Shown: in pieces, positions 1 to 64,000 of the stretch
Layout: each line of letters opens with the position of its first letter
How positions within the stretch are numbered: position 1 is the first letter of the stretch
Origin: Lepas anatifera
Lineage: Eukaryota; Arthropoda; Thecostraca; Lepadidae
Reading direction: 5' to 3'
Length of the DNA stretch: 64,000 nucleotides
NCBI GenBank assembly: GCA_034440635.1
Contig: JAOTON010001685.1
Coordinates: 1,437,001 to 1,501,000 of the forward strand
The notes under the pieces: generated by a model
Seen by the model: only the letters and a program-made list of their open reading frames with translations
The model's database searches: none
What the model was told of the DNA's origin: nothing
Made by a program: the position numbers and the translations under genes

Positions 1-2144
1 CACGGTTCAGAGAAGTGAATGTGAAAATCGTGGTGCTCACTACCTGCAGTTAACACGGCAATGGGAGAGAGAGGGTAACGTACTCGCACCATCGAAAGAT
101 GGGAAACTTCCAGCACCTTCTCCTCCAGCCACCATGTGAGGAGCGGTTTCCAGTGCAACGGGCTGTGGAGCGATGTTCCGTGCGCACTCTGTGGGTTTGC
201 GACGATGTTCGAATGTACGGAGACCGGACCGCCTAAACAGAAAACATAGTGACAATTTTATATACGAGGCTAGACATTAGTAATATCAGAAATATAGATA
301 TTGTCTCTGTTTTTACCAGGGAGCTCTGTCGAGGACTAAATGGTTACTTACAGTTGTTTGGGAGTCATTGCCTTTCCCCCTACCCAGCAAATATATCAGT
401 AGTTATCATAATTATCAGGATTTAATACCAGGGGGATCCACATCACTGGTCCACTGATACTGAGCTCAGCAAGCATTTATTTACCCACATTTATGATTTT
501 TATACGGAGGAATGGGAGTCATTACACAATTGATAATTTGATTGAATTTGGGTGCTGACTTTGTCTCTGAAATCACGCCATTGCATGAACTCTGATCAAT
601 TTTATGATGGCACGGCTCAGATTTCAGAATTTATGGTGAGTCTGTTGCAATGCAGACCTGGTCGATACTAGCAACGGTACGTCGTGGAATCTGGTAAGTA
701 AATTAACAAAAAACTATGGCCGTGGGCGTAAACGTCATTCGTCATAGAACGTATTATATATACGCACTATTTTGTGATTGTTATTAATTTATTCTCCAAT
801 GTTTGGACAAATAATTTGAATTTAATGAATAAACCCAACTCAGCGGCACATACCTAGCCTCCAATCAACGGTGATTTCAGATATGCTCGACGTAAAAATA
901 TAATGCTTTCTAAAGCAGATTCTATTCTGATTTTTACAGTTTCGTCGTTTTCACCAATACTACCGGCAAAGGGCATCGCTGGCGGATCAAGAAGAAGATA
1001 TTTTTCCTCGGCCCCCTATTTTTATTACCTTCAAAACACCAGGTTTTCACGGTTTTTAGCCCTGCTGCTATCTACCCAGACCTTCCATCTAGACCCGTCC
1101 CTGGAGAGCAGATATGGGATATTGGGGAAGAGTGGAGAGATGCCCAGCTGAGGAGTAGACAAGTGATCAGGGAGTACACAATTTTCCGGAACTTTTCATG
1201 CATTGAGGCTATAAATCTTCTGGATACAAGGAAAGCTTCTCTGCCATGAAGGCATGAAACTGTGTGAAAAGTTATTTTCCATCCAAAGGTAAATGAAACT
1301 CCGACCATAAATTAGATAATCAAAGATCAGCAAGAAATTACAAAAAAAATTGAAAAGGACCAATGAGTATCCTCTCCCCGGAGTCCGCTTAAATTCATCT
1401 TTCGTAGAGTAATAATGTAAGTAGTGTTTTTGTTAATCACTGCTGTAGTTTGCACGTGCCATGTCCTTCCCCCGTCAGCAGTCTTTTTAATCAATGGATC
1501 TCATATCACGCTGGGGGTGGGCGGGGCAGGGGCACTGCCATTGGAAGGGCGAAAAGGAGGAAAACTGCCCCCCCTCCCGGAGGAATTTTAACACTAACCC
1601 TATGACATTGTCTAAAAAGAAAGGGGCTGAAATGTCCAGCCTGCTTCCCCCTCCCCAACCGCCTGAAATTCTGACCCTCCACTGCCACTGCATCATCTAC
1701 TGGGGTTCAGGCGGGGTTTGGTCCGAGTTCACTGGCGTAATAGGGGGGGACATTTTATCAGTTGAAAAGGCACTCCTGTTTATCTGGCACTTTTAACTCC
1801 TGTCTTTCACAAAAGCATATACAAGGTCTGAGTACTCATAATGTCTTCTGGAAAAAAACAAAACAGGAATTTCTGAATAGAGAGCAGGCTTCCAGGGAGG
1901 GGAAGTCCGTGCAAGAGTACGCACCTAACTTTCTAAAGGCTCTCACTTTTCTCCTATAAGTCTAACAACTAAAATTTTTATGTGGTTATTTAGCCTGAAG
2001 AATTGTCTGTGTATGGTCCATGTTTAAACTCGATGTCTCTGAAAGTAACTTGCCACGAGCCCATCAAAAATAAAAAGTCACGTGCGCACTCTTGCCGGAG
2101 TGGGTCAGCAAGAGTACGCAAGAGAGGAGGCTGGAGTACGCACT
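1..2144. other. Unique flank left of the giant transposon
   Basis: This stretch has ordinary, moderately AT-rich composition with only short open frames and no convincing gene. A GC-rich patch at about 1510-1750 has G-run and C-run ends that resemble a degraded MITE, but I could not find matching target-site duplications. Copies of a short motif resembling GCAAGAGTACGCA occur near 1912, 2095 and 2110-2145, just outside the transposon insertion. Confidence 0.5.
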
Positions 2145-2167
2145 GATGCCCCCAGGGGCGCAAGTTT
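2145..2167 (+). repeat. Left TSD and left TIR of the outer giant hAT-like element
   Basis: Positions 2145-2152 read gatgcccc and are repeated exactly at 16258-16265. The element begins at 2153 with CAGGGGCGCAAGTTT. The reverse complement of its right end is CAGGGGCGCAACTTT, so 14 of 15 terminal bases match. An 8-bp duplication with CAGGG-type ends is the usual signature of the hAT superfamily. Confidence 0.92.
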
Positions 2168-2278
2168 CCATATATTTGGGGGGCTCGAGCCCCCCCAATG
2201 CTCGGAGAAGCCCCCCCAATGACCCGACGAGCCCCCCAATCCCAAGTTGCGGGCCCCTGCGGACAGAGCCGGGCCCCT

Positions 2279-2464
2279 GCCACGATTCCGGGCCCCAGTG
2301 GTCTACTTGGACTAGCTTTGGCTGAGGCCAGGCTCCCTCCCATGCTTGCGGGTGCCCTGTGGGCCACCCTTAACCTCGGTGTCAGCAACCGGCCCCTAAC
2401 GACATTTTTCAGGCCCACTTTGACTGCAGCCGGGTCCCTAATTCCGGCAGTCTCGGGTCTCCTG
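2279..2464 (+). repeat. Left boundary block of the minisatellite (outer copy)
   Basis: About 190 bp of non-tandem sequence between the left terminus and the minisatellite. It shares a run of landmarks in the same order with 11525-11727: a gccccNgtggtctac-like start, ggctccct..catgcttg, cccctaacga, tttcaggccca, ttttgactgca and gcagtctcggg. The array therefore lies between two diverged direct copies of one block. Confidence 0.7.
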
Positions 2465-4100
2465 TCATCCAACCGGGCCCTCTGTGATCCACCGGGCCCC
2501 CTGTGGACTGCAACCGGGCCCCCTGTAATCCACCCGGGCCCCCTGTGACTGCAGCCGGGCCCCCTGTGATCTATCCAGCCCCCTGTGACTGCAACCGGGC
2601 CCCTCTTTGATCCACCCGCACCCCTGTGACTGCAACCGGGCCCCTGTGATCCACCCGGGCCCCTGTGACTGCAACCGGGCCCCCTGTCATCCACCCGGGC
2701 TCCCTGTGACTGCAACCGGGCCATCTGTGATCCACCCGGCCCACCTGTGACTGCAACCGGGCCCCTGTGATACACCCGGGCCCCTGTGATTACAACCGGG
2801 CCCCCTATCATCCACCCGGACCCCTGTGACTGGGATCGGGCCATCTGTGATCAACCCGGGCCCCCTTTAATTACAATCGGGCCCCTATGATTCACCCGGG
2901 CCCCCCTGTGACTCCATCCGGGCCCCCTGTGACTGCAACCGGGCCATTTATGATCCACCCGGGCCTCCTGTGACTGAAACCGGGCCCCCTGTCATCCACC
3001 CGGGCCCCTTGTGACTGCAACTGGGCTATCTGTGATCCACCCGGGGCCCCTGTGACTGCAACCGGGCCCCCTATGATCCACCCAGGCCCCCTGTGACTGC
3101 AACCGGGCCCCATGTGATCCACCCGGGCCCCCTGTAATTACAACCGGACCCTATGATCCAACCAGGCCACCTGTGACTGCAACCGGGCCCCCTATGATTC
3201 ACTCAGGCCCCCCGTGACTGCGACCGGGCCCCCTAAGATCCACCCGGGCCCCCTGTGACTGCAAACGGATTCCCTGTGGTTCAACCGGGCCACCTGTGAC
3301 TGAAAACCGGGCCCCCTGTCATCCACCCGCAACTGGGCCCCCTGTGACTGCAACCGGGCCCCCTATGATTCACTCAGGCCCCCTGTGACTGCGACCGGGC
3401 CCCCTGTGATCCACCCGGGCCCCCTGTGACTGCAACCAGACCCCCCTGTGATTACAACCAGGCCAGTTAAGATCCACCCGGGCCATCTGTGATCCACTCG
3501 GGTCCCCTGTGACTGCAACCGGGCCCTCTGTGAGCAATCCGCCCCTATGACTGCAACCGGGCCCCCTGTAATCCACCCGGCTCCCTGTGACTGCAATCGG
3601 GCCCTCTGTGATACACTCGGGCCCCCTGCGACTGCAACCGGGCCATCTGTGATCCACTCGGGGCCCCTGTGACTGCAGCCATGCACTATGTGACTGCAAC
3701 CGGGCCCCCTGTGACTGCAACCGGGCCCCCTGTAATCCACCTGGGGCACCCTGTGATCCATCCGGGGCCCCATGTGATCTATCCTGGCCCCCCTGTGATC
3801 CAAACGGGCCCTCTTTGACTGCAACCGGGCCCCCTGAGATCCACCCGGGTCCCCTGTGAGTGCAAACGGATTCCCTGTGGTCCAACCGGGCCACCTGTGA
3901 CTGCAACCGGGCCCCTGGAATCCACCCGGCCCCCTGTTATCCACCCGGGCCCCTGTGACTGCAAGCGTGCCATCTATGATCCACCCGGGCCCCCTGTGAC
4001 TGAAACCGGGCCCCCTGTAATCCACTCGGGCCCCCTGTGACTGCAACCGGGCCCCATGTGATCGGCCCGGGCCCCCTGTAATTACAACCGGGCCCCTATG
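2465..4100 (+). repeat. GGGCCC minisatellite, outer copy (left part)
   Basis: Tandem 20- and 21-bp units share a GGGCCCCCTGTGA core. Two types alternate, one continuing with ctgcaaccg and one with tccacccg, giving a loose dimer of about 41 bp; a rarer type continues with ttacaaccg. The GGGCCC at each junction is palindromic. The array is cut at 4100 by the nested element and resumes for about 50 bp at 11424. Long frames on both strands here are translations of the repeat and are not genes. Confidence 0.92.
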
Positions 4101-4115
4101 CAGGGGCGCAAGTTT
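4093..4115 (+). repeat. Left TSD and left TIR of the nested element
   Basis: Positions 4093-4100 read cccctatg, inside the minisatellite of the outer element. The same eight bases follow the right end at 11416-11423. The nested element starts at 4101 with CAGGGGCGCAAGTTT, identical to the outer element's start. Confidence 0.92.
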
Positions 4116-4224
4116 CCATATATTTGGGGGGCTCGAGCCCCCAATGCTCGGAGAAGCCCCCCCAATGACCCGACGAGCCCCCCCAATCCCAAGTTGCGGG
4201 CCCCTGCGGACAGAGCCGGGCCCC

Positions 4225-4412
4225 TGCCACGATTCCGGGCCCCAGTGGTGTACTTGGGCTAGCTTTGGCTGAGGCCAGGCTCCCTGGCATGCTTGCGGGT
4301 GCCCTGTGGGCCACCTTTAACCCCAGTGTTCGCAACCGGGTCCCTAACGATATTTTTTCAGGCCCACTTTGACTGCAGCCGGGTCCCTAATTCCGGCAGT
4401 CTCGGGCCTCCT
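4225..4412 (+). repeat. Left boundary block of the minisatellite (nested copy)
   Basis: This is the equivalent of 2279-2464 in the nested copy and nearly identical to it by eye. It is related to the block at 6901-7089, so the nested copy's array is also bracketed by direct repeats. Confidence 0.7.
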
Positions 4413-6850
4413 GTCATCCAACCGGGCCCTCTGTGATCCACCCGGGCCCCCTGTGGACTGCAACCGGGCTCCCTGTAATCCACCCGGGCCCCCTGTAATC
4501 TCTCCGGCCCCCTGTGACTGCAACCGGGCCCCTCTTTGATCCATCCGCACCCCTGTGACTGCAACCGGGCCCCTGTGATCCAGCCGGGCCCCCTGTGATC
4601 CACCCGGGCCCCTGTGACTGCAACCGGGCCCCCTGTCATCCACCCGAGCTCCCTGTCACTACAACCGGGCCATCTGTGATCCACCCGGCCCACCTGTGAC
4701 TGCAACCGGGCCCCCTGTAATCCACCCGGGCTCCCTGTGATTAAAACCGGGCCCCCTATCATCCACCCGGACCCCTGTGATACACCCGGGCCCCCTGTGA
4801 TTACAACCGGGCCCCTATCATCCACCCGGGCCCCTGTGATACACCCGGGCCTCCTGTGACTAGGACAGAGCCAACTGTGATCCACCGGGGCCCCTGTGAC
4901 TGCAACCGGGCCCTCTGCGATCCACCCGGTCCCCTGCGACTGCAACCGGACCCTCTGTGATCCACCCGGGCCCCCTGTAATTATAACCGGGCCCCATATG
5001 ATCCACCCGGGCCCATGTGACTCCAGCCGGGCCCCCTGTGACTGCAAGCGTACCATCTATGATCCACCCGGGCCCCCTGTGACTGAAACCGGGTCCCCTG
5101 TAATCCACTCGGGCCCCCTGTGACTACAACCGGGCCCCATGTGATCCGCCCGGGCCCCCTGTAATTACAACCGGGCCCCCTATGATCCACCCGGGCCCCC
5201 TGTGATACACCCGGCCCCCTGTGACTGCAACCGGGCCATCTGTGATCCACCCGGGCCCCTGTGAGTGCAACCAGGCACTCTGTGACTGCAACCGGCCCCC
5301 TGTGACTGCAACCAGGCACTCTGTGACTGCAACCGGGCCCACTTTGATCCACCCTGGCCCCCTGTAATCCACCTGGGGCCCCCTGTGATCCACCCGGGGC
5401 CCCATGTGATCCATTCTGGGCCCCCTGTGATCCACACGGGCCCTCTTTGACTGCAACCGGGCCCCCTGAGATCCACCCGGGCCCCTGTGACTGCAACCGG
5501 GCCCCCTGTCATCCACCCGAGCTCCCTGTCACTACAACCGGGCCATCTGTGATCCACCCGGCCCACCTGTGACTGCAACCGGGCCCCCTGTAATCCACCC
5601 GGGCTCCCTGTGATTACAACCGGGCCCCCTATCATCCACCCGGACCCCTGTGATACACCCGGGCCCCCTGTGATTACAACCGGGCCCCATGTGATCCGCC
5701 CGGGCCCCCTGTAATTACAACCGGCCCCCTATGATCCACCCGGGCCCCCTGCGATACACCCGGGCCCCCTGTGACTGCAACCGGGCCATCTGTGATCCAC
5801 CCGGGCCCCTGTGAGTGCAACCAGGCACTCTGTGACTGCAACCGGGCCCCCCTGTGACTGCAACCAGGCACTCTGTGACTGCAACCGGGCCCACTTTGAT
5901 CCACCCTGGCCCCCTGTAATCCACCTGGGGCCCCCTGTGATCCACCCGGGGCCCCATGTGATCCATTCTGGGCCCCCTGTGATCCACACGGGCCCTCTTT
6001 GACTGCAACCGGGCCCCCTAAGATCCACCCGGGCCCCTGTGACTGCAAACGGATTCCCTGTGGTCCAACCGGGCCACCTGTGACTGAAACCGGGCCCCCT
6101 GTCATCCAACCGAGCCCCCTGTGACTGCAACTGGGCCATCTGTGATCCACCCGGGGCCCCTGTGACTGCAACCGGGCCCCCTATGATTCACTCAGGCCCC
6201 CTGTGACTGCGACCGGGCCCCCTGTGATTCACCCGGGCCCTCTGTGACTGCAACCGGACCCCCTGTGATTACAACCAGGTCAGTTAAGATCCACCCGGGC
6301 CATCTGTGATCCACCTGGGTCCCCTGTGACTGCAACCGGGCCATCTGTGATCCACTCGGGGCCCCTGTGACTGCAACCATGCACTATGTGACTGCAACCG
6401 GGCCCCCTATGACTGCAACCGGGCACTATGTGACTGCAACCGGGCCCCCTATGACTGCAACCGGGCCCTTTGTGATCCACCCGGGCCCACTATGCTCCAT
6501 CCGGGCCCCCTGAGACTGCAATCGGGCCCCCTTTAATCCACCTGGGGCCCCCTGTGATCCATCCTGGGCCCCATGTGATCCACACGGGCCCTCTTTGACT
6601 GCAACCGGGCCCCCTGAGATCCACCCAGGCCCCCTGTGACTGCAAACGGATTCCCTGTGGTCCAACCGGGCCACCTGTGACTGCAACCGGGTCCCTGGAA
6701 TCCACCCGGCCCCCCTGTTATCCACCCGAGCTCCTGTGACTGCAACCGAGCCCTCTGTGATCCACCCGAGCCCCTGTCACCGCAACCGGGCGCCTGTGAT
6801 CCACCCGGGCCCCCTGTGACTGCAACCGGGACCTGTGACTGCAACCGGGC
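4413..6850 (+). repeat. GGGCCC minisatellite, nested copy
   Basis: About 2.4 kb of the same alternating 20/21-bp units. It shows higher-order structure: long segments recur within the array. For example, the stretch around 5190-5490 is closely repeated at about 5720-6030, including the distinctive aaccaggcactctgtgactg variants. This pattern points to unequal exchange or replication slippage of multi-unit blocks, not single-unit growth. Confidence 0.92.
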
Positions 6851-6900
6851 TCCCTGTGGTCCAGGAGGCGCGGGTCCTCTAATGCCACGGACGGGCCCTT

Positions 6901-7089
6901 GCCATGAGTGCGGGGCCCCGTGGTCTATCTGGGCTTGCTGTGGCTGCGGTCGGGCTCCCTGGCATGCTTGCTTGGGTGCGGTACCTTTTAGGGCCCCCAT
7001 AATCGCTGTGTCCGCAAACGGGCCCCTAACGATATTCTCAGGCCCATTTTGACTGCATCCGGGGCCCTATTTCTGGAAGTCTCGGGACC
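6901..7089 (+). repeat. Right boundary block of the minisatellite (nested copy)
   Basis: A diverged direct copy of the left block (4225-4412), with the same landmarks in the same order: gtggtctatctgggcttg, ggctccctggcatgcttg, cccctaacgatatt, tcaggcccattttgactgca and ctcggga. Confidence 0.65.
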
Positions 7090-7400
7090 TTTTTGGCTCC
7101 TCTGTGACTGCAACCGGGCTCCTTGTATTCTGCCTTGGCCCCTTTTAGTCTGCCCGGGGCCTTTGTAGGTGGTCTGGGCTTTTTGTAGTGTGCCTGGGTC
7201 CTGTGTGGTCCGCCCGGGCCCCTGTGGTCTGCCCGCGCCCCTTGTGAGCGGTCTGGGCTCCTTTTAGTCTGCCCGGGCCCTCTGTGGTCTGCTCGGGCCC
7301 CCTGTGGTCTACCCAGCCCCCTGCGGTCTGCCCGGCCCCTTGCAATTTGCCCGGGCTCCTATGGTTTGTCCGTGTCCCTGTGGTTTGCAAGGAACCACAG

Positions 7401-7572
7401 CACTAGCGGATCCAGGGGGGGGTAAAGGTAAAATTGGGGGATTTGATGCCCTCCCCAAATGCCCCGATTTAACAATTTTTACGGATTTTCTTCAAACAAA
7501 AACCATATGTTTTTTTCACGATTTGGGGCCCCGTTGCCCCCCTCCCCCACCATCGGCCTGAATCCGCCCCTG
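7401..7572 (+). mobile_element. Small hAT-like MITE fixed inside the giant element (nested copy)
   Basis: About 172 bp with ends CACTAGCGGATCCAGG and, in reverse complement, CAGGGGCGGATTCAGG (12 of 16 match). Such CGGATCCAGG-type ends are common in hAT MITEs. The body is G-rich near the ends with a T-rich centre. Flanking octamers (aaccacag and attccact) do not match well, so the duplication has decayed or the ends are slightly misplaced. It sits at the same place in all three giant copies, so it was acquired before they dispersed. Confidence 0.65.
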
Positions 7573-7729
7573 ATTCCACTCCTCCCACTTCGCTGTATCC
7601 GGGAACCCGTGCTATAATTTCAGGCTCCCTCTGGGCTACCCAGACCTCCTCTGACTCTAGCCGGGCTCCTTGCCTTGCTTACGACCCCTGTAGTTCACCA
7701 CCCCCCACCGTGCGCAGCCGGGCCCGTTT

Positions 7730-8260
7730 CGATAAGTACTGGTTTAATAAATTGATATATTTGTTATTTTTGCATCTCTCCGCCGGCACTACTTTTCTTC
7801 ATTGATATATTTCTAGGCATTTTGTCAGAAATGTGCATGAAGTTTTCCATTTTTGTTTGTTCTAGTGCAATTTTAAATACAGACAAATTTAAATCTCTTA
7901 AATTTGTCTGTCAAAAAGTGTATCAAATCTTGTCGTCAAATCTGGGTTAAATAATGAGCGTCCGCCGGCGAATGGTAGCCTCCTAATTTCCCGGGCTTGT
8001 CAGCGCAGCGCGAAGGAAGCTAAGGCATGCTCCTGGCTCTCTTGTCGCATTCGCCGAGGCGAATGAATTGCACAAAGTTTGCCTTGAACAGTAAAATTGG
8101 CATGCTTATGATTCAATCGGCTTGTGTCTACTCTGGAAAAGTTTCGTTAGGCTCTGATTTGGATTTTACGTTTGGGCTTTTCGTGTCAATCCAAATCGTG
8201 CTCCGATGCGCGGTGCTGAATGGCAAGTGAAGTGATTGTTTGCTATTAGCTGCTGTCAGG
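7730..8260 (+). repeat. Conserved AT-richer segment with a short palindrome (nested copy)
   Basis: This segment is conserved in all three giant copies (about 12370-13160 and 31210-31750 reversed). It contains an inverted repeat at 7879-7911, acagacaaatttaa with its complement around a short centre. It also includes a 67-codon frame (8027-8230) that is repeated at 12924-13127 and on the minus strand at 31246-31449. The frame lacks any recognisable domain, and its conservation is explained by copy recency, so I do not call it a gene. Confidence 0.5.
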
Positions 8261-8349
8261 GCTAATTCCCTAATGAGTGATGATCCCCTGTCCTGCTCCC
8301 CTGATGGCTAAATACCAAGACTTGGAGAATTTTGTGTCCCCTATGGCCG

Positions 8350-10340
8350 ATCTAGAATTTGGGTAAGGGGAGGGGAGGGGCAAAGCCTCAGGGGACAGGG
8401 CGGCACTTAGCCACCCGAAGGGCGCACTTTTCACCCAAAGGGCGACAAATCGTCGCATCCTGGGGGAGGGGAGGGTTTGGGGGCGGCATTTCGTCCTCAG
8501 AGGCTCTTGGGTTTAAGGGGTGGCTGCCCACTCGCCCCCTCCCCTGGTGGCCACCCCATTCACCCCGCCCCCTGGTGGCTGCAGCCGGGTCCCTACTCCC
8601 AGTAGTTAATACCCTGTGGATGCAGACGGGCCTGCCATGGATGCGGTTCGTGTAACTGCAACCAGCCTCTGCCATGCTTGCCATGCGGGCCCCTGTGGTA
8701 TCCCGGGCCCCTATTGGTCTGATCGGGCCCCCTGTGGCCTGTCCGGTCCCCTGTGGTCTGCCCGGGCCCCAGTGTGCAAAGTATGGCATTTTCGACGAGA
8801 TCTCGTCGGTGCGAGTGCCCTTGGAGACAGGAGCGAGTGGTGCGAATTTTATCAGCCTGGTGCGAATTTGCAAAACTGGTGCGAGGAAGTTGACACTGAA
8901 AACTAAAAAAATAATGACTGAATAGTTAGGAAGACACAGGAGGGGGCCTTATAAAAAGTCTTTAACTAACTAATAAGAGAGGTAGTATTGCATCGTGTGG
9001 GTAGGAATGTGTGCGTTTTTCTCCCTAGTAGCTGGCAGATTGGTGAGAATTTTTAGGCTGGTGGTGCGATAATTTTGGATGGCTGGTGCGACTCGTCTGG
9101 CCTGCTGCCATACTTTGCAGACTGGCTGGGTCCCATTTGGTCTGCACGGACCCCTTGTCTGCTAGTGCCCATTTTGTTCTGATCGAGCCCCTTGTGGTCT
9201 GCCCGGGCCTCCTGTGGTTTTCCCGGAACCCTTTTGGCCTGTCCGGGCCTCTGTGTGGCCTCTGTGGACCCCCTTTTGTCCGTTCGGGGCCCCTTTTGTC
9301 TGCGCGGGCCCTCTGTGGTTTGCCCGGGCCCCTCCCAGTCTGCAAAGTATGGCACTTTTGGCGAGATCTCGTGGTGCGGACATCTCGTGGTGCGGTGGTT
9401 CGAACTTTGGAGCAAACAAGTGCCCACTTTTGCTGTATGGTGCGAGGGAGCTCAAATCAAACACCCACAGAGATCTGAGAAGGGAGAAACTGGTAAAAAC
9501 ATCGAAATTTCCGGGTCAGTGAAATTTCTCACCAATGCTTGGTGTGAATTTTAGGCTGCTGGTGGTGCGAAAAATCTACAAGGCTGGTGCGGACTCGTCA
9601 GGTCTGCTGCCATACTTTCCAGACTGGGGCCCCTCTGTGGTTAGCCCGGCCCCTGTGTTCTGCTCGGGTCCCTGTGGTCTGCCCGGGTCCTTTCATCTGT
9701 CCAGGCCCCGTGTGGTCTGCCCGGGCCCGCTGTCCAGCCAGCAATTTCGACCGGGCCCAGAGTGGGCTGGGTCGGGCTCTGCCCGAGCCCTAAGACTCAT
9801 AGCTAAGCCACATAGACTCGGGCTGAGCCCGACATTAGGTCGGGGGATGACAACTTGCCCGAGCGGTAGAGCCCGGTCTTGCTTGACCATGGGCTCTGCC
9901 CAGACGGAGCGGAGCCGGACCTGGGCTGAGCCCATGTACGCGGGCTCTGCCCAGTCAAAGCCCAGCATATATCGGGCAGAGTCCAGCCAAATTGCTGGCT
10001 GTGTGTGGTCTGCTCGGGCCCCTTTTGGGTTTACCAGCGTCCTATGGCTTTCTGGGTTCCTGTGGTCTGCCCGGCTCCTTTGGTGTGCTCAGGCCCTCTG
10101 TGGTCTGTCCGGGCCCCTTGTGGTCTAAGAATATCGTGCAGAAACTGGAGCTGTTGTGTTAGCCGCGAATTTGCAGGAGTTCCTTATTTTTTAGCAGTTT
10201 CGTGCCCCAGCTGGTGTAGCCCTGCTCCGTGTTGCCGAAACTGGCCCCCTGCCATGCTTGCGGGCCCTGTGGTTTTCCCAGGGCAACGTGCGGCCGGTCC
10301 CATGCAACATTCGGGGAAAATGGATGGGGCGTGAAAATGT
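8350..10340 (+). repeat. Degenerate GGGCCC-type repeats in the transposon body (nested copy)
   Basis: Imperfect short units built on gtggtctgcccgggcccc recur throughout, with clusters at about 8690-8775, 9120-9340, 9620-9760 and 10010-10130, separated by unique-looking pieces. The units resemble the minisatellite core, which suggests the whole body grew from one ancestral short repeat. A near-identical equivalent lies at about 13260-15150 and, reversed, at 29110-31150. Confidence 0.6.
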
Positions 10341-11015
10341 TAGGCCCCCATTCCTTTCGTACTGATCCTATATGAGGATTGTAAAGGGAAATAGGCAGTA
10401 CCACCTATTCATAGTACCCCTTGACCGGTACCCAGTGTTGTACAATGCCATGAACTGGCAAGGTGAATGGATCAGAAAAAGGTGTCTTGATCATGTAACC
10501 TAAATATCAGTAGGTTCGATTTCCCCGCTGATAAAGGAATTTCGCACTTCGATCTCGGCCTTCCATTTGTATCAAATTATTCGCGATAATGCGATTTTGT
10601 TCCAGGTGTGAATGTTAAAATGGTTGGACAGTATAAACATAAGTCGGGTGCACAAAAGCGTAAAACAAAGAACATTCAATACCGAGGGGCTGCTCTGGCA
10701 AAACTACCCAAATTTTGTACATTTTTCAGGTAAACTATGAATCTAGAATCGTCTTCCTAATTTTGCAAACTGTTATAAAATGACCCCGATCATATTTGCA
10801 TTTAATCTCCTGCAACGTACGCGTCCACTTAAAGTAGTTCATATCACTACTATTTTTGGTACTTTGCAAGCTACGTTCATTCACCGACCGCAAAAATTAA
10901 AACCCCAATTTAAAACTAACTCGGAAAAGTGCAATGTGTATAGTTTCCAGCAAAACGGTAAAGTAAGGTTGTAATTCCAATCCTTCTTTTCCTGATCATT
11001 GCCTTCCTCGGCCAG

Positions 11016-11131
11016 GCCATCAGCCGGATCCCGTTTGCTAAAAGAACCTCCAGCATCCATCCCTCCTGCGTCGTCCGGGGCTGATCCCGTTTTACCTCCG
11101 GAGGAGAGCATCCACGTGGACGACAAAGACG
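11016..11131 (+). pseudogene. Exon-like segment with splice signals (nested copy)
   Basis: An open 116-bp segment preceded by a pyrimidine-rich tract ending in ggccag and followed by a strong donor, GACG|GTAAGT. In the open frame it would encode a Pro/Ser-rich piece ending in an acidic tail (key residues SSGADP, PPEES, VDD). The same segment occurs in both other copies with mostly third-position or conservative changes, but one of them has a 1-bp insertion. It could be the last visible part of a transposase gene, a captured host exon, or a splice trap. I recognise no domain. Only about 280 bp separate the donor from the element end, so any following exon would have to lie outside the element. 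Confidence 0.4.
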
Positions 11132-11392
11132 GTAAGTATACACCTACTTGTCCAATATCCTTACATAGTTTGGCAGCTCGTTCAAAAGATTGGGTCTTCT
11201 GACTACTTTTTGGGCTAAATAGTGCAAATCAGGAACAGTGACGAATAGCGCGCTAAAAATTGTTATTTAACCTTTGCAGTCAGTTTCGACAACAAACGGT
11301 CGAAAATATGTTTTTTTCGGTCACATTTTCATTAAAAAAATACGGGCCCCCATCATGTACGGGCCCCCTTTCGAGCCGGGTTCCCCCCAATC

Positions 11393-11423
11393 GAAAACAT
11401 AAAGTTGCGCCCCTGCCCCTATG
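11393..11423 (+). repeat. Right TIR and right TSD of the nested element
   Basis: The right end reads aaagttgcgcccctg, finishing at 11415, and is followed by cccctatg at 11416-11423. The outer element's minisatellite resumes directly afterwards. Confidence 0.92.
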
Positions 11424-11524
11424 ATCCACCCGGCCCCCTGTTATCCACCCGGGCCCCTGTGACTGCAACCGGGCTCCCTGTGGTCCAGGAGGCGCGGGTT
11501 CTCTAATGCCACGGACGGGCCCTT

Positions 11525-11727
11525 GCCATGAGTGCGGGGCCCCGTGGTCTATCTGGGCTTGCTGTGGCTGCGGTCGGGCTCCCTGGCATGCTTGCCTGGA
11601 ATGCTCGCTTAGGTGCGGTGCCCTTTAGGGCCACCCATAATCGCTGTGTCCGTAAACGGGCCCCTAACGATATTCTCAGGCCCATTTTGACTGCATCCGG
11701 TGCCCTATTTCTGGAAGTCTCGGGACC
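11525..11727 (+). repeat. Right boundary block of the minisatellite (outer copy)
   Basis: This is the outer copy's equivalent of 6901-7089. Together with 2279-2464 it brackets the outer array, which the nested element has split. Confidence 0.65.
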
Positions 11728-12038
11728 TTTTTGGCTCCTCTGTGACTGCAACCGGGCTCCTTGTATTCTGCCTTGGCCCCTTTTAGTCTGCCCGGGGCCT
11801 TTGTAGGTGGTCTGGTTTTTTTGTAGTGTGCCTGGGTCCTGTGTGGTCCGCCCGGGCCCCTGTAGTCTGCCCGCGCCCCTTGTGGGCGGTCTGGGCTCCT
11901 TTTAGTCTGCCCGGGCCTTCTGTGGTCTGCTCGGACCCCCTGTGGTCTACCCAGCCCCCTGCGGTCTGCCCGGCCCCTTGCAATTTGCCCGGGCTCCTAT
12001 GGTTTGTCCGTGTCCCTGTGGTCTGCAAGGAACCACAG

Positions 12039-12211
12039 CACTAGCAGATCCAGGGGGAGGGGGGTAAAGGTAAAATCGGTGGATTTGATGCCCTCCCCAA
12101 ATCCCCCGATTTTACCGATTTTTACGGATTTTCTTCAAACAAAAACCTTATGTTTTTCACGATTTGGGGCCGTTTCCCCCTCCCCCCACCATCGGCCTGA
12201 ATCCGCCCCTG
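12039..12211 (+). mobile_element. Internal hAT-like MITE (outer copy)
   Basis: The same MITE as at 7401-7572, at the same place within the giant element. Its left end is CACTAGCAGATCCAGG and its right end is cctgaatccgcccctg. Confidence 0.65.
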
Positions 12212-12506
12212 ATTCCACTCCTCCCACTTCGCTGTATTCGGGAACCCGTGCTATATTTTCAGGCTCCCTCTGGGCTACCCAGGCCTCCTCTGGCTCTAGC
12301 CGGGCTCCTTGCCTTGCTTACGACCCCCCGTAGTTAACCACCCCCGCCCCCCACCGTGCGCAGCCGGGCCCCTTCCGATAAGTACTGGTTTAATGAATTG
12401 ACATGTTTGTTATTTTGGCATCTCTCCGCCGGCACTACTTTTCTTCATTGATAAATGTGCATAAAGTTTTCCATCTTTGTTTGTTCTGGTGGAATTTTAA
12501 ATACAG

Positions 12507-12803
12507 ACAAATTTAAGTCTAATGTTGGATTCAACCGTTGATAAGTTTTTAAGTGCTGCGGCGAGGAGCATGATGATGAGTTGTTAAGATGTTCCCTGGC
12601 CTCTCCCCTCGAATCCGGAAATGTAAAAAACACTGAAGATTATGTATTCGGGCACAGCCCTTCATCAGAATCGTGGAGTAAATATTTACTCCACGATTCT
12701 GATGAAGGGCTGTGCCCGAATATATAATCTTCAGTTCGATATATATATATAATTTCCGGATTCGAGGGGAGAGGCCAGGGAACATCTTAACAAATTTAAG
12801 TCT
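12507..12803 (+). mobile_element. Fold-back insertion with 14-bp TSD and hammerhead-like motif
   Basis: A 269-bp insert (12521-12789) is present only in the outer giant copy. The other two copies preserve the empty site. It is flanked by acaaatttaagtct at 12507-12520 and 12790-12803. Most of it is a near-perfect hairpin: arms 12583-12683 and 12684-12791 meet at gtaaat|atttac. The left 62 bp are unpaired. The plus strand at 12699-12722 reads CTGATGA, then a GGGC/GCCC stem, then GAAta, close to a hammerhead ribozyme core. Penelope-like retroelements carry hammerhead motifs in inverted terminal repeats and make duplications of this length, so a short Penelope-like remnant is my best guess. No coding remains. 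The insertion point lies at the centre of a pre-existing short palindrome. Confidence 0.6.
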
Positions 12804-15800
12804 CTTAAATTTGTCTGTCAAAAAGTGTATCATATCTTGTCGTCAACTCTGGGTCAAATAATGTGCGTCCGCCGGCGAATGATAGCCTCTTAATTTCCCG
12901 GGCTTGTCAGCGTAGCGCGAAGGATGCTCCTGGCTATCTTGTCGCATTCGCCGAGGCGAATGATTTGCACAAAGTTTGCCTTGAACAGTAAAATTAGCAT
13001 GCTTATGATTCAATCGGCTTGTGTCTACTCTGGAAAAGTTTCGTTAGCCTCTGATTTGGATTTTAAGTTTGGGCTTTTCGTGTCAATCCAAATCGTGCTC
13101 CGATGCGCAGTGTTGAATGGCAAGTGAAGTGATTGTTTGCTATTAGCTTCTGTCGGGCTAAATCACTAATGAGTGATGATCCCCTGTCCGGCTCCCCTGA
13201 TGGCTAAATACCAAGACTTGGAGAATCTTTTGTCCCCTATGGCCGCCAGTGACGTATCTAGAATTTGGGTAAGGGAAGGGGGAAGGGCAAAGCCTCAGGG
13301 GACAGGGTGACACTTAGCCACCCGAAAGGCGCACTTTTCACCCAAAGGGCGACCAATCGTCGCATCCCGGGGGAGGGGAGGGTTTGGGGGCGGTATTTTG
13401 TCCTCAGAGGCTCTTGGGTTTAAGGGGTGGCTGCCCCATTCGCCCCCCCCTGGTGGCCACCCCATTCGCCCCGCCCCCTGGTGGCTGCAGCCGGGTCCCT
13501 ACTCCCAGTAGTTAATAACCTGTGGATGCAGACGGGCCTGCCATGGATGCGGTTCGTGTAACTGCAACCAGCCTCTGCCATGCTTGCCATGCGGGCCCCT
13601 GTGGTATCCTGGGCCCCTGTGGTCTGCCCGGGCCCCAGTGTGCGAAGTATGGCATTTTCGACGAGATCTCGTCGGTGCGAGTGCCCTTGGAGACAGGAGC
13701 GAGTGGTGCGAATTTTATCAGCCTGGTGTGAATTTGCAAAACTGGTGCGAGGAAATTGACACTGAAAAAAATGACTGAATAGTCAGGAAGACACAGGAGG
13801 GGGCCTTATAAAAAGTCCTTAACTAACTAATAAGAGAGGTAGTATTGCATCGTGTGGGTAGGAATGTGTGCGTTTTTCTCCCTGGTATATGGCAGATTGG
13901 TGCGAATTTTTTTAGGCTGGTGGTGCGACTCGTCTGGCTTGCTGCCATACTTTGCAGACTGGCCGGGTCCCATTTGGTCTGCACGAACTCCTTGTCTGCT
14001 AGTGCCCATTTTGTTCTGATCGAGCCCCTTGGGGTCTGCCCGGGCCTCCTGTGGTTTTCCCGGAACCCTTTTGGTCTGTCCGGGCCTCTGTGTGGCCTCT
14101 GCGGACCCCCTTTTGTCCGTTCGGGCCCCTTTTGTCTGCGCGGGCCCTCTGTGGTTTGCCCGGGCCCTTCCCAGTCTGCAAAGTATGGCACTTTTGGTGA
14201 GATCTCGTGGTGCGGACACCCTTCAGGTGGTTCGAACTTTGGAGCAAACAAATGCCCACTTTTGCTGTATGGTGCGAGGGAGCTTAAATCAAACACCCAC
14301 AGAGGTCTGAGAAGGGAGAAACTGGTAAAAACATCGAAATTTCCGGGTCAGTGAAATTTCTCACCAATGCTTGGTGTGAATTTTAGGCTGCTGGTGGTGC
14401 GAAAAATCTACAAGGCTGGTGCGGTCTCGTCGGGTCTGCTGCCATACTTTCCAGACTGGGGCCCCTCTGTGGTTAGCCCGGCCCCTGTGTTCTGGTCGGG
14501 TCCCTGTGGTCTGCCCGGCTCCTTTCATCTGTCCAGGCCCCGTGTGGTGTGCTCGGGCCCGCTGCCCAGCCAGCAATTCCGACCGGGCCCAGAGCGGGCT
14601 GGGCCGGGCTCTGCCCGAGCCCTAAGACTCATAGCTGAGCCACATAGACTCGGGCTGAGCCCGACATTAGGTTGGGGGATGACAACTTGCCCGAGCGGTA
14701 GAGCCCGGTCTTGCTTGACCATGGGCTCTGCCCAGGCGCAGCGGAGCCGGACCTGGGCTGAGCCCATGTACGCGGGCTCTGCCCAGTCAAAGCCCAGCAT
14801 ATATCGGGCAGAGTCCAGCAAATTGCTGGCTGTGTGTGGTCTGCTCGGGCCCCTTGTGGGCATACCGGCGTCCTATGGTTTTCTGGGTTCCTGTGGTCTG
14901 CCCGGCTCCTTTGGTGTACTCAGGCCCTCTGTGGTCTGTCTGGGCCCCTTGTGGTCTAAGAATATCGTGCAGAAACTGAAGCTGTTGTGTTAGTCGCGTA
15001 TTTGCAGGAGTTCCTTATTTGTTAGCAGTTTCGTGCCCCAGATGGTGTATCCGTGCTCCCTGTTGCCAAAACCGGCCCCCTGCCATGCTTGCGGGCCCCC
15101 TGTGGTTTTCCCGGGCAACGTGCGGCCGGTCCCATGCCTCCTGGAACATTCGGGGAAAAACGATGGGGCGTGAGAAATGTTAGGCCCCCCATTCCTTTTG
15201 TACTGATCCTATATGAGGATTGTAAAGGGAAATAGGCAGTACCACCTATTCATAGTACCCCTTGACCGGTACCCAGTGTTGTAAAATGTCATGAACTGGC
15301 AAGGTGAATTGATCAGAAAAAGGTGTCTTGATCATGTAAAATAAATATCAGTAGGTTCGATTTCCCCGCTGATAAAGGAATTTCGCACTTCGATCTCTAC
15401 CTTTCATTTGTATCAAATTATTCGCGATAATGCGATTTCGTTCCAGGTGTGAATGTTAAAATGGTTGGACAGTATAAACATAAGTCGGGTGCACAAAAAC
15501 GTAAAACAAAGAACATCCAATACCGATGGGCTGCTCTGGCAAAACTACCCAAACTTTGTTCTTTTTTCAGGTAAACTATGAATCTAGAATCGTCTTGCTT
15601 ATTTTGCAAACTGTTACAAAATGACCCCGATCATATTTGCATTTAATCTCTCGCAACGTACGCGTCCACTTAAAGTAGTTCATATCACTACTATTTTTGG
15701 TACTTTGCAAGCTACGTTCATTTATCGACCGCAAAAATTAAAACCCTAATTTAAAACTAACTCGGAAAAGTGCAATGTGTATAGTTTCCAGCAAAACGGT

Positions 15801-15856
15801 AAAGTAAGGTTGTAATTACAATCCTTCTTTTCCTGATCATTGCCTTCCTCGGCCCG

Positions 15857-15972
15857 GCCACCAGCTGGATCGCGTTTGCTAAAAGACCCTCCAGCATCCA
15901 TCCCTCCTGCGTCGTCCGGGGCTGATCCCGTTGTACCTCCCGAGGAGAGCATCCGCGTGGACGACGAAGACG
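15857..15972 (+). pseudogene. Exon-like segment with splice donor (outer copy)
   Basis: A 116-bp equivalent of 11016-11131, in frame over the whole segment, with donor GACG|GTAAGT retained. The acceptor context here is altered (ggcccg instead of ggccag), although ccaccag lies just downstream. The acidic tail reads VDDEDG. Confidence 0.38.
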
Positions 15973-16234
15973 GTAAGTAGACACCTACTTGTCCAATATC
16001 CTTACATAGTTTGGCAGCTCGTTCAAAAGATTGGCTCTTCTGTCTACTTTTTAGGCTAAATAGTGCAAATCAGGAACAGTGACGAATAGTGCGCTAAAAA
16101 TTATTATTTAACCTTTGCAGTCAGTTTTCGACAACAAACGGTCGAAAATACGATTTTTCGGTCACATTTTCATTAAAAAATACGGGCCCCCCATCATGTA
16201 CGGGCCCCCTTTCGAGCTGGGTGCCCCCCCAATC

Positions 16235-16265
16235 GAAAACATAAAGTTGCGCCCCTGGATGCCCC
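16235..16265 (+). repeat. Right TIR and right TSD of the outer element
   Basis: The right end aaagttgcgcccctg finishes at 16257 and is followed by gatgcccc at 16258-16265, an exact match to 2145-2152. Confidence 0.92.
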
Positions 16266-17596
16266 GCTGTGCTTTAGGTGCATAGGCCATGTCGCAAAGT
16301 GTTTTTTTTTCGATAAACTAGGAGATTGTATGATGTTATATCGTTCTGGATATACAAGAACTATGTTGTAACGTTAGGTTTTCCAAATATGAGTTACGGA
16401 CTCTGTCCCGAGTGAAAATTAAATTTTCCCATCTCTTAAGCATGCGCACGCTTGCCCAATGGTATACTGCGTACTCTTGCCGGACATGCTCCCCTGGGAA
16501 GAAAGTTTTCATAAACATGCTGGCAGGCATTTTAGCGTGAGCTCCGGTCCTGGAGCACACCCTTAGCTCAGCTTTCTGACTGATGACAGACCGTAATACA
16601 ATTTGTTTTGATAATAGAAGCATAGTCTACAAGTTTACCCAGTTAAGAAATATTACTTCAAGGGTGCCCAGAAACTTATTTTGCTCGGTACTCCCGTGGA
16701 AAGAACAGGAGCAGGTTGAAGTTTGGTGTGCAGCCTAGGCACTGACCTTGCTTTTTTATACCAGGGTATCCACCATCTCAGTGGTTGCCAAGTAACCAAA
16801 ACAGCTGCTGCGTACTCTTGTCTCCTGCGTACTCTTACCCGCCCTTACCCTATTTAGAACTAGAAGAGCACTGGTTTCTAGTGAAGAATCCGAAGGATTA
16901 GGTATTGTTGGAAGAGGCTGGCGTCCAGAAATGGTCCTCAGTTTATACGTAAAAAGGTCCCGCCATACGTATAGAAATCAATTACGTAGTGCACGTTCCT
17001 GCGTCTTATCCATGTATTGCGGTGCAGCGTCACCACAGGCGCTCTGTGCTTGGCGGCACAGTATACCTAGGAGGATATGTGGAGCGATGCAGCATAGCCA
17101 CAGGTGAGACACTGCGGCACAGTATAGCGTGTCACGACAGTACCATTTGGAGCTGGATAGTGATCCAGTCATCAAATCGCTGGATAGTGATCAAATCCAA
17201 TCAAATCAAAGATCACTGGATAGCATCAAATTGCTCTTGTGCAACCTTACCCTGGGTGACCCTGGGTGCAACATTACGGTTGCTACCTTCTAACAGGGTG
17301 AGAGTTGGAAGAGAAAAGTCTTACCATCCATATGAGCTCAGCGATTGGTACTTTTGTCATAAAGCCCTAAGGCTTTCATCTATTTTAACTTGCTACCGTT
17401 ATCTAATATGGATTTTCTTCATAGTATTGTTCCTCAAAGATACCATTTTCCAGCATTTATAGGTTATAAAGTCTTTCACAGCCATTTTCGTGTCATGGAT
17501 AGCATATCAGACAGATTTGCCCTTTTTGTTTCTTTTTAGTTCCAAATTTTGGGACTGAACAATGGTCCAAGTGCTTTGATGTCAGACTGGATTTAG
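16266..17596. other. Unique DNA between the giant element and the LINE
   Basis: Only short frames, no gene recognised. Motifs resembling gcgtactcttgcc recur near 16470-16485 and 16810-16840. They are the reverse complement of the motif that recurs on the far side of the insertion around 1912-2145. At 17150-17240 there is a short run of atcaaat/ggatagtga direct repeats. Confidence 0.45.
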
Positions 17597-19127
17597 AACT
17601 GCGGTACGTTCTTTGAAAAATTATTCAGTGTCAATAGCCATAAGGCCTGCGGCCCAGAGAATATCAGTGCACGCGTGATTCATGAGTGTTCAGAGGAGCT
17701 GACCGTGCCTGTGACAAAATTATGCAAACTGTCTGTTAGCCAGGGGATTTTCCTGAGCGTTTGGAAACGCGCCAATATAGTGCCTATCTTTAAAAAAGGC
17801 GCCAAGACTCTCCCACTTAACTATCGTTCTTTGTCCTTGTTGCCACTGTTGAGCAAATTGCTTGAGCGTGTTGTATATGTTTCTCTTTTTGCTCACGTTT
17901 GTCCAGTTTTAGCCGAGCAACAGCATGGATTCATCCCAGGTCGCTCGTGCGTATCTAATTTGGCGACGATGTTAGAAAAAGCCTGGGGCAATATAGCAGC
18001 TGGATCCCAGACGGATGTGATCTACACCGATTACAGTTCAGCTTTTCAGAGCGTGAACCACGCTCTTCTCATACACAAACTCAAAAACTCTTACCATATT
18101 TCTGGTAAGGCGTTTGATTGGTGTAGGTCATATCTGTCTGGGAGGGAACAGCGAGCTGTTTTAAACAGTCAGTGTTCGTCCTGGATATCTGCACCGTCGG
18201 GCACACCGGAAGGCGGACTTCTGTCCCCTCTTTTGTTCGCCTGCTTCATAAATAATCTACCGATGTCGTTGTGCACAGATAATTTGATGTTTGCAGACGA
18301 TGTTAAAATTTATCACAAAATAGACGATCGAAATGATGCAAGACTTGTTCAGAGCAATCTTGATTGTCTATATCAATGGTCTGAGCTGTGGGGATTAAAG
18401 GCTAAACCCATTAAAATATAAAGTCCTGTCTCTGACGCTACGTCGTTCTCCTGTTCATGCTCTTTATACTATAGGTGGCACAGCCATCGAAAGAGTCACT
18501 GTAATGCGAGATCTGGGGGCTCTTATCGATGAAAAATTAACGTTGAGAGCACATATAGGCAACATTGTTTCAAAAGAAAATAGGGCATTAGGATTGATGA
18601 TGAGATCTTTTCAAACGGGTAAACGAGGTAGGCCGATGCATCAGTGCAATAGTAGAGCTATGCTGTCTACATATTACACGAATGTACGGTCTGTCCTGGA
18701 ATATTGTTGCGTGATTTCGGGAGGAACAGCTGACAGTCACCTGCAAAGGCTGGAAAGAACCCAGCATAAATTTTTAATTTGGCTCTGCGGACGTTGCAAC
18801 ATTCAAAACATAGCATTTAACTATGATAGTCTCACTTTGCATTTTGGTGTCGCATCTCTTGAGGCCAGACGAAAACAAAATTTAGTAGATTCATCATTTC
18901 TTCTGAATAAGTCTCCACTTGCTGTTCCTCCCCGAATGCTGCGCCGTATGGTTTTATTTCACGTGCCCTACGCGAGAGTCAACACGGTCAAAAGGGGTTT
19001 GTTTACCAGGATTCCCAAACTGTGCAATAGGTTCCTGGATACATGTCGGGAGGCAGATATTTGGCAGCTTGGCAAAGCAGAGTACAAAAAGCAGGTGTTT
19101 CGCTTTGTGCTGGGTGTGAGTGATTAG
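17597..19127 (+). pseudogene. LINE reverse transcriptase, frameshifted
   Basis: RNA-dependent DNA polymerase of a non-LTR element, which would copy element RNA at a nicked target. Recognisable parts in order: KACGPENIS near 17642-17668; NYRSLSLLPLLSKLLERV; the first catalytic Asp in TDYSSAF (about 18026-18046); SGTPEGGLLSPLLF; and FADD at 18290-18301 holding the other two catalytic Asp residues. The first frame ends at a stop at 18419-18421. The reading continues in another phase from about 18411 to 19127 (RDLGALIDEKLT, then a Cys-containing C-terminal region), so one indel near 18411-18415 breaks it. SGTPEGG has Glu-Gly-Gly where many relatives have Gln-Gly. With the N-terminal endonuclease also missing, it cannot be functional. 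Confidence 0.85.
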
Positions 19128-19470
19128 TTTTTGTGTGTATAGGCTTTACATCTATATTTTAAGTAGGTCCCCAGACTCTTTTACGTGTTTTAGGTTTTTA
19201 TAGCTTTCATATTTTTTATATTTTAAGTCTGTCTTAGGCTATTTTTATTTCTAAATGAATTTATAAATGTATTTATCTATATTTTTATGGGTAGCAGTGC
19301 ATATTTTACCTTTTGGAATCATTTCAAGCTCACTTGTTCCATCAACTTTTAACAATCGTCTCGCGGCGTTGAGCCTGCATTGTATATATTTTTATCAGAT
19401 TGACTTAATCTCTAAATGGGCACCACGTCCGTTGATGATTTGCATGCAATAAGCAATAATAAACAAAAAT
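17597..19470 (+). mobile_element. 5'-truncated non-LTR retrotransposon (LINE)
   Basis: A reverse-transcriptase-bearing LINE fragment. It starts just after an in-frame stop at 17594-17596, without endonuclease or ORF1. The coding part ends at 19127 and is followed by an AT-rich 3' tail ending near aagcaataataaacaaa at about 19470. The RT motif set (TDYSSAF, SGTPEGG, FADD) and the long C-terminal region fit the Jockey/CR1-type group, but a phylogeny is needed for a family name. I found no clear target-site duplication. Confidence 0.82.
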
Positions 19471-19504
19471 ATCCCAGCCTGGAATTCCCGGAACAGTGAC
19501 GTCA

Positions 19505-19920
19505 CAGCCGTTCTTTGAAACTTTTCCCGGGATTCCACGTGGAATATTTCCGCCATTCCGCGCGGAACACCCAGAATTGAAAAAGCAGTCCTGCTCAAGA
19601 TGGATTTGGATTTGGATTTGGATCAAGATGGCCCATGGATGGATTTTCTAAGGCTTAAGTTCGTGGACTTTGAATATTTATCTGCTTGTTAGGTCCACTA
19701 TATGTTTTCAAGATAATCGGCGCCTAATAATAACACCCAAATGAAATTAAATGAAAGATTTGCGCGTGCACAAGTCAAAATAAATAATGAGACTGTCGGA
19801 CCTCACCATTTACGCCGCATTCCGGCATTGTTCACGAACGTTCCACAGCCGGAATCCGGGGAAATCATGACGTCACATCCCCGGAATTCCGCCTCGGAAT
19901 TGTCAAAGAACGCAGCCCTA
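19505..19920. mobile_element. Putative small inverted-repeat element (MITE)
   Basis: The left edge has cagccgttctttga and the right edge, reversed, has gggctgcgttctttga. This gives an imperfect inverted repeat about 415 bp apart. CRE-type TGACGTCA palindromes occur at the left edge (about 19496) and near the right end (about 19868), and there are several GGAATTCC-like palindromes. No clear duplication was found, so exact ends are uncertain. Confidence 0.4.
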
Positions 19921-20179
19921 ATCTCACTAATGTGTTAGTATACTTCCGTCCCGCCTTTCAGAGTAATGATCATCACTATATGGTCTCCGTACGGTCAGAG
20001 AGTTGTCTTAGTCAACCAAGAACTGTTTTAATATGCAATAAATCTCAACCCAGTCAGGGGCATTCCAAATGTCTTCCACCGTCATTTTCTATCTTCTTAG
20101 GTTCGCATTCGGGGAAGGTATGTTTGAATCACTACCAGATTATGTATTTTGCGTGTGGTCGAATAGAACATGCCTGATA

Positions 20180-20870
20180 CAAGGGTAAATCGGCTACTTC
20201 ATGCAAGAAAACAGTGGGGAAGCAACTGGGAGAGAGCTAGGGACGTCAGCACAGATGTTTTAATGGGGAACAAGGACTGCAAACTGGTGACGACCGGGGA
20301 GAAGAGGGAGGGGCTGGGGTGGCAGGCCAGGTAAAGGATTAAAGTTCGTCTGGGAGAGCGGTACCAGGGAAATTCACCGGCAGCCAACTTCAGGGCATTT
20401 GCCGAGGCTCACAATCGTAGGCCGGAGCAAAAGCTGAAATAATCAGTTGAGTACCGAACCTTTGTTTCGCCAGTTTGTGGATGCGTCCCTGTCCCCCGCT
20501 TTCAACACTCATGGGTAGTCATCTTGCTAGCGACTACCATACCAGTAAACTACAATTACCTGAACTACCTACCAAAAATGTTTTTGGTAGTTCGGCTAAT
20601 AAACGCTAAATGTCAGCAGCTGTGCACCGACAAAATGCGCATGGTAACATTGCACATGGTGCTCAATTTGTTGCAAGTTTGGTTATTGGAGTCGGAGTCT
20701 CACTAAAGTCAGCAATGGACTTGTCACGGAGACCCCGACCCCACTATCCGAACGAGCAACTCCCGCGATGAAGGGGCAATTTATATGCCAAAGTGTAACG
20801 TCCTACAAAGCACGGGGACGGTCTCTGAGACTCAAGGGAAGGCATACAGCTAATCTACACCCCTGTGTGC
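20180..20870. other. Unassigned DNA
   Basis: Mixed-composition unique sequence. Frames are short and show no recognisable domain. Confidence 0.4.
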
Positions 20871-22260
20871 ATTTAAATGCAAGCAGCTGCCGTCTCTCCC
20901 AGAGTCTTTCAGCGCGGTGCAATTGGTGCAAATTCAATCCAGCCGTTACGACTGCCAGTAAGGCAGTGCCGGGCCGGCGAGCTAATGCCTCCGCCTATAA
21001 TAACGAGGTGCACCGGCACTGCGACCTCGATGCCACTGCTCAACCGGGCAATTTGCTGAGCGAATCGTAAACAGAGTGTCATGCGGCCCCCGCGCCGGCG
21101 CGCCTCAACAAATGGACGCTGCACCGAATCAGACACTGATTGAGATGCACTGGCCGCTTGGCCGTATTCAAACCGCATTGCATGATTAGCGCGCCGAGTG
21201 TCTCATAAGCGTTGGAATCTCGGTGCAAAGGCGAGCAGCGAGGGTCCAGGCTCTGTTTTTGTTGGCCCGCACGGACCTGAGTCTGGTAATGTGTGGCATT
21301 TTCGCATCAAATGGCCGCGCCGGTGGTAATTGAGAGATAATAATGTGATATTTCAAGGCTCGGCCGCGCTGATTTAGCTGTATGGTAAACTGGGGTCGGC
21401 TGCGGAGGCCGCGCCGGGTAGGAGCAGAGGCGCGAGACCGATACCCCGGCGGTCCCGGGACGCCCGGCCGGCCGGCGGCCGCCTCGAAGGGTGCTAAACG
21501 GTGGGTAGGGAACCATGGAAGTCCCAACTAGCTCATCGGTGGTCTAGGTACCTGTCTGCTGGATCTATTTCAGATATGGTAGGTTTTTTATTGAAATTGT
21601 TTCTTCTTACTGTTACAGAACTGTACTTTCCATACAGTTCTTGATATGAAATAGGGCATTTTTGTCGATCTGGCAAGGTATTCAGTGTGCCTGACTTATT
21701 TTGACAGTTTCAGGCTACTCGGCTGACCTGTTAAAATGTGATGCTATGGCGGATAATGCGCAGTGCTCTGCCGACGTTGGCCGTCTTCTCCGACTCCGCG
21801 TCCTCCCAATAATTCCTGTCAACAACAATGAACAGCATCACTCCGCACTCTCCTCTCCTGTCCAAAGGCTCCTCGCCGCCAACACCGCGGCACCTGCGTT
21901 TTCGGCGTTGCGTCGCCCGGCGTCGCCGGCGGCATTTTCTCGCAGCGGCGGCGGCGCGGCGGCCGATGACCTTGAGGCGGGGCACCGCGCCAGACACCTC
22001 GTAGCTAACATCGCCCCCGGCTAATCGGCCGAAACCGATGCATCTGCACGCAGGTTCTCGTCTGATGATGACGAACTCGGAAACATGTTGAGAAGATGTA
22101 AGCAGGCTCCACGGCCCGAGCAGCTCTACAATCGATCGTCGGAATGCTGCCATTGATGGTTGGGTCATTTGATAACTTGCCGCGGGTTTCCCATGACTGA
22201 ACGCCTTGTGCAGCAGTAACTGGTGACGGTGCGTTAACATGCTTAGTTCGAATAACAAGT
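20871..22260. other. CpG-rich block
   Basis: GC- and CpG-rich DNA with open frames on both strands at once (for example 21186-21527 and 21731-22258 on the minus strand), as expected when stop codons are rare. None shows a domain. It could be a regulatory island or intronic DNA. A less GC-rich gap at 21540-21700 separates two halves. Confidence 0.4.
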
Positions 22261-24230
22261 GTTCGAATAATCGCTCGCGCTAAACAGAGCTGTGTTTTCG
22301 CGATGTTTCTGTGTCCCCTCAGGCTAGGTTACATGGTTTTCAATTAAATTATCATGATTCATCCAGGTGCGTCGGCGGTGCCTTGTTTAAGTGACTCACA
22401 GGCTTCCCAGGAATTGTTCTGGATGATTTCCCTTCTTCAAGGTCACTGGGGGGTAAGCACGAGCGCTCTCAGTGTTACATATGTGCGTGTGTGTTGGGAC
22501 AATACTTGAAGATAAGCCATCCAAAAATAGTCACATATTGAAGGATATTTTTCGGTCAAAAGTTGTGGTGCATCATGTTCTTCTGTTAACTTGTACTTTT
22601 CAACAAGCTTGAGGTCGCTTACAGTGACAGAACTTTGGAGTCAGCGTTAGCAGCATCTCTTCCCTGACTTGGTAAGAAAGTACTGAAGAACTCCAACACC
22701 ACGCAGGTGCGATCTCAGTTCTCTACATCCCTTCGTCAAGATATTTCTCTTCACAAATTCTATGCTTCGATGGCATACCTTCATTTCAAAATGAAGAAAT
22801 GTTATCAGACCAGGCAAAAAACAACTAGGAAACCTATAAGGTGTATGTTGGAAAAACTTGTGCTGGACGCCAAAGAGGGAAAAGGTCACCACGCGGGCTC
22901 AAAGGGAACATTTGAATACTTGAAATAACAGTTTTCTTTTATTCATCGGATACTTTTGATTTCTGCTTTGCACAATGATCGTAGTTAAGGGGAAGACACG
23001 GCCTTCATCAGAGGGTGAAAAAGCTCCCGCCAGACGGATATATAAGGGACTGGAAAGCCGCTAGTCCCCAGTGCAAGAATATCCGAAGGGCTGGAGACCA
23101 TTGGGATGAGCTTGGGACAAAACTGGTCACTAGTTTGTATAAAAACCCCTGAAGCTGTATGCTCCAGATCAACTTTCCCAGGACTGGGAACCTTACTCGA
23201 GGTTTGAGGGAAGCGATAACTCCCGGGAAACCGGTGCGATTGCTAGACCTTATGCCACAATGAGAGCTGCCCCGGCTACCCCAGGGCGCTCATGCCACGG
23301 TCTGAGGCCCATCGCCGTGAACCCATTTGTAGAATTAGTTTAAACGCTGCAGGCAACTACTTGATGCTCGATACTGATTTCATGTAAAGAAAAAAACTGA
23401 ACAAACCGAGGTGTTGGACACTGTCTGCGCAGTTGAAGAGCTGGCGCCTGTGTCGGACTTGACCATGACGTAACCACATCCTCTGCCGTTGAGCGTGTCC
23501 ATGAGCTGCAGGAGCCAGGCTATTGTTGGACACGCAGGCGGTCACCCTGCTGACCTCAGACGTTTATTATCACAGTGGAGGCAGTGATGGCTGCCGTGGT
23601 CAGCCCAGTCAACGAGAGAGCTAGAAGATCAGGCCCTAAATACCACCAAGAATCTGACACAACGTAATTCCTCTGAAAAAAACAGCGCAGAGGAATGAGG
23701 TCAAACTAATTGGAGCCATCGAGTGACGTCGTTCTGATCTGAGGCAACGTCGGCGCCGGAAGTGGTCACCATCCGTCGTCAGCGGCGGGCGACGCCGGCG
23801 CGTCGTCTCCGTCGCGGCGCTGGGGCCCCGCCGTCGCCGGATATTTACGCTAGAGACGAGAGTCGATATATGCGATTGCAGGGTGACAGATCGCCGATAA
23901 AGATTTATTGAATGCGGCGCAATGGCGGAAACCGCTTTGCCTGCTGTTTTAACCTGCCCATATGCTCGTTGGGTTTAAGACAATATCGCTGGAGCTCCAT
24001 CGGGCCTATGTAGCTGTTCCGTCAGCGTTTCAGAAAAGTAGGCACACAACGCCGATGAAGCAAAGCAGACGAGTGGTGTTGCGGTTCAGTGTCGTTGTCA
24101 CACCTCTTATCTCCCGACTCAAACATGTCCCATGCAGGAGCGCGGTGCACGGCCGCTCAAAGTCCGCCGTCTGACACGGAGCGTCCCAGCCGAGATCAGA
24201 CCCATCGGCCAGCCGCCATCTCCAATGATT
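22261..24230. other. Unassigned DNA
   Basis: No supported gene. The plus frame 22707-22928 (73 aa) is Lys-rich with no recognisable domain. A second phase at about 22838-22860 spells KVYVGKT, which resembles a GIY-YIG fragment but is too short and stop-interrupted to call. A CpG-rich patch lies at 23740-23850. Confidence 0.35.
23039..23046 (+). promoter_or_regulatory. Possible TATA box
   Basis: TATATAAG in a GC-richer context, followed about 30 bp downstream by ccccagtgca. No coding sequence or transcript start can be tied to it, so this is only a motif match. Confidence 0.15.
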
Positions 24231-24308
24231 AATTGCTGTTAGCTTCTCTGCAGCAGTGGCCACAGAAGACACGGACCAGCCAGCCGCGGCGGTGGCAGAG
24301 CGGAGCGG

Positions 24309-24800
24309 AGCCGACACTGATGCACAGACACATTGATGCCGGCACAGCGGAGCTGACATTGATACACATACACAGTGATCCCGGCACAGCGGATTCGACA
24401 TTGATGCACATAACACTGATGCCGGCACAGCAGAGCCAACATTGATGCACAGACACATTGGTGTCAACGCAGCGGATTCGACATTGATGCACATAGCACT
24501 GATGCCGGCACATCGGAGCCGACATTGATGTAAATACATATTGATGCCGGCACAGCGGTGCCGACACTGATGCACAGACGCATTGATGTCAGCAGAGCGG
24601 AGCCAATGCCGATGTAGCAGAGCCATTGTTTTTTTTACCACAGAAAAGACAACACTGTTGCAGTGGAGACACTGTTGATCAAGCAAAGCCAATTCTGATG
24701 CAGTGGAGCCAACGTTGTCCAAGCGGAGCAAACTCTGATGGAGCGGAGCCAATGCAGACCAAGAAAAGTCAATACTGTTCCAGTGGTGCTAACATTGCCG
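24309..24800. repeat. 42-bp minisatellite
   Basis: Units of about 42 bp (a few 39) carrying gaYattgatgcacataca..ttgatgccggcacagcgga. The array is clearest from 24309 to 24605, about seven units, and decays into shorter gcagYggagccaa-type units to about 24800. Because 42 is divisible by three, the minus strand stays open for 240 codons (24030-24752), giving a Cys/His-patterned translation. I regard that frame as a product of the repeat. Confidence 0.75.
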
Positions 24801-24859
24801 CAGCGCATTATTATTGGTGCATTGAACCCATGAACATTGCTGAAACTTTGTAGCCAATA

Positions 24860-26540
24860 ATGACACAGGAGGGCTAAAATCATGACACCAGAGCCGATAC
24901 CGGTACATTGAACACGCTTCCTGCTTGGAGAAACCAATAGCTACGCAATAGGGTCAACAGCATCAAATCAGAGTTGACCTATGTGCATAGGCTTCTGAGG
25001 TATCACCGTAACCACATCAACATCATCGACAAATACCGCCAAAACTACCAATACCACCCTGAGGTCACTAGGAGCGACAGAAACCTCGTTGGAGGTACTC
25101 CGGTGAATATTCCCAAGAGAAAATACTCGAGACCCTGATGTCAGAAGGCATCACAGTCGATCGTGGACTAAATTCTTGAATGTAATTGTCTTTGTAATAG
25201 GGGTTATGAAGTCTGGCACTTATAAACATTACAGCATACCCCGGGCTCCGATTAGCCCACGGGCATATATCATTACGGGTTTTTCCAGGACACAGACAAG
25301 TATGATTTGCAACGTGTATATTATAAGGCATTACTTCCGTGTGAAATATTTGATAATTATATACCCGGACCATGGTTATATATCTCGGGCCGACAATGCC
25401 GGGGAATGTAGTGCACAGCAGAAAAGCGAGTCAGGTAGTTGGCATGCAGTGCTAACGTTAGTTGCTGTTCACCCATTTCAGGGATCCGTCACATAGGGGA
25501 GGAGAGACGCCCCCTGCAGGATTAACAGAGAGGGGACTGTGTCCCCAACATACATGCATGCCTCCGCGTAATTTCCAGAGGGCTTTGCGACACGGCGCTA
25601 CGGGAGGCTCCTAAGCCGAACCAGATGGCTCTCAAGTTGCTGTGGGAGGTTCCTGATGCTGTTTTTGTTCTGACCAAGGGGCCCAAAAGTCATTACAGGA
25701 TTCTTCAAGAGGATTAGTGGCCGGAAACGTGTTTCTAACAATTTTTGTTTTAATTGGCAGATGGTGCCTGAAAATAGTCCAAGAATGTCTAAGAAGGCCC
25801 TGGAAGCAGCATGACGGAAAAGCTAACCAACAATTCAGTACAATACATTTTCTGTAGATTTTAGTCAAGGCTCACAATCATACAGAAGACCATTCACACA
25901 TTCACACAGAAGACCATTCACAATCACCAGAAGGCCCGAGGTGGTACTGAAGACCATTGAAATAGCTGCATAGGTGCCTGAAATTGTGGAGGAGGCTCCA
26001 AGGCCGTACATGAGGCTCTGAAGGCGGAACAAAGGTCAAACGAATGGGCCATGGTGGTCCCTAAGATTGCAAAGAAGGTCTTCTTCACTGAAAAGGGGCC
26101 TCCAAGCCGTGAGATAACTTTTTGTAGATTACAGAGGAACTTGAGAGGTGGAGGTTCAGGGGGAGATTGCGGGGGAGAATGACTAGACAGGACATACATC
26201 AGCCGTAGGACATCCCCTGTCTTATATGGGGGGCTTTGAATATGACACAGAGGCCCCTCATGACGATACTGAAGGCCGTAAGGGCGGTGCGGAGGACCTT
26301 TCTGTGGTCCAGGGACGCACCAAAGGCGGTACAACCTGCAATGGGTATAGACAGATAGTTTGGGGGGAATAGGTCCAAAAATTTTGAGATATATATGTTT
26401 TCTGATAAGATCGGAGAAATCAGATCGTTTAAGAAGTGCCTTCCCGCTGCCTGGATCCGCCTGTGAGCACAACTTCACAGATCAGAGCAGCACGAGGGAG
26501 CCTGACCGGCCATAGATGCACCTGAAAAGGCAAAGAAGGT
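24860..26540. other. Unassigned DNA with short degenerate repeats
   Basis: No gene recognised. Around 25870-25950, acagaagaccattcaca recurs. From 25920 to 26320 the sequence consists of loosely periodic pieces built around gaaggcc/gaggct. The minus frame 25924-26478 is open for 184 codons with no domain and appears to follow this periodicity. Confidence 0.4.
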
Positions 26541-26546
26541 CTCAAA

Positions 26547-26775
26547 GCCCGGTAGCTCAGTTGGTAGAGCGTTGGGCTCCGGCCCGCTGCTCAGAAGCAT
26601 GCAGTGGCAGTGCATGTCCAGGCTTGGGATCGGTTCCCCTGGGACGCTCCGGCGCTCAATAGTTTACCCGACGTACAGGTCGGCTGGCAACTGACTGGTG
26701 AGAGGGTGACCTGAGCGGGGCGGCCGTCCCTGTGCTTTGTGGGACGTTAAACTTTGGCTTCTAAATCAACCCTTC
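26547..26775 (+). repeat. tRNA-derived SINE
   Basis: Starts with a tRNA-like head: gcccggTAGCTCAGTTGG carries an RNA polymerase III A box (TAGCTCAGTTGG), and gggatcggttcccc at about 26626-26639 is a degenerate B box. The A-to-B distance is about 75 bp, longer than in most tRNA genes, and no proper anticodon stem or acceptor pairing is visible, so this is a SINE and not a tRNA gene. A non-tRNA body follows (gacctgagcggggcgg, gtgggacgttaaac). The 3' boundary is approximate. Confidence 0.7.
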
Positions 26776-27129
26776 ATTGTGGGAGTTGCTCGTTCGGGTG
26801 ATGGGGTCGGGGCCTCCGTGACAAGTCCCTTGATGACTTTAGTGAGACTCCGACTCTAACAGTCGAACTGAGAACAACTTGGACAAAATTTATAAAAAAA
26901 AACCTGGAAAGCGGGGCAGAATTTTGTGTAGCGCAGGCCCCCACGACATGCAGGTGTGCCCCAGACAATATCGAAAGCTCAAGAGGTTGTAAGAGGGCCC
27001 AACGACGTCAGACGAGGTGTCCAAACCAGCGCAAAGCCCTCTGTTGTTTTCTGGAAGTTGCCAGGGGGGGGCAGATACACTAAGCATAAAAGTCTCAAAA
27101 GGAGCTCACTGGAGTCCCTGTAAAGGCTC

Positions 27130-27174
27130 CTGAAATGGTAGTTGTGCCCTGGAACCCCAGAACTACCATTTCAG
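27130..27174. repeat. Perfect 14-bp hairpin
   Basis: ctgaaatggtagtt at 27130-27143 is the exact reverse complement of 27161-27174, around a 17-base loop. No T-run or gene end is nearby, so its role is unknown. Confidence 0.6.
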
Positions 27175-27754
27175 AGCTGCCACAGAGGAACGCAGGATAA
27201 ATCTGCCACTGGAACTTCTTTATATTGTCTTCCTCCAACTCCAAAACATCACCCCAAACTCTGGTATATTTACTTGTTGGAGTGGTGATAACCTTACCTC
27301 AAGCCCGCTAACTCTGAGTGGGTTTCTTGCAATTAAATCGTCTATTTTTGTCATATTGCTCCATGTGCAGTGCAGTAACCCTTCCTGACAGTCATTTAGA
27401 CGGAAATACAGATACCGTTACAAAATACCCATCTCTGTGTTAACGGTGAGCCTAAAATTTTGGGTATCATTATATCTGTGTTAACTGTTCAAACCTAAAA
27501 TTAGGGTAGAGAACAGAACAAAAAGGCTCTCTTGAGAACTCAAAGAGAAACATAAGATCGCTAGTCAGAGGAAATTCCTAGACACAGCAGAGGATGCAAT
27601 AATACTTGACCAGCGAGGAATGTATGTACCTGCTTTGGTCCCCGGGATACGTGGCCCAGTGTATACATAGTGCGTCCGTTTGCTGAACACCAGGTTCCGG
27701 GTTCCAGACTTCCAGTCCCTCATGGCTTACCCCATCTCTAAAATCCTCCTAAAG

Positions 27755-27915
27755 GGCCCCCTGAAATGGTCACGGCGCCCCCATGAAAGGTTGATGACAC
27801 CCCCTGAAATTCTGCCTCCCTCACCAGAATGAGAGTTTCAGTGCCCCCGCAATAGGATTTGGCGCCCGCCAGATAGGCTTTGGTACCCAAAAGTAGCGCC
27901 CCCTGGTCCGGATGG
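27755..27915. repeat. Degenerate short repeats
   Basis: Loosely repeated pieces of about 30 bp built on gcgccccc(c)tgaaa and ggYtttggc. They are too diverged for a consensus by eye. Confidence 0.3.
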
Positions 27916-28026
27916 CAACACCTATGCAATCTGTAGTCACACGCTTTATATTAATAGTTTGAAATATCCAGAAATTTATTTCTGAATAAAATCCAGCCTA
28001 CTTTTGCTATCCATAACTTAACATGC

Positions 28027-28049
28027 ATACTACTCAGGGGCGCAACTTT
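28027..28049 (-). repeat. TSD and right TIR of the third giant element
   Basis: atactact at 28027-28034 is repeated exactly at 35562-35569. The element boundary at 28035 reads CAGGGGCGCAACTTT, which is the right end of the family seen on the opposite strand. Confidence 0.93.
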
Positions 28050-28337
28050 ATGTTTTCGATTGGGGGGCACCCGGCTCGAAAGGGGGCCCGTACATGATGG
28101 GGGCCCGTACATGATGGGGGGCCCGTATTTTGTTAATGAAAATGTGACCGAAAAAAACGTATTTTCGACCGTTTGTTGTCGAAAACTGACTGCAAAGGTT
28201 AAATAACAATTTTTAGCGCGCTATTCTTCACTGTTCCTGATTTGCACTATTTAGCCCAAAAAGTAGTCAGAAGACCCAATCTTTTGAAAGAGCTGCCAAA
28301 CTATGTAAGGATATCGGACAAGTAGGTGCCTACTTAC

Positions 28338-28454
28338 CGTCTTCGTCGTCCACGCGGGATGCTCTCCTCCGGAGGTACAACGGGATCAGCCCCGGACGAC
28401 GCAGGAGGGATGGATGCTGGAGGGTCTTTTAGCAAACGGGATCCGGCTGGTGGG
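28338..28454 (-). pseudogene. Exon-like segment with splice signals (third copy)
   Basis: The minus-strand equivalent of 11016-11131, with pyrimidine-rich acceptor ending ggccag and donor GTAAGT (28332-28337). It is 117 bp because one extra C in agcatcccgcg shifts the frame before the acidic tail. This copy is therefore broken if the segment was ever coding. Confidence 0.4.
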
Positions 28455-31400
28455 CTGGCCGAGGAAGATAATGATCAGGAAAAGAAGGATTGGAATTACA
28501 ACCTTACTTTACCGTTTTGCTGGAAACTATACACATTGCACTTTTCCGAGTTAGTTTTAAATTGGGGTTTTAATTTTTTGCGGTCCATAAATGAACGTAG
28601 CTTGCAAAGTACCAAAAATAGTAGTGATATGAACTACTTTAAGTGGACGCGTACGTTGCTAGATATTAAATGCAAATATTATCGGGGTCATTTTATAACA
28701 GTTTGCAAAATTAGCAAGACGATTCTAGATTCATAGGTTACCTGAAAAATGAACAAAGTTTGGGTAGTTTTGCCAGAGCAGCCCCTCGGTATTGAATGTT
28801 CTTTGTTTTACGCTTTTGTGCACCCGACTTATGTTTATACTGTCCAACCATTTTAACATTCACACCTGGAACGAAATCGCATTATCGCAAATAATTTGAT
28901 ACAAATGGAAGGTAGAGATCGAAGTGCGAAATTCCTTTATCAGCGGGGATACTGATATTTATGTTACATGATCAAGACACCTTTTTCTGATCCATTCACC
29001 TTGCCAGTTCATGACATTTTACAACACTGGGTACCGGTCAAGGGGTACTATGAATAGGTGGTACTGCCTATTTCCCTTTACAATCCTCATATAGGATCAG
29101 TACAAAAGGAATGGGGGGCCTAAAATTTCTCACGCCCCATCGTTTTTCCCCGAATGTTCCAGGAGGCATGGGACCGGCCGCACCTTGCCCGGGAAAACCA
29201 CAGGGGGCCCGCAAGCATGGCAGGGGGCCGGTTTTGGCAACAGGGAGCACGGATACACTAATCTGGGGCACGAAACTGCTAACAAATAAGGAACTCCTGC
29301 AAATACGCGACTAACACAACAGCTTCAGTTTCTGCACGATATTCTTAGACCACAAGGGGCCCAGACAGACTACAGAGGGCCTGAGCACACCAAAGGGGCC
29401 GGGCAGACCACAGGAACCCAGAAACCATAGGACGCCGGTAAGCCCAAAAGGGGCCCGAGCAGGCCACACACAGCCAGCAATTTGGCTGGACTCTGCCCGA
29501 TATATGCTGGGCTTTGACTGGGCAGAGCCAGCGTACATGGGCTCAGACCAGGTTCGGCTCCGCTGCGCCTGGGCAGAACCCATGGTCAAGCAAGACCGGG
29601 CTCTACCGCTCGGGCAAGTTGTCATCCACCGACCTAATGTCGGGCTCAGCCCGAGTCTATGTGGCTCAGCTATGAGTCTTAGGGCTCGGGCAGAGCCCGG
29701 CCCAGCCCGCTCTGGGCCCGGTCGGAATTGCTGGCTGGGCAGCGGGCCCGGGCAGACCACACGGGGCCTGGACAGATGAAAGGACCCGGGCAGACCACAG
29801 GGACCCGAGCAGAACACAGGGGCCGGGCTAGCCACAGAGGGGCCCCAGTCTGGAAAGTATGGCAGCAGACCCGACGAGTCCGCACCAGCCTTGTAGATTT
29901 TTCGCACCACCAGCAGCCTAAAATTCACACCAAGCATTGGTGAGAAATTTCACTGACCTGGAAATTTCGATGTTTTTACCAGTTTCTCCCTTCTCAGACC
30001 TCTGTGGCTGTTTGATTTGAGCTCCCTCGCACCATACAGCAAAAGTGGGCATTTGTTTGCTCCAAAGTTCGAACCACCTGAAGGGTGTCCGCACCACGAG
30101 ATCTCGCCAAAAGTGCCATACTTTGCAGACTGGGAGGGGCCCGGGCAAACCACAGAGGGCCCGCGCAGACAAAAGGGGCCCCGAACGGACAAAAGGGGGT
30201 CCGCAGAGGCCACACAGAGGCCCGGACAGACCAAAAGGGTTCCGGGAAAACTACAGGAGGCCCGGGCAGACCACAAGGGGCTCGATCAGAACAAAATGGG
30301 CACTAGCAGACAAGGGGTCCGTGCAGACCAAATGGGACCCAGCCAGTCTGCAAAGTATGGCAGCAGGCCAGACGAGTCGCACCAGCCATCCAAAATTATC
30401 GCACCACCAGCCTAAAAAAATCGCACCAATCTGCCATATACCAGGGAGAAAAACGCACACATTGCTACCCACAAGACGCAATACTACCTCTCTTATTAGT
30501 TAGTTAAGGACTTTTTATAAGGCCCCTCCTGTGTCTTCCTAACTATTCAGTCATTTTTTTTATTTTTCAGTGTCAACTTCCTCGCACCAGTTTTGCAAAT
30601 TCGCACCAGGCTGATAAAATTCGCACCACTCGCTCCTGTCTCCAAGGGCACTCGCACCGACGAGATCTCGTCGAAAATGCCATACTTTGCACACTGGGGC
30701 CCGGGCAGACCACAGGGGCCCGGACAGGCCACAGGGGGCCCGATCAGACCAATAGGGGCCCGGGATACCACAGGGGCCCGCATGGCAAGCATGGCAGAGG
30801 CTGGTTGCAGTTACACGAACCGCATCCATGGCAGGCCCGTCTGCATCCACAGGGTATTAACTACTGGGAGTAGGGACCCGGCTGCAGCCACCAGGGGGCG
30901 GGGCGAATGGGGTGGCCACCAGGGGAGGGGGCGAGTGGGGCAGCCACCCCTTAAACCCAAGAGCCTCTAGAGGACGAAATGCCGCCCCCAAACCCTCCCC
31001 TCCCCCAGGATGCGACGATTTGTCGCCCTTTGGGTGAAAAGTGCGCCCTTCGGGTGGCTAAGTGCCGCCCTGTCCCCTGAGGCTTGCCCCTCCCCTCCCC
31101 TTACCCAAATTCTAGATATGTCACTGGCGGCCATAGGGGACACAAAATTCTCCAAGTCTTGGTATTTAGCCATCAGGGGAGCCGGACAGGGGATCATCAC
31201 TCATTGAGGATTTAGCCCGACAGGAGCTAATAGCAAACAATCACTTCACTTGCCATTCAACACTGCGCATCGGAGCACGATTTGGATTGACACGAAAAGC
31301 CCAAACGTAAAATCCAAATCAGAGCCTAACGAAACTTTTCCAGAGTAGACACAAGCCGATTGAATCATACGCATGCCAATTTTACTGTTCAAGGCAAACT

Positions 31401-31906
31401 TTGTGCAAATCATTCGCCTCGGTGAATGCGACAAGAGAGCCAGGAGCATGCCTTAGATTCCTTTGCGCTGCGCTGACAATCCCGGGAAATTAAGATGCTA
31501 CCATTCGCCGGTGGACGCACATTATTTGACCCGGATTTGACGACAAGATATGATACACTTTTTGACAGACAAATTTAAGAGACTTAAATTTGTCTGTATT
31601 TAAAATTCCACTTGAACAAACAAAAATGGAAAACTTCATGCAAATTTCTGACAAAAATGCCTAGAAATATATCAATGAAGAAAAGTAGTGCCGGCGGAGA
31701 GATGCCAAAATAACAAACATGTCAATGTATTAAACCAGTACTTATCGGAAGGGGCCCGGCTGCGCACGGTGGGGGGGGGGTGAACTACGGGGGGTCGTAA
31801 GCAAGGCAAGGAGCCCGGCTAGAGACAGAGGAGGCCTGGGTAGTCCAGAGGGAGCCTGAAATTATAGCACGGGTTCCCGGATACAGCGAAGTGGGAGGAG
31901 TGGAAT

Positions 31907-32076
31907 CAGGGGCGGATTCAGGCCGACGGTGGGGGGAGGGGGGCAACGGGGCCCCAAATCGTGAAAAACATATAGTTTTTGTTTGAAGAAAATCCGTAAA
32001 AATCGGTAAAATCGGGGGGATTTGGGGAGGGCATCAAATCCCCCGATTTTACCTTTACCCCCTGGATCCGCTAGTG
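31907..32076 (-). mobile_element. Internal hAT-like MITE (third copy)
   Basis: The same 170-bp MITE as at 7401-7572 and 12039-12211. Ends here are caggggcggattcagg and cctggatccgctagtg. Confidence 0.65.
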
Positions 32077-32388
32077 CTGTGGTTCCTTGCAGACCACAGG
32101 GACACGGACAAACCATAGGGACCCGGGCAAATTGCAAGGGGCTGGGCAGACTGCAGGGGCTGGGTAGACCACAGGGGGGCCCGAGCAGACCACAGAGGGC
32201 CCAGGGAGACTAAAAGGAGCCCAGACCGCCCATAAGGGGCGCGGGCAGACCACAGGGACCCGGGCGGACCACACAGGACCCAGGAACACTACAAAAAGCC
32301 CAGACCACCTACAAAGGCCCCGGGCAGACTAAAAGGGGCCAAGGCAGAATACAAGGAGCCCGGTTGCAGTCACAGAGGAACCAAAAAG

Positions 32389-32590
32389 GTCCCGAGACTG
32401 TCAGAAATAGGGCCCCGGATGCAGTCAAAATGGGCCTGAGAATATCGTTAGGGGCCCGTTTGCGGACACAGCGATTATGGGTGGCCCTAAAGGGGACTGC
32501 ACCCAAGCGAGCATTCCAGGCAAGCATGCCAGGGAGCCCGACCGCAGCCACAGCAAGCCCAGATAGACCACGGGGCCCTGCACTCATGGC
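32389..32590 (-). repeat. Right boundary block of the minisatellite (third copy)
   Basis: The minus-strand equivalent of 6901-7089, with the landmarks taggggcccgtttgcg, gggagcccgaccgcag and agaccacggggcc. Confidence 0.65.
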
Positions 32591-32639
32591 AAGGGCCCGT
32601 CCGTGGCATTAGAGGACCCGCGCCTCCTGGACCACAGGG

Positions 32640-35252
32640 AGCCCGGTTGCAGTCACAGGTCCCGGTTGCAATCACAGGGGGCCCGGGTGGATCACAGGCG
32701 CCCGGTTGCGGTGACAGGGGCTCGGGCGGATCACAGAGGGCCCGGTTGCAGTCACAGGGGCCCGGGTGGATAACAGGGGGCCGGGTTAATTCCAGGGGCC
32801 CGGTTGCAGTCACAGGTGGCCCGGTTGGACCACAGGGAATCCGTTTGCAGTCACAGGGGGCTCGGGTGGATCTCAGGGGGCCCAGTTGCAGTCAAAGAGG
32901 GCCCGTGTGGATCACAGGGGGCCCAGGATGGATCACATGGGGCCCGGGTGCATCACAGGGGGCCCCAGGTGGATTACAGGGGGCCCGATTGCAGTCACAG
33001 GGGGCCCGGGTGGATCAAAGGGGGCCCGGTTGCAGTCACAGGTGCCCCGGGTAGATCATAGTGGGCCCGGGTGGATGAAAAAGGGCCCGGTTGCAGTCAC
33101 AGGGGGCCCGGTTGCGTACATAGTGCATGGTTGCAGTCACAGGGGCCCGGTGGATCCAGATAGCCCGGTTGATCCAGGGGCCGGTGTTAGAGGGCCCGGT
33201 TGCAGTCACAGGGGGCCGGGTGGATTACAGGGGGCCCGGTTGCAGTCACAGGGGGCCGGATGGCTCACAGAGGGCCCGGTTGCAGTCACATTGGACCCGG
33301 GTGGATCACAGATGGCCCGGGTGGATCTTAACTGGCCTGGCTGTAATCACAGGGGGTCCAGTTGCAGTCACAGGGGCCCGGGGGATCACAGGGGGCCCAG
33401 TCGCAGTCACAGGGGGCCTGAGTGAATCATAGGGGGCCCGGTTGCAGTCACAGGGGCCTCGGTGGATCACAGATGGCCCAGTTGCAGTCACAGGGGGCCC
33501 GGGTGGATGACAGGGGGCCCGGTTTCAGTCACAGGTGGCCCGGTTGGACCACAGGGAATCCGTTTGCAGTCACAGGGGGCCCGGGTGGATCTCAGGGGGC
33601 CCGGTTGCAGTCAAAGAGGGCCCGAGTGGATTACAGGGGGCCAGGATGGATCACATGGGGCCCCGGGTAGATCACAGGGGGCCCCAGGTGGATTACAGGG
33701 GGCCCGATTGCAGTCACAGGGGGCCCGGGTGGATCAAAGGGGGCCCGGTTGCAGTCACAGAGTGCCTGGTTGCAGTCACAGGGGCCCCAGGTGGATCACA
33801 GATGGCCCGGTTGCAGTCAAAGGGGGCCCGGGTGTATCACAGGGGGCCCGGTTGCAGTCACAGGGGGCCCGGTTGGATCATAGGGGACCCGGTTGTAATT
33901 ACAGGGGGCCCGAGTGGACCACATGGGGCCCGGTTGCAGTCACAGGGGGCCTGGGTGGATCATAGGTGGCCTGGTTGCAGTCACTGGGGCCCCGGGTGGA
34001 TCACAGATAACCCAGTTGCAGTCACAGGGGGCCCGGGTGGATGACAGGGGGCCCGGTTTCAGTCACAGGAGGCCCGGGTGGATCATAGATGGCCCGGTTG
34101 CAGTCACAGGGGGCCCGGATGGAGTCACAGGGGGCCCGGGTGAATCATAGGGGGCCCCATTTGTAATTACAGGGGGCCCGGGTTGATCACAGATGGCCCG
34201 ATCCCAGTCACAGGGTGCCCGGGTGGATGATAGGGGGCCCGGTTGTAATCACAGGGAGCCCGGGTGGATTACAGGGGGCTCGGTTGCAGTCACAGGTGGG
34301 CCGGGTGGATCAGAGAGGGCCCGGTTGCAGTCACAGGGGCCCAGGTTGGATCACAGATGGCCCGGTTGAAGTCACAGGAGGCCCAGTTGGAGTCACAGGG
34401 GGCCCGAGTGGATTACAGGGACCCCGGTTTCAGTCACAGGGGGCCCGGGTGGATCATAGATGGCACGCTTGCAGTCACAGGGGACCCGGTTGGAGTCACA
34501 TGGGGCCCGGGTGGATGATATGGGGCCCGGTTATAATTACAGGGGGCCCGGGTGGATCACAGAGGGCCCGGTTGCAGTCACAGGGGACCGGGTGGATCGC
34601 AGAGGGCCCGGTTGCAGTCACAGGGGCCCTGGTGGATCACAGTTGGCTCTGTCCCAGTCACAGGGGGCCCGGGTGTATCACAGGGGCCCGGGTGGATGAT
34701 AGGGGGCCAGGTTGTAATCACAGGGGGCCCGGGTGTATCACAGGGGTCCGGGTGGATGATAGGGGGCCCGGTTGTAATCACAGGGAGCCCGGGTGGATCA
34801 CAGAGGACCCGGTTGCAGTCACAGGGGGCCGGGTGGATCGCAGAGGGCCTGGTTGCAGTCACAGGGACCCCGGTGGATCACAATTGGCCCGGTCCCAGTC
34901 CCAGGGGGGCCCGGGTGTATCACAGGGGCACGGGTGGATGATAGGGAGCCCGGTTGTAATCACAGGGAGCTCGGGTGGATTACAGGGAGCCCGGTTGCAG
35001 TCACAGGTGGGCCGGGTGGATCACAGATGGCCCGGTTGTAGTCACAGGGAGCCCGGGTGGATGACAGGGGGCCCGGTTGCAGTCACAGGGGCCCGGGTGG
35101 ATCACAGGGGGCCCGTTTGCAGTCACAGGGGTGCGGGTGGATCAAAGAGGGGCCCGATTGCAGTCACAGGGGGCCGGATAGATCACAGGGGGCCCGGCTG
35201 CAGTCACAGGGGGCCCGGGTGGATTACAGGGGGCCCGGTTGGATGACAGGAG
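32640..35252 (-). repeat. GGGCCC minisatellite, third copy
   Basis: About 2.6 kb of the same 20/21-bp units seen from the G-rich strand (GGGGGCCCGG then ttgcagtcaca or gtggatcaca). Array length differs among copies: about 1.7 kb in the outer, 2.4 kb in the nested and 2.6 kb here. Confidence 0.92.
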
Positions 35253-35436
35253 GCCCGAGACTGCCGGAATTAGGGACCCGGCTGCAGTCAAAATGGGCCT
35301 GAAAAATATCGTTAGGGTCCCGGTTGCGGACACCGAGGTTAAGAATGGCCCCACAGGGCACCCGCAAGCATGCCAGGGAGCCTGGTCTCAGCCAAAGCTA
35401 GCCCAAGTAGACCACTGGGGCCCGGAATCGTGGCAG
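35253..35436 (-). repeat. Left boundary block of the minisatellite (third copy)
   Basis: The minus-strand equivalent of 2279-2464 and 4225-4412, between the array and the left terminus at 35561. Confidence 0.7.
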
Positions 35437-35546
35437 GGGCCCGGCTCTGTCCGCAGGGGCCCGCAACTTGGGATTGGGGGGGGCTCGTCGGGTTATTGGG
35501 GGGGCTTCTCCGAGCATTGGGGGGCTCGAGCCCCCCAAATATATGG

Positions 35547-35569
35547 AAACTTGCGCCCCTGATACTACT
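35547..35569 (-). repeat. Left TIR and TSD of the third giant element
   Basis: aaacttgcgcccctg ends at 35561 and is followed by atactact at 35562-35569, matching 28027-28034 exactly. Confidence 0.93.
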
Positions 35570-36740
35570 GATACATTTGTTTCGGGAGCAGCATGCGCAT
35601 ATTACCATTTCAGAAAGCTCAATAGACGCATCTCGATTGCGCGCAATTCCGGAGGGTGGTATCGATGCGTGTGGATCCTGGCCTTAGTCGTGGACGCAAA
35701 ATCGGTGCGAGCCGAGCGACTACGCACTTAACTAGCCCTCGCTTGCGATTTCCGGCATGCGGGAACGCTGTGAACAGACCTTTAAAAGTAATTGACCAGC
35801 GCTGCACTCCTTGCACTCGCTGCAAAAGAAGCTATGCGCATTATACTTTTGAGCTTTGACACCTCATCGCAGGAGGTTGGAGCACATTTAGAAAATAGCT
35901 TCTCTACGGAAAATGTATTTGTGCTGGGAGTGGGACGTGGTCCACTGCTGGTCTAATTATCTCATTCACATAACAGCTCGAAACTGCAGTCAAACATAAC
36001 TTTTTCTCACTGCCGCGATTACGGAGAATTGTTTGGCGGGCTCATCTCGGTTGGCTGCAGTTCTGGCGCGGCGCGGCCTGTTGTGGTGGGTCCACCGGCC
36101 GGGAGGTACGACTTCGCCTGCGGTCGCCGCCCTGCCTGTTTTATTGCACATGCCCGCGTCATAATTTTCCGCCGTAAACATGAGTGAATAGGTTCAGACC
36201 CACCCGAGAGTGGCGCAGTTAATGGCTGCCGCGCGGTCTTTTATGGACCGCCTTGTCTAATAACATAAAAAACAAGGTGTCAGTTGATTGCAGATTTACT
36301 GTTTTACTGCATATATTTGCGGCCTCACGGTATGGCTTAATAAGCTGCCCGTCCGACCCCGGTGCCGAATGAACAACAACGTTACCGTTCTATGAGGTTT
36401 GAGGGTGAGTTCGAAAGGTACGTACGTGGGGCAACACTGACTTTAGTAAATGAGTCAGACGTCTTGAGTGGTCATGCCAGAAAAAAGATTTGGTAGCTGT
36501 TAAGACAGGCCCTGTTGCTAGGAAGATAATATTACGTTTTTAATTTTTACCATGATATATTTTGATTGATGCATTTGGAAAAGTCACATTTGCACAGTAA
36601 GACTACGATGTGAAATAAGAAACAATCATACTAATAAGTAGGATTGTAGGTCTTTTAAGTGCCACTTCACATATGCTTTGGTATATTTTTTAGATTACCT
36701 GAGGGACATTTTTCAATCAGAAAGTGTTTTTTGCGATTTA
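35570..36740. other. Unassigned DNA
   Basis: Only short frames and no recognised gene or repeat. Confidence 0.4.
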
Positions 36741-38480
36741 GGCTCAGCAGCAGACACCTGCCTGCACGCTTCCAAATTTAACGAACGCTCCTTTTTGCGC
36801 TGTGCTGCGGAGATGGAGCGTGATACCCGCTCCCTTCCCCTCCCCACCGGAGCCGGGCGCTGTCGTGACCTCTCGGCGTCGCTCCCTGACCCCCGGCCGA
36901 TGCGGAGTGACCCCGCCAACGCGCTTCGTCCCTCCACCGCACCGGAGCCGTCGGAACGCCGGCATCGGTCTCGCCGCGCAGCTCCTACCCGGCGCCGAGG
37001 AATGCGCCGGCGGCGGCGCGGCCGGACGGGCAGAGCTAGTGAAGTTGTCAAGCGGCGTTCAGTCGAGAGGCGACGTCTGCGCGTGGGGTGGGTGGTGCGT
37101 GCTCGTGCGGGACGCTTTTTGCCACTTGTGCGGACTTGCGTGTTAGTGTGCGTAGTTGTTAGGAGGGACGTGACTCCCTTGGCGTTGGGAACTGTGTTTT
37201 TTGCGTTGGAACAGCCGGCCAGCTGCAGTGCCCATTGGCTGCTGGGAAGGATCGACAGCTGGTAATGATCACGCGGCATGGTCGGTCCACTTCCAGCTTT
37301 ATGACCCGTTGGAACTATGCAGGAAAGGAAAGGTAAGTGCTTCATATGTCTGTATGTGTGGAGCGTTCCAGTTTTTCTGTTAGTTGACGGTTCTCCAGTG
37401 AGTTGATATGGGTGTCGGACGGCGGGCGGACGGGTCGGCTTTCTCGGCCGGCAGGCCCCGACATTGGGAATCGTGTCCGGCCACTCAGTCCGCGAACCCA
37501 GTGCATCAGTGCCAAATCTGTGTGACGTCCCAGTTTGGAATATAGAGATATAGAATCCTGTCACGCTGCGACAGACAGTGCCTTGGCAGACAAGGACTCC
37601 CGCTTGTACAAATGATGAAGCCAGTCTATTCCCCCTGGGACAATCAGATTTGGGCGACCAGGAGGCACGGGTCCGCCTTCTCCAGCCGTGGTCCTGCGCC
37701 GGCTTAGCGCCAGGTCTGGTACCACGATGTCCCTCAGTCGGACCCGAGGCTCCCAGGGACGGTCCCAGCCGCTGGCCGCTTTTGTCACCGGATTACTGCT
37801 GCCGTTTTATTGACTTGTGTTGAGGGGAGGACTGACTAATTGGTGACCCGGCGGGAGGGTGCGGTGGGGAGGTCAGGGCCACGAGTCACTCACCCGCCGC
37901 CCTCCCTCACTTCCCCCGCCAGGCTCCGGTTGGGGACGTCTGCGCATGAGACAGGGCTTAGCCGGCAGTCGGCGGCGTCCTTTGAGCTGGGCCATTTGAG
38001 TGCCGGCAGCTTCATAAGGCACGCGGCGGCGGCTCCGGTTCCTGAAATCGCACGCAGTCGGCGGCCACGTGGTGTTGCCAGCTGGCTGCGGTGGGCGGCC
38101 AGAGCGGGCCTGGCTGCGACTGCCTCGCTCCTCGCACTCAGCGCACTCTCGTCACGTATGGGCGGCCCGGGTCGAAGCGCCGGAGAGCTCGCATGAGGCG
38201 TCCGCGCGCTGAATGTGGCGGGAAATTAATCACCACACGATACGCCGGCAAAAACGGCCGTCGGTTCCAGTGGTGGCGCACCGCTCTCTGCTCTCGCTCT
38301 CGACGCCAGGTAGCGGCACCATGGAAATGAAGCGGCGGCTGTGTCGGGGTCCTGAGAGCGCACGGGCCTGCTGGGGCGCTGCGCCGCGGTGCGCCGCGAT
38401 AAAAACGGCGGCGCGTGACGCACATCCGACGGTGCGTCTCTCTTTAACGGCCTAATTAGGGCCGCGCCCGAGCGATGGGC
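36741..38480. other. CpG-rich block
   Basis: GC- and CpG-rich, with overlapping open frames on both strands: 36678-37265 plus, 36713-37564 minus (283 codons), 37840-38196 plus. Translations are Arg/Pro/Ala-rich without domains, as chance frames in such DNA tend to be. It could be a 5' exon or promoter island of a host gene, but no splice-consistent exon stands out. Confidence 0.35.
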
Positions 38481-41400
38481 AGACGGGCGAGCTGCGCACT
38501 CACTGCTCACCGAATACCTGTACTGGAAGGAGGTGCTGTCTTCAAGACTTGAGTTGCTGGCTTCATTGCGGGTCCTGCTGGTCCACAAGATGGGATTTGG
38601 GTGCTCCCCGGAAATTTGTGCCAAATTTCACATCCCTACACTAGTTAGGATAGGAGGAGGTTGTTGCACTTCTCAAGCTTGTATTCATTCATCCCATCTG
38701 CGCTTCTAGGCGTGTCCTGAAATTGGGGATTTTGGTGGAAACCACACCCAGACTTGATCATTTTGACATCCTAAATCTTGATTTTGACATCTAAACAAAA
38801 TCCTCAGATATCGGCTTGCGGCATCATCGCTTGCGGGGTGGTGGCCTAATGGCTTTTAGTGAGCCCTTTTTGATTCCTACTGGTTTTTGCCTTGTGTTAA
38901 CATGTACTGGCAAGGTCTTTTATTGTTGTTGCTGCTGTCGCAAATACATGTATGGATCTAAATGAATAAAAATGCAGCATTATCAGTTTCATTGTTTCAG
39001 AAGTTGAGGAATGGAGCAGGGCCAGACCGCAACTGAAGCCAACATACCATTCGATAAAGATGCTGCAACACTAGCTTTGTGACCTATTCCTTCATATGGA
39101 ATGCAGCATTCTTTAAACAGTCCCATTAGGACTGATTCCATATAAAATAGAACACAGCATTCATCTCTGGAGAGAAGGAAGTTTGGATACTAAAGGATTC
39201 TAGCACAAACATTTTACAATAAATGCTCAAAGGACAAAACCCTGTAAAAGAGAACATTCCTAACAATTGATTCTTCAGCACACTGAGATCTCACAGAATG
39301 TGAAGATAATGCCTGACAAACAGCATGTCTAAACCGGAGATGCAATTAGCTGAATCAACCATATAACAAAAATAAAGTCAGCCATCGACCCCTCACGTCT
39401 CTTAGCGTACTAATAAGTGAGACGACTAATAATGTACCCCTTTATAGCACTCTTTTCTCTCTCCTCTTTCAACAACAAAAGCCCCCACGCCTACACTCTT
39501 GGGATGTCGCTTTCGTCTTAAACATATAGCTGAATTCAAATAAAAGCGATGACTACCGGCCGCGCTGACTCGCGATACCATTTGAAATTGATGTTCAGGG
39601 ACAATTAAAACGCAAAATATTGCTCGTAATTTTGCTAGCCGAAACTGATGGTTAAACTGCCTGGGGCTAGGCTGGTATGAGACATCATGACATTCCATTG
39701 CTCGAAACCAAGCATCATCCTCGTTCTTGGGGCTACTGCTGGCCAGGCCCAGGCCTTGAAATGTAGTGCTACTGACGTAATATATGTTTGATGACGTTGC
39801 TCCTTACGACTGAATTTCGACATCCTTAGAATCGCGCGGGTCGGGTGAATTATAACATTTATTTTGAAGTTTCTGTGCAAAGAAACTTTTGAGAGTACCA
39901 GAATATCAATAAATCTTTTCTATTCAGAAAAATATTTTTAGATATTTTGGGTCATGTCTGGAATTTTGGTGGAACAATGCAGCATTCCTAAATAATTTCG
40001 ACATCCTTGACTTTAAAAAGAAATACTGTAGTTTTATAATGTTTTGTGGTTTAAAATATATGAATTAAAAATTTTGCTGTCTTGGTTTGATAAGTGATCC
40101 CAATATTGGATATTTGTTCAACAGTTTAAAAAAATAATACCTAAGAGGGAATCTTCACGGATCATGAAAATTGCACCTCTTGTATTTCTCGGAATATCTC
40201 CAAGGCAGCCAAAATATTTCGATGAATTTCAGGATGCTTTTAGAAAATAATGAACGATTAGGTAAGTTGTTTTTTTTAGAACGCAGAATCTCTGCGTGAT
40301 TTAAGGTGGGATTTCGGCATCCTTTTCACGCTCAGGGGGCCCGCCTGGTCAGTTCCTCGCATTAGAAAACCGTACTTGGCTACCGGTGTCGGGCTTGCCT
40401 GATTTGACGCGAGATGTTTTTCAGCATTGTGAAAATGAATTTGCCGAGTTGAGATTAGTGTTTGTGTACGTTTCTGGATTGCATGCAGGGTGTCGAAGCT
40501 CATACGTACGTTTGAGAGTTGGTAGTTTTAAGTAGCCAGTGTTCGTATGTTTAAGGCTTAGCAGACTAATTCTGAACCTCAACCTGGTTCGTTCTTTATT
40601 TCAATGAGGGTAATATAGTTAGTTTGGAAATCCAGGCACGTGGGTAAGGTAGTTATTATTTTCATGGTGGCCATTTGACTAGGTATTTTTATTGTGTGAT
40701 TGCATGCTGCAATTTTTCCATGAATGCAAGTGAAAACAGGGGAGTGAATCCCGCTGATTTGGGTATAATTTCAAAATAAGTTTGTTTGAAATAGTTTGTT
40801 CAATGGACAAGTTTTGGATTTTCCTCCTTTTAGACATTTGCTTGTTAAGGTTCTAAGCAAGACCTATCTCACCCGGGTATTGTTTTGGTAGGTAGGTATT
40901 CGCTTTGTTTAATATCTGTGGTTTGGCTTATTAATGTATTCCTTGTCGTTTCTGATGCTTTATTTGGGAAAATGGACTCTGGGGTTGGTTGTGGGTTTCT
41001 GTTGGTTTAACTTTGTTATACGTTTTTTATTTGGCCTCCTTTTTGTTTTTGTTTTTGTGTTGTGTTTTGTCGTGTTTTGTTTTTTTGTCCCTTGTTTATT
41101 ATTTGCCTTTTATTTGCGCTTCTAGGGCTTCAAAATTCAGGAACCAATGTACGCACATTTCCTAGGCAAATGCTCATTCCCAAGAACAATAATCTTTAAA
41201 TGTTTTCATCACTCTTACGAAGCTTTGAGATAAGTCACATTGCTTTGAGATAAGTCACATTGCTTTGAGATAAGTCACATTTATCTCCAAGCTGACCTAC
41301 ACATAATTATTGTGTTGGGATTTGTTTCGACACAATCTAGAAAACTGTACTGGCTTGTTTCCGGGGCTGAGTGTCGAGGTGTTAAAAACACATCTGCAAT

Positions 41401-42092
41401 TAGAAGTTAGTGAGCTAAAACCCACCCCACCAAAGCTCACTGAGAATGGTTGTCTCATCAGTGAGTCCGAAAGCTGAAGCTCCTTGCTCTGAATGATAGC
41501 AAATTGGCCGTCTGCTGCAGGCTGTTACACCCACGTTTGTGCACTGAGAGTGCCCCACTGTTCATCAAGCTACCTTATAGACAATGCAACTTTCATCTGC
41601 TTGTTTGAGAGTGGTGTTCCTATCAGGAATATTTTCAGAAGGAGAAAAGCTTAGCAAAAAAAATGCCTTTAAATATCTCATTCCTTGAAAACTTATCCGT
41701 CTGAATAATTCACTACAAGAGACAGTCTAACTATGTTTGGGACCGTCTACCTGCCTTGCTTGTTTCAGTTTTCCACTTAGTATTTTTATGCCATGTGTGT
41801 ATGCTAGGAAGGCCTCAGTTTATCGGCTTTTTACCGGCTTTTAGAGGTTTTTCTTGCTGGGGAGAGTAAAATAGAAGTATATGTCAGAGATGCGTGCCCA
41901 GGGAATATCTTCACGGAAGCTTTGATCCGAATGCGTGCACGCCGTTTTGCGCAGTTGTTACGATTTTTAATGTTCGGTGATGTATCTGGTAGATCGGATT
42001 TTACACGATATCAAATCGGATAATCGCTTCACCAAGATACAAAATGAACACTTTCTTCAAAGTGGAATTGGCGTTAGTTATGCTGTCGGGCA
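38481..42092. other. AT-rich unassigned DNA
   Basis: Composition drops sharply relative to the preceding block. There are short frames only. The plus frame 40934-41125 encodes a Phe/Val/Leu run but comes from a T-rich tract and is not supported as a gene. Confidence 0.4.
41222..41281. repeat. Three perfect 20-bp tandem repeats
   Basis: gctttgagataagtcacatt occurs three times in a row without change. Part of the unit (atctc) recurs as an inverted fragment immediately afterwards (tttatctccaa). Confidence 0.9.
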
Positions 42093-43016
42093 TTAACACG
42101 CGCACTGGAGGGGGCCTCGGAGGCCCCCCACCTGTTTTTCCGAGGTGGCCGGAGAACCGCTTGTAGCGGAAAAACGAAACTTGGCCACATTTAACAGAAT
42201 TTAATAGCGCATCGATTGGTGAAGACTTTTTGAAAATCGGCCGACAATTTTTTGACTTATAGGCTTTCAAAGTCAGACCTGCATTTTGAGATCGCCGTAA
42301 ACGCGCGGTCGGACCAGTTAGCTTGCATTGAAGACCGAGTGGTGACGTCATAACGTCATATAAGCGGGACTATATGCCAAGGTCACTTCACATGAAAGTC
42401 AAGGTCAAGGTCAAAGGCCACAGGTCAAGGTCATATCTGCAATTTCAAGGTCACTGACCACTGTGCGTCCGGCCAAATGACGTTACCCCGTCTGGCATAT
42501 ATTATGCTATGACGTCATCGGTAGGGTACCCCAATACAAAGGTCAAGGTCAAAGGTCAAGGTCAAAGGTTATTGGGAAAGGTCAATCCTCATTTCCCGCC
42601 AAACAGTGGCTACAGTGTTAGTCAAAGTGTAAATAATAAGTAGTATACAATATGGTGACCTTAAAGGTCAATGACCTTCAATGACCTTGACCCAAAAGTT
42701 GTGGGGAAGCCTCTTTGAGACCTCTTCTCTATGAACCTTGTCCGCCTTTAGCTTATTTCCGCCATTTTCCTGCATAATCACAGCATTTATCAATCGATAC
42801 CAGCATGGCCAATATTTGACCTTTACGACCTCGTTTGACCTTAAAGATATTGACCTAGGTCAATAAAAATTGGTCATCATGTAGATCACCATAGCCCCCA
42901 CCCACCTACCAAGTGGCGTTTTTCTAACCCTCTTAGTTTCCGAGATCTTAGGGGGGCCTACCAGGCCCCCCTCCAGTGCGCGTTAGTGCCAGACCCCCCT
43001 CCAGTGCGGGTGTTAA
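42093..43016. mobile_element. TTAA-flanked MITE rich in AGGTCA motifs (element 1)
   Basis: TTAA at 42093-42096 and 43013-43016 encloses 916 bp. The left end reads CACGCGCACTGGAGGGGG; the right end reversed reads CACCCGCACTGGAGGGGG, one mismatch in 18. A G/C palindrome (ggggcctcggaggcccc) lies just inside the left end. The interior holds about 19 copies of AGGTCA or TGACCT by eye, several in tandem as TCAAGGTCAAGGTCA. TTAA duplications are typical of piggyBac and Kolobok elements. No transposase is present, so it is non-autonomous. Confidence 0.8.
42375..42870. promoter_or_regulatory. Cluster of nuclear-receptor half-site motifs in element 1
   Basis: Direct and inverted AGGTCA half-sites, many preceded by TCA (TCAAGGTCA, the extended half-site bound by FTZ-F1 and ERR-type monomeric receptors). 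Dense groups occur at 42378-42450, 42536-42590, 42655-42710 and 42820-42865. Binding is not shown by the sequence. It is inferred from the known consensus. Confidence 0.45.
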
Positions 43017-44510
43017 GCATTTAGTGTAGGCTTCGAATGTAATCCGGTTAATTTAATGTGAGATCCTAGCCACGGATCGCATGTCATCAGTGACCCAGCT
43101 TAGTATAAAGAAGGACTTGGGCTACCGTTTCGTGTGCGGCGCTGGCGCCAGTCAACGTTCAGCGGGCCAGACATGAAGGATTTTGGTTACTTGTGGAAAC
43201 ATAGTCCCAACTCACCCGCCCCTCATAAGCCAGGTTTGTGGTGGAAGATTTTCAACCGTCCGCCTTTGATTTTGCGCTTGTTTAATTTTGCTTTTAGGAC
43301 AATCTTCTTTGTTTTCATGTCTGCGAATAATGTTATTTGACGCGATCGCTTCATTGTCACGCCACCAGAGGAGAATTTTGTGACTTCACGCTGTACTAAA
43401 GACTTTAGGTGACCAACATCGCCTCTGGTAGCTGGTTTAGATCTTCCAGACAATGTCCTCTATCAGGGACCCGGGAACTGCGTCACAGCCGTTGCCCGGT
43501 AGTCGGCGCTCTCGGAAGTAGTAAAGCCGTCATAGTCTCTGTTGAGCCGTCATGTCTGGGGAGAACGGAGACCAGGACTCCGGGGTGACCGGTGAAGGCT
43601 GAATGTGCGTGCTGATGTGGGCAGTACCGCCGTTCATTAGTACTTGCTGTCGCGCTGGTGCGTCCATGCGGACCTTCCCTAGGATCGACCACAGCCGTGG
43701 GCTTCTCCCGACGCTGTCTAACGAAGCGGTTGGCGTGTTACTGAAGTAGTATGTCAGGTCTGGTGCTTTGGCAGTGGGAACCGGGGAACGGATCAGAACT
43801 GGAGAAAATACATGACCTGAGGCAGTTTTACTCTTGCACACAATTTCATTGGTGGTTCATTCTTAATGAGGTTCTGGACAGTGTGACCGTGATCGTCTGC
43901 TTTTCATAGGATCATGTCAACCTGGAATGTGTTTAATTGTTTGTTGCTTTGCTGGGTTACATGGCTTATAGAGAGGTGTAGACAATGATATGGATTAATT
44001 TTGTGATATTTTCTCGAATACCAACAGCCGGAGTTTGGCTGGTAGTTATTGCGGTTGTGCCACTATTGAGCTGTCCATGAAGTGTGCTCACGAGAGAAAT
44101 GTATTAAAGTTTCGCTCCACAGCTGTGCCAGACATGCGCGCCTGCGTCGCTAGCCATAGGTGTGATCTACCCTCCCAAGTGAAATGTTTGAGGAGCTCAA
44201 CCCAAAACATCTAAGAGGGAATCCTGCTTGGTGCTCCAGCCCCAGATGGGCCCTGGGCTACAGTGCTGCATATCTGCGGGTGCTACTTGTCTCGTGCGTG
44301 TTGGCCGGTGCAGTATACGAAGCAGAACTGTGTTCAGCGGTACAATATCGATTCAATCGAGACCATGTGGATCAGCAGAGAGAATGAGGAGCGTAACAAG
44401 TTAAAGTTAAAATTTGGCGTCTGTATCTCAAATGTGGATTCGCACTTGCGGATGGAGCGGTTTAGAAATGTCCATTGAAAGGCCGTTCGTCAGCCATTGG
44501 CGGTCCCCTT
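43017..44510. other. Unassigned DNA
   Basis: There are a few frames of 65-105 codons on either strand with no recognised domain. The plus frame 44184-44387 has a hydrophobic stretch (YLRVLLVSCVLAGAVY) but no supporting context. Confidence 0.35.
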
Positions 44511-46660
44511 CACTAGAGCTTTCTCTCACCTGATGCGGACTCGGTGAGTGTTCTGCAGCCTCCCGACGCTCTCTCTTCTCTCCTCGGCGCTCTGCCCAGC
44601 CGCTCAGCGGCGCGGCGCGGCGCAGCGCTGCGGCGGCCGGCGCTCTGCCGCTGCGCTGCCGATGATGAAGACGCCGCGGCGCCAGTGTCGATTCACGCCG
44701 CCCGCTGTCTCCGCCGTTACCTCTCGGGACTTATCCTGGGACCGGCGCAGCTAACTCACCCCCGCCGGCCGCGTTATTACCGGTTATCTGCGGCGGCGCG
44801 CGCCCCGGCGCTGTAACTCCTGCCGCCGCCACGCTAACTCTGGCTCGTAACTCGCCGGCCGCATAGCTGCGGCGGGCGGCGATCCGTGCGGCCGATACCG
44901 GCCTCTCTATTATCACCCTTCTGTCGGCTGGCGGCGGGTGATCGGGCCGCGTCGCCGTCGCCGGCGAGCACCTGGGGAGCGGCCGCGACGCCCGCTTTGT
45001 TATCGGCGCGCGCTCGGGTCGGACGCCGCCGGCCTTTATGGAAGGCTGCCGTGTTGTGTGCGCGCTGGGAGCGGCCGCGGCACTCCATGTCGCCGCTGCT
45101 GGGACGCAAACCTGATGTGTCGTGGCGTGGCGTGTCAAGGTCGTGACTCCCCGTCGGTTTCTACTGTTCATCATGCGGGACATTGCTCAATTGACGTCTT
45201 TGTGACGCTCCCCCCATGACGCTGTATTTTGTCATTCCCGCCACATTTTTCTTTCTTCGTGCGGCCAGTGATTCTTCACACCTGAATGGTGCGTTTGGTT
45301 TGTTTCCGATTCCAGTTATTTTATTTGACTCTGACACCGTCTGTGTTAGCTGACCACGCCGTTTAAGCTCTGCCAGATAGTGTTGGGGGGCGACCTCTTC
45401 CGCGTGGCGGCGCGCCGCCGCGGCGGCCCAGCCGGTCAGTACGGGGCGGGGCCGTGCTGGGCTCGATGAAGCTCGGCCCCACATTGCCGGTCGCCTCACG
45501 ATCGGGCCATTTGCGCTGGGCCCGCTCGGCCCGGCAAGAACCGACGCGGCTGGTTTTTAGTCGGGCCGGCCACGCCACCGCTGCACCGCTGAAAGCAAAT
45601 TGTTGTTCTGTCCAATCATATTTAATTGAACGCCATCCAGCTATCGGGCGGGCTATTGTTCGCGCCGATCATTTTTCTCTTGACACCCAGCATTACCGGA
45701 GCGTTACACGGCCGACTCTGACGTCTAAATTAGACGATGTGGCGGTGGCGTCGCGGCGCGGCGCTCTACTAGCCGCGCTCTCAGCGCCGCCGCCGGCCCT
45801 GGCCAGACGAGACGTGGCGAATCGCGCGGCCGGCCGGCCTGCCGCGCGCCGCTCGCCGCGCCTCTCCGCGCGCACTTGATGCCGTAATTGGCGGCCTGGC
45901 GACGCCGGCGGCGGCCGGCGATGGCGTGACCGGGCGCCGTTGGCAGTCTCGAACATGCCGGCCGCCACCGCCGCCAGTCTACGGCGGTGCTCAAGCCGAC
46001 TGGGCAACGCTGTAAACCAGCGTAATTGGCCGTATCCGCCGCGTAACTCAACGCATCGGTGGCGCGAAGTTAAACGCCATAGCGCTGTGATGACCTCTAC
46101 GGGTAATTTGGCCAGATAGCGTCCTCTCGTAAGATAGGTAGGTATTCGGCGTGATCAATGGTTTGAGGTGATGGGCGATCGCCGGTATGTGATAGTTGTA
46201 TCGCAAAACGAAAGCTCATGTGATAAATTCACCGCCCTGTACAGTACTCGCCGCCTCAGACTATACGCGCCGTCACCAAAGCTCCCACTGCGGCTGTGAC
46301 TGGCTAATGTGTGAATAACACGAGGAGGAGCGGCGGCGCGCCGGAGGACGCGGTGTAATAGCGTGGGGACCACAGTGGGACCAGCGCGGGCGCCGGCCTC
46401 CGACCCGGCTGGGACCGCAGCCTCTGGTTCGGCAGCAAAGGCGCCGCCCTGCGTGCGGCGCGGCCGTAACGCTCAGCCGGCGTCGCCGAGCTGCAAGGGC
46501 GCCAGTAATTGAGACGTAGTCGGCGGCCAGGCGCGCAATGTGGCGCCTTCACGCCAGCCGGGCCGCCGGGCCGCCGGGCCGCCGGGCCACAGCGGCCCAA
46601 TCGCCGCCGCCAGGAGCTCAGCCGCTGCAGCCAGATGAGCGCAGAAGCGGAGCCAGGGAC
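44511..46660. other. CpG-rich block
   Basis: Very CpG-rich with GGCCGG palindromes and open frames in most phases on both strands. It is interrupted by a more balanced stretch at 45190-45360. No exon with coherent splice sites was recognised. It is probably intronic or regulatory DNA of the host locus. Confidence 0.35.
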
Positions 46661-48755
46661 TGCCAGAAGGGGGCTGTCAAAGATCGCTTTGTTTTGGGGT
46701 CAGAGAAACGATTTAAAACATGACGTAGGAAAAATATCCTTGTATTTTTCTAATGCAAGATTCCGCTTTGAATGTTTTGGTATAAGTTGGCAGTGGAGAA
46801 AGGATGGGCAGGGTGCGCCACTGATGAAGTGGGAGGGTGGTGATTGGGCAGGGCATAACGGATGATAGCGCCGGTTTGTGTGAGATACGAGGGCGTTAGA
46901 GCCGGCAGGTAATCACATCCAGTGTAATGGACGACTGCGGCCTCCTAGGTGGTTGTCGGCCCCGCGCCAACATTGCCCAGCTCTGCGGTTTCTGATCGGC
47001 TATAATAGCGTTACTCGGCGCGCTGCGGCGTGACGTTCAAACGCTTTGCAACGGTTTCAACTTGCCAACAACATGGAATGATTGGGCGGCGGAGAAACCC
47101 GACACTGGCGGCTATGCCGGCATGCGGGGAACGGCAACATCTCCCGGAGCTGGCAGGCGAGCAGCCCCAACGCAAACCCGGCGAAACCCGAGCCGACGCC
47201 GTGAGACGGCATACGCTACTGCAGCAGACGAAACACGGCGAGTGAAACGCGAGCCACGCGCTGGTGAAACATCCGGCACGCGCGCCAAATTTGGGAGGAT
47301 CTCGCGCGAGAGGTACGCATGCTATGGGCATTGTGTAACGTCACGTCCAAACTGGCCGTCCGATATAATCGATTGGTGGGGTGTCGAGAAGCCATGGCGC
47401 TTGGGTCTAGAGTAGCCGCCGACAAGCGTGGAATCGGCGTAACGCGGTGCTGCGTTGTGGTATTTAGCTACAGGGCGTTGTTTACCGACTCAGCGGAGCT
47501 GGCCGGCGCGACATCATCGGTTTAACCGAACTTTACCCAGCAGCGCAGCAGCCAGCGCTGCTGACGGCGTGCGTTTTTGTTGGCCGCGACCGTGTACGTG
47601 CTGGTACGCCATCAGGGGCGTCGACAACTTTTGCCGAAAGTCCAAGGGTCCGAGTTACAGGCCAGCTGCCTCTACCCGTGGTCGGTGCGGCCCGTGACGG
47701 TTTAACGCGCTCTCGAACCTTTTGGCTCTAGCTGCGTTTCTTCGCAGACCGAGCTCGCCGCTCTTTAGTCAGACGCGACAATTGCCCCCGCCCGCGTGTT
47801 GACTCTGCGTCTCAGATTCTCTTTTCGAGCCGCGGTAGCAGCGGTGCAGTGGACACGCATTGCGCCACCTCTGCCGCGTTAAACGGCGCACGTCTCGGCT
47901 GCGCCACTCTCGCATCCGTCGCCGCGACGCGCGCATTGTGGCGCACCAGCGCTGGAGTGGCGCCGACAAATGCTCTGTCGACGGTTGCCGACGGTGTATT
48001 TAGCGACGGTACCGCCAGCCGCCCCGACGTGGACCGATAGCCGACAAAGTCAGGTAGCGATTAGCAGCGGCTACAGTAGCAGCAGCTGCTGAGTCAGGTC
48101 AGCCTCCGATTCGGTGAAGGGTTCGCCAGTGGGCACTGTGACTCTGACTGGACACAGCTGGAGAGAGGGCCGCTCACAGTCATCAGAATGTGTCTGGGAC
48201 TTGGATGGAGAGAGGGCCGCACACGGTCACTAGAATAGGGCCTGTGGTGTATCTGCTTATAAGCTGGCTGAAGCTGTCGGCAACTGCTTACGAATGGGCT
48301 TTTGTGCTCAGTTTTTTTTTGAAGTGACTAGATCACCGGTATCCGTTCCTTTGGGTTCCTTTATTGTTTAGTACTGTCGTGTAAGTACGACCTTGCATAT
48401 ATCATGTTGTGGGATTTGGAATGCCTCAAGATCAAGGCGCTGAATTCAGAAGATATCTTAATTATTGTAAGAGATTCATGGGTAGCTCAGATCTTGGAAC
48501 GCTTAGAAGATTTCTTGGCAGTGAGCAATAACATAATACATTGATCACACAATTAATAAAATGATTTTAAATTAGTTTGGCTTTCGCATAGGCATTGCTC
48601 AATATGTTCCAACCTAAATTCATTCCTTGCCATCCAACAATGAAACTTTCACGAAGGTGTTAAGGCTTGATGGATACCGCATTAAATTTAGATGTCAAAT
48701 TGGAAGGAGGCTGTTCGTACTGAAATATATTTGCAAAAATGGAAGGGGACATGTT
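46661..48755. other. Mixed to CpG-rich unassigned DNA
   Basis: CpG-rich patches at 47020-47310 and 47400-48060 give chance frames. At 48160-48238, ggagagagggccgc and the bases after it (cacNgtcaYNagaat) occur twice, 47 bp apart. No gene is supported. Confidence 0.35.
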
Positions 48756-49242
48756 TCAGCCCCATAACTTAATAGCTTTATTTTTCATGGTTAACAATAT
48801 GGTGCAATGTGTTCCGAAATATATATCACTGTTTTCCAAATAATCTACTAACGTGCGCAACCATGCGTGTAATTCATCGTATGCTTCAGAGGTTTCCAAC
48901 TTGTAACAAAAACTTCCTCCACCTGGCATGATCCTTCTAGAAATGAATGAGCGAAATTCCTGATTTGATAAAACAATGTTTGAAAACCAAATATTTTCCA
49001 AACGATCGAAAATCCGGTTCTTTTTGCTCATGCTACGAAATCGTTTTAAGGAATGTCGGCATTGTTCCTTTTTCAGCGCCATAATTTACAGACACGGATG
49101 AAGATCGGAATAATGAACAGGCCGTGATGTCTTCTGTGCCGATGTCCAGCATGTTCAGCAATTCCAAATAGATCCCAGTATGATCAGCGGACACGTACTT
49201 CCCAGGAACCCTGTGTTGAGGCACGACAGTTTTCTCACTCAA
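48756..49242 (-). pseudogene. Broken reading frame of unknown identity
   Basis: Two overlapping minus-strand frames (49033-49242 and 48756-49082) look like one protein split by a single frameshift in the overlap near 49030-49082. The upstream part runs from a stop just before 49270, has no ATG, and contains a VSADHTGIYLELLNMLDIG stretch. The downstream part begins at an ATG inside the overlap and ends with a regular stop. Residue composition is balanced (Tyr, Trp, Ile, Leu, charged residues), unlike the Arg/Pro/Ala translations of neighbouring CpG-rich DNA, and base composition is lower in GC. I recognise no family. It may be a decayed host, transposon or virus-derived gene. Alternatively both frames may belong to separate exons. 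Confidence 0.4.
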
Positions 49243-49369
49243 ATCTACACTACCAATCTATACATGCCGACGACCACCGCGGCTGGCGTACCAGAGGTGG
49301 AGCCAGGCCAGTGCATGGGGGAGCAGCGTCAACCTCCCTCACCATCGATAAGACAAGTTGCGCGCGCTG

Positions 49370-50030
49370 GGTGATTACGCCAACTGCTGTACTGTGTGGC
49401 ATTCGGTTGGTCTAAAACGGTGCCCCGCCACGGCCTCTGCCTGCGTCCGTCAGCCGGACAACGTCCGCTGGAGTCTGCTGTCATTCGTCATCGGACGCCA
49501 CCTGTCAGCGGGTGCCGATGCCGCCCTCGGAGCCGGAGAACCGGTTACACCCCTGCGATGGTGGTCGACTCCGGCTCGGTTCGTGACCGCACCGTTTGTG
49601 GGACGGCTGTCGTCCGGCCGGTGTCGGTGGCGTTTGTCGTGGTGCCGCGTGCTGTTCGTGAGGACCGTCTGTCGCCGGCTGGTGGCCGCCCTCTGGATCG
49701 GGCGACATGTCGATAGACTCGGCACGTCATGGCGCCGACATCTGACACAACACTGGTGGTGGGGCGTGCTCGACATACGCCACGGCTGACGTCTAAACTC
49801 CAAAACTCGCCGACGGGGGCGCGCCGCCGCCGGCCTGGGCCGGTCACGCGCCGGGCGGCGCCGGTGGGCGGTGCCCGTCCGTGCGCGCCCTGTCGAAGTC
49901 GGGACGGACGGCTGTCGTAGATAGCGGCTCAGTCGGGCTCACACGCCCTTCCCTGCTGCCAGATGCTCAACATCGGCCGCCAGCCTTCGCGTGCTGTTCG
50001 TCCCTGTTCGTAATAGGAGCTTGGCTCTGT
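49370..50030. other. CpG-rich block
   Basis: High CpG with overlapping frames on both strands (49358-49789 plus, 49450-49803 minus). None shows a domain. Confidence 0.35.
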
Positions 50031-50124
50031 TTGTATAATGCGGCTTTGTATAACAAACAATTTCAGAGCTGAAAAGTCGCGTAGGGTTACATATATAATC
50101 TATGATGTCTTTTGGTAGAAGTAA

Positions 50125-50126
<2 letters not shown>

Positions 50127-50161
<35 letters not shown>

Positions 50162-50168
50162 TATATAT

Positions 50169-50225
<57 letters not shown>
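50127..50225. repeat. TA microsatellite
   Basis: About 100 bp of (TA)n with a few interruptions, directly abutting the left arm of the palindrome that follows. Confidence 0.97.
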
Positions 50226-50228
<3 letters not shown>

Positions 50229-50946
50229 TTTTTATAAGTGGGTTGATTCGATGACTGAAATTATTGGAAAGGAAAATATAAGACACGTTTGAATAAAACT
50301 AGCGTGATATTAATCTATCTCCAAATTGCAGCTTCAGATGCAAACAAATATTGTTTAATTACAACGACAAAATGTTCACAACAGAAGCATAAGATCGCAC
50401 TTGGATATACATCGTATCCTGTGGTCCATCGGTTAGGTGGATTTCGGTGGAGTGCGGCTTCGAGGGCGTCGATAGTTGTTGGGGATGGTCGTGTTTTCTA
50501 CTTTCTGGTGACTTTGTTCTGTGTTCATTCTTGCGGTAGGGCGGTCCGCCAGTTTGCGGTGCATTGTTGCCGGCGAGATAGAGTTGTGGTGGTGCCCACG
50601 TAGCACAGCCACGTGCACAGCCACGTGACGCCTGCTAACACGCGAAGAATGAACACGAACAAAGTCCCGAGGAGTTGTGCCACGACCATCCTGCACACAA
50701 CTTCACGCCTGATTCTGAGCCCTCATCCCCGAGTGCCGAGCCTTAACGACCGATGCCCGGGATTTTGTGTATAATACTTGTGTTTGTTCTGGGTTGTGGG
50801 CAGGATTTGTCGTTGTATTAAACCATATTTGTTTTCGCTCAACTGGGGTTAGATAGGATTAATATCACTATTTTATTCAAACGTGTCTTATATTTTCCTT
50901 TCCAATAATGTTCAGTCATCGAATCAACCGCACTTATAAAAATGAA
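50225..50946. repeat. About 720-bp imperfect palindrome
   Basis: The outer arms 50225-50320 and 50851-50946 are inverted copies with only a few differences (ttcatttttataagtg at one edge). A second pair of inverted segments lies inside: 50482-50555 against about 50635-50692, sharing ggatggtcgtg and gactttgttc...gttcattctt. The centre holds cacgtg-containing repeats (50598-50630). The whole could fold into one long hairpin. This structure suits a fold-back element or a head-to-head pair of terminal repeats. Flanking duplications are hidden by the TA tract. Confidence 0.75.
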
Positions 50947-51030
50947 TAGGTGAAAATATTAATTTAGAATTTTACTGACTATAAGAAGTGTTTTAATTTT
51001 TATGCCTATAATGTATTTGATATAAATAGC

Positions 51031-51063
51031 CTGAGGATGATGCTGTGATAGCATGGAAACGTC
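51031..51063 (+). ncRNA. Hammerhead-ribozyme-like motif
   Basis: CTGAGGA, then ATGCT and AGCAT able to pair around a GTGAT loop, then GAAACGTC. The conserved hammerhead core is CUGANGA, stem II, GAAA, and this matches apart from two or three bases at the base of stem II that do not pair well. Penelope-like elements carry such motifs in their terminal repeats, and the palindrome just upstream would fit. Stems I and III were not verified, so activity is unproven. Confidence 0.35.
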
Positions 51064-51233
51064 GCATTGCAATAATATAAATGAAATTAGGAGACCTTCT
51101 CTTTAGAACTGAAATCGACGCAAGAAAAGTAATCCGGAAGATCGAAAAGACGCAAAAAAGCTGATTAAAGGAAAATATGCCGTCATACATAACAAAACAT
51201 GCCTAAAAGAAAATATTCTGCCAGCATATTCGA

Positions 51234-51300
51234 ATATATATATATATATATATATATTTTACTATAATATAATATAATATATATAGACATTTTTTAAGAA
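51234..51300. repeat. Second TA-rich microsatellite
   Basis: (TA)n of about 24 bp followed by taatataatataat, within AT-rich DNA. Confidence 0.85.
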
Positions 51301-51500
51301 ACATTTCACACTTGAGCAGGAAACCTCAAGATTGGTGTATAAGCTGTTAGATCCAGACGTCTCCCAAAACAGAGGCATGTTAAGGTACAAATCGAAGTCC
51401 TGTGTTCCAAATTAAAGAAAAAACCAAGGAAAAATAACCCATTATTATTGCTAGATCAGCTAATTAGTGCACTCGTCCCTTACGCGTCTTTGGTAAAAAA

Positions 51501-51683
51501 ATGGCGACCAATATCGCCGAACACGGCCCGGCCGAGGTCCCCGGCGCAACCACAATGCGTTCCTGGAACCCTGCGGCCGCAGCAGGGCTCTGCTTGGCGT
51601 CAAGTATTGTGTCTGGATGGTTCGTTACTGGAAATAATACGTCTCATGCGTCTGATACAATCAAACATCAGCAGCCCGAGTAA
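51501..51683 (+). CDS. Small hypothetical ORF with a possible membrane segment
   Basis: A 60-codon frame beginning at an ATG in good context (aaaaaaATGGCG) and ending in TAA. Residues 25-43 (AAAAGLCLASSIVSGWFVT) could form a single membrane span, and the flanking parts are polar. It is more GC-rich than the AT-rich DNA on its left. No family recognised. It may be a chance frame. I see no splice sites or poly(A) tail that would mark it as a gene or retrocopy. Confidence 0.2.
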   Translation: MATNIAEHGPAEVPGATTMRSWNPAAAAGLCLASSIVSGWFVTGNNTSHASDTIKHQQPE

Positions 51684-53199
51684 CGTTCCTCGCATTGGGG
51701 GTAAAACGGCCCAAAACCATCACAATTACTCGATAAAGACATGATTATACGTAAACATGCTAAAACATGCTTGTACGGTACTGAACTCATCATTGGAGTG
51801 AAATGGTAACGACGAGTCTGCCTAATCAACCAACTACTCCACTGTCGAACTCAGTTCAGCCGACGCAGCCTATGTCCGTGCGAACTTCATGTCGTTACCA
51901 CAACTTCAGCCACCCAAGGCTCTCTCAAGGCTGTGACAGCTGCCCCAGCAGCTTGGCTGCCGGAGTGACGGCACTGCGGCGTACGTCGTCACGGCCGGCG
52001 TCACGCCAGGTGCTCCATGGAGCGTTCCCACGCTTCATGGACACCGCTGGGTGCTTCTCTGAACATGTCGCTAACGCCGCTCCAGCGCTGCCGATGGAGG
52101 CAGCAACACGGTCAGCTACGGCTGGACGCTCAGACTTTGTAGCCTGCATTCTGGGTACACTCTGTGAATATTGTGGCCAGAAATTGATACCGTGCTAGAA
52201 TGGTGATATGTTCCTTACGCTTTGCCATATTGTTTTGCAAATGTCCTCAATGTCAACAAATTATGTTGATATGTTTCTGATCTATTTGATGGATATAATT
52301 TTTCAGTAAAGACTTAATAGTTTGTTCAAAGCTTGTCCATCCAATGAAGGACATTGGACTGACCGAAATATTAGGCTAAAAATGTTGGCTTGAGATTAAA
52401 AAGGCTGTCTGAGCTGCACATTGGGTCCAGAGCAGGTGGTTTTCGTGCGCCCGCGGCTCAGACTTCTGTGCGGGAGGAATGCACCAGTCATGCGGATCCT
52501 GTGTGGAATCCTGCTTACACATATCAAAGCATACCTCGGATCCGGCTGCCATGAGCCTTGACTTAGATCGCTGCTATCATGCAACTGGGCCGCTCTGATG
52601 TAATCTCTGTTATCCAGCTGTGGCATGAGCACCCCAATTATTCACGCCTACAACGTCGGCTGCTCCTTCCAGTTGAATATAGCTGACCTAATCTGCTGTT
52701 TACCTTTTTGTCATCTATTTCTGTCATGGATTGTATCGGATGGAGGTTTCCTGGCTGTTAAATGCCACAGCTGCTACTCTGGGAGAGCGGAAAAATGATC
52801 ATTTAGCCAGCTGAGGTGTGGTGCGCTACCTGCGTTCAATTCTGGCAGGAACGCTTGCTGTCCCCGTGCCCTTTGGAACTTGAACTTGAAAGATTTTAGA
52901 TAATAGCGAAGCTCCGTTGTAACACATTTTAACCAACACCTCAACTTGGTATTATGTAGTGGTCCATACCTTGTGGAGATTTGCAGGAAAATTTGGGAAG
53001 TGTAGAGAATTGCAGGGGAATGCTGGAATCGGGCTGGGACGGAAGGTTAGTGTCTTCCCCTTTCGATCGAAACATTCATAAGAGCAGTTAAGTTTTAAAA
53101 TGAAAAATCAAAACGTCTACTGTGACCCTCAGTTACAGTGACTATTTTCTCTCGTGGGACTCGGTACGAATGGTACCGTATAATTTGCTAACGAGCTAC
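51684..53199. other. Unassigned DNA
   Basis: Frames of 131 codons (51803-52198 plus) and 74 codons (51925-52149 minus) overlap in a GC-richer patch, and neither shows a domain. The remainder is ordinary unique sequence. Confidence 0.35.
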
Positions 53200-54101
53200 T
53201 TAACACGCGCATTGATGGGGGCGGGTACCCGCCCCCCTCGGGGTTTTCGGAGATAACAGAAAAACGGTGGCCCGTAGCGCCGCCGTACTTGGCATACCTC
53301 TTCCCTCATCATTTTTACAACTTCTGTGAAAATTTTAAGGTTAGGTCATCTCAGGTCAGGTCACCAGTACAGGTAAAGTGACCCGACCTCAAAAAGTTTA
53401 AGACAGCATAAGTCGGAGCAGGGTGAACTTATCCAATTGAAACTCATATCACATAATGGTCCCACCGAGTTCTCTAAAATATGTTCCGGTATTTTTGATA
53501 TCGATGACCTAAGGTCAGGTACGAGGCATGACCTCTCCATTGGAAATACATGGGAAAAATGTTTTTTGCCGAATAACTCAGTAACGGATGGTGATAGACC
53601 ATTTATTTTAGCTGCATTAGACTTGCCTTGTCTTTGCAGTTCTAATGATATGTATTTTATATAATTTGACCCCGACCTGACCTCAGGTCAGGTCAAATCC
53701 TTGATTTGACCTAACAAGGTCAACTTATATATCATTCGATTCGGCTTGCTGAGAGGACTCATATAGTTTAAGTCGTTTTGCTCTATCTTTACTTGTTTAG
53801 ATGTAATGGCCGAAAAACTATTTACATGTTATCCCTATGACGGCATGTTTTGACCTCTCGTGACCTTAAATGTGACCTGACGAAAAAATGGTCCAAATGT
53901 TTTCGATGGAGAAGTAGATGGGCAGCCCAACGCCATTTACCGTTTTTCGCTACCTACCGTGGTTCTCGAGATCTTAGGGGAGGGGCGGGTACCCGCCCCC
54001 CCCGTCAATGTGAAGGTGGCTCAGACCCCCGTCAATGCGAAGGTGGCTCAGACCCCCGTCAATGCGAAGGTGGCTCAGACCCCCGTCAATGCGCGTGTTA
54101 A
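53200..54101. mobile_element. TTAA-flanked MITE rich in AGGTCA motifs (element 2)
   Basis: TTAA at 53200-53203 and 54098-54101 encloses 894 bp. The left end is CACGCGCATTGATGGGGG and the right end reversed is CACGCGCATTGACGGGGG, one mismatch in 18. Just inside both ends lies ggcgggtacccgcc, a palindrome containing a KpnI site. About 14 AGGTCA or TGACCT copies are present, including caggtcaggtca pairs. It shares the TTAA-CACGCGCA start, the internal G/C palindrome, the agatcttaggggNggg inner edge and the half-site content with the element at 42093-43016, so the two are members of one family or two sister families. Confidence 0.8.
54003..54092. repeat. 27-bp subterminal repeats of element 2
   Basis: The right TIR sequence cccccgtcaatgcg is repeated with spacer aaggtggctcaga, giving three full 27-bp units and a final partial one at the terminus. 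Element 1 has the same kind of duplication (two copies at 42967-43008). Confidence 0.85.
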
Positions 54102-56400
54102 GTATGTTTCGCTTATTTCGAGATGCCCGCTATAATGAGTCTTCGGAATGATTCAATATAGCTGAGAAAGCAAGCTGCATACCTCCGACGTCCCCAATGG
54201 CCCTGATGATAAAATAAACAGCCATAGATCTGACATACTCGTAAGAATCTTAAATCCAACGAAATTCTTGCATTGCTTAGGGTGATTCATGTCAACCACT
54301 CCCTGTATAATTATAGCTATCATTTATAGCTATGACCTCGCTGCAGTCGTTGGTAATCCCGGGGACCTATTACAATTCCTCTTAGATATAAACTAGGTGG
54401 GCTTGAACAAGTTTTCGTATCTGTGACTCAACAATTATTTCAGTGCGAATTATTCATTTCCATCTCTGGGTCATTTCAGAAAACCAGTGAACTTAATCAT
54501 GCTGTCCACTCATTTATACCAAATGTTAATGCATGATATTCTGTGGATACTGTGTGAATTTTCCACTAGTTTCCGCGGCGTATTGTGAGCTTGGTACTTT
54601 TGTACCGGTTTCGGTGGCGCGGTGATGGAGGGTGATGGTGTTGGGAGAGTGCCTCTCCTCTATCGCCGGGCCGGGTTTGTTGTGCAACGTGGCGTCGCCG
54701 TCCGTCAATCCTCGCTATCCCTCTCTCGGCCGGCGGCGGCGGCCGCTCTGATGCACCCGATACAGGTGGGGGGGGGCGGCCACGTCACCGCCTAATTGGA
54801 CTGCAGGAGTGGACCGTCACGTGACACTGACCTAATGAGGCCGCGGCGATCAGGCCCGTGCCGCCGCCGATACGCGCCGTGTTTTAAGTTACCGCGCTGC
54901 CGTCAGACGGCCGCCGCCGCCGCCACGGTCTCGGCCTGCGCTGCTGCGTGGCGCCGCCTGGGCGGCAGGAGGATGCTCCTCCGCAGAGGTTTTGCGGTGC
55001 TTGGTTATGGGGCTGGTGCCGGTGGTGAAATCAGGTAGTGCGTGTATACGGAGTAGTGATAACGAAGAAAATGTTTAATTTTGTTCATATATGTTTTAAT
55101 GCATTTTCAGCCTCGTAGATTTAAAATTCGCAACCACGCTCGCCAGGAACTACCAGGGCGATGATGCGGGGAGATGTTGGTCAAGTCCTAGAAATTATAG
55201 CGTTCAATGCTTATGCTTTGAAGGCGGTGGTTGGGGCAAGGCGATCGCAATGCGTTTTCGAAGCATTTGTTTTCACGAGCGGTCAGTCCACATCCCATGT
55301 CCAATACACTGCCGCTGCTTCCATGGTGATCCAGAAGCTTCGGTGATTGGCTTGTGCTTTGAATCCGCACGCACCGAGCGATTGAAAACATTCCAGAGCG
55401 ATTAACAACAGAGCCTGGCTTCCAGAGACTAAGCATGTTTCACGTTGATGTTTCCTGGAATCTGCGCAGTTAACAAGTGACCTGCCCGAACAGCGGAGAA
55501 ATTCTTCTGGTGGCTGTTGGCTGGGCACCAGTCGGCTTTTTCTAGGTGGGGTATCCATAGCTTGGTAATTGGATGACCACTGCTGAATAACTACCATTGC
55601 TTAAGGGCAATTAAAGTAAGCCGGAGTCCTTAAAAAGAACATTTGTGTTCACTGGTATTACGTAGAATGGTACTTGCTTCCTATTAATATATTCAAATGT
55701 TTCACTTTTCACACACACGACGCGCAGATGTGTGCAGAATCTAAGGGTAAGTCTGGGATGTTCAATAATGATGCAGAAACTTTTAGTAGTGAATACCGTT
55801 TAGGAACACGTTTTTCATCTCACCGCTATCTGGTGAAATTTGTTTTACCGAATTTTCGGCATAATGTATGACCCTTCAAGACTAGAGACTTGTGATTCAC
55901 TGTTTTCAAGCCAGCATGCAAATTAAGTCCCAACGCGATGGTGCGTATCTCATCTCGTGAGCGAGGTGGTAAGATGTTTATATTCCACGGTAAATAAATA
56001 TACTTTCAATCTTGAGATCCCAGCCTGTTAAGTCCCTTAATTTGACGAAAGTAGGCTTGAGTGACATTAAGAATTAAGGAAAGGTTATTAGGTCCCTAAT
56101 ACGATGGTCTGTTGATCGAATACCCGTTTATCATGGCAAAAGATATGCAGTTTTCAACCCCTTTAGTATGGTTTGGCTCTATCATCGGCAGCAACAATCT
56201 AAATGCTCTCAAAATGAAGCATTTCTAATGAAAGTCGGGGAAATAAGTGAGGTACGCCCTTCATCAGTTCAGCAAAAACTCTTCAACTCTTGTATAAACA
56301 CTGCTCAGCATGTATTTGTGGTTCGCCTGTACATCCCTAAACAAGCCCTTCGCGAGCTGCCGATTGGCGGCGTTGTGATTGGTCCGGGGTCTGCAGAGGT
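54102..56400. other. Unassigned DNA with a small CpG-rich patch
   Basis: The patch at 54600-55030 is CpG-rich (ggcggcggcggcc). The rest is AT-richer. No gene, splice-consistent exon or repeat recognised. Confidence 0.35.
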
Positions 56401-57045
56401 CTGACCGTCGCCCCGGTGATTGATGGCCGCTTAACATGCCAGCTCTGGAGTTTGAGAACCTCTGGTCGGGGTCACGGGACAGCCTGTGTGGTAGCACTGG
56501 AGCTGTGACTGGCCGGCCGGTGGTCTGACCGTCGCGCTGGTAATTAGTGGCCAGCTCTGAAGTTTGAGAACCCCTGGCTGAGGTCACGGTGCAGCCTGTG
56601 CGGTGGCGCTGGAGTTGTGACTGGCCGGCCGGTGGTCTGACCGTCACGCTGGTAATTAGTGGCCGCTTGTCACACCAGCCCTGGAGTTTGAGAACCCCTG
56701 GCTGAGGTCACGGTGCAGCCTGTGCGGTGGCACTGGGGTTGTGACTGGCCGGCCGGTGGTCTGACCGTCGCGCTGGTAATTAGTGGCCGCTTGTCACACC
56801 AGCCCTGGGGTTTGAGAACCCCTGGCTGAGGTCGCGGTGCAGCCTGTGCGGTGGCACTGGAGTTGTGACTGGCCGGCCGGTGGTCTGACCGTCGCGCTGG
56901 TAATTAGTGGCCAGCTTTGGAGTTTGAGAACCCCTGGCTGAGGTCGCGGTGCAGCCTGTGCGGTGGCGCTGGAGTTGTGACTGGCCGGCCGGTGGTCTGA
57001 CCGTCGCGCTGGTAATTAGTGGCCGCTTGTCACACCAGCTCTGTG
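56401..57045. repeat. Tandem array with 124- and 112-bp units
   Basis: Units begin with ctgaccgtcg at 56401, 56525, 56637, 56761, 56885 and 56997, so the spacings are 124, 112, 124, 124 and 112. The short units lack gcttgtcacacc after gtggcc. Units carry ggccggcc (FseI-like palindrome) and tttgagaacccctggctgagg. The first unit is the most diverged and the last is partial. Confidence 0.92.
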
Positions 57046-57652
57046 ATCACACGTTGTGATTAGCATCAGCGTCACCGGAATTGGATCGCAGTCGGGTGCA
57101 CACGGCCCCGGCCACTAAACACCTAATGCAGCGCCATTATTGGGCGCCGCTGTCAGCCCGCCGGCCAGTTTTTGGCCGTCAGAACTGGTTGCCGGCGCAT
57201 TTGAGGGTGCTCGTGTTTCAGATCGACAACATGTGCTGCACCTGAGCGACTAGCGTGAAAATGCGATATGACGGATGATGGCCCCATCATTGATGATAAT
57301 GGGAACGTTGTTGGGGTGGTAAAGTAGGTTAGACCAGACGCATGCTGCAAAGTTAAAGATGTAGCCGAAATTTAGAAGTGATAAGTTGGTTGACGATGCA
57401 TTTTCAGTTTTAGGCTTTTGGTCCTCATTTTAGATACAAGTGTTAGTCAAGACTGAGTTTTAGTCTTTTATCCCGTACCCGTCATCTCTGCTGGGCTGTT
57501 TTCTCAAACCCGTTTTCAGGAGAACTGCGTCAGCTGAGCGGCCAGTCTCAGTTTACGCCACAACGGTGCATGCTGTCGCTGCCGTGTTTACCGCCGCTGC
57601 CGTGCATTTTCAGACGTGCCGTTGACCCGCCATTGTGTGCCGTCTGTTGCAG
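57046..57652. other. Presumed intron upstream of the candidate exon
   Basis: No frame supported. The segment ends in a pyrimidine-containing acceptor, cgtctgttgcag, at 57652. Confidence 0.4.
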
Positions 57653-57791
57653 GCCTGCCGGTGCAACTACCCTCGGCCTTCGCAGCGTTTCACTCTCCGC
57701 TGAGCGACCCGGCGCGCGCGCTGCCGCCTGACCCGCACCTGCTCTGGGACCCGGCCAGGCTTCACCTCGCTCACTCGCACATCGCCGCAGG
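57653..57791 (+). CDS. Candidate internal coding exon of an unidentified host gene
   Basis: A 139-bp exon framed by a canonical acceptor (tgccgtctgttgcag|GC) and a good donor (GCAGG|GTCAGT). One phase is open throughout: two bases of a split codon, 45 full codons, then two bases of the next. The translation is Pro/Ala/His/Leu-rich, with PSAFAAFHSPLSDPARALPP, then DPHLLWDP and HLAHSHI. Its third positions are overwhelmingly G or C. It resembles a low-complexity section of a nuclear regulator such as an atrophin- or AUTS2-like protein, but I cannot assign a family and give no symbol. The surrounding CpG-rich blocks would be introns or regulatory DNA of this gene. No neighbouring exon was found in the window. 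Confidence 0.5.
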
Positions 57792-59250
57792 GTCAGTCAC
57801 GGCCACTCGCGCCCAGCCGCTCAGTCTCAGCTGGTTGGTTACAGCTGGGCTCGCGTGTGCGTGTGTATGCGTGTGTGTGGGTTGGATCTAGTGGCATGCT
57901 GTCACGAAGGAAATTCAGTGGAGGGTGCTCTCAATGAATGGGGCTTCTAAAATGTTTCAGCCCTGGCAAAACCCAAGGATGTGCTGCAATCCAATTTCAT
58001 GTTCACAGCTCAGTTGTAGGCAAAAGCCTCGAGGTCCAGTGCAGGGTTTGACCGCCGACCATCGGATCTGCTCTCTCCCATCAAAGCATCACAACAGTAC
58101 GGGAGATTGCGCTTGTTCGACACCGGTCTCATACGGTCTTAATCTTTTCCTCAATGGTGGGTCAAAGGCTCTCTCCAAACTTTACCCCCAAAAGTGCTCG
58201 ACTCCTTGTCTAGCTTCGAAACATTTTTTTCCACCACCGTATAGGGTATAACCTTTTAAAGTAAACATTTTGAAATGTGCTTGCTGTATCAATGCAGGCG
58301 TCACGCCTCGATACCGCGTCAACAAACCACACGCCTTCGGCGCCGGCCGGATCCTCGTTCCCAGCACACCTGCCTTCAAACAGCCGACGCCGAGTAAATC
58401 CTGAGGCGGTTCTTGTGGCGCCGTCCACAGATCACAGGCGCCCCATGAGGCCAGCAGGGCCGCCGGCTGGTGCCAGCCGTGCCAGAATTGAGCCATTCCA
58501 GCCGACAAAAACGGCGCAGTGGCCCGCGCCGGCGGCGAACGGTCGGCGGAGCCGCGCCGGCCGAAGCTGCGCCGCTGCCCCGGCGCCGGTGATTACTCAT
58601 TAGTCGGCGCGGGATGGCCGCCGCGTGCGACGCCAGCGCAAATATTTGGCCATCGGCTCCGATATGGCCCCAGTCGGCGCCTGCAACACGGCTCAGAGAT
58701 GATTGCGCCCGCCAGAAGCGACGCACCACGCAGATCCAGCGGACCTGAAGGTCAGCGGCGGACTACCAACGTGCCAGCCAGTGGTATTCCGGCTCTGACG
58801 ATTCTCTGGTATCCTGCGGCAGGAGAGTATCCGAGTTTTCGAATGTCTGGTGGCCAGCCGCGACTGGCCATGCCCAGATGCAGCCGCGAAACGTCGGTGG
58901 AGCTCCCCGCTCAGCAGAACTGCACACCATATGCCGAGTAAAACCTGGAGGGTTTCACGTCTTCGACAAAGCGCATCGTGATATCGTGATTGATTACAGT
59001 TGTTACGTAACTAACTGGTTGTGCAAACGCCGGGGCGGCGCTCCGCACTAGCCCAAACGAGTCCTCGATGTTTGGTGGCTTCCACCGCAGTTTTCCGACT
59101 TTTTATGTAGTACTAGTGTTGGGAACTGTGAGCATCCAGGACTGAAACGGGCTCTAGTCATGTGGCAGAGCAATATTTTTACTGCTGACACCTTAATGCT
59201 TCTATTTTATTCGGTTCAGTTCTCTGACTTTGGTGCTTCTAAGTTTGGTA
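57792..59250. other. Presumed intron with a CpG-rich patch
   Basis: The patch at 58300-58900 is CpG-rich with overlapping frames on both strands. No coherent exon is visible. The tract at 57855-57890 is a short GT-rich run. Confidence 0.35.
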
Positions 59251-59414
59251 GTGTGAATCACTGGCAGATACAGAGGTGGGAGGGGGGGGGCAATGGGCCA
59301 TAGCTCCCCTAATGGTGAAATTTCGGCCGATTTGCTTAAAAAAACCCATGTTCTATCGATTTCTCCCGAGCTGGCCCCACAAACGGCGCTCCTGCGTCTG
59401 CCCCTGGTGTGAAT
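59251..59414. mobile_element. 148-bp hAT-like MITE with perfect TSD
   Basis: gtgtgaat at 59251-59258 and 59407-59414 flanks 59259-59406. Ends are CACTGGCAGATACAGAGG and, reversed, CAGGGGCAGACGCAGGAG (13 of 18 match). There is a G-run just inside the left end and no coding potential. The 8-bp duplication and the end sequence indicate hAT. It differs from the MITE inside the giant elements. Confidence 0.85.
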
Positions 59415-62350
59415 ATCGATTTTAAGCGTTGGCATGTGGGGCTTCTCTTGCCATCCTGACTAGAAATCTGCGGAATTGATATGTGGGTAATAGTAACAAT
59501 TAGGAGGCGGTGTTACCATGCAGACATCCTGGCGTAAAAAGCGTTGCGACACTCCCCAGCGGCTCTGCACTGTGCAACACTGCCTGGGTGCGCGATCCGT
59601 GCCGCGCCGCCTGGCGCTGGAGAGTGTCCAGGGCCTTTGTCGCCGGTGACGTCCGTCTCTGAGGCCGGCTGTCGGCTGGAAGTAGGCCGGCCGCTCGGCT
59701 GGCGCTGCAGCCCTCCCGCCGGCCGGCCGGGGGGTACTCACTGGGCGAACAGCGCCGGCCGCCGCCGCCCGGCCACAACACTGTGAAAATATTATCTCAG
59801 ACAGCGCCAGACTCCCGGACAGTCGGGGACGCTTTTTTGCTGGCTTCTGATCGGTCAGGCTGGGAGGGTGGTCCACTGGATGGGCGGTTTTTCTTCGCTG
59901 CTGGATTCGGCCGTTTTCCTGTTAAATTGGATCTATCCGAGCGGTGTGATAGCAGGCGTTGTCGTAAGTGGATTTGAAGCTCCAAAGTATGGCTGAGCTG
60001 GCTCTGGCTGTCACGTGATTACCCGTTGTAAATTGTTACCTGATTTCGACGGTAGCAGTGCTGCCTGGCAAAACAAAAGACAGTCGCGGGAGCTATGGCC
60101 CAACTAGAGCGGCCTCCAAGAATTATTAATAACCCGGCTGGCTGTTTGCCGAGGAATTTTGGCGGATTTACCGGCGTAATCAGAGCTGCCAAATAGCGGC
60201 CAGATGCGACAGTTGCGCGGTATTCTGGCCTGATTACGCGGCTTTATCTTGACATCAAGCGTCGTTTGTACCGCTGTACACCAGCCGTCCGGCTGCGCAT
60301 CAAACGTCGCCTGTCGCCGCCGCGCGTCGTTTCCGCCGCAACTGAGCGCCAGCTGCGCCGCGACCGCCGCCGGCCGTGCCGTCGCTAACGACAGCAGAAG
60401 CGTCGGTGCGAACGGCGGGGCCCCGGCGTGCGGTGGCGACACCGAGTCTTTTGCCGGCGGTCGTGGACGCGCGGGGTGTCGCTGTAATGATAGCCTGGCC
60501 GGCGTAAGGTGACAGCCTCGCTCATTAGAGCTGCGCCGTTTTTGTTGCGGATGCGCCTCGCCGACTGCGTCGCGCGCCCGCGCCTCTGTCGCCGTTTCCG
60601 ACGCGCCATCGACGTATTAAGCCTGCGCGGAGACAAATTAATCCGCCGCTGGCGCGTGCGAGGAATCGGACCTGTCGTCGTCGGCTGTGGGGAAAACGAA
60701 GTGGTCGTGGACCGTCGGCACCACCGGAAACGGCGGCTTGCCTTTCCGAGGGCGGCGCTGCCTGCTACTTTGTCGCTGTTCCGCTGCGTGTGCGTCGGGG
60801 TGTGCGGTGAGATGACGAATGGTGGCTCTGTGCCGGCGGGTCGCACGGGATGCGACAGCCCCGGCGGCGCTGCATTTTCGGCGCCGTTGTGGCGGCCGCC
60901 ATGTGCGCTCCATGTGCCGGCTGGGGTGGGGGTGGGGCGGGGTGCCGCCGCGTCGTCTCGTCTTTCGCGGGGCGTCGTCGCTGCCGTCGGGGCTCGGCCC
61001 GGCCTCGGCTGGCTGGTGCGCCGTCACGGCGGCCCAGCTGCTGCCACCTCCGCAGGCGCCTGCCCTGGCGTTTATTTATTTAGTCGGGACCTTCGGGGGC
61101 GACAGAACCAGGCGAGTGCTAGGTTTTTGTGGCGGGATCTGACGGCGTCTGTAGCCTCTGAGCCGTCAGTGGTCGTGCCGCCGAGCCCGACACGGTCTCG
61201 TGAGACCGTGCTTCACCCCAGCCAACTCTGGCCGGGGCGCAGTGCCCCCTCAGGTCGCGCGCACGCGCCGCAGAGGCCGCAGCGGCTGTGGCACGTCCGC
61301 CCGTCGCTGCCGACGCTGACCCGCGACGTCGTCCGTCGCCAGGGGGCGGAACTCGCTGACAGCCGGTGTGGGGTGGACACCGGGTCACAGGGGTAGCTGC
61401 TGGTCGTCAGGCTCTCCTCTGAAGCTGGGTGCATAGGAGATACGAGATCGATTTGGCAAACCTGTTGGATTTTGCCGATGCTGCTGGAAGTGAACCAATG
61501 ATTTGGCTGACATGTTAGTGTAAGACTACGCCAGCCTTGAGTGTATTGTATTTAGGAATTTACTCGTCTTCATCAGTGAGACCAGTAGTTGACTCAATGA
61601 GATTTCTGTACGAAGATGGGCATCCTGCTGAGGTGATCCCGTCCCATCCTTGGCGTACCTGACCCCCCTCCCTTCCCCTCCCGCTCTCAGGGAAATGAAC
61701 CGGGGTCCTCGTGAGGCTCATCAGTCCCTCTGTGCCCCTCCTGAGTCTGATCCGCTCCAGCAGGCGGCGTCCTTTGCCGGTGGAGTTGTTTGGCCGTTTG
61801 TAAATGAGCGGCGGCGGCGACACCTCGGCCGGCAACAATGGCCGGCTGGCCCAGCCTCTTGTTATCAATCGGTCTGGCGCAGGTGTTACTGAGCAGCCAT
61901 GGGAGCCGCCGCCGCCACACTCTCTGGCCGGAGAAAGGGTTCTGTCGCACCCGACAACAAACGCGCACACAGACCGTGTGCTAAATACTGGCGCCGCTGT
62001 ATTGTCGCGCCGTGCCAATGGTGGCCGGGCCGCCGCGGCCGGCTGTTTGCGCGGTCAGCGGCGGTCGCCGCGGGGCAGGGGGCCGGCGCCGCCACTGAAA
62101 ATAGGCGCCGCCAGGCCGGCTGAGCCGGTGGGCGGTGCCGCCGATGACGGAGACGGACGGGGCGAAATCGCGACGTGTTAATTTGGCGCGGGGAAGGCAG
62201 CGGCCTGCCGGCGGGGCGGCGTCATGGACGCAGACTGATGACGCCGGTGACAGCCAAGGACGGCCTGGTCAGATGCCGCCGCTGCCGACGCGGCGACTCG
62301 CGGCTGAGGCCCTCCTGTTTCCAGATCATCTGCAACCTCCTTAGGATGGC
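59415..62350. other. Long CpG-rich block, including a 295-codon frame
   Basis: Very CpG-rich from about 59540 to 62330. The longest frame, 60509-61396 plus (295 codons), overlaps long minus-strand frames (60385-60846, 60638-61027) and an alternative plus phase. Its translation is Arg/Ala/Gly/Pro-rich, with no domain and no stable codon pattern. I treat it as a chance frame in stop-poor DNA. A CpG island or intronic enhancer region is more likely. Confidence 0.4.
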
Positions 62351-64000
62351 AGGCACTGCAGAAGAAGCTCATGTAGCAGTTCTCTCAATAACACTATGAC
62401 TCTTTGTTTATGTTCGCGTGTGAAATTGCAGTATTTATCATTCTGATTTTTTTCGTATCTATTTAGTATGCATATTATCGACACGCGAAATGACGTTTAA
62501 TAAATGATTGGTTGGGTGGCCCCACCTTTCTTTTTGATGTTCCGCTTCAGTTTGGGCCCGGGATGGCCTGCCGTCCTGTTCTGTTCGGCCGGCCGGGAGC
62601 AGCCGCCTGCTTATTTTCCCTACAGGCATGTGTTTCTTAAACTGTCATCAGCGTCTTCTCCCATCAAACGCAGCGAAAATAAACCGTACCTGCAGCGTCA
62701 TCGGCGCGCTGGAGCATGATTGGTTGACGTGCCACTCAGTTTTCTGCCCCAGGACCAGTCGGCTCGCTTACGGCGAAAAGTGCTAGTTGAGCCGGGGCCC
62801 GAAAAAGACGTGTGTTTGGATAACATCAGCGGCCTGTTTTGTGAGGGCTCATTAATTCATAGCGTGTGATCAGACCTTAACGCACACTTTCATCTTGGCT
62901 CTCAGGTCGGTGCTCATTTGTCGGTGTTTGTGTTTGCACTGGACCTAATTTCCTCGCTTCACCGGTGTTGGTAATGGACAAGTTTCATGTCGGAGATCAA
63001 GTGTGCCGATGATCCGTAGCTAACGAGAATTTGGAATTGATTCTGACAACTTCATCGGAAGCTCTGGCCCGAAAATTCACAGGCTCATTCGGCGCGCTCC
63101 GCCGGAACTGATGTATGTTTTTCCAAGTAAGACTAATTTCGTCTCATTGGCGGGGCCGACTTGGTAGGTTGTGTTGGCAGGGTGGCTATCGCAGAGATCG
63201 TGGCTTGGCAGCGGGCTGGGTGGTGGCTGGTGGCAGCAGCGCCGATTGTGTTGGCTTGGGGGTCGCCAACCACAACAGAGCCGGTGGCGGCTCTCCCGAC
63301 GCTGTGGCAGGGATGCGCCGGTACCGGGGGACCACGCGTCCGCGCGCTGTCGGCTGGAACAACTGCCACGACAATACCACCAGCACCAGCGCCCGCTGCT
63401 TGCTGCCTGCGGTAGTGCTCTGTTCAGAGGCTGGGGCCAGGGGAAAGTGGGGCAACATGGACACTGTAACGACGGCTAAGCTTTTTGATGGCTGTTTGAA
63501 CTCTGTGTTCTGTGATTTTTGTCAGTTCAGATCAATCACAGTCAACAGTGATTATGAAAGGTGGGGCAACATGCACCACCTAAAAACGGCTTAACTTTCT
63601 GATTGCTTCTTGAACTTGACGTGCTCCAATCTGTGTATGTATCATTAAGTCTGTGCTGTAGAAATTAATGTATTTCCGTGGAAGCAGCCAGTCCTCAATA
63701 ATCATTGTTATGTATTTTGTGTCGAATTAAAAAGAAGAAAAAGAAACAAGAGCTCATATTAACCCACACCGCAATGTCAGAGAGCCATCCCATGGGGCAA
63801 GATGGCCACACTGTTTTGAGAGCGATTTCAACACGCTAATTCAGCATAGCTCATTCGTAGTATTGGGAGTGTGGCACCGCAGCATCTCTGATTCTATGTT
63901 CAGCGATTGCGGTGAAAATAATGCAACAGAATAAAAACTTCGCATCGCAATATCAGTAGGTACACATCTTAAGAAACTTTGAAATTGTACCCTTACGAAA
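62351..64000. other. Unassigned DNA with a weak direct repeat
   Basis: No gene supported. ggtggggcaacatg recurs at about 63448 and 63561 with similar following sequence (acggcttaa, ttctgat/tttttgat, ttgaac), giving two degenerate units of about 113 bp. A related catggggcaagatgg occurs at 63790. Confidence 0.35.

What the first reader, a model, noticed from the sequence alone, without database searches (positions are those of the whole stretch)
2145..16265. A giant hAT-like transposon nested inside another copy of itself, both with perfect 8-bp duplications
The outer element (2153-16257) is bounded by gatgcccc and the inner (4101-11415) by cccctatg, each duplicated exactly. Both have the same CAGGGGCGCAA termini. 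This gives a clear order of events and shows that the family transposes as units of about 7 kb, well above the usual size of non-autonomous hAT elements. Insertion into the minisatellite of a relative could be chance, since the array is a large target, or a preference for its own repeat.
Basis: partly seen in the sequence, partly recalled or inferred. Interest (0 to 1): 0.88.

Follow-up and report, generated by a model that had tools for sequence, protein, structure and literature searches.

The report
Large transposon nested in its relative
Three 7-kb copies of one jumping DNA element, each filled with a short-repeat array and showing no recognisable enzyme gene, sit in this stretch, and one of them landed inside another; this is a clear but mostly ordinary example of transposon nesting.

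Summary
The outer element (2153-16257) is flanked by GATGCCCC and the inner one (4101-11415) by CCCCTATG; both end in CAGGGGCGCAA. All six exact CAGGGGCGCAA sites in the window are ends of these three elements. Without the insertion the outer element is 6782 bp, so units of about 7 kb did transpose repeatedly. Copies differ by 3-4% outside the repeat array; outer and inner carry similar private substitutions (97 and 92 of 4421 gap-free columns). Each holds an array (about 1.75-2.7 kb) of roughly 20-bp GGGCCCC units. Near the right end is an exon-like stretch, open in all three. From memory I read it as the 5' end of a deleted hAT transposase; no search confirmed that. Best reading: a non-autonomous, probably hAT, family mobilised in trans. 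Nested Ds, long mobile Ds and tandem arrays in DNA transposons are in print. Array preference cannot be judged from one insertion; the host genome could not be searched. New member of a known kind.

The parts
2145..2152 (.). outer TSD, left copy GATGCCCC
2153..4100 (+). outer element, left part: TIR CAGGGGCGCAA, left end, most of its GGGCCCC array
4093..4100 (.). inner TSD, left copy CCCCTATG (lies in the outer array)
4101..11415 (+). inner element, 7315 bp, same orientation as outer
4361..6863 (+). inner array of roughly 20-bp GGGCCCC units (start approximate)
9335..9627 (.). small 293-bp element with CCAGTCTG ends inside the inner element, flanked by perfect GGCCCCTC duplications; counterparts in the outer copy (left flank GGCCCTTC, one mismatch) and the third copy
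10620..10730 (+). exon-like ORF of 37 codons, inner copy; its last codon and stop overlap a possible splice donor (GTAAAC at 10730); proposed transposase 5' remnant
11016..11131 (+). second exon-like stretch, inner copy, preceded by AG and followed by GTAAGTA; a splice from the first stretch keeps the frame open. The AG is changed in the outer copy; the third copy's reading frame shifts near the end of this stretch
11416..11423 (.). inner TSD, right copy CCCCTATG
11424..16257 (+). outer element, right part
12521..12789 (.). insertion in the outer copy only (283 bp counted with one repeat copy), with long inverted repeats, flanked by the 14-bp direct repeat ACAAATTTAAGTCT
15461..15571 (+). exon-like ORF, outer copy
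16258..16265 (.). outer TSD, right copy GATGCCCC
28027..28034 (.). third-copy TSD, ATACTACT
28035..35561 (-). third full-length copy, 7527 bp, not in the finding
28741..28851 (-). exon-like ORF, third copy
32628..35301 (-). array of the third copy (outer end approximate)
35562..35569 (.). third-copy TSD, ATACTACT

Best explanation
Three copies of one non-autonomous cut-and-paste DNA transposon family, most likely of the hAT superfamily. Shown: common 11-bp TIRs, 8-bp target duplications, common internal structure, one copy inserted into another in the same orientation. Inferred: a transposase supplied in trans cut progenitor copies at CAGGGGCGCAA and joined them to staggered 8-bp sites. Inferred too: the family descends from an autonomous element whose transposase gene was deleted, leaving its first exons near the right end; a GGGCCCC minisatellite starting close to the left end expanded, and small elements were picked up, before the copies dispersed. 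The outer copy inserted first and the inner later; the third is an independent insertion.
For: Exact TSDs for 3 of 3 elements. Six of six exact CAGGGGCGCAA sites are ends of these elements. Copies align along their length and are 96-97% identical right of the array. A CCAGTCTG element is at the corresponding place in 3 of 3 copies, so they moved as units from one progenitor. The pre-insertion site matches related arrays across the join. The exon-like ORF is open in 3 of 3 copies, and in the inner copy a splice from it to the second exon-like stretch keeps the frame. Published hAT traits: 8-bp TSD, short TIRs, and the CAG(G/A)GG-type TIR of Mar (PMC3517528, passages).
Against: No Pfam hit in the exon-like peptide and no transposase hit in six read-through frames of the inner copy's non-array part, only two weak unrelated hits at E 0.26 and 0.31. 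No homologue in two protein searches. 0 of 3 TSDs fit the Buster consensus nnnTAnnn. Some P-superfamily elements have 8-bp TSDs, so the superfamily rests on the TIR and on a remembered peptide likeness. The proposed first exon has an in-frame stop right at the proposed donor, so without splicing it is only a 37-codon ORF.
Confidence: 0.83

Rival explanations
1. Same non-autonomous transposon anatomy, but mobilised by another superfamily with 8-bp duplications (P; from memory also Merlin or Zisupton-type elements).
For: 8-bp TSDs are not unique to hAT: three Galileo copies (P superfamily) have 8-bp TSDs, and its longest copy is 9021 bp with internal tandem repeats and no transposase segment (PMC4168063, passages).
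Against: The CAGGGG terminus resembles that of the hAT MITE Mar; the exon-like peptide recalls hAT transposase N-termini (recall only).
Confidence: 0.12
2. The inner element went into the outer array by preference, for example because the transposase or the chromatin favours GGGCCCC repeats.
For: The inner element lies in the outer array about 64 bp from its end (coordinates); a small CCAGTCTG element also sits in array-like sequence with TSD GGCCCCTC.
Against: One event only. The outer and third arrays are about 4.4 of the 56.7 kb left when the inner element is set aside (arithmetic), so chance is adequate. The outer and third copies inserted outside arrays of this family.
Confidence: 0.12
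3. The nested arrangement is an assembly join or a duplication, not an insertion.
For: Arrays of this kind are hard to assemble; no reads were available.
Against: Exact TIR boundaries with an exact 8-bp duplication, and a pre-insertion site that matches related arrays across the join. The third copy shows the same kind of unit with its own duplication in different flanks.
Confidence: 0.03

Closest known systems
Maize Ds elements (Ds-l3, with one Ds-l4 nested in Ds-l3-15), hAT superfamily; PMC3260210, abstract start and passages seen
   Same: Non-autonomous, 11-bp TIRs, retain transposase exon pieces (Ds-l3, average 4 kb), one Ds-type element nested in another, movement of long elements reported.
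   Different: No tandem array is mentioned in the passages seen; Ds-l3 keeps parts of exons 2 and 3, whereas here first exons are proposed; units here are about 7 kb. That paper calls nesting rarer for Ds types and found no chromosome-breaking double Ds in B73.
Herves, hAT of Anopheles gambiae; PMC3143072, abstract and passages seen
   Same: 11-bp TIRs, unequal ends, imperfect tandem repeats in an unusually long left end.
   Different: Encodes its transposase and is active; three 100-bp repeats rather than roughly 85-130 units of about 20 bp.
Galileo, longest copy, P superfamily, Drosophila willistoni; PMC4168063, abstract and passages seen
   Same: 9 kb, no transposase segment, internal tandem repeats and another inserted element, identical TSDs.
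   Different: The repeats lie in long TIRs and are about 140 bp; TSD mostly 7 bp; another superfamily.
Mar, hAT MITE family of Drosophila; PMC3517528, passages seen
   Same: 11-bp TIR beginning CAG(G/A)GG, 8-bp TSD, non-autonomous.
   Different: 610 bp, AT-rich, TSD consensus nnnTAnnn.

Membership tests
hAT superfamily | 8-bp target-site duplication | tested here: met
   3 of 3 copies exact
hAT superfamily | short TIR (5-27 bp) | tested here: met
   11-bp identical TIRs CAGGGGCGCAA in 3 of 3 copies; range from PMC3517528
hAT superfamily | transposase with hAT domains, encoded by the element or supplied in trans | tested here: inconclusive
   no hAT domain in the inner copy's non-array part or in the exon-like peptide, so these copies are not shown to encode one; whether a hAT transposase elsewhere in the genome moves them could not be tested (genome search did not complete)
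hAT superfamily | sequence kinship to a known hAT element | tested here: inconclusive
   two protein searches gave no homologue; how many eukaryote proteins that database holds is not known to me
hAT superfamily | overall length under 4 kb (stated in PMC3517528, not a strict definition) | tested here: not met
   6782, 7315 and 7527 bp; statement, longer Ds elements
Buster family of hAT | TSD consensus nnnTAnnn | tested here: not met
   0 of 3 TSDs (GATGCCCC, CCCCTATG, ATACTACT); consensus; only three sites
MITE | short (hundreds of bp), non-coding | tested here: not met
   6782-7527 bp
P superfamily | P-type transposase | tested here: inconclusive
   no transposase of any kind found

The most novel reading that the evidence does not exclude
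The GGGCCCC array is an amplified set of transposase-binding subterminal sites derived from the element's own end. The first array-like unit (2244-2259, AAGTTGCGGGCCCCTG) resembles the right terminus (AAGTTGCGCCCCTG), and all matches to the unit core run on one strand. Such an array would gather or titrate transposase and could draw insertions into relatives, which would explain both the large size and the nesting. Against it: in Hermes, which has short subterminal binding repeats, the authors judge binding of extra transposases inside the ends to be unlikely to support transposition (section heading in PMC10368747, passages), and no binding was tested here.
Probability: 0.08. Interest if true: 0.6.

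Novelty: new member of a known kind. Interest (0 to 1): 0.33.

Why it matters
It gives a clean relative chronology for a large non-autonomous family and shows that 7-kb units with a large minisatellite can still move as whole units. If the array proved to be made of transposase-binding sites, it would offer a testable case of a transposon amplifying its own binding sites.

Tried and rejected
Whole-genome census of termini: could not be done.

Copies elsewhere: exact left-end patterns of 27 and 22 bases gave 0 matches in viral contigs and 0 in prokaryote genome contigs; this says little about a eukaryote's transposon. With the three elements masked, the inner element had no BLAST match in the rest of the window at E 1e-3.

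Transposase search: negative; four candidates shared words but none scored E 10 or better. One search translated a wrong frame and was not used. A text search for a piece of the exon-like peptide found 0 papers; a search needing 4 of 5 terms among hAT, transposase, DUF4371, MYM-type and TTF-type zinc finger found 0 papers. The other paper searches gave listings, from which I opened passages of PMC9659126, a review on tandem repeats from transposons (not used further), and of the papers named above. One paper on hAT target sites was not held.

Dating outer against inner by private substitutions: 97 and 92 (p = 0.77) do not resolve the order; the nesting does. The third copy has fewer (61; three-way p = 0.010), which may mean a younger insertion. 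4912 alignment columns were cut to 4421 without gaps; in 5 of these all three copies differ.

The general scan for 8-bp repeats next to inverted termini gave 14 pairs, among them cross-pairings between copies and matches within arrays (35, 10, 2 and 2 pairs for repeats of 6, 7, 9 and 10 bp). It is therefore not used alone as proof.

Rfam: no match at gathering scores.

I ran for that check and mended: the ORF's stop overlaps the proposed donor; the second small element is in the outer copy too; 6 of 7 CCCCTATG sites of the outer copy are in its array; match values for the empty site are given per copy.

Full report
What is there. The finding's two elements are exactly as described. The outer one spans 2153-16257 between two copies of GATGCCCC, the inner one 4101-11415 between two copies of CCCCTATG. 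Both begin with CAGGGGCGCAA and end with its reverse complement. The six exact occurrences of CAGGGGCGCAA in 64 kb are all ends of these three elements.

The junction. Taking out the inner element and one CCCCTATG gives a 120-bp site that matches array sequence straight across the join, at up to 91.7% in the inner copy and up to 87% in the third. Because the array repeats itself, an 8-bp match there is less striking than in unique DNA: the chance is 0.0077 for two random positions of the outer array, and 6 of the 7 CCCCTATG sites of the outer copy lie in its array. The exact TIRs and the other two duplications leave little doubt.

Anatomy. Each copy has a left end of about 260 bp, an array of roughly 20-bp GGGCCCC-containing units (about 1.75, 2.5 and 2.7 kb in outer, inner and third; the start is set by eye), and a right part of about 4.6 kb (4.8 kb in the outer, with its insertion) with more degenerate units, small inserted elements and a unique right end. 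All 58, 71 and 71 matches to the core (T/C)CGGGCC(C/T) in outer, inner and third lie on one strand, none on the other. Identity between copies over aligned columns is about 96% in the left end, 91-94% in the array and 96-97% in the right part; the array alignments also hold 403 to 984 gapped columns, so the arrays changed length faster than the rest.

Shared history. A CCAGTCTG-ended element of 289-293 bp is at the corresponding place in 3 of 3 copies. Its GGCCCCTC duplications are perfect in the inner and third copies and have one mismatch in the outer. It was therefore in the progenitor, and the copies moved as whole units. A second such element is also in all three: 357 and 355 bp in inner and third and 13635-13962 in the outer, where one base of the end differs; its flanks in inner and third are not a perfect duplication (CCCGGGCC and CTGGGTCC). 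Private substitutions over 4421 gap-free columns (of 4912) are 97 outer, 92 inner, 61 third. Outer and inner do not differ (p = 0.77); the three-way test gives p = 0.010. Nesting, not divergence, gives the order.

Coding remnant. At the right end a 37-codon ORF, MVGQYKHKSGAQKRK..., is open in all three copies. Its last codon and stop overlap a possible splice donor (GTAAAC; GTAACC in the third copy). A second exon-like stretch lies between an AG and GTAAGTA, and in the inner copy a splice between the two keeps the frame open. In the outer copy that AG is changed, and the third copy's frame shifts near the end of the second stretch. From memory this looks like the N-terminus of hAT transposases of the ZMYM1-like kind. 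No tool confirmed it: Pfam gave nothing, six read-through frames of the inner copy's non-array part gave only two weak unrelated hits, and two protein searches found no homologue.

Interpretation. The best reading is a non-autonomous cut-and-paste family, probably hAT, mobilised in trans. The host is a eukaryote by inference (a reverse transcriptase at 17597-18418, RVT_1 E 1.8e-22, which I take for a non-LTR element; intron-like signals), but I did not identify it.

Against the literature seen. One Ds-l4 nested in a Ds-l3 is reported, with the remark that such nesting is rarer for Ds types than for LTR elements; [quoted passage not shown] Herves has tandem repeats in a long left end (PMC3143072, passages). 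A 9-kb Galileo copy has tandem repeats and no transposase segment (PMC4168063, passages). So the size, the nesting and the array each have precedents; I make no claim that their combination is absent from print.

Array preference. One insertion cannot decide it. The outer and third arrays make up about 4.4 of the 56.7 kb left when the inner element is set aside (arithmetic on the coordinates), so chance is adequate.

Novel reading. The first array-like unit (2244-2259) resembles the right terminus of the element, and the array runs in one direction. It could therefore be an amplified set of transposase-binding sites. Nothing here tests binding, and a section heading of the Hermes paper speaks against a role for extra transposases bound inside the ends (PMC10368747, passages).

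Noticed in passing
28035-35561 (minus): Third full-length copy of the family with perfect ATACTACT duplications.
   Followed up: yes
12521-12789: Insertion with long inverted repeats, only in the outer copy, flanked by the 14-bp direct repeat ACAAATTTAAGTCT; longer than a hAT duplication, so perhaps another kind of element.
   Followed up: partly
8769-9125 and 9335-9627: Two related small elements with CCAGT(C/G)TGCAAAGTATGGCA ends; the second has perfect 8-bp duplications GGCCCCTC.
   Followed up: partly
7408-7573: Possible small hAT-type element with degenerate CAGGGGCGGAT ends (by eye); no clear duplication seen by eye, no inverted repeat reported.
   Followed up: partly
17597-19127: Reverse transcriptase in the first of two overlapping open frames (17597-18418, RVT_1); the second frame had no Pfam hit.
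   Followed up: partly
27756-27900: Degenerate GCCCCCTGAAA-type repeats just before the third copy, perhaps the end of another element (by eye).
   Followed up: no
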